DNA from: Prostheceraeus crozeri
Taxonomy: Eukaryota; Platyhelminthes; Polycladida; Euryleptidae
DNA length: 64,000 nucleotides
Direction of reading: 5' to 3'
Assembly (NCBI GenBank): GCA_907163375.1
Contig: CAJQUW010006858.1
Location: 62,001 to 126,000 of the forward strand
Part shown: positions 1 to 64,000 of the stretch, one piece after another
Numbering within the stretch: the first letter of the stretch is position 1
Layout: every line of letters starts with the position of its first letter
Notes under the pieces: generated by a model
Databases searched by the model: none
What the model was told of the DNA's origin: nothing
What the model saw: only the letters and a program-made list of their open reading frames with translations
Translations under genes and position numbers: made by a program

Positions 1-213
1 TCCACCTGACAGTATTGGACTTGTTATTACATTGAACTCTATATTTTATAATCATCTATACGTAGTGACAAAAAGAATGAAACAAGTCCTGATATGAATA
101 CTTATGACTTAAACTTGGTTGTACTGTACGTTTGTTTGTTGTTTGTAAAAGGAGAACTCGATTGCTTTACTCAAAAACATTTAATTTGATACTCATGATT
201 TTATCAACTTAAG

Positions 214-1238
214 TTAGAAACGGGTGTGACCAACGCGAGCATCCAAACAGGCATCGATGCGTGAGGGCATGGATGAGCACAGTCGCTGGATGAATGCCAG
301 GTCTAAGAGGTTCCACTGCTCGATCAGTCTGTCGGCCAACATCTTCAAAGACACTGGTGGGTGGTTGTACCTCTCCCTCACTCTGCGACCAAGTTCATCC
401 CAGCAGTGCTCGATGGGGGTGAGGTCGGGAGAACGTGAGGGCCATTCCAAGGTTGGGATTCCATTGCTTGCTATCCTGTTAGAGACCACAGAAGCGCGAT
501 GGGGCCTTGCGTTGTCATCCTGAAAAATCAATTGATTCGATGTCACTGCTGGAACCACGACCGGTGTCACGATCTCGTCGGCATATCGCTGTCCTGTCAA
601 TGTTCCTTTCAATACGATTGCTGGTGTTTTTCCATTGTGCCAGATACCGGCCCAAACCATGACACTACCGCCGCCGTATCGGTCGTGTTCTTTGACGCAA
701 CATGGAGCAAATCGTTCACTTGGCAAGCGATGAACACGGATCCGACCATCGTTGAAATTGAGAGTAAACCTCGATCCATCAGTCCAGAGCACACGTTCCC
801 ACTGACTGTCACTCAACGACTGATGACCTTGACACCACGTCACTCGTCTCCTTCGATGTTCCAGGCTCAGCGGAATTCTCACAGCGGGTCGTCGAGACTG
901 TACACCAGCTTCTCGCAATCTTCGATATGCAGTTCGAACGCTACAGGCAACGTTCCCAGCAACCTTCCAGTACACAATTAGCTTCGGGACGGACACAAAT
1001 CTGTTTCTTTTAGCAGCTAAAACTAAGCGTGCATCTGTCCGCTTGGATGTACCCTTGGTCTTCCTGATCCGTTCTTCTTTTCCATATTTCCTTCTGCTTT
1101 CCAACGACACCACCACCTCCATACAACGACCCTTGAAATTTTCAATTCTTTCGGAACAGTTGTAGAACTTTGCCCACAACGCATCATCCCAATTGCCATT
1201 CCTCTGGTAAAGTTATCGTGCGCCATTTCATAAGTCAA
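214..1238 (-). pseudogene. Tc1-type (DD34E) transposase, frameshifted
   Basis: This encodes a Tc1/mariner-superfamily transposase that would cut and paste its own element by DDE chemistry in the nucleus. The N-terminal helix-turn-helix part (GMMRCGQSSTTVPKELKIS, then a GSGRPR hook) is in one frame from about 1238 to 1060. The rest is in another frame, so at least one frameshift lies near 1070. Catalytic blocks are visible: WTDGSRF (first D), QDDNARPH (second D) and SPDLTPIEHCWDE (E). The second D and the E are separated by 34 residues, the Tc1 spacing. The protein is close to the usual ~340 residues. I could not find convincing terminal inverted repeats on either side, so the element limits are unknown. 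Confidence 0.85.
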
Positions 1239-1553
1239 ATCTGGTCAGCAGTAGGTGGTGATTCTGTTCAACTTCTAGCTGTTACTGTGATCAATATCAA
1301 ATTTTGAAATTTGATGGTCCTATATAATTTCCCTTATCATATGGAGTTCAATGGTGATACATAGAAAGCGAGATATCATCTCAAACCATAGAAAAAAATG
1401 AAACGAACTTCCATTCAAGTCAATGATAGTTGGTTTCATTATTTATGTCAGTGAGTATATAATCCAATTGCTGCCCTTTCTCGTGAAGGCTTCAATATGA
1501 TTTATCAGACTATTTAGATGATCCTGAAACCAAGCATCATAGTCATAAATATA

Positions 1554-3034
1554 CAGTGCTATCAAAAAGTCCCTTTCCTATTTCAAATTAATGTAACTTT
1601 GATAATATTCAATTTTTTTGCACGGTTTAAAGACTGATTTGTAGCCAGAACGCTCAAGTTTTACCCTAAGTCATTTAATGTAATCAAATTTACAGAGAAA
1701 GTGAATCATGATATATCGAAATATGGCAAAATAAGGTAAATAACAGTACAACCAAGTACATTTGATATTATTTTCAATCTTATAGCTTTTTCAAACAAAC
1801 TGATTAGCAACTGATAGCAACAAACAAATTTGCGCACTATTGTTGGAATCAATAGAATCAATTACTTTTCTACAGTATCTCCATCATAATCAATGCAACG
1901 TCTTAGACGATCCTCGAAACAACTGTTTACTCTGTGCAGAATGTCTGAGTGAACATTCGGTGATTCTTCCACAATGGAAGTTTTCAGTTCATTCAAGTTG
2001 CTTGGGCGACACTTGTAGACTGCATTCTTCAAATATCCCCAAAAGAAGAAATCTGGGGTTGAGAGATCTGGCGATCGTGCTGGCCAGGGGGAGTGAAGCA
2101 AGAAGAAAGAGTCCCGCAAGAAGAAAGTTCGCAGCATTTCAAGATAATTGTCAGACTTAACAGTCGGCTGATCAAAAAAGAAAGGACCGTACAAGCGTGT
2201 ACAGCTCATTCCAATCCACACAACAACTTTCGGCGACTAGTGTTCTTTTATCAGACATGGTTGTGGCTTCTCCTTAGCCCATATCCTGCAATTGTGGCGA
2301 TTTACTGCTCCATTCAAATGAAAGACTGCTTCATCTGAAGTTATCAATTTTGCAAAACAACCAGTCTCCTCGTTGTTCTCAATCATAGTCTCACATGCAA
2401 AGACTCTTGCCACTTTATCCTCATCACTCAAGCGTTGGTGTAGCTGAAGTTTGTTGGGTTTCATTTCTAAACAGCGCTGTAGTATGGAATGCCTTGATCC
2501 GAACGAGATATCCAGCACATTTTTCACTTCATTAACGGAATGAAAGTCATCAGGAGTCTCTGCAAGATATGCAGCTGCGGCCTCAGTTATCGTCGTTAAC
2601 TGAAGTTCTGCGACGTCCACTTCTATCCCTGTCAGCGACGCTCCCAGTCTCTAAGAACTTCTTGAGTAGAGATCGCATTGTCGGGTCAGATGGAATGTTC
2701 TCCCACTTTTGCCGTTGAAGTTCTCGGCGAACTGCAGTGGTGGATTCATACTTTATCATTAGGCGCACAACTTCTATTCTTTGTTCCAGCCACAACATAG
2801 TGATCGACAAAATAACAAGTGAACGGCTACGGTGTTAGCAATGACTGATCATGACGCACTATTGATGATTCACGATAATTTTCGCACACCTGCTCGAGAA
2901 ACAATAAGCTGCGAGGCATAAAACAAAACTTGGGCGTTCTGGCTACAAACCAGTCTTTAAACCTTGCAAAAAATATTGAATATTACCAAAGTTACATTAA
3001 TTGAAAATATGAAAGGGACTTTTTGATAGCACTG
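1554..3034 (-). mobile_element. mariner element with ~110-bp terminal inverted repeats
   Basis: The ends are inverted copies starting CAGTGCTATCAAAAAGTCCC. Similarity continues inward for about 110 bases (1554 to about 1665, and about 2922 to 3034) with a handful of mismatches. The element is flanked by TA at 1552-1553 and 3035-3036, the usual Tc1/mariner target duplication. The length is 1481 bp. The transposase inside is broken, so the element can only have been mobilised in trans recently, if at all. It sits inside an older zinc-finger gene fragment. Confidence 0.9.
1862..2810 (-). pseudogene. mariner transposase, frameshifted and internally deleted
   Basis: This is the remnant of the transposase of the surrounding mariner, read in three pieces (2810-2583, 2620-2237, 2221-1862). 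The N-terminal piece has the helix-turn-helix region starting LWLEQRIEVVRLMIKYES. The middle has the first catalytic Asp in ITSDEAVFHLNG. The end has the third acidic residue in SPDLSTPDFFFWG, the Asp form typical of mariners. The usual QDGAPPH-like block with the second Asp is missing, so part of the core is deleted as well as frameshifted. No functional protein is expected. Confidence 0.8.
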
Positions 3035-3619
3035 TAGTTTGAGGATGATGAGGTAAAGTGTGCGAGAAAAGTTTCTTCTTGAGGATTAGAACGGACATAA
3101 CGAATTTGTGCAATCCGACGACAGCGCAATTGATAGCTCCTTAGTAAGTCAGGCACTAAATTCCCTAACATGGAACGCATGCTTTCTAAGAATGATGCTA
3201 TGTCCAAAGTAGGTGTTGTTGGCGTGATATCATACACACTTGCATGGCCATTGAGTGCGCTTTCGCTGAGACTAACAGTTCCATAGTTATTATGCATATT
3301 CATCTCACTATTTGTATTATGTACATTCATATACGTTTTGCCACACCGAAAGCAGTATTGCATAAAGCTTTGTATGTTAGTTGAAGCACTGGTTGTTGGT
3401 TTAGAAGTAGATCTATTTTGATTACTCGAATTTGACTGTTATGCTATCGTTCGGTTTATTATTGCATAAAAGTTTATGCCTCTCAAGATTATCTATCCTA
3501 TTCGTCTTATACGGACGCTTGCTACATTGATAAGTTTTTCCTAACTTACAAAATTTTTCATGACGTTGCAAATTGCCTATGAGAGTGAACACTTTTCCAC
3601 ACTTGGTACAGACAACCAT

Positions 3620-3928
3620 GATTATTGATGAGGATTGAAATTATCAAGCCCTTATATACATACGTCATCTAATGACGTCAGCGTCATCACTAGCCAGTAC
3701 CATATGTTCCCATCTAATGTAAAGTGAAAACGTAAAATTTAAAGTAATCTATTTTTTCCAAAAGTAAAAAGACACACATTTCACAATACCACTGTGATAA
3801 AGTTTCAAGTGGCTGCAGCTTTCACTGCAGCAATTCATTGACGAAGCATGTGTGTTCTTAAAAATACTTTATGCATTTTCAGTTATTGTTGACTGAGACC
3901 TATGTAATGACACTTATGGGACTCGAAA
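3620..3928. other. no recognisable feature
   Basis: AT-rich sequence between the zinc-finger fragment and the next gene fragment. I see no open frame of note, no repeat and no RNA gene. Confidence 0.5.
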
Positions 3929-4166
3929 TTAGTCTGCTCTTCGGTGAAGGTAAGCGCGGAATTTTGGGGCAGTTTTGAACACCAGGAAACAGCTGAAAGT
4001 AAAAAAAAATTCATGTTTAATTTCACATTGAGAACTAATAAATAACTGAAATGCTTGCATTTCGCAATTTTTCTGCCACTGTATCCTCGTTAGCCTTTGT
4101 CGGTCGAGGTAGCTCACTCTGAAATGTTTAAGCAATGCTGATTTACTTCATGTACAGAAATAATTA

Positions 4167-4785
4167 AATGAGTCAATAAATTCCTACATCTTTAGCTAAC
4201 AGTTTCTTCTGAACCAACACCTTGGCTCTCTTCGGTGGGGGCATCACCACATCCTGAAATGTTTAACGACATATAATCATTTCATGCATAATGAAGTAGT
4301 ATTTTCATTTATCTGCTGTGAGCCAGTTATCCATTAAAGCTAGCATGTAGAATTGATGGCACTCACCTCACAATCACTAAAAGTCTCATCGATGAACTCC
4401 CGGAACTTAGGAACTCGAGACTTTTGAGGCTTATCCTTTGGAGCAGGTTCATCCAACTGGGAAAGCACGCCTTCAGTCAGTCGCTCCTTCCCAAAAAGAC
4501 GCTCCAACTTTTTCTTTTCAACTTTGGAGGTTAAGTTGATTCCCTTTCTTCCATTTTGTTAGCACAATGGGTGTGCTTGAGAATGAAGGCTCTCGCGGAG
4601 TCACTATTTGCCTTTGCATCGCTCCTTTCGTACCTCTTGCAAGTGAGACAGTAGAGGTAGGTGCAGTCCTCTCTGAAGGAGCATTCCTTATGCCCGCTTT
4701 TGTTCGCATGTCGAACGGGCAGTTGACAAGTCTCGCAGAAATGGTAGATGAGACGTTGCCGTGCGATACTTTCATGTCGAACCAT
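4167..4785 (-). pseudogene. cysteine-rich multi-exon gene fragment, function unknown
   Basis: The first block (4785-4531) has a Cys/His-rich stretch, HFCETCQLPVRHANKSGH then CSFREDC and YCLTCKRY, that looks zinc-binding. A second block (about 4548-4372), in another frame, is charged (KVEKKKLERLFGKERLTEG, later PKFREFIDETFSDCE) and ends at a good donor GAG|GTGAGT. A matching acceptor CATTTCAG|GATGTG lies at about 4255. The next exon continues in phase (DVVMPPPKRAKVLVQKKLL) to a stop near 4167. A further CATTTCAG with a similar downstream sequence occurs at about 4105. I do not recognise the family. The frame change between the first two blocks means either another intron or decay. It may be a transposon-encoded accessory protein. 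Confidence 0.4.
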
Positions 4786-4919
4786 TTCTGTAGAGGATAA
4801 AAAAACTTTTATTATAATTTAATCTCTTATTAAATGAGAAATCATTTATGTACCATCTTCAAAGCTTTATTAAGTACTAGATTAATATTTGACAAATCTT
4901 AAGAAGAAATAAATTCATG

Positions 4920-5215
4920 AATGAAATAGAAACTGAGATTCGAAAGTTTAATTTCATTTGAAAGGGTTTGTTCATAAAGACATGAAATTTGGAAGCAACT
5001 GATTAATCATCATTTAATTTCGAAATAATAATAGAATGAAAATGAGATTTCGAAAATTTCAACCACCTCTCAATTTGTTTAATTAAATAAGCTTGAATTT
5101 TATGGTAGCAGCTGATTTACATTTATTTAATTTGAAATAAACATAATGGAATGAAAGTGAGATTTCGAAAATTTCAACCGTTACTCAATTCGTTTAATTA
5201 AACAAATTTGAATCT
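4920..5215. repeat. degenerate ~118-bp tandem repeat
   Basis: The segment GAGATTTCGAAAATTTCAAC followed by a CTCAATTNGTTTAATTAAA block occurs at about 5043 and again at about 5159. An older, more diverged copy lies upstream from about 4930. The spacing is close to 118 bases. It is AT-rich and non-coding. Confidence 0.6.
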
Positions 5216-5330
5216 CATGCATCTGCTAGCAGGTGAAATTGAATTTTTATTTAAACATCTTTTTATTTAGAAACAATGTGTGAAAATACGGATGTCAATT
5301 GCACTTTCACTCAGACTTATACAGTCATGT

Positions 5331-7918
5331 CTCTTCTGGATGATTTAATATTGGAAAAAATAAAAAAAACATGGTTAATAATGTAACATAAAGTGTTCCT
5401 ATCCTAAGATTTCTACATGTAAACAGCAGAGTCAATTCAAAGTAATATGGAATGATGGACTGATGTATTGACTTGAAAGACATGTTAATATCAATAGTCA
5501 TATAATGATTCAAATTTGAAGACATAAAACGTCTGATTTGAATAGAATATTTAAATTTTGAATTACGCGCTAAATTTCGAAAATTCAAACTTCGCGCCAA
5601 AATTCGAATAATCAAATTCAAAGACTAGGGTTAGGGTATACATGACTCTTTTGGCGGCGCGTGGTTTTTGATTTTTTAAGGTGGGAAGCCTTGATCCGAT
5701 TTGTGATTTTTTTGCAAATAAAAATTTGGCGTCTCGGCTAACTGGGAATATTTTTTGCTAGTCCAAATTGGTACCGGAAGTGGTCCTGCGGGTCCATCAA
5801 ATATTAGGACCCACGAAATTTTGAAAAACACCAAAAAGTCTGATGGCCCACGAGGTTTTTCCAAGATATCGAACTTTTCCGGTGTCGCAAAAAAATGGGG
5901 AAAAATATGTTTCATGAACTTCAGGTCATGGGGCATTTTTTGAGAACAAGATTGGACTCTTCACAGATATAGGAGCCAGGGCCAGTCAAAGATAGGTACA
6001 CTTTCTCCGAAAAAGTCTCGTGGCCCCCGTGGGCCTTGGCGGTTTTTTAATAAAAATTTTAATTTTAATCAAAAAACTTTGTTCATTTGACAAGAGTAGC
6101 GCAAAGAACAGCTCGAGCGCCTATTAAAATTTTAACTGTTCGAGATCTCATCTTCGCATCGAAATAGGACCCCCAAAATTGGCCATTGTTTTGGCCCAAA
6201 ATTTTGGAAACTCTTTTTGGCCCCTCTGAAACAATAGGAAGGAGACACTCAAAAAATGTGAAATAATTCAGAGGAACACTCAAGACACCCAAGTTGATGT
6301 TGGTGGAAAAAAATCCGGAATCAATATGATTTGTGGTTCCCAGGGGGGCTCAAAGTTGAAAATTGCCCAAATTCGGGTCATTTTTTGACCAATGCTAACC
6401 CAATCTGTGGGCCCACAAACTTGTTCCCTCTTTTCCGGTACTTTCACAATAGAAATCGATTAGGGTTCGGATGGATTCATAAAATATGGGTCTCTGACTT
6501 TGTGACACGAAAAAATTTAGTCAATCCATTACCCGCAAGCGGGTCCATGGATCCCCCAAAGATGGGGTCACATAACCCTCATGCATTAGGGTTCAGTGGA
6601 TTCTTGGGGTCAAACATGAGTCAAATTCTATGGCCTCCCCCACCAACCCAATTGATCCGCATTGCTCAAACTTGGATTCCACATTCACATATGATCTTCA
6701 GCTTTGGGTTCACATAGATATCGGACCTATTGAACATTGGGAAGGGGTCATGGGGGCCAAGTGAAAACAGTCAAAATTAACCCTAAATTCGTGGGTCCAC
6801 TATTGGTCTAATGTATTTTTGGGTCAGTGATGTCACATTCAACGACTTTGGCAACCTGCCACAGCCGCTGTAGCACCTGGGTGGGCCAAACACTTTGACC
6901 CTGTGTTAGTACTTGGTGTCCCCAATAGATTTACATAGATATCGAACATGATACTTGTTTTTTTAGTGCCATAGCCATGCACTCAAAAGTTGCTCAAATT
7001 GGGACTCTTAGACTTGACTTTGGTTATATTAGAAATCGGAATAACCCTAAAATGCACTTTCCCCCATAGATATCTACACCCTTGTCAATGTTCCTAAAAC
7101 AACACCATCTTTGACAGCAAAGTTTCCCATGTTCCTTGCGGAGGATGCTCTTCAACTTCAACAATGTCAAGGTCAATATCAAATACTAGCTATTGACATA
7201 GATATTGACATTGAAATGGCCATTAAACTACCATAGAAATCGATTAAAGTTGGACTAATTTTGCTGATTTTCACGCTAAACCCATGCATTTATCCACTTT
7301 TGAGCCCACAAACATGCATGAGGTCTTGAAGGGAAAATGTCAGACACTTTAATCAAGTGTTGATACATTGTCATAGATATCGGAATGACTGGTAAACATT
7401 GTTTTTGGTAGTGAACATTGCATTTTCGCATGAAAATTTGTATTCATAGTTAACTGGTGGGTGGCAATAACTCATTAACTTTTTCAACAACAGTTTAGAT
7501 ATTAATGCTGGGTTTCGCAGGACTTCTTCAATAAAGTTCAACCAATGCTGATTTAGTTGGATTACCTTGTAGATTGTTACTGTGTCATCTGTCATCACAG
7601 TTGTACCACAGATGAAGTCTTACTTTCTCATGTCATAGTTGAAATTAACATAGATATAGAATCTCAGGTTGAAATTAATAATTCTCAAAGTTCATGAGAT
7701 GACATCAGAGTGACCTTTATCAAGGTCACTCATATTAAACAAAATATCCGCATAGATATTATCACGAGGATCGACTAGACAATCTTCTAGATATCTTATG
7801 CACCTTAGATAATTCTTCTAGATATCTAGTGCACCGAGCGAAGTTTGGCCTTTTAATAATTTAGAATGCAACAAATAAATATGAGAAAGACGATGAGAGT
7901 CAATACTTCTGATAGGGC
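5331..7918. repeat. satellite-like or ancient repeat sequence, non-coding
   Basis: There is no credible gene here. The text is full of short recurring words. CATAGATATCG or near variants occur at about 6714, 6938, 7067, 7194, 7372, 7650 and 7753. Phrases such as CGTGGGTCCAC and its complement also recur. The same words return after the Penelope-like insertion (CATAGATATCTAATG near 11095, CGTGGGCCCAC near 11332). I infer that 5.3-7.9 kb and 10.8-12.0 kb were one repetitive block before that insertion. Confidence 0.45.
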
Positions 7919-7929
7919 TTCAGACAGTT
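7919..7929. repeat. target-site duplication of the Penelope-like element, left copy
   Basis: TTCAGACAGTT, repeated exactly at 10779-10789. The right copy shares its first two T with the end of the terminal repeat, so the exact edge is uncertain by two bases. Confidence 0.7.
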
Positions 7930-8054
7930 ATGTTGACTGCTGTTGACGGAAGGTAGTTTTTGTACGTCATTGCCAAAAAACAATTTTGTTCGTCTCCCCG
8001 GGCTTTTTATTGCAAGAAGTTAAGATAAAAACAAGTAGGCTATTTACAATAAAA

Positions 8055-8091
8055 CCGACGTTTCGTCTCTCTAAGATATAGTCATGGTACT
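8055..8091 (-). ncRNA. possible hammerhead-ribozyme remnant
   Basis: On the minus strand, just past the coding end, the sequence contains GACGAAACGTCGG preceded by TGACTATATCTTAGAGA. Penelope-like elements often carry minimal hammerhead ribozymes with a GAAAC box near their terminal repeats. The CUGANGA box is not intact here, so this is at best a decayed example. A structure model would settle it. Confidence 0.2.
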
Positions 8092-8622
8092 GGTGAACAC
8101 AAGAAAAAGAAATTTCAGTCTTAATATACAACGATTGATGTTCATCAGCTTGTGTTTCCTATTCAATTCGGGCTTTAAGAAATCAATACAGTTCGCTTCA
8201 GAAATTCTAGTGCGTACAGGATCGGTCTGACTGTCAAGAAAATCAATGTTAAAATCAGTAATGGTCATCAAAGAATTAGAATGGTCAACAAGAACATGAT
8301 TAGCAAGAGCGCTCGAATCGTCGAGATTAGTAATAGCTCTGCGATGCTCATAATAGCGCGTAGAGAAGGGGCGGTTAGTCGAACCAATATATTCTTTACT
8401 ACAAATGCTGCAAGAAAACCTATAAACAACATAGCGCATCCTACAGTTCATATTATCGGGTAGGCTCTTACAAATAACGCAACTACAAGCCTTGGAATTA
8501 TTGTAATTCGAAAAATATTTTCCTAATTGCTTTCCTGGTTTATTGACAATCTTGATAAGTAGACTAAACTTCTTATTAAGGTGTTTCAGTTTACGAGAAC
8601 AATGATCATTAACAAAATTCAA
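8071..8622 (-). pseudogene. GIY-YIG endonuclease domain of the Penelope-like element
   Basis: This is the C-terminal endonuclease part of the element polyprotein, thought to nick the target for reverse transcription. The core reads YVVYRFSCSICSKEYIGST followed by RPFSTRYYEHRRA, the degenerate GIY-YIG form with the catalytic Arg. Upstream is KACSCVICKSLPDN, a Cys-rich linker seen in this family. It is in a different frame from the reverse transcriptase. The sequence between them (8623 to about 8765) is open in a third frame, so there are two frameshifts rather than a separate gene. Confidence 0.85.
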
Positions 8623-8713
8623 TTTTAGGAAGACCGAATTATCTTTAGTCTTGCGATCTGTGTTTTGGTGATTTTTCTAGTAGGCCTATTAATGGATTTA
8701 AATCCATTACTAA

Positions 8714-10699
8714 TCAAAATGGTATTGAGCTTACTATTACTTTCTTCAAGGTTAACATCATTCGAGCACCTATCGCTAACATACCTAAAGCTATTCTTAA
8801 CAAAATTACTCTTTTAACAAAAGAAGGCACCCAACTGCTAGCCTTCAAACTAATGCCAGAATGGCAAGCTTTTTTGTACCAAGTATAATTTACAGCCTCC
8901 GAAACAGAGATACTGATATCCAAGAAGTTCAAAGTATTATTTGCCGGAGCTTCTAAAGTAAAGACAATATGTTGATTGACACCGTTAAAAATATTTAGGA
9001 TGTTAGTAAAAGTCTCCGAATTTTTAGTAAACGGACCGATAACATCGTCAATGTACCGGTAATAAATAGAAGGTTTAATACCATACTCCAAACCAAGACG
9101 ATTCAATGCCATAGTTTCAATATGATGCATGTAGATTATCGCGAAAGCTGGTGCAAAGTGTGCACCCATGGGGCAACCATGAATTTGCAAGAAAGTTTTA
9201 TTATTGTACTCAATTTCGTAATTAAAACAGACGAAACTTAGAAATTCTGATAAGTCGCTAGGCGCAAAGCCGTAAGAATTGATTTTACTCCAATTATCTT
9301 CAGCAAATTGTGTGACAACGTTTATACCCTCTTTCAGTGGGATGCTATTATATAAATTTTTAACGTCTAGAGAAATGAAAGTTAGTGGATCACTACTATT
9401 GACACTCAACGTTTTTAGCGACTCGATCAAGGTGAGAGTACTATTGATATTAGCTGGGACAAAGTCTATCAATAGCAACCAATCGATTTTTTCAGTAGGA
9501 GTTGAAATAGCAGAGGCAACAGGCCGCAGAGGATAACCATCATCCACCTGATCCTTGTGGTCTTTGACAGTACAATAAAACCTAGCTGGTCTACTGCCAC
9601 AAGCCAAAAGTTTATTAACTTTGATATGGGGGTTGCTATTACACTTTTTCTTTATCAGTGAGTTCGCTTCTTTTTCTATGTTTTTGCATTTAGATGCCAA
9701 TAAAGGCTTATAAATGTCAGTATTATTCAGGACGGTTTCAAGTCTAGTTTCAAATTTCTTAAGGTCGGTGATAACCAAGCGGTTACTTTTACCAGAAGGA
9801 ACGGCAGTAAGACTGTTGTTCCGCAAGAAAGTGCGAGTTTTTTGCAACAAGTTGGAAGTATACTTGTATCTAAGATTATTACGCATATGCCTTACTTCAG
9901 TGTCAATGATTTTCTTAGCTTCGTATTGAAATAATTTCAAATTCGATTCAGTAGTACTATCCGTATGATTAGGAAAACGAACAGAATTTTCCTTAAAAGG
10001 AATGTGCAATTTAGAGTTGTCCTCAAAATGAGAATCGGCAAAAAACTGGTGCCACCTAAGAGAATAAGTCAAACAATCTACAGAAAGGAAGTTATTATTA
10101 CGGAAGCGTTGATTAGGAGGGTTAGGCAAGCGATACTTAGGCCCATTGCTCAAAAAATGAGCAATATCAGAAGGAATGCTGATATCAGTTTCATTTGAAA
10201 GACCATAATTGGATAATTTAGGAGGAGCTGATGAAACATCAATTTCAAACCAAAAGTTGTCAGTAAATTTAAAATGGAACTTAGGTTTGCATGAAAAATC
10301 ATAAGCACTTCTTACCACAGGGTAGCACTTATCGGTGAATTTTAGCCACTTATTGCAGTGTCTTTGATAAACTATCTCTTGCTCCTTCTTCGCAGCTTCC
10401 TCGATCAACCGTAGGACAGCTTCAGTTGTTGAAGGACTTGACAATCTTGAAAAGTTGAGATACATAAAGGACTGCATTCTATTGGTATCAACCAACTTCG
10501 TTCTCGGTGAACGCAATTCCGCCCGCAGGATCTCCATCTTCAATGACAACGCTTTTCTACATAGGGCGTTGTTCATCACCATGTGGTCGGGGATATTCAC
10601 CAAGTTGTCGACAAATAGCGGTACAACCTTGTAATCCAGACACGCTTGTAGAAACAACACATGGCTTGTGATTCGGATTAGTGTCATAGTTAGGTTCAC
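8714..10699 (-). pseudogene. Penelope-type reverse transcriptase
   Basis: An open frame of 661 residues forms the N-terminal and polymerase portion of a Penelope-like polyprotein. Motif A is SLDVKNLYNSIPLKEG, motif B region GCPMGAHFAPAF, and the catalytic box YRYIDDVIGPF. The upstream half (ARFYCTVKDHK) is also typical. The frame runs off into non-homologous residues after about position 640 (GARMMLTLKK), marking a frameshift near 8765. The true continuation lies in another frame toward the GIY-YIG domain. The length suggests a near full-length copy. The first ATG is the longest choice; the true start is not defined. Confidence 0.85.
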
Positions 10700-10789
10700 C
10701 AGTATTCTACCAAACTCGCGTACGTTCCATTGTGGTCACTTCGCATGTATCATGTTGACTGCTGTTGACGGGAGGTAGTTCAGACAGTT

Positions 10790-11181
10790 TTATATTGTGC
10801 TTCTGTATTGATGTTAATACTGAGTTTCTCAGAATAATGACTTCTTCAAAGTAATATCATTACTTAGCTGCCACATTTATCTCTTGTTGGAGCATTTTGT
10901 CGTGACAAGCATATAGATGAAAAATTTCAGTATACTATGTCATCAATAACATTGACATAGAAATACGATGTCAGTACTATAATGAAAATTTTCAAGATCC
11001 ATTCAATGAATTCACAATTATCTCTCACAAGGTCATTTACTATTGAGTTAGTGTCTGTACAGATTTCAATATTGAGTTTTGCTATTGTAGTTTCATAGAT
11101 ATCTAATGAATAGAGCTTATATTGTTTCTTCATAAAAATGCATATTCTAATAATTATTGCTTACAACATTATAGTACTTTA
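10790..11181. other. non-coding AT-rich sequence
   Basis: A continuation of the repetitive block interrupted by the Penelope-like element. It contains CATAGATATCTAATG-like words but no gene. Confidence 0.4.
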
Positions 11182-12000
11182 AGGGACTCCTAGGCCCATT
11201 TCAGACAAGGTTTTCTTACTGAACTTCATTTATCTCATAGAAAGGGTCAATATACATCAATTGACATAGACATCGATCTATTTTCACTCATGAAATGTCC
11301 CAGGGGGCCAAACTGAAATACCTCGAAATAGCCCTAATTTCGTGGGCCCACAGTTTGGTGCCACACTTAGGACCCCTTGCAGATGAAAATGAATTCCAAC
11401 AAGGAAGAATACTACAATATAGGTCTCTCAGCTCAAGCAAATAAAATACTAAGTCTATTGGCCATCCATAAGTGGATCTATCGGCCCTCTAAACTAGTCC
11501 AACTTTGACCATGCAAAAGGAGGCCAAATCCCAAGAGTCAAAAATTTCACAAAAATTGCTCCAACTTTCAAGGACTCCTAGGCCCATATCTGATAAAAGT
11601 TTGTTACGGGACCTCATTTTTCTCATAGAATGGGTCAATGTATATCCATTGACATAGACATCGATCAATTTTTACTCATGAAATGTCCCAGGGTGGCCAA
11701 ACTGAAATACCTCAAAATAACCCTAATTTCGTGGGCCCACGGTTTGGTGCCACACTTAGGACCCTTTCTAGATGGAAGTATATTCCAACAGACTAGAATA
11801 CTACAATATAGGTCTCTCAGCTCAAGTAAGTGAAATATCAAGTCTATAGGCCATCCATATCTGGCTCTATCGGCCCTCTAAACTAGTCTAACTTTGACCA
11901 TGCAAAAGGAGGCCAAATCCCAAGAGTCAAAAATTTCACAAAAATTGCTCCAACTTTCAGGGACTCCTAGGCCCACATCTGATAAAAGTTTGTTATTGGC
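11182..12000. repeat. ~388-bp tandem repeat, two copies plus a partial third
   Basis: The phrase GGACTCCTAGGCCCA occurs at about 11184, 11572 and 11961, spacing 388-389. Between them long stretches match closely, for example TGACATAGACATCGATC and AAATGTCCCAGGG. The third copy breaks off after about 40 bases. It is non-coding. Confidence 0.85.
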
Positions 12001-12048
12001 CAACATTCATGTGAGATAGAGCATCAATATCTTCTTATTTCCACCTAG

Positions 12049-12160
12049 TATGATGCCATTACAGGCACTCTAGTTAGTGATACACTCTCATAGTGATGAC
12101 ATCATATAGGCCAATTTATCGCTGTAATCACAAAATTTGTCAAAATGTACCATTGATTTA
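12049..12160. repeat. direct repeat flanking the recombinase array, left copy
   Basis: This ~112-bp stretch, starting at TATGATGCCATTACAG, is closely matched at 34456-34569 on the other side of the 21-kb array, in the same orientation. It could be a copy of an older dispersed repeat or a duplication tied to how the array formed. Confidence 0.75.
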
Positions 12161-12184
12161 AAGAGCATTCTTGACAAGTGGTCA

Positions 12185-14254
12185 ACTGCCATCTAATACA
12201 TTGCTTCATGCTGAACATTATTCATTCATTCTCTTCAATAATGATGCCCTGATGGATGTATAAAGAAGTCAATTATCCCTTTAAAAATGTGATAAATTTT
12301 GACCAAATTTGACAAAAAATGAATATTTCCAAGTTTGACTGAATTTCAGTCAAGTTGAATGGGCCATTTGTCACTTTTCAAATTCATGTTCAGTTAGAAT
12401 TATGCCTTTGGATAATGAGATACTCTTTTCCGTATATCCGTAAATTTAAACATTTCATTTCTTCTCATTAAATAGAATAAAGAAAAACAATTTTGGGTCA
12501 TCCAGACCCGCTTTTGCCATAAGGGTACGCAAGGTGGTTAGATGCTTTGTGGTTGACTCTTTATTCTGACACCCATAATTATTTTCATATCGGACATAAC
12601 CAATTCGTAATTCCTCAAACGAGTCGATATGGCGATCGTTGATATTCATAGAATTGTGATTCGCCTCAATCACTGATCCGTATGCTTCTCGGCATCTAAA
12701 AATTAGATTATTTATTTATTATATATATCAAATGTTTATATCAGGAATTCTAACAAATATTCTTATTGACATGAGGAATTCATGATTAAATATTTATATA
12801 CTCAAATCGCAATATATATTCACCTTTCAATGTATTCATAAATGTGTGAATCGTAACCCAACGCCCTGTAATACGCATTCCCCGATCTCAATGTTCTCAA
12901 TACAGATCATCTTGTATATGGCACCTGTTATCATTGAGGTTAGCCGCAATGAGGATTGAAATGTCTACCTCACCAATTGGTGCATGGCATATTTTCATAT
13001 GCCTGAATAATTGCTGAGATTTTTCGGTGCATAGTGGGCAATGTCTTGAGAATCTAGGCATCCTGAAAAAAGGATAATAATATGTACATATTACCACAAT
13101 AAAGTATAAATCGTACATAAAATATTTTATAAATTTAAATATTATTAAAAATTACCACCTAAATTAAATGCATTCAAATGTCATGGAATATATTGCTTCA
13201 TGCTAGACATCATTCATTAATTCTCTTCAATTATGATGCCTGCTGTATGTTTAAATAAGTCAATTATCTCTTTAAAAATGTGATAAATTATGACCAAATT
13301 TGACAAAAAATGAATATTTCCAAGTTTGACTGAATTTCAGTCAAGTTGAATGGGCCATTTGTCACTTTTCAAATTCATGTTCAGTTAGAATTATGCCTTT
13401 TCCGTATATCCGTAAATTTAAACATTTCATTTCTTCTCATTAAATAGAATAAAGAAAAACAAACACTTGTTCATCCATATCAAATCTGATTATTCAAATT
13501 TATGTAAATTCGATGATTTCATAGAATGTCTTACGCTTTATCAAAGTTAACTATTTCAAACTGTTTATATACAATAATACATCATCCACAAATATACTTC
13601 ACATATATGTACATGTTGAGATTCTATAAGCTTGATTAGCATGTTCATCATCAACAATTAGAATGGAGGAAGAATGAAATTAAATTTTCAAATTTACATA
13701 TGATACGTCTTTGTACTAATTCTCCATAATCCATCAACACTCCATTCTCGTATTTACAATAATGTACATCATGGCCATTTCATATTTTCTTATCTACATA
13801 TTTACAAACGCTGTTGACCCCAATACAAAGGTTAATGTGTTTCGTGTTTTGCATGTTATGTACTAAAAGATATGACATGTGATTGTTTGTATGATTAACC
13901 AATTATGACCTGAAATTCAATAATTAGTTCTATATACAATTTAGGTAACAGATTATATTATGCTGTTTGAAATATATATGAATCTACATGTCTATATACA
14001 TACAAATCTTACGTACAAATGTATGCCGAAATCATACGAATACTTTGTCTTATCATGAAATAGTCTTAATTGGTTTACAATGTATGTGATTTTGTAGGAA
14101 AGCCATGATGAATAATAAAGAAGAAATTTTATTTATTTACCTATCATTTTTGAGTGAATCCTATATCGTCGTCCAAAAAGTCACTACTTCACTCTTTATC
14201 ATTCTAAATTAAATGCACTATACATATAGCATGTTAATAGATTATGAATTATAT
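12185..14254 (-). repeat. array unit 0, partial
   Basis: This leftmost copy starts with a diverged version of the unit spacer (12185-12489). It then jumps at the shared bases ACAA into the recombinase coding part (TTTTGGGTCATCC), losing about 2.5 kb relative to an intact unit. After the junction it carries recombinase N-terminal sequence (12673-12490), a zinc-finger exon (13061-12842) that is frameshifted after HIQDD, and the spacer up to the next unit. It also lacks a 16-base segment near 13397. Confidence 0.8.
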
Positions 14255-14515
14255 TTATAAATCCCTGAACCTAGCTAATGTAGTCCGCGGTCTTATTTTC
14301 CCCATTTTCACTAAATTGCGGTACTTATCGCGAACTTGCATCCCGGTACGTCGGCCACCAAATAAATTACGCCCAATTATTGCCCAAGAGGGACTTTCAT
14401 TACGTTCAAACTCACTAATGAGTGCCTCTTCTTCATTGGAAGTCCAAGGCACTCGTGTTTTGAATGTTGATGTTGAAGTACCTGTTGTTGATACTGGGCT
14501 GTTAGGTATGCTCAT
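14255..14515 (-). CDS. Myb/SANT (telobox-like) domain, unit 1
   Basis: The translation is identical to the unit 2 copy described at 17786-18046. The frame is open for about 130 codons upstream of the listed ATG, so it is probably the last exon of a longer protein. Confidence 0.7.
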   Translation of the reverse strand: MSIPNSPVSTTGTSTSTFKTRVPWTSNEEEALISEFERNESPSWAIIGRNLFGGRRTGMQVRDKYRNLVKMGKIRPRTTLARFRDL

Positions 14516-15016
14516 GTTATCATTTGTTGAATTTTGAATGTCTGCATTGTCTGCTGAATCAGGTATTGTATTAAAAATTGTGGTTTGAGTGTCAGATTGA
14601 GGAATGTGTTGATGTGGAGGTGTCTGCTTGCTGTGGAGGTGGGTTCAAATGACGTGGTTTCTTAATGATGACTCGACTGGAGTAGGTTACTGTGTTTGAT
14701 GTGGTTGGTTGATCTGTGTTTACTAAATCCCTATATGTATCTATAATGGTCCTACTTCGGTCGGAGATTTCTGAACAGTCAGAGAAATTGTCTTCCGATT
14801 CAGATGTTAACTCATCGTCATCACATGAATTAGCATCATCCTCAGGCAATTTCTGTACAGTCCATATCATCTTCTCTAATAGGAGATGATGACCTGGCGG
14901 GGTCAATGACGTACACTCCGTCAATTATATTTATCCCAGGTCTGATTCCGCTGTCGGCCATGCGTATCGGAAAAGATTGTAACCTATGTAACAGTTGTGC
15001 CATTTGAAGTTGTGTA

Positions 15017-16572
15017 TCATTGTCTGTCAAGGGTTGGGCGACTGGGTGCTTGAATGTTTATTGTGTTTCGGTTGTCATTTTGTGGCCATGGTGGATGCGT
15101 TGTGAAGTCGTATGATGTCTCGTTTCCGCTCATGATCGAATCAATGAAGTCTACGCCTTGTCTTCGAGCTTCAATTTGGTCACTAAGGTCGTAGTGCCTC
15201 ATCATGGTCGCTGCCGAATGATTCATGTGCCTGGATACTGATGGTATCAAACTGTTGTTCCGGCGAGAAACTTCTGTGGCAGGGACCTTGCGGAAAAGAG
15301 ACATCAAGACTGGTCTTACTTTTGTCATTTGTTCAACATTCTTTTTCATGCGCTTACGAAAATTGTTGCTTTCATAAAAAAGAATGTTATTCTGTTCAAC
15401 GCGAAAAAAGAAAGGCTTCTGAAGAGTCATGATGTCGAAAGATATCGTAAAAGCCGAGGAGAAAATTTCTTTCTATTGGTGTAACAAAAACAAACGCAGG
15501 ACCGACAGCTCGATCAGTTTTATGATTTTGCATTTTAATGACGTAGTCCCTGTCAGGATCACTGTTATCTAACTGTATTCCCGCCAGAACCTCCTCCCAG
15601 GTAGAATTCATGAAGGTGGCCAGTCGTACTGGGTTGCGCGCGTACAACATGTACCCAAATCTCAAAATCCATTTGGATGCAGTCACTAAATTATTAGACG
15701 TTCTCAATAGATTTAAGGGGTCTACAAACTCCCCTACGGTTCCTGGTTTCCGTAAATCTTGCATTGCCTTAAAAGTGTTGTTATACAATACAAGATTGGG
15801 AGTTTTATTCGATTTTTTCGTCTTTGACGTTTGGTATTTGCTTTAATGTAAAAAGCTATATAATTGCTGGAATATTTAAGGCATTGTTGAAGAAAGTTGT
15901 ATAAAGACATGAGTGCATTCATGTAATTAGCCTTTGTATTGGGGGCAAGGCTTTCGTTTTCAATTACTAGTGATGAGATAATATCGTCATTCAGTAACAA
16001 TTTTGGGTCATCCAGACCCGCTTTTGCCATAAGGGTACGCAAGGTGGTTAGATGCTTTGTGGTTGACTCTTTATTCTGACACCCATAATTATTTTCATAT
16101 CGGACATAACCAATTCGTAATTCCTCAAACGAGTCGATATGGCGATCGTTGATATTCATAGAATCGTGATTCGCCTCAATCACTGATCCGTATGCTTCTC
16201 GGCATCTAAAAATTAGATAATTTATTTATTATATATATCAAATGTTTATATCAGGAATTCTAACAAATATTCTTATTGACATGAGGAATTCATGATTAAA
16301 TATTTATATACTCAAATCGCAATATATATTCACCTTTCAATGTATTCATAAATGTGTGAATCGGAACCCAACGCCCTGTAATACGCATTCCCCGATCTCA
16401 ATGTTCTCAATACTATATCATCTTGTATATGGCACCTGTTATCATTGAGGTTAGCCGCAATGAGGATTGAAATGTCTACCTCACCAATTGGTGCATGGCA
16501 TATTTTCATATGCCTGAATAATTGCTGAGATTTTTCGGTGCATAGTGGGCAATGTCTTGAGAATCTAGGCAT
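15017..16572 (-). pseudogene. tyrosine recombinase, unit 1
   Basis: Zinc-finger exon 16572-16334, intron 16333-16206, exon 2 from 16205. The core-binding part is interrupted at the A-run near 15800 (six A instead of seven), which throws the frame into KNRIKLP. The catalytic half resumes at 15788 and shares the second frame break near 15400. It has a Gly-Phe in SGNETSYDF like the other copies and a VRLATF variant where most copies read VRLVTF. Confidence 0.7.
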
Positions 16573-17785
16573 CCTGAAAAAAGGATAATAATACGTACAT
16601 ATTACCACAATAAAGTATAAATCGTACATGAAATATTTTATAAATTTAAATATTATTAAAAATTACCACCTAAATTAAATGCATTCAAATGTCATGGAAT
16701 ATATTGCTTCATGCTAGACATCATTCATTAATTCTCTTCAATTATGATGCCCTGCTGTATGTTTAAATAAGTCAATTATCTCTTTAAAAATGTGATAAAT
16801 TATGACCAAATTTGACAAAAAATGAATATTTCCAAGTTTGACTGAATTTCAGTCAAGTTGAATGGGCCATTTGTCACTTTTCAAATTCATGTTCAGTTAG
16901 AATTATGCCTTTGGATAATGAGATACTCTTTTCCGTATATCCGTAAATTTAAACATTTCATTTCTTCTCATTAAATAGAATAAAGAAAAACAAACACTTG
17001 TTCATCCATATCAAATCTGATTATTCAAATTTATGTAAATTCGATGATTTCATAGAATGTCTTACGCTTTATCAAAGTTAACTATTTCAAACTGTTTATA
17101 TACAATAATACATCATCCACAAATATACTTCACATATATGTACATGTTGAGATTCTATAAGCTTGATTAGCATGTTCATCATCAACAATTAGAATGGAGG
17201 AAGAATGAAATTAAATTTTCAAATTTACATATGATACGTCTTTGTACTAATTCTCCATAATCCATCAACACTCCATTCTCGTATTTACAATAATGTACAT
17301 CATGGCCATTTCATATTTTCTTATCTACATATTTACAAACGCTGTTGACCCCAATACAAAGGTTAATGTGTTTCGTGTTTTGCATGTTATGTACTAAAAG
17401 ATATGACATGTGATTGTTTGTATGATTAACCAATTATGACCTGAAATTCAATAATTAGTTCTATATACAATTTAGGTAACAGATTATATTATGCTGTTTG
17501 AAATATATATGAATCTACATGTCTATATACATACAAATCTTACGTACAAATGTATGCCGAAATCATACGAATACTTTGTCTTATCATGAAATAGTCTTAA
17601 TTGGTTTACAATGTATGTGATTTTGTAGGAAAGTCATGATGAATAATAAAGAAGAAATTTTATTTTTTTACCTATCATTTTTGAGTGAATCCTATATCGT
17701 CGTCCAAAAAGTCACTACTTCACTCTTTATCATTCTAAATTAAATGCACTATACATATAGCATGTTAATAGATTATGAATTATAT

Positions 17786-18046
17786 TTATAAATCCCTGAA
17801 CCTAGCTAATGTAGTCCGCGGTCTTATTTTCCCCATTTTCACTAAATTGCGGTACTTATCGCGAACTTGCATCCCGGTACGTCGGCCACCAAATAAATTA
17901 CGCCCAATTATTGCCCAAGAGGGACTTTCATTACGTTCAAACTCACTAATGAGTGCCTCTTCTTCATTGGAAGTCCAAGGCACTCGTGTTTTGAATGTTG
18001 ATGTTGAAGTACCTGTTGTTGATACTGGGCTGTTAGGTATGCTCAT
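17786..18046 (-). CDS. Myb/SANT (telobox-like) DNA-binding domain
   Basis: After a Ser/Thr-rich leader the domain reads RVPWTSNEEEALISEF, then PSWAIIGRNLF and GMQVRDKYRNLVKMGKI. The three helices with Trp at helix 1 and 2 and VRDKYRNL in the recognition helix resemble the telobox subclass of Myb domains, which bind telomeric repeats in TRF/Taz1-type proteins. That likeness is my reading of the motif, not a search result. The same frame is open upstream from about 18176, just after an acceptor-like CCACCTCCACAG, so this may be a 130-residue terminal exon rather than a separate gene. AATAAA signals follow about 110 bases downstream. It is the same in all six copies. Confidence 0.75.
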   Translation of the reverse strand: MSIPNSPVSTTGTSTSTFKTRVPWTSNEEEALISEFERNESPSWAIIGRNLFGGRRTGMQVRDKYRNLVKMGKIRPRTTLARFRDL

Positions 18047-18122
18047 GTTATCATTTGTTGAATTTTGAATGTCTGCATTGTCTGCTGAATCAGGTATTGT
18101 ATTAAAAATTGTGGTTTGAGTG

Positions 18123-18561
18123 TCAGATTGAGGAATGTGTTGATGTGGAGGTGTCTGCTTGCTGTGGAGGTGGGTTCAAATGACGTGGTTTCTTAATGAT
18201 GACTCGACTGGAGTAGGTTACTGTGTTTGATGTGGTTGGTTGATCTGTGTTTACTAAATCCCTATATGTATCTATAATGGTCCTACTTCGGTCGGAGATT
18301 TCTGAACAGTCAGAGAAATTGTCTTCCGATTCAGATGTTAACTCATCGTCATCACATGAATTAGCATCATCCTCAGGCAATTTCTGTACAGTCCATATCA
18401 TCTTCTCTAATAGGAGATGATGACCTGGCGGGGTCAATGACGTACACTCCGTCAATTATATTTATCCCAGGTCTGATTCCGCTGTCGGCCATGCGTATCG
18501 GAAAAGATTGTAACCTATGTAACAGTTGTGCCATTTGAAGTTGTGTATCATTGTCTGTCAA
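18123..18561 (-). CDS. acidic low-complexity frames between recombinase and Myb domain
   Basis: Two overlapping open frames lie here. One (18561-18373, with an open frame but no ATG at its start) reads LLHRLQSFPIRMADSGIRP then GVYVIDPARSSSPIRED. The other (18455-18123) is Asp/Glu/Ser-rich (DDANSCDDDELTSESEDNF) and ends in PRHLNPPPQQ. Their order and composition suggest they are consecutive pieces of one protein joining the recombinase to the Myb domain, by small introns or frameshifts. I cannot place the joins. They are conserved in units 1 to 5; unit 4 has an extra C near 25220 that fuses the acidic frame into a different tail. Confidence 0.4.
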
Positions 18562-20106
18562 GGGTTGGGCGACTGGGTGCTTGAATGTTTATTGTGTTTC
18601 GGTTGTCATTTTGTGGCCATGGTGGATGCGTTGTGAAGTCGTATGATGTCTCGTTTCCGCTCATGATCGAATCAATGAAGTCTACGCCTTGTCTTCGAGC
18701 TTCAATTTGGTCACTAAGGTCGTAGTGCCTCATCATGGTCGCTGCCGAATGATTCATGTGCCTGGATACTGATGGTATCAAACTGTTGTTCCGGCGAGAA
18801 ACTTCTGTGGCAGGGACCTTGCGGAAAAGAGACATCAAGACTGGTCTTACTTTTGTCATTTGTTCAACATTATTTTTCATGCGCTTACGAAAATTGTTGC
18901 TTTCATAAAAAAGAATGTTATTCTGTTCAACGCGAAAAAAGAAAGGCTTCTGAAGAGTCATGATGTCGAAAGATATCGTAAAAGTCGAGGAGAAAATTTC
19001 TTTCTATTGGTGTAACAAAAACAAACGCAGGACCGACAGCTCGATCAGTTTTATGATTTTGCATTTTAATGACGTAGTCCCTGTCAGGATCACTGTTATC
19101 TAACTGTATTCCCGCCAGAACCTCCTCCCAGGTAGAATTCATGAAGGTGACCAATCGTACTGGGTTGCGCGCGTACAGCATGCTCCCAGATCTCAAAATC
19201 CATTTGGATGCAGTCACTAAATTATTGGACGTTCTCAATAGATTTAAGGGGTCTACAAACTCCCCTACGGTTCCTGGTTTCCGTAAATCTTGCATTGCCT
19301 TAAAAGTGTTGTTATACAATACAAGATTGGGAGTTTTATTCGATTTTTTTCGTCTTTGACGTTTGGTATTTGCTTTAATGTAAAAAGCTATATAATTGCT
19401 GGAATATTTAAGGCATTGTTGAAGAAAGTTGTATAAAGACATGAGTGCATTCATGTAATTAGCCTTTGTATTGGGGGCAAGGCTTTCGTTTTCAATTACT
19501 AGTGATGAGATAATATCGTCATTCAGTAACAATTTTGGGTCATCCAGACCCGCTTTTGCCATAAGGGTACGCAAGGTGGTTAGATGCTTTGTGGTTGACT
19601 CTTTATTCTGACACCCATAATTATTTTCATATCGGACATAACCAATTCGTAATTCCTCAAACGAGTCGATATGGCGATCGTTGATATTCATAGAATCGTG
19701 ATTCGCCTCAATCACTGATCCGTATGCTTCTCGGCATCTAAAAATTAGATAATTTATTTATTATATATATCAAATGTTTATATCAGGAATTCTAACAAAT
19801 ATTCTTATTGACATGAGGAATTCATGATTAAATATTTATATACTCAAATCGCAATATATATATTCACCTTTCAATGTATTCATAAATGTGTGAATCGGAA
19901 CCCAATGCCCTGTAATACGCATTCCCCGATCTCAATGTTCTCAATACTATATCATCTTGTATATGGCACCTGTTATCATTGAGGTTAGCCGCAATGAGGA
20001 ATGAAATGTCTACCTCACCAATTGGTGCATGGCATATTTTCATATGCCTGAATAATTGCTGAGATTTTTCGGTGCATAGTGGGCAATGTCTTGAGAATCT
20101 AGGCAT
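18548..20106 (-). CDS. C2H2 finger plus tyrosine recombinase, unit 2
   Basis: This is probably a site-specific DNA recombinase. Exon 1 starts at ATG 20106, right after an acceptor-like TTTTTTCAG, and holds one zinc finger (CPLCTEKSQQLFRHMKICH). The donor AAAG|GTGAAT at 19868/19867 and the acceptor TTTTTAG|ATGCC at 19738/19737 join in phase (IER, then CREAYGSV). Exon 2 has the core-binding domain (about residues 90-210), an Arg in ARNPVRLVTFMNSTWEEV and a Lys in MQNHKTDRAV. The frame stops at 18927. The catalytic C-terminus continues in the +1 frame: FRKVPATEVS, HMNHSAATMMRHYDLSD with the His and the Tyr nucleophile. The total is about 475 residues if the break is bypassed. All full-length copies have the same break, so it may be programmed, an unseen intron, or an inherited mutation. 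Confidence 0.7.
19738..19867 (-). other. 130-bp intron of the array recombinase
   Basis: The donor is GTGAATATATA and the acceptor is CTAATTTTTAG on the minus strand. Removing it joins two exons in the same reading phase. The intron is conserved in every unit; units 2 and 5 have an extra TA in it. Confidence 0.75.
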
Positions 20107-21320
20107 CCTGAAAAAAGGATAATAATATGTACATATTACCACAATAAAGTATAAATCGTACATAAAATATTTTATAAATTTAAATATTATTAAAAATTAC
20201 CACCTAAATTAAATGCATTCAAATGTCATGGAATATATTGCTTCATGCTAGACATCATTCATTAATTCTCTTCAATTATGATGCCCTGCTGTATGTTTAA
20301 ATAAGTCAATTATCTCTTTAAAAATGTGATAAATTATGACCAAATTTGACAAAAAATGAATATTTCCAAGTTTGACTGAATTTCAGTCAAGTTGAATGGG
20401 CCATTTGTCACTTTTCAAATTCATGTTCAGTTAGAATTATGCCTTTGGATAATGAGATACTCTTTTCCGTATATCCGTAAATTTAAACATTTCATTTCTT
20501 CTCATTAAATAGAATAAAGAAAAACAAACACTTGTTCATCCATATCAAATCTGATTATTCAAATTTATGTAAAATTCGATGATTTCATAGAATGTCTTAC
20601 GCTTTATCAAAGTTAACTATTTCAAACTGTTTATATACAATAATACATCATCCACAAATATACTTCACATATATGTACATGTTGAGATTCTATAAGCTTG
20701 ATTAGCATGTTCATCATCAACAATTAGAATGGAGGAAGAATGAAATTAAATTTTCAAATTTACATATGATACGTCTTTGTACTAATTCTCCATAATCCAT
20801 CAACACTCCATTCTCGTATTTACAATAATGTACATCATGGCCATTTCATATTTTCTTATCTACATATTTACAAACGCTGTTGACCCCAATACAAAGGTTA
20901 ATGTGTTTCGTGTTTTGCATGTTATGTACTAAAAGATATGACATGTGATTGTTTGTATGATTAACCAATTATGACCTGAAATTCAATAATTAGTTCTATA
21001 TACAATTTAGGTAACAGATTATATTATGCTGTTTGAAATATATATGAATCTACATGTCTATATACATACAAATCTTACGTACAAATGTATGCCGAAATCA
21101 TACGAATACTTTGTCTTATCATGAAATAGTCTTAATTGGTTTACAATGTATGTGATTTTGTAGGAAAGTCATGATGAATAATAAAGAAGAAATTTTATTT
21201 ATTTACCTATCATTTTTGAGTGAATCCTATATCGTCGTCCAAAAAGTCACTACTTCACTCTTTATCATTCTAAATTAAATGCACTATACATATAGCATGT
21301 TAATAGATTATGAATTATAT

Positions 21321-21581
21321 TTATAAATCCCTGAACCTAGCTAATGTAGTCCGCGGTCTTATTTTCCCCATTTTCACTAAATTGCGGTACTTATCGCGAA
21401 CTTGCATCCCGGTACGTCGGCCACCAAATAAATTACGCCCAATTATTGCCCAAGAGGGACTTTCATTACGTTCAAACTCACTAATGAGTGCCTCTTCTTC
21501 ATTGGAAGTCCAAGGCACTCGTGTTTTGAATGTTGATGTTGAAGTACCTGTTGTTGATACTGGGCTGTTAGGTATGCTCAT
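21321..21581 (-). CDS. Myb/SANT (telobox-like) domain, unit 3
   Basis: No residue differs from the unit 2 domain. Confidence 0.7.
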   Translation of the reverse strand: MSIPNSPVSTTGTSTSTFKTRVPWTSNEEEALISEFERNESPSWAIIGRNLFGGRRTGMQVRDKYRNLVKMGKIRPRTTLARFRDL

Positions 21582-22082
21582 GTTATCATTTGTTGAATTT
21601 TGAATGTCTGCATTGTCTGCTGAATCAGGTATTGTATTAAAAATTGTGGTTTGAGTGTCAGATTGAGGAATGTGTTGATGTGGAGGTGTCTGCTTGCTGT
21701 GGAGGTGGGTTCAAATGACGTGGTTTCTTAATGATGACTCGACTGGAGTAGGTTACTGTGTTTGATGTGGTTGGTTGATCTGTGTTTACTAAATCCCTAT
21801 ATGTATCTATAATGGTCCTACTTCGGTCGGAGATTTCTGAACAGTCAGAGAAATTGTCTTCCGATTCAGATGTTAACTCATCGTCATCACATGAATTAGC
21901 ATCATCCTCAGGCAATTTCTGTACAGTCCATATCATCTTCTCTAATAGGAGATGATGACCTGGCGGGGTCAATGACGTACACTCCGTCAATTATATTTAT
22001 CCCAGGTCTGATTCCGCTGTCGGCCATGCGTATCGGAAAAGATTGTAACCTATGTAACAGTTGTGCCATTTGAAGTTGTGTA

Positions 22083-23638
22083 TCATTGTCTGTCAAGGGT
22101 TGGGCGACTGGGTGCTTGAATGTTTATTGTGTTTCGGTTGTCATTTTGTGGCCATGGTGGATGCGTTGTGAAGTCGTATGATGTCTCGTTTCCGCTCATG
22201 ATCGAATCAATGAAGTCTACGCCTTGTCTTCGAGCTTCAATTTGGTCACTAAGGTCGTAGTGCCTCATCATGGTCGCTGCCGAATGATTCATGTGCCTGG
22301 ATACTGATGGTATCAAACTGTTGTTCCGGCGAGAAACTTCTGTGGCAGGGACCTTGCGGAAAAGAGACATCAAGACTGGTCTTACTTTTGTCATTTGTTC
22401 AACATTCTTTTTCATGCGCTTACGAAAATTGTTGCTTTCATAAAAAAGAATGTTATTCTGTTCAACGCGAAAAAAGAAAGGCTTCTGAAGAGTCATGATG
22501 TCGAAAGATATCGTAAAAGTCGAGGAGAAAATTTCTTTCTATTGGTGTAACAAAAACAAACGCAGGACCGACAGCTCGATTAGTTTTATGATTTTGCATT
22601 TTAATGACGTAGTCCCTGTCAGGATCACTGTTATCTAACTGTATTCCCGCCAGAACCTCCTCCCAGGTAGAATTCATGAAGGTGACCAATCGTACTGGGT
22701 TGCGCGCGTACAGCATGCTCCCAGATCTCAAAATCCATTTGGATGCAGTCACTAAATTATTGGACGTTCTCAATAGATTTAAGGGGTCTACAAACTCCCT
22801 ACGGTTCCTGGTTTCCGTAAATCTTGCATTGCCTTAAAAGTGTTGTTATACAATACAAGATTGGGAGTTTTATTCGATTTTTTTCGTCTTTGACGTTTGG
22901 TATTTGCTTTAATGTAAAAAGCTATATAATTGCTGGAATATTTAAGGCATTGTTGAAGAAAGTTGTATAAAGACATGAGTGCATTCATGTAATTAGCCTT
23001 TGTATTGGGGGCAAGGCTTTCGTTTTCAATTACTAGTGATGAGATAATATCGTCATTCAGTAACAATTTTGGGTCATCCAGACCCGCTTTTGCCATAAGG
23101 GTACGCAAGGTGGTTAGATGCTTTGTGGTTGACTCTTTATTCTGACACCCATAATTATTTTCATATCGGACATAACCAATTCGTAATTCCTCAAACGAGT
23201 CGATATGGCGATCGTTGATATTCATAGAATCGTGATTCGCCTCAATCACTGATCCGTATGCTTCTCGGCATCTAAAAATTAGATAATTTATTTATTATAT
23301 ATATCAAATGTTTATATCAGGAATTCTAACAAATATTCTTATTGACATGAGGAATTCATGATTAAATATTTATATACTCAAATCGCAATATATATTCACC
23401 TTTCAATGTATTCATAAATGTGTGAATCGGAACCCAATGCCCTGTAATACGCATTCCCCGATCTCAATGTTCTCAATACTATATCATCTTGTATATGGCA
23501 CCTGTTATCATTGAGGTTAGCCGCAATGAGGAATGAAATGTCTACCTCACCAATTGGTGCATGGCATATTTTCATATGCCTGAATAATTGCTGAGATTTT
23601 TCGGTGCATAGTGGGCAATGTCTTGAGAATCTAGGCAT
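22083..23638 (-). pseudogene. tyrosine recombinase, unit 3
   Basis: Exon 1 from ATG 23638, exon 2 from 23271. The seven-A linker keeps the N-terminal half open (to KPGTVG), then the single-base deletion near 22797 shifts the frame. The catalytic half restarts at 22773 and has the common break near 22470. An Asp to Asn change (HKTNRAV) sits next to the Lys motif. Confidence 0.7.
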
Positions 23639-24851
23639 CCTGAAAAAAGGATAATAATATGTACATATTACCACAATAAAGTATAAATCGTACATAAAAT
23701 ATTTTATAAATTTAAATATTATTAAAAATTACCACCTAAATTAAATGCATTCAAATGTCATGGAATATATTGCTTCATGCTAGACATCATTCATTAATTC
23801 TCTTCAATTATGATGCCCTGCTGTATGTTTAAATAAGTCAATTATCTCTTTAAAAATGTGATAAATTATGACCAAATTTGACAAAAAATGAATATTTCCA
23901 AGTTTGACTGAATTTCAGTCAAGTTGAATGGGCCATTTGTCACTTTTCAAATTCATGTTCAGTTAGAATTATGCCTTTGGATAATGAGATACTCTTTTCC
24001 GTATATCCGTAAATTTAAACATTTCATTTCTTCTCATTAAATAGAATAAAGAAAAACAAACACTTGTTCATCCATATCAAATCTGATTATTCAAATTTAT
24101 GTAAATTCGATGATTTCATAGAATGTCTTACGCTTTATCAAAGTTAACTATTTCAAACTGTTTATATACAATAATACATCATCCACAAATATACTTCACA
24201 TATATGTACATGTTGAGATTCTATAAGCTTGATTAGCATGTTCATCATCAACAATTAGAATGGAGGAAGAATGAAATTAAATTTTCAAATTTACATATGA
24301 TACGTCTTTGTACTAATTCTCCATAATCCATCAACACTCCATTCTCGTATTTACAATAATGTACATCATGGCCATTTCATATTTTCTTATCTACATATTT
24401 ACAAACGCTGTTGACCCCAATACAAAGGTTAATGTGTTTCGTGTTTTGCATGTTATGTACTAAAAGATATGACATGTGATTGTTTGTATGATTAACCAAT
24501 TATGACCTGAAATTCAATAATTAGTTCTATATACAATTTAGGTAACAGATTATATTATGCTGTTTGAAATATATATGAATCTACATGTCTATATACATAC
24601 AAATCTTACGTACAAATGTATGCCGAAATCATACGAATACTTTGTCTTATCATGAAATAGTCTTAATTGGTTTACAATGTATGTGATTTTGTAGGAAAGC
24701 CATGATGAATAATAAAGAAGAAATTTTATTTATTTACCTATCATTTTTGAGTGAATCCTATATCGTCGTCCAAAAAGTCACTACTTCACTCTTTATCATT
24801 CTAAATTAAATGCACTATACATATAGCATGTTAATAGATTATGAATTATAT

Positions 24852-25112
24852 TTATAAATCCCTGAACCTAGCTAATGTAGTCCGCGGTCTTATTTTCCCC
24901 ATTTTCACTAAATTGCGGTACTTATCGCGAACTTGCATCCCGGTACGTCGGCCACCAAATAAATTACGCCCAATTATTGCCCAAGAGGGACTTTCATTAC
25001 GTTCAAACTCACTAATGAGTGCCTCTTCTTCATTGGAAGTCCAAGGCACTCGTGTTTTGAATGTTGATGTTGAAGTACCTGTTGTTGATACTGGGCTGTT
25101 AGGTATGCTCAT
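24852..25112 (-). CDS. Myb/SANT (telobox-like) domain, unit 4
   Basis: The domain translation is unchanged. Just upstream, an inserted C near 25220 alters the preceding acidic frame. Confidence 0.7.
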   Translation of the reverse strand: MSIPNSPVSTTGTSTSTFKTRVPWTSNEEEALISEFERNESPSWAIIGRNLFGGRRTGMQVRDKYRNLVKMGKIRPRTTLARFRDL

Positions 25113-25614
25113 GTTATCATTTGTTGAATTTTGAATGTCTGCATTGTCTGCTGAATCAGGTATTGTATTAAAAATTGTGGTTTGAGTGTCAGATTGAGGA
25201 ATGTGTTGATGTGGAGGTGTCCTGCTTGCTGTGGAGGTGGGTTCAAATGACGTGGTTTCTTAATGATGACTCGACTGGAGTAGGTTACTGTGTTTGATGT
25301 GGTTGGTTGATCTGTGTTTACTAAATCCCTATATGTATCTATAATGGTCCTACTTCGGTCGGAGATTTCTGAACAGTCAGAGAAATTGTCTTCCGATTCA
25401 GATGTTAACTCATCGTCATCACATGAATTAGCATCATCCTCAGGCAATTTCTGTACAGTCCATATCATCTTCTCTAATAGGAGATGATGACCTGGCGGGG
25501 TCAATGACGTACACTCCGTCAATTATATTTATCCTAGGTCTGATTCCGCTGTCGGCCATGCGTATCGGAAAAGATTGTAACCTATGTAACAGTTGTGCCA
25601 TTTGAAGTTGTGTA

Positions 25615-27171
25615 TCATTGTCTGTCAAGGGTTGGGCGACTGGGTGCTTGAATGTTTATTGTGTTTCGGTTGTCATTTTGTGGCCATGGTGGATGCGTTG
25701 TGAAGTCGTATGATGTCTCGTTTCCGCTCATGATCGAATCAATGAAGTCTACGCCTTGTCTTCGAGCTTCAATTTGGTCACTAAGGTCGTAGTGCCTCAT
25801 CATGGTCGCTGCCGAATGATTCATGTGCCTGGATACTGATGGTATCAAACTGTTGTTCCGGCGAGAAACTTCTGTGGCAGGGACCTTGCGGAAAAGAGAC
25901 ATCAAGACTGGTCTTACTTTTGTCATTTGTTCAACATTCTTTTTCATGCGCTTACGAAAATTGTTGCTTTCATAAAAAAGAATGTTATTCTGTTCAACGC
26001 GAAAAAAGAAAGGCTTCTGAAGAGTCATGATGTCGAAAGATATCGTAAAAGTCGAGGAGAAAATTTCTTTCTATTGGTGTAACAAAAACAAACGCAGGAC
26101 CGACAGCTCGATCAGTTTTATGATTTTGCATTTTAATGACGTAGTCCCTGTCAGGATCACTGTTATCTAACTGTATTCCCGCCAGAACCTCCTCCCAGGT
26201 AGAATTCATGAAGGTGACCAATCGTACTGGGTTGCGCGCGTACAGCATGCTCCCAGATCTCAAAATCCATTTGGATGCAGTCACTAAATTATTGGACGTT
26301 CTCAATAGATTTAAGGGGTCTACAAACTCCCCTACGGTTCCTGGTTTCCGTAAATCTTGCATTGCCTTAAAAGTGTTGTTATACAATACAAGATTGGGAG
26401 TTTTATTCGATTTTTTCGTCTTTGACGTTTGGTATTTGCTTTAATGTAAAAAGCTATATAATTGCTGGAATATTTAAGGCATTGTTGAAGAAAGTTGTAT
26501 AAAGACATGAGTGCATTCATGTAATTAGCCTTTGTATTGGGGGCAAGGCTTTCGTTTTCAATTACTAGTGATGAGATAATATCGTCATTCAGTAACAATT
26601 TTGGGTCATCCAGACCCGCTTTTGCCATAAGGGTACGCAAGGTGGTTAGATGCTTTGTGGTTGACTCTTTATTCTGACACCCATAATTATTTTCATATCG
26701 GACATAACCAATTCGTAATTCCTCAAACGAGTCGATATGGCAATCGTTGATATTCATAGAATCGTGATTCGCCTCAATCACTGATCCGTATGCTTCTGGG
26801 CATCTAAAAATTAGATAATTTATTTATTATATATATCAAATGTTTTATATCAGGAATTCTAACAAATATTCTTATTGACATGAGGAATTCATGATTAAAT
26901 ATTTATATACTCAAATCGCAATATATATTCACCTTTCAATGTATTCATAAATGTGTGAATCGGAACCCAATGCCCTGTAATACGCATTCCCCGATCTCAA
27001 TGTTCTCAATACTATATCATCTTGTATATGGCACCTGTTATCATTGAGGTTAGCCGCAATGAGGAATGAAATGTCTACCTCACCAATTGGTGCATGGCAT
27101 ATTTTCATATGCCTGAATAATTGCTGAGATTTTTCGGTGCATAGTGGGCAATGTCTTGAGAATCTAGGCAT
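25615..27171 (-). pseudogene. tyrosine recombinase, unit 4
   Basis: Exon 1 from ATG 27171. The linker has six A, breaking the frame into KNRIKLP, and the catalytic half (26386-25994) restarts in the proper frame. The common break near 26000 is present. A DRH to DCH change lies early in exon 2. Confidence 0.7.
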
Positions 27172-28385
27172 CCTGAAAAAAGGATAATAATATGTACATA
27201 TTACCACAATAAAGTATAAATCGTACATAAAATATTTTATAAATTTAAATATTATTAAAAATTACCACCTAAATTAAATGCATTCAAATGTCATGGAATA
27301 TATTGCTTCATGCTAGACATCATTCATTAATTCTCTTCAATTATGATGCCCTGCTGTATGTTTAAATAAGTCAATTATCTCTTTAAAAATGTGATAAATT
27401 ATGACCAAATTTGACAAAAAATGAATATTTCCAAGTTTGACTGAATTTCAGTCAAGTTGAATGGGCCATTTGTCACTTTTCAAATTCATGTTCAGTTAGA
27501 ATTATGCCTTTGGATAATGAGATACTCTTTTCCGTATATCCGTAAATTTAAACATTTCATTTCTTCTCATTAAATAGAATAAAGAAAAACAAACACTTGT
27601 TCATCCATATCAAATCTGATTATTCAAATTTATGTAAATTCGATGATTTCATAGAATGTCTTACGCTTTATCAAAGTTAACTATTTCAAACTGTTTTATA
27701 TACAATAATACATCATCCACAAATATACTTCACATATATGTACATGTTGAGATTCTATAAGCTTGATTAGCATGTTCATCATCAACAATTAGAATGGAGG
27801 AAGAATGAAATTAAATTTTCAAATTTACATATGATACGTCTTTGTACTAATTCTCCATAATCCATCAACACTCCATTCTCGTATTTACAATAATGTACAT
27901 CATGGCCATTTCATATTTTCTTATCTACATATTTACAAACGCTGTTGACCCCAATACAAAGGTTAATGTGTTTCGTGTTTTGCATGTTATGTACTAAAAG
28001 ATATGACATGTGATTGTTTGTATGATTAACCAATTATGACCTGAAATTCAATAATTAGTTCTATATACAATTTAGGTAACAGATTATATTATGCTGTTTG
28101 AAATATATATGAATCTACATGTCTATATACATACAAATCTTACGTACAAATGTATGCCGAAATCATACGAATACTTTGTCTTATCATGAAATAGTCTTAA
28201 TTGGTTTACAATGTATGTGATTTTGTAGGAAAGTCATGATGAATAATAAAGAAGAAATTTTATTTATTTACCTATAATTTTTGAGTGAATCCTATATCGT
28301 CGTCCAAAAAGTCACTACTTCACTCTTTATCATTCTAAATTAAATGCACTATACATATAGCATGTTAATAGATTATGAATTATAT

Positions 28386-28646
28386 TTATAAATCCCTGAA
28401 CCTAGCTAATGTAGTCCGCGGTCTTATTTTCCCCATTTTCACTAAATTGCGGTACTTATCGCGAACTTGCATCCCGGTACGTCGGCCACCAAATAAATTA
28501 CGCCCAATTATTGCCCAAGAGGGACTTTCATTACGTTCAAACTCACTAATGAGTGCCTCTTCTTCATTGGAAGTCCAAGGCACTCGTGTTTTGAATGTTG
28601 ATGTTGAAGTACCTGTTGTTGATACTGGGCTGTTAGGTATGCTCAT
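28386..28646 (-). CDS. Myb/SANT (telobox-like) domain, unit 5
   Basis: Translation unchanged from the other copies. Confidence 0.7.
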   Translation of the reverse strand: MSIPNSPVSTTGTSTSTFKTRVPWTSNEEEALISEFERNESPSWAIIGRNLFGGRRTGMQVRDKYRNLVKMGKIRPRTTLARFRDL

Positions 28647-29147
28647 GTTATCATTTGTTGAATTTTGAATGTCTGCATTGTCTGCTGAATCAGGTATTGT
28701 ATTAAAAATTGTGGTTTGAGTGTCAGATTGAGGAATGTGTTGATGTGGAGGTGTCTGCTTGCTGTGGAGGTGGGTTCAAATGACGTGGTTTCTTAATGAT
28801 GACTCGACTGGAGTAGGTTACTGTGTTTGATGTGGTTGGTTGATCTGTGTTTACTAAATCCCTATATGTATCTATAATGGTCCTACTTCGGTCGGAGATT
28901 TCTGAACAGTCAGAGAAATTGTCTTCCGATTCAGATGTTAACTCATCGTCATCACATGAATTAGCATCATCCTCAGGCAATTTCTGTACAGTCCATATCA
29001 TCTTCTCTAATAGGAGATGATGACCTGGCGGGGTCAATGACGTACACTCCGTCAATTATATTTATCCTAGGTCTGATTCCGCTGTCGGCCATGCGTATCG
29101 GAAAAGATTGTAACCTATGTAACAGTTGTGCCATTTGAAGTTGTGTA

Positions 29148-30705
29148 TCATTGTCTGTCAAGGGTTGGGCGACTGGGTGCTTGAATGTTTATTGTGTTTC
29201 GGTTGTCATTTTGTGGCCATGTTGGATGCGTTGTGAAGTCGTATGATGTCTCGTTTCCGCTCATGATCGAATCAATGAAGTCTACGCCTTGTCTTCGAGC
29301 TTCAATTTGGTCACTAAGGTCGTAGTGCCTCATCATGGTCGCTGCCGAATGATTCATGTGCCTGGATACTGATGGTATCAAACTGTTGTTCCGGCGAGAA
29401 ACTTCTGTGGCAGGGACCTTGCGGAAAAGAGACATCAAGACTGGTCTTACTTTTGTCATTTGTTCAACATTCTTTTTCATGCGCTTACGAAAATTGTTGC
29501 TTTCATAAAAAAGAATGTTATTCTGTTCAACGCGAAAAAAGAAAGGCTTCTGAAGAGTCATGATGTCGAAAGATATCGTAAAAGTCGAGGAGAAAATTTC
29601 TTTCTATTGGTGTAACAAAAACAAACGCAGGACCGACAGCTCGATCAGTTTTATGATTTTGCATTTTAATGACGTAGTTCCTGTTAGGATCACTGTTATC
29701 TAACTGTATTCCCGCCAGAACCTCCTCCCAGGTAGAATTCATGAAGGTGACCAATCGTACTGGGTTGCGCGCGTACAACATGTACCCAAATCTCAAAATC
29801 CATTTGGATGCAGTCACTAAATTATTGGACGTTCTCAATAGATTTAAGGGGTCTACAAACTCCCCTACGGTTCCTGGTTTCCGTAAATCTTGCATTGCCT
29901 TAAAAGTGTTGTTATACAATACAAGATTGGGAGTTTTATTCGATTTTTTCGTCTTTGACGTTTGGTATTTGCTTTAATGTAAAAAGCTATATAATTGCTG
30001 GAATATTTAAGGCATTGTTGAAGAAAGTTGTATAAAGACATGAGTGCATTCATGTAATTAGCCTTTGTATTGGGGGCAAGGCTTTCGTTTTCAATTACTA
30101 GTGATGAGATAATATCGTCATTCAGTAACAATTTTGGGTCATCCAGACCCGCTTTTGCCATAAGGGTACGCAAGGTGGTTAGATGCTTTGTGGTTGACTC
30201 TTTATTCTGACACCCATAATTATTTTCATATCGGACATAACCAATTCGTAATTCCTCAAACGAGTCGATATGGCGATCGTTGATATTCATAGAATCGTGA
30301 TTCGCCTCAATCACTGATCCGTATGCTTCTGGGCATCTAAAAATTAGATTATTTATTTATTATATATATCAAATGTTTATATCAGGAATTCTAACAAATA
30401 TTCTTATTGACATGAGGAATTCATGATTAAATATTTATATACTCAAATCGCAATATATATATTCACCTTTCAATGTATTCATAAATGTGTGAATCGGAAC
30501 CCAATGCCCTGTAATACGCATTCCCCGATCTCAATGTTCTCAATACTATATCATCTTGTATATGGCACCTGTTATCATTGAGGTTAGCCGCAATGAGGAT
30601 TGAAATGTCTACCTCACCAATTGGTGCATGGCATATTTTCATATGCCTGAATAATTGCTGAGATTTTTCCGTGCATAGTGGGCAATGTCTTGAGAATCTA
30701 GGCAT
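29148..30705 (-). pseudogene. tyrosine recombinase, unit 5
   Basis: Exon 1 from ATG 30705. Six-A linker frame break, then the catalytic half 29919-29527 with DPNRNYVIK in place of DPDRDYVIK near the Lys motif, and the common break near 29533. The C-terminal part has HPTWPQ instead of HPPWPQ. Confidence 0.7.
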
Positions 30706-31918
30706 CCTGAAAAAAGGATAATAATATGTACATATTACCACAATAAAGTATAAATCGTACATAAAATATTTTATAAATTTAAATATTATTAAAAATTACC
30801 ACCTAAATTAAATGCATTCAAATGTCATGGAATATATTGCTTCATGCTAGACATCATTCATTAATTCTCTTCAATTATGATGCCCTGCTGTATGTTTAAA
30901 TAAGTCAATTATCTCTTTAAAAATGTGATAAATTATGACCAAATTTGACAAAAAATGAATATTTCCAAGTTTGACTGAATTTCAGTCAAGTTGAATGGGC
31001 CATTTGTCACTTTTCAAATTCATGTTCAGTTAGAATTATGCCTTTGGATAATGAGATACTCTTTTCCGTATATCCGTAAATTTAAACATTTCATTTCTTC
31101 TCATTAAATAGAATAAAGAAAAACAAACACTTGTTCATCCATATCAAATCTGATTATTCAAATTTATGTAAATTCGATGATTTCATAGAATGTCTTACGC
31201 TTTATCAAAGTTAACTATTTCAAACTGTTTATATACAATAATACATCATCCACAAATATACTTCACATATATGTACATGTTGAGATTCTATAAGCTTGAT
31301 TAGCATGTTCATCATCAACAATTAGAATGGAGGAAGAATGAAATTAAATTTTCAAATTTACATATGATACGTCTTTGTACTAATTCTCCATAATCCATCA
31401 ACACTCCATTCTCGTATTTACAATAATGTACATCATGGCCATTTCATATTTTCTTATCTACATATTTACAAACGCTGTTGACCCCAATACAAAGGTTAAT
31501 GTGTTTCGTGTTTTGCATGTTATGTACTAAAAGATATGACATGTGATTGTTTGTATGATTAACCAATTATGACCTGAAATTCAATAATTAGTTCTATATA
31601 CAATTTAGGTAACAGATTATATTATGCTGTTTGAAATATATATGAATCTACATGTCTATATACATACAAATCTTACGTACAAATGTATGCCGAAATCATA
31701 CGAATACTTTGTCTTATCATGAAATAGTCTTAATTGGTTTACAATGCATGTGATTTTGTAGGAAAGTCATGATGAATAATAAAGAAGAAATTTTATTTAT
31801 TTACCTATAATTTTTGAGTGAATCCTATATCGTCGTCCAAAAAGTCACTACTTCACTCTTTATCATTCTAAATTAAATGCACTATACATATAGCATGTTA
31901 ATAGATTATGAATTATAT

Positions 31919-32179
31919 TTATAAATCCCTGAACCTAGCTAATGTAGTCCGCGGTCTTATTTTCCCCATTTTCACTAAATTGCGGTACTTATCGCGAACT
32001 TGCATCCCGGTACGTCGGCCACCAAATAAATTACGCCCAATTATTGCCCAAGAGGGACTTTCATTACGTTCAAACTCACTAATGAGTGCCTCTTCTTCAT
32101 TGGAAGTCCAAGGCACTCGTGTTTTGAATGTTGATGTTGAAGTACCTGTTGTTGATACTGGGCTGTTAGGTATGCTCAT
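31919..32179 (-). CDS. Myb/SANT (telobox-like) domain, unit 6
   Basis: The domain is intact although the recombinase half next to it has been deleted. Confidence 0.65.
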   Translation of the reverse strand: MSIPNSPVSTTGTSTSTFKTRVPWTSNEEEALISEFERNESPSWAIIGRNLFGGRRTGMQVRDKYRNLVKMGKIRPRTTLARFRDL

Positions 32180-32458
32180 GTTATCATTTGTTGAATTTTG
32201 AATGTCTGCATTGTCTGCTGAATCAGGTATTGTATTAAAAATTGTGGTTTGAGTGTCAGATTGAGGAATGTGTTGATGTGGAGGTGTCTGCTTGCTGTGG
32301 AGGTGGGCTCAAATGACGTGGTTTCTTAATGATGACTCGACTGGAGTAGGTTACTGGGTTGCGCGCGTACAACATGTACCCAAATCTCAAAATCCATTTG
32401 GATGCAGTCACTAAATTATTGGACGTTCTCAATAGATTTTATGGGTCTACAAACTCCC

Positions 32459-33297
32459 CTACGTTTCCTGGTTTCCGTAAATCTTGCATTGCCTTAAAGG
32501 TGTTGTTATACAATACAAGATTGGGAGTTTTATTCGATTTTTTCGTCTTTGACGTTTGGTATTTGCTTTAATGTAAAAAGCTATATAATTGCTGGAATAT
32601 TTAAGGCATTGTTGAAGAAAGTTGTATAAAGACATGAGTGCATTCATGTAATTAGCCTTTGTATTGGGGGCAAGGCTTTCGTTTTCAATTACTAGTGATG
32701 AGATAATATCGTCATTCAGTAACAATTTTGGGTCATCCAGACCCGCTTTTGCCATAAGGGTACGCAAGGTGGTTAGATGCTTTGTGGTTGACTCTTTATT
32801 CTGACACCCATAATTATTTTCATATCGGACATAACCAATTCGTAATTCCTCAAACGAGTCGATATGGCGATCGTTGATATTCATAGAATTGTGATTCGCC
32901 TCAATCACTGATCCGTATGCTTCTGGGCATCTAAAAATTAGATAATTTATTTATTATATATATCAAATGTTTATATCAGGAATTCTAACAAATATTCTTA
33001 TTGACATGAGGAATTCATGATTAAATATTTATATACTCAAATCGCAATATATATTCACCTTTCAATGTATTCATAAATGTGTGAATCGGAACCCAACGCC
33101 CTGTAATACGCATTCCCCGATCTCAATGTTCTCAATACTATATCATCTTGTATATGGCACCTGTTATCATTGAGGTTAGCCGCAATGAGGATTGAAATGT
33201 CTACCTCACCAATTGGTGCATGGCATATTTTCATATGCCTGAATAATTGCTGAGATTTTTCCGTGCATAGTGGGCAATGTCTTGAGAATCTAGGCAT
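32459..33297 (-). pseudogene. tyrosine recombinase N-terminal remnant, unit 6
   Basis: The zinc-finger exon (ATG 33297) and core-binding part remain. The catalytic half is lost in the 0.94-kb deletion, and the six-A linker already breaks the frame. It cannot encode an active recombinase. Confidence 0.75.
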
Positions 33298-33632
33298 CCT
33301 GAAAAAAGGATAATAATACGTACATATTACCACAATAAAGTATAAATCGTACATAAAATATTTTATAGATTTAAATATTATTAAAAATTACCACCTAAAT
33401 TAAATGCATTCAAATGTCATGGAATATATTGCTTCATGCTAGACATCATTCATTAATTCTCTTCAATTATGATGCCCTGCTGCATGTTTAAATAAGTCAA
33501 TTATCTCTTTAAAAATGTGATAAATTATGACCAAATTTGACAAAAAATGAATATTTCCAAGTTTGACTGAATTTCAATCAAGTTCAATGGGCCAATGGGC
33601 ACCCATCAAACTGATATTCAGTTAAAAGAGTA

Positions 33633-34455
33633 CCGTATTTCATTGAATAAGAGACGCGTCTCTTATTTTTGTCATATCCCTGATTGATGCGTCTCTTATT
33701 CAGGGGCGTCTCTTATTCAAGGGCGTCTCTTATTTATCAAATGTTCAAGTTTTCATTCTTTCATTAGAAAAAGGTGTCTTAGTTTTTTGCTACTATTGTC
33801 TTAGGTAACCTTTGCATTCCTCACTTAGGCCTATGTCATGGGCAAATTTTGCCAGTAATTTTTCTTACATATATATATATATATACGCTTTATCATAATT
33901 CAGATATTTTGGAAATGAAAGGAGTTTTATGGTTTGTAGTAGCATATCTTGTAGACTCATCTAATACATTGATATACCAGTACATGTTGGCGACTATACA
34001 TGTAGACTAGATCTGAATTTACCGAAACGAAAATACCGATAATCAAGTAGTATTTACAGCAAAAGTTACCGACCGGTACATGACTCCAAATGCAAAGGAA
34101 GCTACCGTATAATGCCTCCTTTAATGGTAGATGAAGTAACCTTAAGTAGACCTGCATGTACGTGTGTACAACATGCCTGTACTGCATGTACAACAACAAG
34201 AAGCCTTATATAGTATACAAGATTGGTCATGATACCCGGTATTTACCAGTAGACTGACTTATTTTACTAAGATAAGTAGGCCTAACAATCGCTCAGGCGG
34301 ATGTAGCTACCACATTACAATAGCCTGCATGTAATATGTCTATAGCAGTCTATTTTTTGTACATGTGTTTCTTATTAAAGTTTTTCCTCTCACGGATGCG
34401 TCTCTTATTCGAGGGCGTCCCTTATTCAAGGGCGTCTCATATTCAAAGAACCATC
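33633..34455. mobile_element. MITE with GCGTCTCTTATTC repeats
   Basis: Both ends carry inverted TTGAATAAGAGACGC-like sequence (left about 33644, right about 34430-34445) and TA dinucleotides at 33631 and 34456. The left end has GCGTCTCTTATTC in four near copies, the right end three, in direct orientation. The inside (33770-34390) is non-coding; the open frame at 33957-34199 looks accidental. It sits between the array and the right flanking repeat. The superfamily is uncertain; TA suggests Tc1/mariner. Confidence 0.6.
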
Positions 34456-34569
34456 TATCATAATGCCATTACAGACACTCTAACTAGTGATACACTCTCA
34501 TAGTAATGACATCATATAGGCCAATTTATCGCTGTAATCACACAAGTTGTCAATATGTACCATTAATTT
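34456..34569. repeat. direct repeat flanking the recombinase array, right copy
   Basis: It matches 12049-12160 closely through TACACTCTCATAGT and GCCAATTTATCGCTGTAATC. Confidence 0.75.
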
Positions 34570-36130
34570 CAATGTACCATTGTTTCAAAAACTGGTGATT
34601 GTAACCGACTTCAAGAATCGATCAAAGGTGACAAAGTTCATCTATTCGATCCATGGATAACAGACAGGTTGCAGAAAATTTCTAGGTGAAGCTTTTGATA
34701 GCAATGTATCCAGATCAATGATATCTCTTAGCAACGCTTTAAATTAAACATTGAATATCTTAACATTTAAATGTCTATGAATTTGATTTGAAATTTAAAG
34801 TGAATCAGATTCGAATTCGGTATGAATTTCATTCTCATCGTGTCGTCTCCTGAAGCTGGTGTTTACTCTTTCAATACCGACATCGATCAGTGAAACAATG
34901 AATTTGTGCTATTTTTGGGCATTTTCAGTGGGCATAGATATGAAAAAATGTCAATTTGCTGTATTTTTCGACTATCTATGAGATCAACCATGAGCAGGTA
35001 TAACTTCCAATTCCAACCTTCAATAATCATCCTTCGTGGGACATAGTATATTGCGGTTCATCGTCCGTCAATTCTGCGCTACGTAGATATGAAAAAATGC
35101 CAATTTTCTGTATTTCTCAGCTAGCTATGGGAATACCGCTTCAACATTAGACTTACTACATCGACTTGTCATGTACAATCATTCGTCGTGGGACATCGCA
35201 TAAACATGTAAGCATAGACAGTAATTCATGAAATATTATCTACAAAGTTTTATCATGTCAAAGTCAACCGAAACGCGTTTCTACAGAACTGTGAATTTAG
35301 ATAAATGTGAAAATGAATCCTTAATAGCTTGATAAGTACTACTGGATCATCACCACATAAATGGTTAGGATCCTTTCTCAACTCTCAAAGTTGAAATGTC
35401 CATTTGCAGTGACGATACTTGACAAATCTTATATCTATGATCTCTGTGAAATTGAACCATATCAACATATTGTTCATCTGCGCTAAACATCCAATGCCGC
35501 AAGGTAGAAAATAAAATTATTGTACTTCCATATGACAAAATGATATTTCTGAAATATTTGACATCTTCATTATGTCGAAACGCGTTTCTACATAACTGCC
35601 GAGTTACAGGAATTTTAAATGATAACTAGTTGTTCACTTGTTCACTATATTTATCGCTGGGATCATCTGTCAATTCTCAGTGATCATATTCCTAGTTTAT
35701 TAGCATTTACAGCACTAATAACTGATTAATCCGATATCTATTATTTTTCAAAAAACATAATTTGTAACAATTAAATGAAGCCGCACATTCATGGCCCTTT
35801 TCATGTCAATATTCAATAATTTATTGTAGTATTTCATGGCAAAATTAACATTTTCATGATATTGACGTCTTCAGTTAGTCGAAACGCGTTTTATCCGATA
35901 CCTTTCCAACCTGACATATCACCTTCAACGTAATAAATGTCTCTCTAATCTATGAAAAATTCTAAAGAGACATCAACAACCTTTCCAACCTTTCCATTGC
36001 TTTCAAATTCTAGGTATTAATTAATATTTTCAAAAAAATCGATATCTATGTCAAATCACCGAATAACGGTGCTCATAGGAAGACTGAACCCCAGGAGCAC
36101 CTTCATGCAAAAATTTCAACCAAATCTGGA
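34570..36130. repeat. degenerate direct repeats of ~150 and ~305 bp
   Basis: TAGATATGAAAAAATG followed by CAATTT and CTGTATTT occurs at about 34936 and 35086. CGAAACGCGTTT with similar surroundings occurs at about 35270, 35578 and 35881. There is no gene. These look like old satellite copies. Confidence 0.55.
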
Positions 36131-36240
36131 GCCTGTTTCACTTATGAAAAACTTATCATAAGTGAATACTTATACTTATAAGCACTCATAAGGATAAGTT
36201 TCTAAGTATTTACTTATGAACTTATGATAAGTATAAGTAT
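36131..36240. repeat. ACTTAT-rich inverted repeat, possible Harbinger terminus
   Basis: The segment starts GAGCCTGTTTCACTTATGAA and continues with several inverted CTTATGATAAG-type words. Many invertebrate PIF/Harbinger elements begin with GGGCCTGTTTCA-like termini, so this may be the left end of the Harbinger remnant to its right. I could not find the matching right end. Confidence 0.35.
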
Positions 36241-36950
36241 TCTAGTAAGGAACATTCCTATACTATACATATGCATTGAATGAAGGTATACACTAGTTAA
36301 TGCTTGTATGTCATATGCTATTGATGCTTTACATGATTATACATGTGAGATGTATAGTGATTGCGTATAGATTCATTTATTAATTGATTACTGATCGATA
36401 ACTGATCAGATAATTAAAAATGTGATTTTTGATATAAATTCGATAATCTTGTGTTAGTATTTACATGAAAACTTATTTTAATCGTCATGATGCACATATA
36501 TCTATATTATCTGTAATTGCGAATGGATGGAGATTCATTTATTGATTGATTAGTGATCTATAACTGCTGATCAGATAGTTAAAAAGTGATTTTTGATGTA
36601 ACTTCGACAATCCTTTGTAATTATTAGCCTAAAAACTCGTCTGCTTGCGTATGACCTGAAATTTACTTATTGTTTGGATAGGCCCTATTGGTCTTATGTT
36701 TTCGAATGTGGAATCCATGTGCAATTCATATGTTGCGGTCAATCGTTAAATTTGTTTTGACACCATCTGTCAATAAATGTGAAAATTCATAAGTCAACTT
36801 GTCTGTTTGAAAGATTTTATTTTTTTGTTATTTTAAAATCCCCTACTGATGAAATAAAAACAAATGTTTTGAATATAACCCATCATATATTTTATCACAT
36901 TTGTATGGTTGATAACAACGATTGAATAGTAACGGAACGACGTAACTCAA
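36241..36950. other. non-coding AT-rich sequence
   Basis: Contains one loosely repeated segment (ATTCATTTATTNATTGATTA near 36370 and 36530) but no gene. Confidence 0.4.
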
Positions 36951-37715
36951 GTCATTTCAAAAGTGCCTTTTTTGTTAAGTAGTAGTCAGTCTTAGCTTTC
37001 TGTGCTGCAATCTTCGAGGTCAAATATTGAAGGCGGAGTGTATGCAATTCATCATTGTTTTTTTGTTCATTTGACAGAAGGTCAGCTAATTTGGAGCCTG
37101 CATGCATATTCCTTTCCTCTAATATATTTGAAGATTTAGGTTTTTTCTGCGGTAAGTTGGTATTTCCAAATTTTCTTCGTCATCATCATTATCGAATGTA
37201 ACATTGGTCGCTAGGTTGGAACAGGTCGGCGGGCATATTTCGGGTACCAATCCATCCGTTTTCGAATGAGTTTGAGATACGTTCATTTCCGTCGAACTTT
37301 TGGCATTGGCGATCTTAACCAATTTAGGGTTGTCTCGTCCGACTACATCCCAGCATTTCTCTATTTCTTGTTTAATCGTAAAAGGACCTCTTCCAGTGAG
37401 ATTTTCATGAGTTGCTTTTATTTTGATGTAGGCTGGAAGTCTGTTGACTAGATTCTCCCATTTCTTCTTAATCTTTTCAGCCGTATAGATTGATGGATCT
37501 TGATCACTAGTCAAACACAAGGAGAAATCCTTTGCAATCGTTTCCCATGAATCCTTTTTGGATCTTTTCGTTAAGTCTGAACGAAGTTTTCCTTGTATGA
37601 TTTCATAGTGATCTTTGATTAGATCAATGACCATTATTACTTGAGAGTCGGTGAATAAAGTTGCCACCAACCTTCTATACAGTGCACGTAGCGAATGATT
37701 CAAAGATGAATCCAT
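36951..37715 (-). pseudogene. Myb/SANT-like second protein of a PIF/Harbinger element
   Basis: Harbinger elements typically encode this DNA-binding protein next to, and opposite to, the transposase; it helps the transposase reach the nucleus and the ends. The N-terminal trihelix-like part reads FTDSQVIMVIDLIKDHYEII, SWETIAKDF and AEKIKKKWENLVNRL. The C-terminal coiled part (LHTLRLQYLTSKIAAQKAK then YYLTKKALLK) is in another frame from about 37130 to a stop near 36951. A one-base loss in the A-run near 37143 explains the break. The protein would be about 250 residues. Confidence 0.7.
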
Positions 37716-37937
37716 CGGCTAAAATGAACGCGAAACGTTGAATGTGCTGATTGGTTGATCTTCCCTTTGATAGTACTCGAGTAAGTGGTAACAATGACTG
37801 TCTGAAGCGAAGCATCCAATTCCTCTTTAGTATTGCTTTTTAACGAATAGAGAACAAATCATTGGTCAATTAGTTCACGTGACCTTGATTCTGTGAGACG
37901 ATCGTCATTTATGTTTGTGAATGCCAACGTTGATCAA

Positions 37938-40262
37938 TAATAATAATGTTATATTTGTCATTCACAAAGAAAAAAGTTACGCATCGAATACATAGAAACA
38001 TGAATTTGACAAATATTTGCCCTTTAAGGGCGAGCAGTGCTTTAACGTAGAATAACGTACGACTCACAAATTAGTGTTATAAATTTACCATATATCATTT
38101 CTTTCAAAATAAGAAGAGACACTTCGTTTGAAATCACACATCGATGAAACATTCCTCTCAGAAGACGTCATACGGTTCCAGTGATAAACAGTATTGATTG
38201 TGAAAAATCTGCTGCGGTACTTGTGCTTACACAAAGGAGTTAACATAAGATTATGTGAAAATCTTCCCTTAGAAACATCAAACAACTCATCAGCTTGCAA
38301 ACCCTTTAAATCATTAACAATTTTGTACATGAAAATCAAACTGTAGCGAAGTCGCCTGGCAGACAAGCTAAGAATACCCAAATTCAATAACTTTGATCTG
38401 TAGTTCAAACGTTGTAACTGAGGTAAAAAATTACAAAATCGCTTTTGAACAGTTTCAATTTGATTTGAAAGTTTGTCGATGTTAGGATGCCAAATGACAC
38501 TTCCATATTCCAGAATGGAACGGACAAATGTCTTGTACATGATCAGAAGAATGTGAGGATCACGAGAGCGAATAGACCTCTTTATAAGTCCCAAAGTCCT
38601 ATTAGATTTCATGACCATTTCATGAATATGTTCTTTGAAGTTAAGAGATGTAGATAGTATGATGCCTAAGTCGTTCACAATACCAGCTTTGTTGATTAAT
38701 TGACTATCGATCTGATAATTGAATTGAGGATTATTACATCCAAAATGAATCACATTGCATTTCTTTAAATTCAGCGACAATCCATTTGAAGAAGCCCATA
38801 TAGAAATACCATCAATATCTTGCTGTAATAAATGCTTGGAGTTGGATACCTTTTGCATACTCAAGATAAGTTTGACATCATCCGCATACTTGATTATTAG
38901 ACTATTTTTGATATGGCTATCAATATCATCAATAAAAAATGTAAATAAGATAGGGCCCAAGACTGTTCCTTGAATCACACCACTTCTAATCATCACAGGA
39001 GAAGAACACTTATTGCCAATACGCACCACTTGAGTTCTGTTCGTAAAATAGTCGGACAACCAATTAAACAAATTTCCTCTGATACCATAGATCCACAGCT
39101 TCTTCAATAGTAAGTGATGCTGGATACGATCAAACGCTTTGGCGAAGTCAAATAAGGCAACGTCGACGATGTTACCTCTATCCAATTCTTTCGTTAAGAA
39201 ATCATGGAACATGATGCCAGCTGTATCAGTAGATTTTCCGGGAATAAATCCATGCTGTGATCTGGGAAACCGTCCATTTCTATAAAATAAATCCAATAAT
39301 GACTTATACACCACTCTTTCCAAAACCCGACATACTGTACTAGAGACGCCAACTGGACGATAGTTGTGACACAAATTCTTCGGACCCGATTTATGTATAG
39401 GTGTTATAATAATCTCACGCCAACCGTTTGGAATAGAAGCGGATGACAACACACGTGAAAAAGAGGATTGCCAACTTATCTGATAGGAATCGACCACCTT
39501 TCTTTAAAACAAAATAGCATAGTCCTTCATTATCAGTTGATTGAGAATTCGGTAAGTTACAAATAATTTCATAAACAGCATCAAAATCAAAATTTATATT
39601 GTCAAGTATAGCATTACCATTATAAACCAAATTATCTTGACATGCATTTGTGGAGTTGGACATATTAAAGTTCGATGAAAAATACTCATTAAAGCGATTG
39701 GCAATGGATTGAGGATCATTTAAAACTTCACCATTATCACCCACCGATAATGAACTGATTAGCTGACTCAAACTTAATTTACTTCGAACATATTTCCAAA
39801 ATGACTTGTTACCAGAACCATTACGGATCCCATAACAAATTTTGCGCTCTTTATCAGTAACACTCTTTTCTACAGCAAGGTGTACATCATGTTGAGCTTC
39901 TTGATATCTCCACTGATTATGCGGATTAGGATCTCGTTTATAAGATGAATACACTCGTCGAAGTTCACGGTATGCAGTTCGCACTTTCGATGTGATGTTA
40001 AATTCAGACCTCTTCTTACGTCGTTGAACTGTGGAATGAAGAGCATTCAGTATGTTACTCAAATACACACTCCAGACAGTGTCGATATCACGATGGTTGA
40101 GTAAGGTCGATGGCCAATGCGAATTTCGAAGACGATTACTAAATGTATTCCAATTAGCGTTATTAAAGTCGAGATAATAAGTATCCACAGGCTTATTCAT
40201 GTCGATGTTGAAAGGAAGCTGAATATTGAAAGAAACAATACCATGATCAGATGTACCATATC
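37938..40262 (-). mobile_element. 5'-truncated LINE (CR1/L2/Jockey group)
   Basis: The element enters at about 40262 with the last residues of an apurinic-type endonuclease (GTSDHGIVSFNI). It continues through a linker and a reverse transcriptase, and ends in a short ATT-rich tail (AACATTATTATTATTG) near 37938. No clear target duplication was found. It lies between the two genes of the Harbinger remnant and in the Myb gene orientation, so it probably inserted into that element. Confidence 0.75.
38085..40262 (-). pseudogene. LINE reverse transcriptase, frameshifted
   Basis: The polymerase has NGWREIIITPIHKSG, YRPVGVSSTVCRVLERVV, the motif A Asp in ALFDFAKAFDRIQHHLL, SGVIQGTVLGPILF and the catalytic KYADDVKLIL. 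The C-terminal end (VYHWNRMTSSERNVSSMCDFK) is also typical of the group. The first 260 residues (40200-39415) and the rest (39497-38085) are in different frames. The join falls in a CTCTTTTTC run near 39445, a single-base indel. The endonuclease is missing apart from its tail, consistent with 5' truncation on insertion. Confidence 0.85.
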
Positions 40263-40299
40263 AACCATACCTACCATATCAAATAGTAGCTTACTCGTC

Positions 40300-41075
40300 A
40301 ACATGGACAGATACTTTCGCTACGCAGCAATGGTGGACTTTGTAGAGGAGAATGAGGGGAAAATGTCAACAATATACAGCGTATAGAGCGTGACTCCGTT
40401 TCTTTCTTAACCAGTGGCGTGGAAAGTGATCCATTCTTTAAGGTGTCTAATGCTGAGTTTTTTGAAGAATTCAGATTCTCCAAAATGAATGCCATTCGTT
40501 TAATCAATGAACTTATGTCTTACATGAGTCGCCATTCTAACAGAAGAGACAGTATACCAACCCATCTACGGATTCTTACTTGCCTCCAATGGCTCGGAAC
40601 CGGAAACTTCATATGGAATCTTCGGAACATTGCCGGTTCATCAAAAGCGACAGCATGGCGCTGTGTTTGGGAGACCATTTCCACTATCTCATCCGACCAT
40701 ATGATTCAAAAATGGTTACCGTGGCCAGTAGGAGACGCGACAAAGGTTCACAGGGACTATTTTAACACCAAGTATCGTTTCCCAAATATTTTGGGCGTCG
40801 TGGAAGGAACACATATTCCTATTAACTCACCTGCAAGTGATTCTCATGAATCTGTGTATGTAAACCGAAAGCACTTCCATTCAATCAACGTTCAAATAGT
40901 GTGTGGTGCAGATTTAAAGATAATTCACGTTGATATTAGTAACGTTGGAAGTGCTCATGACGCTAGAGTTTGGGACGAGTCAGACGTACCGCGTCTTATT
41001 CAAGAAGCAAAGTTATCACTTGCTCTCGTACATGCGGAAGTTTACACCGCACACAAGTTCTGGCTACGGAAATAG
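40300..41075 (+). pseudogene. PIF/Harbinger transposase, truncated
   Basis: This is a HARBI1-like DDE transposase. A short leader (MDRYFRYAAMVDFVEENEG, 40301 on) shifts frame near 40360 into FFKVSNAEFFEEFRFSK. The fold helices TCLQWLGTGNFIWNLRNIAG and AWRCVWETI follow, then GVVEGTHIPINSP where the first catalytic Asp is expected but Glu is seen, then VGSAHDARVWDES with the second Asp. The final LLGDxGY-type block and the catalytic Glu are absent, so the 3' end is lost after about 41030. It is inactive on several counts. Confidence 0.8.
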
Positions 41076-41161
41076 ACGACTTTCGGAAATCGACACCTTG
41101 TAGATTTCCGCAGGAATTTTTGTCATTTATTCCCATAATTCAAACTATCTTTAATAAATAA

Positions 41162-41930
41162 GGCATAAAAAAAGCCTAACATGCATCGGGAAATTCATCT
41201 GTGACGTCATATTTAGCTGAAATTCTATATTTATCAAGTTACAAACATGATAAGTGAGGAATGTGTAAAACACGGAAATCTACGATCATCTGGTCATACA
41301 AGTTTTTTTCATTGTTAAAATGTGACAATAGAAATTCTTATAATCAAACAAATTATATTCATCATCTGAATTTTCGAATGTTTATCTTCGCTTCTAAGTT
41401 AACAATTATATAGAAAAAAACAAATAATACAGAAAATTTGCTACATGTTGATACAAAATTGATGTCAGTGAAAATAAAGATAGTCTTGTTTTTTAATTCG
41501 TTAACAAACTTGCATTTATCGTAAGCAAGAATGAATGATAATGATTTTTTTTGCTATTTACTATTTATTATTGGTACGGAATGATTTTTATTTGCGGATT
41601 GTCTCTATTGTGGGCTGGTGGTATTAGCCTACTAAGAATCGTAGCTTTAATTTGAATATTGATAATTAAAATAAGTGCTCCAGTATAACTGCAACGCTAT
41701 GTGTGTGACCATTACTTTTTGTGTCGTATTACGTATAGTTGTGCTGAATTATGGGAATACTGGAACTAATTGCAAAATCTTCTAAAATCGAAATGTTGAT
41801 TTCCGAGAAATCTAATTTCTGCTGGGTGTCGATTTCCACGAGTACAAGAACATGGACTCAACTTTGAAACTCTAATGGTAGTGATGAAAAAATGGGATTG
41901 ATGACATTATGATACACATTGCGGTTATTC
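41162..41930. other. no recognisable feature
   Basis: AT-rich sequence without open frames of note. Confidence 0.4.
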
Positions 41931-41942
41931 GGATTAAAAATG

Positions 41943-42351
41943 TGGTAACAAAAGATGCGAATGCTGCCAATGTTTGATTGAAGGTAAAATATTTAAATAT
42001 CACACAGACAAAGAGTTCACAATTAGAGCCAACATGACTTGCTCGTCTAAAGACCTTATATACGTCATAAAGTGCCGTGTATGTGAACAACTTTATGTTG
42101 GGCAGACTGGTGACTATTTTCGCTTTAGGATCAGAGTACATCACCAACAAGTTCGGTGCAAGAGCTACCAAAATCTTTTTGTCAGCGAACATATATCGAT
42201 ATGTGCGAAAGATCATATGCCTCCCTTTTACGCTATGCCACTTGTCAAATTACTAAGTAGGCCTAATAGTAGTAGGTTTGTACGAGAGGAAAAAGAAAAG
42301 CGATGCATTAAAATCTTAAAACCATCATTGAATAAGATCATTGACAAGTGA
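41943..42351 (+). pseudogene. orphan GIY-YIG domain, 5'-truncated retroelement
   Basis: The frame starts after an in-frame stop with KCGNKRCECCQCLIEGKIF. It has the GIY-YIG core DLIYVIKCRVCEQLYVGQTG, then RFRIRVHHQQV, and ends in CIKILKPSLNK. The Cys-rich approach and the endonuclease core match the C-terminus of Penelope-like polyproteins. It is clearly different in sequence from the copy at 8 kb. No reverse transcriptase is present upstream, so only the 3' end was inserted or survives. Confidence 0.7.
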
Positions 42352-42549
42352 GCTATGTTATTATCTAATTATATTGCTGATTTCCATTCCTATTGTTTAC
42401 GAGATTCAATGTAATGATTTTGAAATTTATGTTGTGTAGTATATACTATGAATAAATTCATTTGCCCATGACAAGCCTGACTGACAGGTGAAGCCGGTTT
42501 GGGCTAAATTATTTGTTTTTCTTTGCAATTTCTGACGGATTATATTTTC

Positions 42550-42571
42550 ACTTATATATATATATATATAT
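42550..42571. repeat. TA microsatellite
   Basis: A run of about ten TA dinucleotides. Confidence 0.8.
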
Positions 42572-42679
42572 GTATTTAAAGGATGCTCATTTTAACTATG
42601 TCACGTTTTAGATAGGAGGGAAAATATCTTGTATTTCATATAAAATTTATACTTCTTAACAAATAAATATTTATTGCAA

Positions 42680-42877
42680 GAGAGCGCTAGATGACTACAG
42701 ACTACATGTACATAGAAAATAGTAAAACTGACCATGAAGGTGGCATTATGGACTATCATGGACTCCTAGATATTAAATCTCTACTATCTATGAGTCCATG
42801 AAGATATGACATTATGCTTTATGTTGGCTAAAATATCAAATGAAATTTCGCAGTTGGAGTCATCTAGCGCTATCTTT
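42680..42877. mobile_element. small inverted-repeat element (MITE-like)
   Basis: AGCGCTAGATGACT at about 42684 is inverted at about 42861-42874, with an inner palindrome ATGGACTC / GAGTCCAT. It is about 200 bp and non-coding. Confidence 0.5.
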
Positions 42878-42952
42878 TTTCATACAAGGAAGTAAAAGTC
42901 AATAATGTTTCAAATTGTCAACGCTGAAGCATTCAAAGATTTGGGGTTAGTA

Positions 42953-45053
42953 TCACCTATAAGGGACTTCAATAATGATCGCACTTGGACATTTGATGAC
43001 AATTTTGTCACTTGCAGCTGGCACGTCCGTTGGTTGATTTTGTTCATTTTTGTTAGCTAAATTCACATTACTATTGGTTAGTATGTTTGATGTTACTTTT
43101 TGCATGTTCGTTGAGTAATCATTGTAAGTCAAAACACAGTCTGAGCGATGACCAGTCACTTTTTTTGCCATTTCTTTATTTCCGGTGGCATTCATGATTC
43201 TGGTCACCGTAGTTTTTCTGCATGACTGATTACTATATTGGTCATCTTCTCCCGCAGCCTCCATCATGTTTCGTATGGTTGCCGTTAAAGAATTGTGTCC
43301 CAGAGGTTGGTTCACAAACCAAGTGGTAGCTGTCGGCTTTGGATGAGGCTGGAGGAAGAACGCATTGGTCGTATCGTTAACAGGACGCAATGAACTGTAA
43401 AAGATAAAGAGATTTACCAGGCACTTTGAAGGATCATCACTTTTGAATACAGTTACTGTTTTTGGCACGACGTGATGTTCATGAAGACCTCCCTTATACG
43501 TTTTTGATATATCCTCCCTGTATTCGAGCACATCGTCACCCTCTCTTCGAGTCAAGGTCAATTGAGCATTTTCTCCCCATTTTAGATTGCGTAGCTCCTT
43601 TCCCCCACGAAGCCCACAATTAACTCCAATCAGGTAAATCAACGTCCTCGTGAGTTTTCGAGGATTATCGCGACCGAGATATTGTCTCTCCCATAACCGT
43701 GTTTCTGTGGACAGGGGCACCGGCTTCGCCTGCTTCTTCGTTAGGGAAACTCCAGCAGCGGTATTGACTTTCATGGCTGCGTCCAACGAACTCCTTGTTT
43801 CCAGGAAAGCAGGATCATCAAACACCTGTAATGACAAATTAATTTGATTTAGAATAGATTAATTATGATATTACCGCACTTTAGTTCACTATGTTTTTTA
43901 ACTCGTAGTTTGTAATGAAAGTCGACATTGCAAACAAGTAATTTTTTCCACTATCCTCATTCCTAGTTTTCGGGAGGAAAAGTAACTATATTTATTTCAT
44001 AAAAACAGAGTAGCATCACGAACTAAATAACAATAAAGTTACTCAAGTAATTGAAATGGCAAAAGTACCTTGAGAAGTACGGGTACATGATAAATTTATG
44101 AATAGAGCAAAATCTTTATAAAATAAATTCATCTTTTCAATCAAAAAGCATTATCAAATATTTCAATTAAACTAAATTTGCATGCTATTAAGAAAAATTG
44201 ATTCCACTTTCAAACTCAAAAGAAGGACTTTCACTTCAACCAATAAAGGAAACTTTTGCGATAAACTTCAGTTACAAAAAAAGAAGTTTAGTATAAAAGA
44301 TTAAAATCATTCCTTCCTCTTGTATAGGCCAACATTTTGTGAATAATATCTGCATGCATGTGCATAACACAAATATTGTAGGAGTTTTATTAATATGAAG
44401 ACTAGAATGCTACTTGTTCAACATCAGCAAATCAGGAACATACATTTATATATCTACTTGTATAGGATACCAAATTCCTTTGCCTATATATCTTATTTTT
44501 CATAGTCAGTTGATCATAATTTAATTCTAAAATGACTACGAGAATAAAAATAATAGAAAAACCATTGTGGAAACTTGCATTACTTCACAATATCGATTTA
44601 ATAGAAGCTATATTTTTTTCCAACTTTATGGCAGTTTAAATTTATGATTAATTTTTTCCAATTTTAGCGTCATAAAAATCGTCTTACCTTCCAATCCAAC
44701 TTGCGTTCGCTTCTGATGTATCTTTGGATTCCGCATAGTAATAGTCGTAGAGTTTCACCCGGGTACACATCGCCGTTCTTCTTTCTAACTTGATGAAAGA
44801 AAAATTTCAATGCCAGGTTCAAAGTGACTTTGGAGATGAACTCCAATTTCTCATGACCATCGCTTGAACGGTCCGATAGAAACATAAGGTCCTCTGAACC
44901 GTTTTCTAAAATTGTTGTATTTCTTTCCTTGAGCCAGTCGTCGAATACTTTTCTTGCCCAGTAATTCTGATTCATGGTGTTTTGAGGAATGGTGGTCTTC
45001 CGTATCTTATTCAGCTCTTCAGTTGTAATAGGTGTGGCGTGTCTTTTTGTCAT
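42953..45053 (-). CDS. Crypton-type tyrosine recombinase, two exons, open frame
   Basis: Exon 1 is 45053-44688 and exon 2 is 43825-42953. The donor GGAAG|GTAAGAC and acceptor TCATTACAG|GTGTTTG join in phase (LDWK then VFDDPAF), giving about 412 residues without a stop. The catalytic pattern is GVNCGLRGGKELRNLKW (first Arg), SCRKTTVTRIM (second Arg), VTGHRSDCVLTYNDYS (His and Tyr). This is the DUF3504/Crypton-derived form of tyrosine recombinase, which acts without a reverse transcriptase and usually lacks terminal repeats. The frame is intact, so it may be a live Crypton or a domesticated gene. Further upstream exons are possible. Confidence 0.8.
43826..44687 (-). other. 862-bp intron of the Crypton-type gene
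   Basis: GTAAGAC at the 5' end and TTGTCATTACAG at the 3' end. It is AT-rich and no other feature is seen inside. Confidence 0.8.
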
Positions 45054-45529
45054 GATTTCTTTGACCGTGTTGCTTTGCGATGGTAAACTATCTTAAAAGA
45101 AATACCTATCCGTCTGACCCTAGAATGACGTCCAAAACTTTGATTTTGAATGCAGATCAGTGACCTAAATGGAAGAAACCATATCCATAGAATTAGTACA
45201 GATGTACCTATCAAAAGGGTCAAATTTCTAGCTATCTTTGATATCTTGATTTCCAACATAGACGTCTCTTGATTTCCCAATACTTTCTTCTTCTTCTTCT
45301 TCTGTTTATATTTAGACAATTAGAAGTCTATGACTTAGAAATAGATTTCTTAAGAACGAAGCACTATGAACGGAAATCCATGGACATCTATCTACATTCT
45401 CAATTTAGAAAGGACATTTGATCATAGATAACAAACAATCATTTTAACAAATTGTCCCTGGCATTTTAACAATATTGTCCCTCCATTAACAAGCTGTCCC
45501 TCTCTCTGATTGGCTGAGATGAGCATCCT
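45054..45529. other. non-coding, with a short CTT microsatellite
   Basis: A CTTCTTCTTCTTCTTCTT run lies near 45285-45303. The small open frames here are not convincing. Confidence 0.4.
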
Positions 45530-45533
45530 TTAA

Positions 45534-45680
45534 GTATGTTACAGGAGGATATCTCTATGACTGTATGGGAAATACCTCGGTGTATAACTATGGTAAAATC
45601 CCTCGGCCTACGGCCTCGGGAATTTAACATAGTTATACACCTCTGTATTTCCCATACAGTCATGATATCCTCCTGTAACC
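45534..45680. mobile_element. ~145-bp palindromic MITE flanked by TTAA
   Basis: Two ~70-base arms (GTTACAGGAGGATATC, GACTGTATGGGAAATAC, GTGTATAACTATG and their inverted copies) fold back around CGGCCTACGGCC near 45607. TTAA occurs just outside each side (45530 and 45681), which would fit a piggyBac-type origin. Confidence 0.6.
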
Positions 45681-45699
45681 TTAACATATAATACAGCTC

Positions 45700-47147
45700 A
45701 ACACTCGAGGAACTATGATTTTGCAATCCAAGTCGGTCCTTTGAAAAATCGCATGCTTGCTTGAGTTTCAAAATTTTATCACTGAACTAACATAACTTCG
45801 ACCAATGGTTGCATTCCATGGCATATGCTGACCGGATCTCCACAATTAACAATTTGATAATTAATAAAGTGTGAAGTTCGAAAGGTTTAGTTGCATAATT
45901 ATGTCTATGAAATATTACCTTATTTAGCTATGAGAATTTCATTCATTCATTTGATATGCTATTTTCAGTTCCAAAACAACTTTTTACTATGAAATATTAT
46001 CATACAAAGTGCCTCTTCATCCGATTCTGTGCTCATCTCATCTTTTCATATAGTTGTTCATCCCACTACATCATTGCAAATATTCATTTTATCATTTCAT
46101 CCATATCATGTTACGTGTTCCAACTTGGAAATAAACGTTTCTGACTTCCATAATATAACCTAGACCATTGAAAGGGTTGATCAACTATCAACTTAAATGA
46201 CAGTGATGATACTCTCGGTGCTCTTCCAAAACTATGACGATTATGGGCCGGAACCGAAACCTCGTCTTTGCCGAAAATTCGGAAAACTGAAACCGAATAT
46301 TCTGCTGTGTACTGATAGGCATAATACTGTTTTGTTACTTAAGGATATTCCATTACTTTATCGTAACGCAAATAAAATTTGTCGAACTGTGCATGTTCAG
46401 TGCGAAGTTACCTATGCAATAAAATATATCTTAGTTGCACACAACGTTAATTGTCTCATTCATGTTTAATAGGCTGCTCCTTCTCTTTTCGGGAGAAGCC
46501 TACACGGAAAGCGAAGGCTGTGGCCTTAAAGAACTTGCAAGTAACATGATTACTATCGACACATCTTAAAGGCAAATTCATAGTCGATGCTTTATATCAA
46601 ACTTGCTGTTGTATAATCTCTCTCTTAGGAGGGGCGGAACACTTCTCGCCAAGACAAAATAAACAAACCGTTCCCTGCATTCTTTTCCGTTTTACATTTA
46701 ACCTTCCTTGTTGTATAGTAGTGATTTGGAAGGCAATTTTAGGTTTCTTCTTTAAGTGTTAAGTGATTTATAAATTAATTAAAAATGACCGAATTCGATT
46801 CGAAATTATCTGAAGACGTTCAAAGATACACACATCTGAGCGACTTATCCTTGAAATAACATAAAGAGCGAGTCCGAACGATTATTCTTGAGAGAATGTA
46901 GCTGCAAGACTACAAGGGTTGCCAGTGTTGGAGAATGCCTCATTTTGCGAACTGTTTGCTTTTTCTCAGGTTCAAAATGATGCCAGGAAAAGTAAAGTGC
47001 CAAGCGTTTGTGGAAACGGAAACGCATGTATCTCTGACGTAATGTAGTTTTAGAGTATAGGTTCATATACTTCCTGTTCTATTTTGATGAATATACATGT
47101 AGATGTACACCTCAGGATGTCAATGTAAATATTCGATTATATATCCA
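45700..47147. other. no confirmed gene
   Basis: Several small open frames occur (for example 46197-46469). A short ATG frame at 46783 (MTEFDSKLSEDVQRY) follows a leader-like AT-rich stretch. None has a recognisable domain. Confidence 0.35.
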
Positions 47148-47164
47148 GTCAATATTAGAGTTAA

Positions 47165-47450
47165 AACGATATCGATACCGATTCGATAATATCTATATTA
47201 TCGGTATTTTTCCGATACCAATAATATCGATATTTCTAAAAATAATACCGATAAAAATATCGATAATAATATCGATAATGATATCGATAACGATATCGAT
47301 AATGATATTGATAACAATATCGATAATTTTATCTATACAAATATCGATAATTATATCGATAACAATAACGATGTGAATGTCAATATCATCACCGATGATG
47401 ACATCGGTGTTATTTTTAACAATGCTATCGATCTTGATAAATCTTGAAAT
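47165..47450. repeat. ATATCGATA-rich repeat, left subterminal
   Basis: Dozens of overlapping ATATCGATA words with slight variation. The open frame here (IDIVIDIIIDI) is an artefact of the repeat. Confidence 0.9.
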
Positions 47451-48207
47451 TGGTGTCAAATGATCATATTGGCTCCAATATCGATATATACGTATATGTT
47501 GATGACAAGATCAATATTTAGGCATACACTAGTAGTATTACCGACATAATCAGTGATAATGATATTCTTTAAGTATTGGTGAAATATTGATGATAAGTTG
47601 CCATCGATAATACGGGTATCGATATAGTATATATTAAAGAATGTATGTCGATGTCAAATATTGTTTAGAATATTGATTTTCCCTACCGTACTTTTCATAA
47701 AAGTATCGATATCGCACCTATATTTTACACACTCCTATGTACACATGTACCTATACATTATATTCGGTAGCTCATAGTAGGAGACCGCGGCCTCACAAAT
47801 TAATTTCTGTTCTTAGAGATGACTGCTCTCAACAAAATAAGCACATAACGTATGATTCGTCGGAGTAAACGGCAGTAGCCCATTGTTTCATGGCGCACAC
47901 ATAACGACTGCTGGCGATAGGCAATGTAAATGACCTTTTATCAATCATCGTTCGTTACTCAGTCTCCCCCGTGAAGAATAGGTCAGCTGATCCAAACATC
48001 AACAGACGACATAAGCTTGCGCAGCCTGCTGTCGATCGAGCAAATTTCCCAAGGCGACGCACACTGTCTTGGTTACACATTGACTAAGCGAGACCATCCT
48101 ACTTTCTCTCGTCATATTAGTGACAGACAACCACTTGATCTCACTCATTTCGAGTACTTCATACCATGGGACGAGTGAAGACTCGGGACAAGTGAAAACT
48201 CGGGACC

Positions 48208-48765
48208 ATGGGACAAGTGAAAAGTCCGGTGTGGACACACTTTGATTTGTCCTCGCGTGAGAGGAAGGGGAAATGTAGACATTGTACTACCTCACCTTTT
48301 ATAGGCACAGCTTCAACAACAAACTTGCTTTATCATATGAAGAAACATCATCCTCTAATAAACATTTCATCTGAAAGTGCAAGTGGTGCTTCTAGCGGTA
48401 CATCGATCGAGAAATACGGACTAAAGTAATATCGCATCATCGAATCGTCCTTTACGTCACACTCAGGAAACTTTACACGCTGCAATCAGAAAACGCTCAA
48501 TAATGAAATCAACGGATTCAAGGGCTCAAGAAATATCCAGATTGATCGCTTTATACATAGCACAGAATGGAAAATCTTTGAATATCGTAAATCATGCTGG
48601 CTTTAGGAGAATACTACATTTTTTCGAACCCCGATATGAAGTTGTATCCACTACACACATTGCACAAGCTGTCTTACCAAAATTGGAAAAGGAAGTGGAC
48701 AAGTTGATTTTAGATATTCTCGAAGAAATACCATTCTTATCTCTAACTACAGGTAAGCAATTTTA
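48208..48765 (+). pseudogene. hAT transposase N-terminus with BED finger, truncated
   Basis: The first frame (48208-48429) begins with a BED-type zinc finger: SPVWTHFDLSSRERKGKC, then H-C pairs in NLLYHMKKHHP. A second frame (48503-48760) continues with QEISRLIALYIAQNGKSL, NHAGFRRILHFFEPRYEV and LPKLEKEVDKLILDILEE, the conserved N-terminal block before the DDE core in ZBED-like hAT proteins. A frame break lies near 48425. A donor-like ACAG|GTAAGC follows at 48753. The catalytic core and the dimerisation domain are missing. Confidence 0.75.
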
Positions 48766-48894
48766 CCTATTTACTTTTATTAATGCTAATATCCGCACCA
48801 TACATCGGCTATTATAGGCCTGCTTGTACTCGCTAGTATGCGATAGGTTTAAATCTGTTGAGGAGACGATTCGACCTTTACACAATTCCGAATC

Positions 48895-49060
48895 GTCGAT
48901 ATTAATGTCAATAATTGTCGTCATAAATGTCGATATTAATATCAATAGAAATATCGATATTAATATCGATAGAAATATCGATAATAATATCAATGGAAAT
49001 ATCGATATTAATATCGATAGTTTCGATAAAGAATTTTGAAACATCGATAATGAAAATTTC
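48895..49060. repeat. ATATCGATA-rich repeat, right subterminal
   Basis: The same repeat type as at the left end of this hAT, so the expansion seems tied to the element ends. Confidence 0.85.
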
Positions 49061-49086
49061 ACTATCGTTTTAACCCTAGTCAATAT

Positions 49087-51170
49087 CACTGTATTGCTTT
49101 AATTTTTGTAGAAGTTATGTAAGCGAATGGACGCTTCTTTATCACATTGAACTGCAGCGATTGATAAAACTCGATGACATACTTTCACAATATCAAAACA
49201 AATCATGCATGCACAGCAGTTTTCTATTGCATTTTTAGCATATTTACATCTAGGGAAAAGGGTTAATTCCATGCCTCCAAGCATCCATTAGGTCCCGAAC
49301 ACGGAACAGTCGATATGGTCTACGCCTTACGATTCGGTACGGCCTATACACTATTAATATTCGCCGTGTGATGAGTAATCCTGAAAAGAAGAGAAAATGA
49401 CAGGGAATGATCTCAAGAACATTTTGACATTATCAATGTAGTAGGCCCATCTACTTGTAATCGTTGCAGAACCCGTAATTCTATAAACTAATAATAGATT
49501 TTCTTTACCCTATTTCGAACGATGGATCGACCAACCTCTATGTAGATAATGACAATATAGGCATAAATACACGATTAATGAAATACATATTTTTAAGCAT
49601 TGGAGTATTACTAATCTGAAGATAATTTTTATATTACTTACTCAACGTTAATCAGACTATCAATAAAACAAGAATACTTCTATATGATGAGCTCAGGCCT
49701 ATATCCGCTATTACAAAATGCAATATGCGTGTCGCCATCTATGGTAGGCCCTACTATTATTGATCCTAATCAATTAAAATTCTAATCAGGTCATAATATA
49801 TAGTAAAAGAACCCGTAGCCATATTGTTTATCCTAGAACAAGTTGAGGTGCTATAGTACGTATAACGTTTTCTAAGTAGGCTAGCAAATACATAATAGGC
49901 GTCGTGAATTACTCAGCGTATGATCAATACTTGTAGGGTATTGGCCTACTGATATCAAGTGATCATAATTAAGCATCAATTACTGATATCAAGAAGGCTA
50001 CATCATGTCCTGTGCATTTCGAACATGCACATATTTTTCGGTAGATCTGTTCATGAACTATACCATGAGAGCCAGTTGACGTAAATGTATAGGATAATTC
50101 TCAAAGTTAAACCAACATACAAAAAATGTTTTTTGTCAAATGATAAAAAATAAATAACAGGCCTACATGATCTTATGATGCAGCAGTTATCGAGTATAGG
50201 CACAGAGTAGCTATTACTAATTCAAAAATGACTAGGCCTACTAATATTTCAGAATAGCACATTTGTTTTTATCAAATAATATGTCCTGATCGATAAAAGA
50301 AGACCCTGTAAATGAATTCGCTAAAAATTAGATAGTTGTCATTTACCGGTATATACGCATATCACGGTATGTGAAGATTCATGGGCTTGCACTAAATGGT
50401 ATTCCTCTTTTTGACTACTATTGTTTCTTTTAGCTCACTCACAGACCAATATCGTATGATTAGCAACCGCTAAGTCTATAAGTATATGAACAATAATTTA
50501 CATCTTGAATTAAAATCCTTAATAAGTTCTTGAAAACTATGCCTACATTACTTTACGAGTAGTATCAGAAAAAGCTGGTTTGTTTCAATGGAATACATAT
50601 TGGTTTTCAAGTAGTGATTGAATTGCTTTAATCTGCATTGACTGAACTTAAGCAAACATTCAATTGAACTTACTTAGAGGTGAGGATGTCTGAGGACAAA
50701 ACGACATTGCTGTATCGAATGAATTATCGAAACCAAGTTTAGTCCATTTTCAAATCCCCGCCAAAGGTTGTCGAATCCTGGTCGGTTGTGAATCTACACG
50801 TTTTACAAGTTTCTTGGTCATATTTTTCATAATTCGCATTATTCACAATTTGACTGCCCAAACTACTAACGTATACAAGGAACATCATAACTAGACTGTT
50901 AACAAAATGAAAAAATATATTTAAATCAGAGAAATACACTCTGAAAGCTTGGCTGTCAAATCCCTGCAAACACACTTCGGTTGTCAAATTCCTACATTTA
51001 TATGTCTCTATGGGGTGGGGCATGGGTGAATAAGAAAAGCAAGAAGCTTACGCTAAAAAACACACGAATAAGACTATGAATCAGCCTTAATACACGTATG
51101 TAAATTTTGCTCTGTAATTCAAATCATTCATAATGTGTGGTGGGTGGGTGTCTTACTGAGTTCTGATTTT
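49087..51170. other. no recognisable gene
   Basis: About 2.1 kb of AT-rich sequence with scattered TAGGCCTA-like words and no supported coding region. Confidence 0.4.
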
Positions 51171-51176
51171 TTTAGT

Positions 51177-51353
51177 AGTAGTAATGGGTAGGCCCATTCA
51201 GAGAATTGTTAGCAGTTTTGTTTTGCCAACTTTGTGGTATATTTGGGAAACACATGATGTACATAAACGATATTATCGACTCAATGATACAACGGTTGCA
51301 TTGACAAAGGTTGAAAAAGTTCTGAATGAAAATTTCAAATCCCAGAAGAAAAG
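51177..51353 (+). other. possible isolated exon, unknown
   Basis: An open frame starting near 51184 (GRPIQRIVSSFVLPTLWYIW) follows a TTTTTTTAG acceptor-like site and ends at a donor-like AAAA|GTAAGT at 51353. The residues look protein-like but I recognise no family. It could be chance. Confidence 0.2.
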
Positions 51354-51910
51354 TAAGTTTCAAAGTGATAAAGTTGTGTTTTTATTTACATGTAGGTGCT
51401 GCTGCAGTATGCGATGAAAATAGTACAGTCTGCCGAACCGAGGCATTTGTTTTAGAAACCATCATAGCCTGCCAATGATAATATAGTTATCGATTTATTA
51501 TACTTTTAATTGTTACGTGTGAATATGAATATACTTGATAAACATTTTCATCTTGACATTCTTCCTGTCAATCAATGAAGGGTTACTAACTATTGTTGAT
51601 ACACATATCGGACAGACCATACGGACAATTAGAGGGAGAAGGACACATCGCTGAATTATTTAGAGCGTCAGTGTAGCAGCCCATGCAAACGCATTACCTC
51701 AGCCAGAGAAAATGAAGGTTTTGAGCATTAATGCCTCTAACTTTTGAACCAATAAGGCCGAAGGCAAACTGGATTAGCCATCTGGCATTTAGCATGTAGC
51801 AAATGGCTTATGCCTTATTCTGTGTACCTGCTTTCATTGAAACTAATGTGCTAGAATTCCATTTGCGGCTTATCCAAGTGTGCCTCCAGCCTAACCCAAT
51901 TGACTAATTG

Positions 51911-52014
51911 AAAAAATTAGTCAGCGTGTGAAAATTAGTAAGACGATAACTAACAAGAAATTTTGTCAATTTTTATCGTCTTACTAATTTTCACACGCTG
52001 ACTAACTTTTTCCG
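51911..52014. mobile_element. ~105-bp palindrome
   Basis: Arms of about 38 bases (AGTCAGCGTGTGAAAATTAG then TAAGACGATA, inverted on the other side) are separated by about 27 bases. Non-coding; probably a tiny MITE or foldback. Confidence 0.7.
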
Positions 52015-52776
52015 TATTGAAAATGATAAGGGGACATGAATAGATGAAATGATGCTCACGCCCTGAATCATCAATATTTCAAATATGAAGTCAATTGGGT
52101 CAGTGGTTCAAAAGTTAGAAGCACTAATGTGTAAAACTTTCAGTTTCTCTATGTCAGGGGTTTTCAACCTTTTCAGGGGCGCGTACCCCTTCTACCAGAA
52201 AAATGTGGGACACGCACTCCTACCGACAGATGTGGGACACGTAACACTTACTTCAACAAAATAACATGAAAATCTAGATGCTTAGAAATTGTGCAGATAT
52301 TTCGAAATACCTAGCATAGTACGAAATATTGAACTCAGCATCTTTATTACCATTTCACTTCACTTCTCGTTTATGGCCCACATAAGCCCGTTAGCTAGGG
52401 ATGGACAGCGTGACTCTCCTCCTCTTTCTGACCCTCTTTCTGAACTTCAATTTTGAATGAGATTTAGGCCTATCATACACGTATAGTTTCCAACATTCTT
52501 AAGATACTTCTGGTCAGCAAGTCTTTCATGCAGGAATTTCAATCTAACGGTGCCTATCGAGTGAACGAATTTTCAATTTTCGAATTAAGGAATTTGTATA
52601 CAACTTATTGACGCCTTAGTAATCCAGGTATAATGATTACCGTTGTATTTATCTACTGAAATAACTAAATAATAACTCATGAATAATCAGCTCTTTCTAA
52701 AGTTACTTTTTTTCTTTTGAATACAAACGATGTTTATCTAACAATCTGAGGCCAATTGTCAAAGTTCACAATAAAG

Positions 52777-53124
52777 TCAATGAGAAGGCTGGGGCTGCTT
52801 CGAAGATGTCAGCTGCTTTATATTTGGTTCTGTCTTTGAAAGGCATACACGCAAATCGCTTTCTATGTTAAGCCGAGTTCTATACTTGCTCATTAAGCTA
52901 ACCATTGAACTGAATCCTGACTCGCAAAGGTAGGTTGATGGAAACATCAATAATTTCTTAATAACTAGAAATGCGACACGAGCATATTTCTCCGACACTT
53001 TACACCAGAAATCAGATAATGTAGCACTAGTTTCAAAAAAGTCTTTTGTAAATGAGTCATTTTGAAGATCGATGAGTTCCTCTTGGTACGTATGGGGACA
53101 TAACTGTGGTTCAATCGTGAAAGG
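52777..53124 (-). CDS. outer hAT transposase, C-terminal part (part 2 of 2)
   Basis: This piece carries the hAT dimerisation region: FPSTYLCESGFSSMVSL, KYRTRLNIESDLRVCLS and the closing KQPQPSH. It reads without stops up to the 8-bp duplication at 53117-53124. From there it is in the same phase as the part ending at 57886, so the original gene was continuous (NPF, then TIEP). It was separated from its first part by the inner hAT. Downstream is 622 bp to the element end. Confidence 0.85.
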   Translation of the reverse strand, partial: PFTIEPQLCPHTYQEELIDLQNDSFTKDFFETSATLSDFWCKVSEKYARVAFLVIKKLLMFPSTYLCESGFSSMVSLMSKYRTRLNIESDLRVCLSKTEPNIKQLTSSKQPQPSH

Positions 53125-53145
53125 CAGGGCTGTGGAGCCGGAGCC

Positions 53146-55603
53146 TTAAACCCTTTCAGCACGAAATCATTAAGATACCTGTCCTAGTGACACGCACAGT
53201 GTATCATGCAATAATTATTCAACGTAACAAAATTTGAAAATTAATCATTGTTCGATGTTACGATGACACACGATGCGTGTCGTTACTATCATTGTCCACT
53301 GTTACGGTGACACGCCAGAGGTGTCAAATAGGTATATTTTCTATATTTTATTTGTCCATTTTATGTGATTTCGAGGTGTTATTGCAACAGATAATAGCAT
53401 TAGATCTTGTCATGATGCACATGTTTTCTCCGGAAGAAAAGACGGAGAACAAGGAATGCAAATAGGTGTTTTGGGTGTTTTAGAGTTATAACACCGTAAA
53501 CAGTTTTCCTTAATTTCTCAATTTCACACAGTAATACCACAGTAAATAATTCTACACATTTTTGCTAATCTTTTTAAAACAACACAATCTATTTCGAGCT
53601 TGTATTATACACATTATGGGAACCAAACATATAAGACATATAGGCTTATATGCTTGGTTCCAATTTCCCAATCGAGTGTGCCATGAAAGCTTTTTGAATA
53701 AGACTGAATAAGATATACCTCTTATGTTTTCCTAGAAATTGTGCAATTAAAAAAGAACCGATTACCAATTACCAATTACCGATCATATAAATTTCGAGCG
53801 TATATTGCATCAATATTAATCACTCATTTTTCATTTCAATTTTATATTTACTCATTTAATTTTACTTTACTTTTGCACCTCGAATGTAACGGAAAATCAA
53901 AAGCCATTTACTGCTATTACTACACGCAATAAACACGTTTCGAAAAGTTTCAGGAAAAACAAGGAGCAGCACATAGACCAGGTTGTCCAGGGCAATCAGC
54001 ACATCGGAAGACAGTTTCTTTCCGCTTTCCGGCTTGGTAGCAAACACGGCAGAGGTCGAGGTTCTCCTTCCCTTGCTGGTATGCGTTCAAGTTTATGTTG
54101 TGGATTCCTGTTTGTTGATCGTGGTACCACAGGATTTCGTCCAATACCTGTTTGTAAGACCAAACGATTGACAGATTTCATGCAGTAATCTAGGTAGTTC
54201 ATTTTACCATCATTCTTCCTGTAGAGAATCCATGAATTGTAATGCATGATTTGAATTAAGTGCAAGCAGTACTTTACAAACCATGTATAATTTTTCCGAT
54301 TGATATCGTAATGATGAAGTGCGGCATCCAACCGGTCGACACCGCCCATATGGGCATTGTAATTCAATACAGATCGTGACTTCTTCACCGTTTCGTGGTG
54401 TCCACCTTTGACTATGCGGCTGACCTCAACATCTTCAGCAGCAGCAAACGTATCCATCAAGTAAACCGTCTTCTTTCCAGACGACTTTTGATCCACAAGT
54501 TTTACGCAAAGAACTTCGCCGTTGCGGGAATAAGCTTGAGACTTAACAGGCAGATTTAAGTGCTTTAAATCGCTCGGAACGCCCCGGTTCGAAACAGATA
54601 TCGGCTAACTACAGGAAGTATAAAAGTAACGTAACATACATACGACTTTATTCCATACCTCCTACGCTTGCTTGGGATATATTGTCGTATTCTTGGTAGG
54701 TATGTATTTTGGCATATATTATTAACTTTTTCCAGAAATGGTCGTACTTTTGCTAAATAATCATTTTCCAAATTTTCTGGGTCTGCAAAGCGAATATAGT
54801 TCAAAATTAACTGAAATCTGTCACGGGATAGAGATTCAGGTGACGAGAATATCTCTTGACGAAACACCAAATCGCCACTCCAGTATGATGCAAGCGTAGG
54901 CTTCTTGTTCAAAGCCATTAAAAATTGCAATCCAATAAACTTTCTGATTTCATTGACTGTAACTTGTCTGCTGTTTTGTAATTTCTGGCTTTCAGGATTA
55001 TCAACTAATTCTTGCCAAAGTCTGTTGTTTGTGTAGTCGCATATATCTTGCATTAAGTCGTCAGTGAAAAAGTGATTTAAGAAAAACATATCATCTTCTA
55101 ATTCATTTGGAATCTCTAAGCGTGGATGTAGTCCCAGTAAATTCTGGTCCACGTCTGGACAGTTCGCCATTCACCAGTGCTGCCACCTGCATCTTCGTCA
55201 GAGCTGCTACTTGAGTCGTTATCTCGCAAGTCATTATCTTGTATTTCATCTTCAATCTCACTGCCTGAACTGCCATCTTCGTTTGTATCAAATCCCATCA
55301 AATTCAACGCATCTGTCATGGCAGAACGCCGGACCACTTTGCGTGCTCCGAACAGCAACAACTATCAACAAATTCTGTCGGTGTGAATGATATTCAAAGA
55401 TCTGTTCAATAAACGAAATCTTACGTAATAATTCGGTGAACCTGTCCTTTGAGAGTGATCATAATTCAGAAACATTCACCGATGGTTTTATGACAGGCTC
55501 TGCGTGTCACGGTATAATCGTACTATTGCATTGATTCTAATTCCGTTAATTTGTTAATAGATACATGACACGTACAGCGTGTCGTCCGTACTGAAAGGGT
55601 TAA
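53146..55603 (-). mobile_element. piggyBac element, innermost of the nest
   Basis: Flanked by TTAA at 53146-53149 and 55600-55603. Left end (A)CCCTTTCAGCACG, right end inverted CCCTTTCAGTACG. Subterminal GACACGC/GCGTGTC words repeat near 53190, 53270, 53305, 55505 and 55568. The host sequence continues seamlessly across (GGAGCC | TTAA | GGAGCC). About 2.46 kb. Confidence 0.9.
53950..55361 (-). pseudogene. piggyBac transposase, frameshifted with core deletion
   Basis: Pieces in order are the acidic N-terminus (55361-55116, SEIEDEIQDNDLRDND), the N-terminal domain (55170-54565, NELEDDMFFLNHFFTDDL, IRKFIGLQFLMALNK, YIRFADPENLE), the later core (54496-53996, YNAHMGGVDRLDAALHHY) and the C-terminal Cys-rich tail in another frame (RVCYQAGKRKETVFRC, CPGQPGLCAAPC). 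Around 54650 the text jumps from TYLPRIRQYIPSKRRRYGIK to unrelated residues, and much of the catalytic Asp region is gone. Several frame changes confirm it is dead. Confidence 0.85.
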
Positions 55604-57801
55604 GGAGCCGATGGTTTTGGTCGGAGCCGGAGCCGATTTATCACAAAGGCTCCGGCTCCGATAGTTTGAGCTTTGATATAAATCTAGAATTTTGAAAGTT
55701 ATTAATTGGCATCATAAAAAAATTAAATCATTTGAAATCTAAAAATATGTCTTTTAAGTATACCAATGATCTGTCCTCCACGACATCTTTCTTTGCAGTT
55801 GCCGCCTTCTTTTGTATTATATTTATTATATATTCACACACATGTGTAATATTTTTTTATTGCATATGTTTCGTAAGACTAATTTCCATATTGACAACGT
55901 ATTCTCCAAAATCCATTAATTTGAAGACTTGTTATATGCATGCTAACTAGATGATTGTAGATTCCTAGAGACAAGTCGCCAGTCATTTATGTACACATTT
56001 TCAGTTCAGTCAGCAAAGATAATATAGCTACATTTCTTGCGCAATGTCTTAAATCTACGGTTACTATGTAGGCTATCATCTATCGGTATGGCTACTGGCA
56101 TCTGTGACAATGCCAATTTCCTTAGATTGTATTGTAGGCTCTTGTGCAATCCCCCCACCTACATTTTTCAAAACAATCGATTATTCAATTTGATCAATTT
56201 TGATTGGAGGGATAACTCTTCACACTCACACGAATGACCTGACTACAAGTCCTCACATGGCTATAGCAATAAGCGACCCAGCCACTTCTAGTAGCGCCCT
56301 ATTATTTTAAAGGTATCTCATTCACAATGAATTTCCTTTGACTTTAAAATTCAAAGGGTATATTTCAATGCGAAAAACCTGAAGGCAAATTACAATGTTG
56401 ACTTGCTGACGAAGTTTGCGACCATGACATCGCAATTACCCACGTAGATTTTTACAACAGCACGGAATACTTCACTCAAACCGGTGATCCTGAAACGGAC
56501 ATCCAATGGTGCTGCATCTTTTGACCAGAGAAAAAATGGGGGGGGGGAGGACTGCACAAGAGCCGTATCGTGTAATAATATTTCCCCAAATGTCATAGAC
56601 CTGTGGATTTTAAGAATTTTCATTATTATTTTTTCCGTCTGTCAGCACTTTATGCTGATATCATGCTGACTTATATCTAAACAATAAAAAAAGACAGACG
56701 CTCTCAATAAAGGCGCCTTTTGACCTCCCTTTTTTATTGTCTGTGACATTAAACCGCACGCGCATTCGAAAGCTAGCAAAGTAGATGGGATTTCTGCTCG
56801 GTGCTCGCAGTCAAATTTTTATTATGCATAGCACCCTGCAACATACTGTGTGATACTCCGAGTTCAGTTTCATCAGCCCAACCATCATCAGAGGAATAGT
56901 GGTAATGTGTTATACATAAATTGAATATAATAATATACATGAATCATTGATGAATTATTTAGTGCAACTTTACGCCATAATGAAAAATACGAAATTAATA
57001 TAATGTAAGTTAGGCCTTAACTTATTAAGTATGCTGCATAGAATTACAAAACTTGTCCTAAATTAGATATTTTTAATTTTTTTAAGTATAATTTTCAATT
57101 GTACATTTCTAGCCTACACTGCAATGAGGCTATCTAAATTACAATTTCTACAGATGATGAGTCGTGGGCTACCCACCGATCATATTATTCATGGACCAAC
57201 AGACTATTGAATAAAGGCAATAACAAATAACAATAACAACCTAAGCTAGCCTATATACACTTTAATATTCAATAAAGCAATTGATATCTTTATTGATACG
57301 GTATATTTAGCTATATAGCCGATACCCTTTCCATGTTCGAGGAGATACAGGCCCTATAAGCTATTTAGAGGTATACGCTATCCAGTTTCATATTCAAGCT
57401 TTGTTAAAAAGCTTATACTACTATTCGGCCCCTGTGACGGCTAATTAGGTATATCTTCATCACTCATGTGGTCTTATTTAATGTAGCCTCGTAGTAGACT
57501 GGTTGCAGGCTAGGCCAATTTATATTTAGCCAGTGCGGGAGATCTTTATCTAATTTAACCAATCCTGGCTATAACTTTATTTTATCTTTCAGAGATAGTC
57601 AATTCATGCAAAAATATATGACAAGTATGTTATTTGTCATTATATTAGGCTATTATCATTTTTATTATTAACTTAAGTCGTTGCTTGTTAATGAAAACTA
57701 ATTTGATGATTGTAGCAAGCCTCTAAAGGCCACACCGTTATCCAAAAAACCCGTTCAACGGATCCAGGATAACCAGCATAGATAGAACCTGAATTTGAAG
57801 T
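55604..57801. other. interior of the inner hAT, non-coding
   Basis: About 2.2 kb with only short accidental frames, a run of nine G near 56538 and no recognisable domain. Confidence 0.5.
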
Positions 57802-57885
57802 CGGAGCCGGAGCCGAGCCGGAGCCTTTCACATCAGTGTCGTGGAGCCGGAGCCGATGAGATAACGCATCGGCTCCACAGCGCTG

Positions 57886-59657
57886 ATGAAAGGGTTTCTG
57901 GCGATTCTCAGCGTAATGTCATCAATTTGTGGAAGGTAAGAAGAAACCTCGCTGTGAAGTGACTGTAAGTGAATACAAATATCTTCTTGCACCGACATAA
58001 CTTCTTCCACCGAGGACTGTTGAGCATGCTCGTAGAAACAATCAAACATAGCGAAGTTGTTCTCACTAGCATTTGTTTCCAATAATTTCAGCTTGGCTAG
58101 AAATGCTACAATCAAATTCATGAAATCCAAAACAGTTGCACTACCACCTTGCATGGATCGGTTCACAATATTAATTCTCCCAAATATATCTGACATATAG
58201 CTCAGTCGTAGCATCCATGTTCTGTCGTTCAACCTATCCACGAAAGCTGCAGTTCGAGTGTCACCTTGTTGTTGAAAGAAAAGGAGCAATTCTTCTGCTA
58301 AATGTAGCATTCGATTCAGCATGTTTCCGGCTGACAGCCATCGTACTTGTGTGTAGTAGAGAAGGTTTTTGTGTTCTGCAGACAGCTCTTGACAAAGAAC
58401 GCGGAATAGGCGAGTGTTCGTGGCACTTCGTTTGACAAAATTCACCATTGCTATCACGTCCTTGAGTACGATATGCATATCAGGTGGCAACGTTTTCGAG
58501 GCTAGGGCATACCGGTGAATCATACAATGAAGAGCAACGCACGATGAGCTGACAGCTTTGACTCTAGCTTGAAACCCTGAATTTCTACCAAGCATGGCAG
58601 GAGCTCCATCCGTTGTTACTGGGCATAATTTTGACCAGTCTAACCCGGATTCACGAAAGAACGTATCAACTTCTCTGAAAATGTCCTCTGATGTCGTAGT
58701 TGTATTAAGTGGACGACAGAACATAAATTCCTCTTTTAAATGACAATCTGTCATGTACTTTACAAATACCATCAACTGAGAATTACTTTTGATATCAGTT
58801 GACTCATCCAACTGTATTGCGAAAAAATCAAATGCAGAATGCTTTATTTCACTTATGACTTGCGATTTTATTTCATCTGCTATGTCATCAATGCGACGTT
58901 TGATAGTATTGTCAGAAAGGGACAGTGGTGCAAGTTTAGCGACATACTTATCTCCTATCATTGTTTCTATGATATCTCTACAACACGGTAATATCAATCT
59001 CTCACCGATCGTATGGGGATTCTTTTCCTTTGCGATGCGTAACGCTACTTTATATGAAGTTTCCACTGCTGCTTCATTCCCTTTAACGAACGTTCCGGAC
59101 TCATCAAGACGCAATGCCATTAATGACGTAAGTCTATGTCTGAAATAGTCACTGTCTTTCTTTGTCAACTCAGGGTGGCATCTACTCAAATGTCTTTTCA
59201 AAAGACTTGGCTTCATACTATGGCGTGACAAAACTTTCGCGCACACAACACACTGAGGGCATTCAAAGCCGTTGTGTAGGATTGATGTGAAACCAAATTC
59301 GATGTAGCAGTCACTGTACTGTCGGATTTTCGTGGAAACTTCTTCATTAACCACAACACTTGAAGAAACGGAGGAAACCTCTAAAGGCGCAGCAAATAAC
59401 TCAGTTGAGGCACGAGATGACGACGGCGGTTCCGGCACATGTAGTCGAATAGATTCCAAAGGAACTTCAGTCGAGGCATGAGATGATGGCGATGGTTCTG
59501 GCACATGTAGTCGAATAGATTCCGAAGGCACTTCAGCTGAGGCACGAGATGATGGAGACGGTTGCGGACAAAAGAATCTACTTATTTTCGGTGTCGACAT
59601 ACTTGAATGTTTTAAGCTTCGATCCCTATCACGTTTTCGTCTGTTTGCACCAGGCAT
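57886..59657 (-). CDS. outer hAT transposase, N-terminal and catalytic part (part 1 of 2)
   Basis: Starts at ATG 59657 (MPGANRRKRDRD). Residues about 18-30 hold STPKISRFF, similar to a PCNA-binding peptide. Residues about 30-100 are a ~23-residue tandem repeat (PSSRASAEVPSESIRLHVPE and two variants). A BED-like finger follows (CPQCVVCAKVLSRHS, LLKRHLSRCHPE). The DDE core has FFAIQLDESTDIKSNSQL, CPVTTDGAPAMLGRN, HCMIHRYALASK and TQVRWLSAGNM. It reads into the inner hAT at 57885; the listed frame beyond that point is insert sequence. With the second part it makes about 703 codons with no stop. It belongs with the ZBED5/GTF2IRD2-like hAT transposases. Confidence 0.9.
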
Positions 59658-60211
59658 AGTTTATTCTTCTATAGAAGATTCCGGTAGTCTCTAATTAACA
59701 ACAGGAGACCTCACAGCAATGAAGTAAGTCAATCACTCTTGAACTCGCAGTACCTTAAGACAATTCAGTATCAACTACCAACCCGAAATCTCATCTGTCT
59801 ATTTTTCATTCCTGTGACGTAGTGTGTTAGTGTAACATAGCTACATCCCACGTTCCCCTATCCATCGACAGTGCCGCGTGCGTTACTGTGTCAGCATTCA
59901 AGCATGCGTTTCAGTTGGCAATCGATGCGTTCACTGAAAGCGCGTCGACCAATCGTGGATAGAGCGTGAATTCGACCATGTCACGCTGTGCAGCTTGTAC
60001 ATGTAAGTTGAAAACATCAGTGTACACTGTACAGTCACACTCACAGCAGAGTTGAGTATTACAGCTAAATAACGAATGCTTAAGCCTGTTTTTCACATCC
60101 TTCAGCTGTATGCTTAGTAAATATTTGAATTCTTAATTTCAAGACGCGTACCCCCATACAGAAGGGGCACGTACCCCCAGAGGTACGCGTACCTAAGGTT
60201 GAAAACCGCTG
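59658..60211 (-). promoter_or_regulatory. 5' region of the outer hAT transposase
   Basis: The 554 bp between the element end and the start codon must hold any promoter. I see no clear TATA box in a convincing position. The subterminal GTACCCCC repeats (60130-60190) may be transposase-binding sites. Confidence 0.3.
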
Positions 60212-60219
60212 CTCTATGT

Positions 60220-60530
60220 CCCTCTCCCTCTCGAGTTGTCAATGGTAGACGCACAGAGGGTGACAGCGGTGACTCCTTCAATGGAATCTTATCGTTCTCG
60301 AAAAGCAGACGGTGCAAGCGACTGACTAAGAACTTCGAACCGTGACCTTGCGAACGAGGACAATAATGACTCAGCATTGAACGCCTTATGTGAGAATATT
60401 ATTTATCTGAAGTTTGTCAGAGAACGGATGTTCCGATTTTGATTTGTCGTCTTCATGTTGAAATCCTTGGTCAAAGAAAACCCTCGAATTTCTATTATGA
60501 TGGGTTGACCGCTTATGAAATTAAACACTA
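60220..60530. other. spacer between two transposons, nothing recognised
   Basis: About 310 bp of unremarkable sequence between the hAT duplication and the IS630-like element. Confidence 0.4.
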
Positions 60531-60781
60531 CACCTTTTTCCGCTCTATTTAAAACTTCTCCCATTCGATTTAAAGCCTGTCCCATTCAATTTAAAAATGT
60601 TCCATTCAGCTTAAAACCTGTCCCGTTCAATTTAAAAATTTCCCATTCAGTTTAAAACCTGTCCCGTTCAATTTAAAAATTTCCCATTCAGTTTAAAACC
60701 TGTCCCGTTCAATTTAAAAATTTCCCATTCTGTTTAAAACCTGTCTCATTCAATTTAAAACCTGTCCCGATCAATTTAAAA
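60531..60781. repeat. left inverted repeat made of ~20-bp monomers
   Basis: Twelve monomers of the form TGTCCCGTTCAATTTAAAAA or TTTCCCATTCAGTTTAAAAC, mostly alternating. They are probably repeated transposase-binding sites. Confidence 0.9.
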
Positions 60782-61020
60782 GAATTCCATTCTTAGAAAA
60801 TCAAAAGACAAAAAGAATTATCCATGTCACAATCATATTACTTGAACATTGAAAATGAGTTTTTCGTTATACCGCACACGCACAAAAATTGAAAAAAACA
60901 CTACACTACAAACAGTCACAATTACATATCAATTATATAAAGTCATGAACACATCATGAAATGCAGAAATGAATGATGTCAAACGATAAAGTCTATACAT
61001 GTACTAACAAACATCACACT

Positions 61021-62160
61021 CTAGCAACCGTATAGTAGGTCCTTTTTGTCCACAACGTCGGCGTAGAAACGCTGCACATGATTATAATATTGTTCACACA
61101 CATGGGAGTCACTTTTGGCACGCACAGCGCTGTCGAGAATAGTTTCCATAGCACGGAGTCTGTGCTCTGTTTGAGTCAAATTTCCAGAGGCATTCAAGAT
61201 CTCGGTTAACTGTGAACTCATCTCAATCTTGCATTGACTCTTCACTGCCGACCAAAGATATTCGATCGGGCTCAGGGGAGCAGAGTAGGGAGCCATCCTG
61301 ATCACACTCAGTCCTGCATACTCCGTTTTCGATGCTATGTAGCTCTCAACCGCAGAATGTGATGGCGCATTGTCAATAACAACGATCACATTTTCCAGCG
61401 ACCCACGCTCAAGCAATAGTCCTTCAAGGGCTCTCGACATGATGTCGTTGTATCGCTAACTTTTGATAGATCCTCGACATATTTCGTAATATGCCATTCC
61501 ACGCTTTCCCATGAGGCCCCAGCAGTGGATGTTGGCACCTCGACTGCTAGGCATCGGTATGCGGCATCGAACACCGCGGAGAGATCGACCTTCACGGCGG
61601 CGGCAGAACAAATTGATATTCGTTTCGTCCTGGTAGAATATCTCCTTCTGTAATGCTGTTTCGTGCATTAGATGTCGGACAAAGTCTGCACGTTTTTGCT
61701 TGTTCTCTTCAGTATTTGCAGTCACTGGGACACACGACACTTTCTTGATGGTGTACAGTTTGTTATTCAGTTGTCGATGAATGGTGGATTTTGACAGCAC
61801 AACACCAAATTCGGACAGTATCTTCTGCTTGATGCCTTCTAGTGTAATTTGGCTGTTCTCCTCGAGAAGGGAAATCATTCTGTTGATGTGGACATCGCGT
61901 ACTTTCACATTGCGACGTCCGCCTTTCCTGCGAGCAGCAACGCCCTCTTCATCCATGCGGATCCACCGTCTCGCAGTTTGCACATTGACGTCGTTCGCCG
62001 CGGCCACTGCCTTCCAATCACCCTCCTTTCTAGCGCATTCCACTATCCTCTGTTTGGCGACACCATCCGTGTTCTTGTAACTGCCCCTGAGCGTGCCTTG
62101 CTTTACTCCGCGATTTTCCACAACTTCCACGTCGGACGAAGACGATGAGTAGGACGACAT
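61021..62160 (-). CDS. IS630/Tc1-like transposase with one in-frame TAG
   Basis: A 380-codon frame starts at ATG 62160 (MSSYSSSSSDVEVV) and ends at 61021. The helix-turn-helix part (DWKAVAAANDVNVQTARRW, EGVAARRKGGRRN) is followed by YQDETNINLFCRRREGRS with the first Asp, VVIDNAPSHS with the second, and YSAPLSPIEYLWSAVK with the Glu. The last two are 36 residues apart. A single TAG at 61458-61456 interrupts it (IKS, stop, RYNDIM); all else is in one frame. It may be a recent nonsense mutation in this copy, a sequencing error, or read-through. The spacing differs from classic Tc1 (34). Confidence 0.8.
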
Positions 62161-62733
62161 CTTGTGTTCGTGTTCTCAGGTAGAAGTAACTCAGCACGTG
62201 ACAGCGCAGTATATTTGATGGAGAAACACACTCACACGCGCGCGCGCTCTACGGAGCTTGCAATGAAATTGTGAGAATCTGATCACCTGATGTAAGGACA
62301 GCCAAATCGTGATCTACTTTTGCTAAGCGTGTCACTGCCAATACCTTGACTGTTGCCGTGAAGACTGTCCCCACATCGCAAGAATGCAGATTCCCAATCT
62401 AATCGCAGTTTACTCCAAAGATTAGTATTTTTTAGATAAATCGATTCCAAATAGAGTGCCCATTCTGCCTAGTGCTCAACATATGGCCAGGGCCAAATGG
62501 GCAGATCTGATTTTGTGAATGAAAAGCAATGAAAAGTCGAGACTTTGTTTCAGGGAAATGCCTGTGCATGTCCATGTAGATAGGCCTGCAACTCCAGCGG
62601 TTGAGAGTGAGGTGGAGAATTCTCCTGCTGGACCCTGTTCGCCATCAGACTCTGTATTTGAAAAACCCTTAAGGTGCCCATATTCCGTTTCCCCTATGTG
62701 TGATAATTAAATTTTCAAGTAGGATGTGATCGT

Positions 62734-62984
62734 TTTTAAATTGATCGGGACAGGTTTTAAATTGAATGAGACAGGTTTTAAACAGAATGGGAAATTTTTA
62801 AATTGAACGGGACAGGTTTTAAACAGAATGGGAAATTTTTAAATTGAACGGGACAGGTTTTAAACTGAATGGGAAATTTTTAAATTGAACGGGACAGGTT
62901 TTAAGCTGAATGGAACATTTTTAAATTGAATGGGACAGGCTTTAAATCGAATGGGAGAAGTTTTAAATAGAGCGGGAAAAGGTG
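62734..62984. repeat. right inverted repeat made of ~20-bp monomers
   Basis: The inverted counterpart of the left repeat, with the same monomer order. One difference is CTGTTT in place of CAGTTT in one more monomer. Confidence 0.9.
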
Positions 62985-62986
62985 TA

Positions 62987-64000
62987 GATCAACTGAATCT
63001 ATGGAACATCCGCTTTCGAATACCATACTGATCTTTGAAATTGGATGTCCTTGGATAAACTCTCAGAATACGGATATAATCTACATTAACTGTAGAATTG
63101 ATTGAACATATAAATCGAGAAGTAATCTTGCATAAGAAATATGCGACAAGCATTTATAAATGACTTCGAAAATAATTGCGGCATTTTTCCAGTGCATGAT
63201 TGAACATGCAACAAATAAAAAAATTATATACTCATATACTGATTTCCAACAATCAAATGAGAAAATACCACTAAATGTGATGATTTCGCTGAATTGAGGA
63301 ATTCATGCAATTCATGTGCAATACCAGCAAATAATAAGACGGATGTTATGCTTTTTTGCGTAGTGTCTGTAAAACTTGCCTAAGGCAGTTAAAAGTGAGT
63401 CTCTGACTTCAGTGTTGTTCGCTTGTTATGATCAGTTGCGCGCAGCCGCAGACCCGTCACAAAAATCTATTAATTCATTGACGTTCACAGTGCAGCGCTA
63501 AGCTGCAGTGTGATACGTGTGATGTTTGTGACGCTCCTGAACGACAAGCCAACAACCGTTGGGATGACTGACGCCTGTTTTAGCTGCTAAGACAAGAAAG
63601 GTTAGCTCAGTCTGCTCTGTCGATACGCGACACGCGCGCACACATTGAGAGAAATACAGTTGGTTGTTATTTTGTTAATATGTAGCTGAGTTATTAAAGC
63701 AGGAAGGAAATGAACATACAGACCGTTTCATTAATCGCTGCACAAACAGAAAACTTCAAGAATTTCAATAATCTTGTCAAATGTAATTTCATCATTGTCT
63801 GATATTGCAACTTGCATACACATTGATTCAGTTGGTCTGTTGAGAAGATATTACTTTATCAAGGATGCGTTACTTAACCAATGTGATATCTACAATTACT
63901 AAGAATTTGTTTGATATTGTTCATCATATCAAATAAGTTGTCTTGTCGCCTCTATCTCACAGCCCATAGTAACCTGTCAATCACAGCGTCGTTCAACTTC
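62987..64000. other. no recognisable feature
   Basis: The last kilobase has no open frame of note. A GC-richer stretch with CGCGCGC-like words lies near 63430-63650, which might be promoter-like, but no gene follows in the window. Confidence 0.35.

Follow-up and report, generated by a model that had tools for sequence, protein, structure and literature searches.

A tandem array of broken units with a C2H2-like finger, a recombinase-like core and a Myb domain in Prostheceraeus crozeri, probably amplified by unequal recombination

Comparison of one unit (18176-21710, taken as the reference) with the whole 64,000-nucleotide stretch of P. crozeri DNA analysed here (the window) shows a head-to-tail tandem array with all units on the minus strand, confirming the five full copies of about 3.53 kb that had been predicted from the letters alone. 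The predicted bounds (12185-33600) move slightly, to 12182 and 33627.

12182..33627, minus strand: whole array, comprising five full 3.53-kb units between a remnant unit and a deleted one (unit-versus-window comparison)
12182-12490 + 12486-14644, minus strand: left deleted remnant (unit-versus-window comparison)
14645-18175, 18176-21710, 21711-25242, 25243-28775 and 28776-32307, minus strand: five full units (unit-versus-window comparison and alignment)
32309..33627 (32309-32360 + 32352-33627), minus strand: right deleted unit (unit-versus-window comparison)

The four other full units are 99.5-99.8% identical to the reference. The right unit has lost about 930 bp, and with them the catalytic part of the recombinase-like region.

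Judged from its sequence, each full unit carries one predicted protein, made up of a C2H2-like finger, a recombinase-like core, an acidic linker and a C-terminal Myb domain, which in the reference unit are laid out as follows.

19868..20106, minus strand: C2H2-like finger exon (MPRFSRHCPLC...HMKICH)
19738..19867, minus strand: intron, GT-AG
18602..19736, minus strand: recombinase-like region with a SAM-like N-terminal part and R190, K229, R305, H329 and Y338 (P0001 numbering)
18126..18600, minus strand: acidic linker
17786..18175, minus strand: Myb open reading frame, the C terminus of the same protein (Pfam PF00249, Myb_DNA-binding, E 9.7e-07)

The original prediction of a spliced finger plus tyrosine recombinase stands as to the finger exon, the intron and the recombinase-like exon, the identity of the latter as a tyrosine recombinase being moderately supported only. 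The Myb/SANT domain lies downstream on the same strand, as predicted; it is not a separate gene but the C terminus of the finger-recombinase protein, since linker and Myb share a single open frame in a relative on contig C13320. In another relative (C2607), the C-terminal part of the recombinase-like region and the linker share one frame, with stops. Because a splice acceptor immediately precedes the finger-exon ATG in the reference unit, a further exon upstream is likely.

That the core is a tyrosine recombinase is moderately supported by sequence features. Its R-H-Y spacing is 24 and 9, compared with 23 and 9 in three integrases of the same genome; the pattern R-x(22-24)-H-[ST]-x7-Y also arises in 185 of 20000 shuffles. 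A SAM-like hit to Pfam PF02899 (E 0.035, 0.094 and 0.062) falls below its cut-off. Profile searches gave no significant match to an integrase family: DUF3504 and Phage_integrase were not among the listed matches, PHROG and NCBIfam returned nothing, PDB returned nothing relevant, and hhalign against XerD and Cre was nil. No similarity was found to seven ordinary recombinases of the genome (from 150 scored of 2365 candidates) or to the DUF3504-type recombinase that the window itself carries at 42956-43858. Single-sequence structure prediction reached a mean pLDDT of 35.8, too low to be of use.

With the family Myb profile, the vertebrate TRF2 telobox Myb gave the best single-domain score of those shown (26 bits; B-Myb 21.7, c-Myb 19.1), whereas c-Myb and B-Myb come first by whole-chain score (31.2 and 29.6 bits), in which several repeats are summed. 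TTAGGG tracts are plentiful in the genome (2131 forward and 810 reverse matches to a five-unit pattern, vs. 0 and 0 for controls), yet neither (TTAGGG)3 nor (TTAGG)3 occurs within the window or the family loci examined, and telomere targeting was rejected as an explanation.

A one-base frame break near 18935, in the recombinase-like region, and a linker frame change near 18390 are common to 11 of 11 copies, so that the founder was probably already dead; by this comparison of copies, its frame was probably broken before amplification. Another linker frame change, near 18570, differs in length from copy to copy, and a further one lies near 18150, at the linker end. Sequencing error as the general cause is weakened by the clean actins of the same assembly (all of the best 22 matches lack stops, and 19 span nearly the whole model) and by the position of one common break outside homopolymer runs of more than 3 bases. 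For breaks inside base runs, the length of which varies among copies, sequencing error could still be the cause. Where an active element should have at least one intact copy, none of the matches found, in the array or among its relatives, is unbroken (counts are lower bounds).

Decayed relatives lie at four other loci, two of which show the Myb domain. In all five other contigs examined, the finger-core intron sits at an identical position, with the donor GT decayed in C2607. On contig C94, at least three decayed copies share a strand, and their junction is unlike that of the array, so the family may be prone to tandem growth. Amino-acid changes are under-represented between the array and its relatives (pN 0.285 and pS 0.69 for the middle part of the recombinase-like region, vs. 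C13320; pN 0.309 and pS 0.835 for Myb, vs. C1686), which points to past purifying selection on the family protein, with synonymous distances near saturation. Under the original prediction, an ordinary gene cluster confined to this locus, with syntenic orthologues in related species, would speak against a mobile element. Half of this is what we find: near-identical copies were seen at this locus alone (on two contigs; counts are lower bounds), but a purely local cluster is insufficient, since decayed members with the intron at the same place exist at four other loci. The protein database yielded no relatives by sequence or by a 5-row profile, and IMG/VR none. Alignments at the edges of the family copies were too noisy to fix the element ends, where the fungal and oomycete groups of Cryptons have short terminal direct repeats, and no termini were found.

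The second contig, C13849, is probably the other haplotype, judging by its flanks: its left flank is collinear with that of the window (blocks of more than 1 kb are 95.8-99.1% identical, with gaps up to several kb), and its array has the same left edge and different unit variants. It holds six full units, vs. five in the window, and more deleted units; C13849 has at least two units with the deletion of about 930 bp, the window array one. Units of one contig resemble each other (3-6 substitutions among W2-W4 of the window, 0-11 among H1-H5 of C13849) more than they resemble those of the other contig (15-24 for W1-W5 vs. H1-H5). The edge units W1, W5 and H6, though not H1, are the most divergent of their own arrays.

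Two repeats, R (218 bp) and X (122 bp), mark the array and its surroundings.

12041..12162, no strand assigned: X, left side
12182..12399, no strand assigned: R at the left outer edge (LR)
20219..20436, no strand assigned: internal hybrid R, switch inside 20337-20385
at 13174, 16685, 23751, 27284 and 30818: other internal hybrid R copies in the window
33410..33627, no strand assigned: RR, the R copy at the right outer edge; identity with LR 87%
34451..34572, no strand assigned: second X, right side, about 820 bp past the array

Between LR and RR, 28 sites differ. Internal R copies are RR-type at 15 of 16 left sites (one site is neither) and LR-type at 12 of 12 right sites, with the switch inside a 49-bp stretch that is the longest identity between LR and RR. 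The hybrid pattern holds for every one of the 14 internal copies that could be read over their full length (6 in the window, 8 in C13849), one of which is odd at two more sites; a copy truncated by the end of the fetched sequence was left unscored. A dispersed repeat present on six contigs has a part with 74-77% similarity to R, and a seventh contig has a shorter match. R was not found at the other family loci, either in a genome search with R or when the unit was compared with fetched stretches of five other contigs, which matched in coding parts alone, and it was rejected as a family-wide terminal repeat. Searched against the genome, X was listed at three places: to the left and right of the window array, and to the left of the one in C13849.

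On the best reading, the array is what remains of an element or gene family with finger, recombinase and Myb, and its amplification was passive. We consider it likely that one already broken member of a low-copy family was recently amplified head to tail by unequal recombination between flanking R copies. The founder would have had an R on either side, and the first duplication would have come from unequal homologous recombination between these two; later unequal exchange between near-identical units would have enlarged the array and made its units more alike in each haplotype. Hybrid junction repeats, a difference in copy number between haplotypes (C13849 being one by inference) and a homogenised interior are all found, as in an array made by unequal crossing-over. 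No recombinase is needed, since the internal R copies are LR/RR hybrids that switch in the longest identity, as unequal crossing-over leaves them. The family itself would once have worked as a gene, most likely as the only one carried by a Crypton-like DNA element; finger and Myb would there aid DNA binding.

Several points sit uneasily with unequal exchange. X and R are contiguous at the left edge, as in the dispersed repeat, and stand in reversed order at the right edge, which the simple version leaves unexplained; C94, too, has copies in a row, with a different junction; W1 and W5 are 12-17 substitutions away from the middle window units, nearly the distance between the arrays; and integration of a circle would give the identical hybrid junction.

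It is unlikely that the family is instead a domesticated cellular gene duplicated locally, with the array a pseudogene cluster. Introns, past purifying selection, few loci and the lack of detected termini would suit such a gene; against it stand members at five loci with no copy found intact, a pattern common in extinct mobile elements but odd for a gene that is needed. Intact copies of greater divergence may have escaped the search.

Quite unlikely, in our estimation, is an array driven by the recombinase, in which a circular element with R as its site integrated repeatedly into R and left hybrid ends resembling attL and attR. The proposal that circular copies insert into a site within each copy is allowed by the topology, the internal R copies being hybrid and R starting about 115 bp upstream of the ATG. 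In addition, the switch interval is overlapped at its right end by a perfect palindrome of 19 bp (9-bp arms around a 1-bp centre), and C94 likewise has several copies in a row. Such insertion is not needed, however, as the homology extends over 218 bp, far beyond a recombinase core, the switch falls where homologous exchange predicts, the founder was probably broken, as are all copies found, and R was not found at the other loci. Inverted repeats with arms of at least 8 bp and a 5-9 bp spacer, within the mismatch limits of our script, were not found in R, which was rejected as a recombination site of this form; the available part of PMC3212892 gives 11-13 bp arms and a 6-8 bp spacer. Near-identical units are hard to assemble, but an assembly artefact is highly improbable given two contigs with collinear left flanks, the same left edge and different unit variants.

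The suggestion that this is not a plain known Crypton is borne out by the C-terminal Myb and the lack of a listed DUF3504 match. Like Cryptons (CryptonF, CryptonA, CryptonI), the family is DNA-level, with a recombinase gene (if moderately supported here) and no reverse transcriptase; it differs in adding a C2H2-like finger first and a Myb last. According to the available part of PMC3212892, CryptonF has a DNA-binding GCR1_C domain in its C-terminal part, whereas animal Cryptons have no C-terminal domain. DIRS, PAT and Ngaro also have tyrosine recombinases, many with split direct repeats, and DNA-type recombinase elements have the recombinase domain alone (PMC4157794, in the part available); as predicted, no reverse transcriptase is seen in the unit, which is thereby not DIRS-like, and R is not found at other family loci. 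The telomere-associated recombinases of endogenous nimaviruses (majaniviruses) and their decapod relatives combine C2H2 zinc-binding, SAM-like and recombinase domains; they lie in viral genomes, at (TAACC)n, and their 28S-rDNA-associated relatives are multi-exon by prediction (PMC10871703, available part). By description, they are set apart by Myb, a word absent from the available main text of that paper. Among window ORFs of at least 120 aa, ten of which were Pfam-scanned, no viral genes were recognised by reading. In the available part of PMC3537659, Myb appears solely as a transcription-factor family, and finger, recombinase-like core and Myb in one protein were not found in the openly licensed PMC literature searched.

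We regard as rather doubtful the larger claim that these are animal DNA transposons of a class not yet described, with C2H2 finger, tyrosine recombinase and TRF-like Myb in a single protein, the Myb steering integration to a chosen sequence and tandem arrays at more than one locus as the integration footprint. The long-conserved protein design may be new and, if the recombinase assignment holds, would broaden the range of cargo of recombinase transposons. The array itself looks ordinary: a clean example of a dead gene or element turning satellite-like, in which the crossover that founded it is placed within 49 bp.

The tandem array occupies positions 12182-33627 of the window (C5701:62001-126000), on the minus strand throughout, in a genome assembly of 2.05 Gb and 14165 contigs. 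It is real and well delimited, with five complete 3.53-kb units bordered on either side by remnants, which bears out the original prediction of at least five full head-to-tail units of ~3.53 kb on one strand. Each full unit carries its finger and its recombinase-like part on two exons divided by a GT-AG intron, together with a Myb domain; the distance from the Myb stop to the ATG of the next unit is ~1.2 kb. A splice acceptor stands directly before the ATG of the finger exon in the array and in 4 aligned relative copies, so that a further exon upstream appears likely.

The interesting part of this locus is the protein architecture. In the relative on contig C13320, a single open frame spans the linker and Myb, and in the relative on C2607 one frame, containing stops, runs through the recombinase C-part, linker and pre-Myb; these shared frames, as read from the sequence, place the Myb domain in the recombinase-like protein. 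Between the array and its relatives, nonsynonymous differences were lower than synonymous ones, which are near saturation, in every tested part (0.391 vs. 0.749 for the finger and 0.285 vs. 0.69 for the middle recombinase part, compared with C13320; 0.397 vs. 0.739 for the recombinase C-part, compared with C2607; 0.309 vs. 0.835 for Myb, compared with C1686). For two decayed relatives, C94 and C2607, the values in the middle part were close (0.23 and 0.288), as expected once function is lost.

All three parts predicted for each unit are present, although for the core the identity as a tyrosine recombinase is only probable. Pfam listed solely a SAM-like N-terminal domain, with E values (0.035, 0.094 and 0.062) that do not reach its cut-off, and PHROGs, NCBIfam, PDB sequences and comparison with XerD/Cre gave nothing useful for the core. 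R190, K229, R305, H329 and Y338 are positioned as in recombinases, with spacings of 24 (R to H) and 9 (H to Y), compared with 23 and 9 in the three integrases inspected out of seven retrieved from this genome; in two of these three, W replaces H. The R-H-Y spacing arose in 1546 of 20000 shuffles in its loose form and in 185 of 20000 in the H[ST] form; the C2607 relative, 41% identical overall, retains the same R, H and Y. The genome is rich in integrase-family recombinases (2365 first-look PF00589 candidates; all 150 of the 150 scored were matches, and in about ten the open frame is exactly 480 aa long). A DUF3504 recombinase (E 5.4e-22) beside a QRICH1-domain ORF (E 7.8e-09), a Crypton/QRICH1-like pair at 42956-43858 and 44673-45092 (minus strand), has no detectable similarity to the array recombinase.

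Cryptons are described as encoding a recombinase, CryptonF as carrying a GCR1_C DNA-binding domain and animal Cryptons as having no C-terminal domain, in a paper from whose main text 'Myb' is absent (PMC3212892); DNA-type recombinase elements are described as having the recombinase domain alone (PMC4157794). According to PMC10871703, nimavirus recombinases have a C2H2 domain, associated with insertion into telomere repeats, and related non-viral proteins occur in decapods. These are a precedent for the finger-recombinase half of the array protein; for the Myb, none was found in the openly licensed PMC papers searched. TRF2 scored best against the Myb profile by single domain (26 bits), and c-Myb and B-Myb were ahead of it by whole chain; the likeness to TRF2 is a lead towards possible telomere binding. 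A free-standing Myb/SANT-like ORF (37122-37718, minus strand; PF13873 E 1.6e-07) lies 2.6 kb from a DDE_Tnp_4 ORF (40356-41072, plus strand; E 5.8e-15), possibly the remains of a Harbinger-type element.

Mapping of the unit across the genome, proposed with the original prediction, recovered relatives at four further loci, none of them unbroken among the genome-search matches found, whose counts are lower bounds. C13320 and C1686, collinear at 94-96%, are probably haplotypes of one locus, judging by this alignment, and contain the finger, the recombinase minus its C-part, the linker and Myb. C94 has a cluster of fragments including a Myb, one of the pieces being displaced from its usual position; C2607 extends from finger through linker with no Myb match, and C326 has the finger and about half of the core, so that Myb is found at 2 of the 4 loci outside the array. 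The position of the finger-core intron is common to the array and all five of the other contigs displayed, the C2607 donor being decayed. Two small family fragments were also found:

C13320:50049-50273, small family fragment
C8068:2273-2449, small family fragment

Two direct repeats of 527 bp at C94:54545-61665, 99% identical and with their starts separated by 6.6 kb, split a relic copy; they probably belong to an LTR retrotransposon that inserted into the Myb end of that copy.

Contig C13849, probably the other haplotype, is collinear with the left flank in blocks with gaps (95.8-99.1% in blocks >1 kb); its array has the same left edge and six full units (H1-H6), followed by deletion units up to the end of the stretch examined. 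Substitutions numbered 3-6 among window units W2-W4 and 0-11 among H1-H5, compared with 15-24 between W1-W5 and H1-H5 and 27-31 between H6 and W1-W5. The most divergent units are the edge units W1, W5 and H6; H1 is not among them. Such a distribution is the pattern of unequal exchange. Frame breaks near 18935 and 18390, the latter in a stretch with no runs longer than three, are identical in 11 of 11 spanning copies on both contigs. An A-run near 19350, where the reference unit is open, and a break site near 18570 differ in length between copies, and a single extra base near 25200 occurs in one copy. Of the actin matches in this assembly, the best 22 are all clean, and 62 of 79 overall, counted by hand, have no internal stop. 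Taken with the clean actins, the breaks common to all 11 copies argue that the founder was probably dead before amplification.

The 218-bp repeat R differs at 28 of 218 sites between its copies at the left (LR) and right (RR) outer edges. In the internal copies, 15 of the 16 left sites match RR (the remaining site matching neither) and 12 of 12 right sites match LR, with the switch falling within the longest identity (49 bp). This hybrid pattern was found in 14 of 14 fully read internal copies, a further one, truncated at the end of the stretch examined, being left out; copy H 163333 is hybrid but has two further odd sites. The ancestral order would have been X (a 122-bp repeat), LR, spacer, gene, RR, ~820 bp and X' (its right copy), with R exchanged by homologous recombination rather than by the encoded enzyme. 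Hybrid R copies, the copy-number difference, homogenisation and shared breaks are all directly observed, and the most likely mechanism is that a dead copy was multiplied passively by unequal crossing-over.

Insertion of circular copies, as originally proposed, is compatible with these data insofar as a circle that integrated into R would leave an identical hybrid; the switch interval is also overlapped at its right end by a 19-bp palindrome. Two further observations count against passive exchange: C94 has at least three decayed copies on a single strand, with a junction unrelated to that of the array, and the X/R order is reversed on the right. X and R adjoin each other at the left edge, an arrangement shared with a dispersed repeat on six contigs (73-75%), whereas at the right edge R precedes X, an order that simple unequal exchange does not account for. 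Passive unequal crossing-over is nevertheless judged the most likely. Both ends of the RR-X' stretch have short arrays of a 17-bp repeat:

33689-33734, 17-bp repeat, consensus GCGTCTCTTATTCAAGG, RR end
34398-34446, 17-bp repeat, consensus GCGTCTCTTATTCAAGG, X' end

The dispersed repeat that contains the X-R segment of the array edges is several kilobases long and of unknown class, with aligned blocks about 89-99% alike (C7020, C1256, C4135, C3456, C13997 and C3361). Just left of the array, 11176-11995 holds 2.1 copies of a 389-bp tandem repeat. Also near the left edge, a 673-aa reverse transcriptase ORF (RVT_1 E 2.4e-11) is followed by an ORF that resembles a GIY-YIG nuclease by eye, with no Pfam match, and the pair (8074-10735, minus strand) is a probable Penelope-like element.
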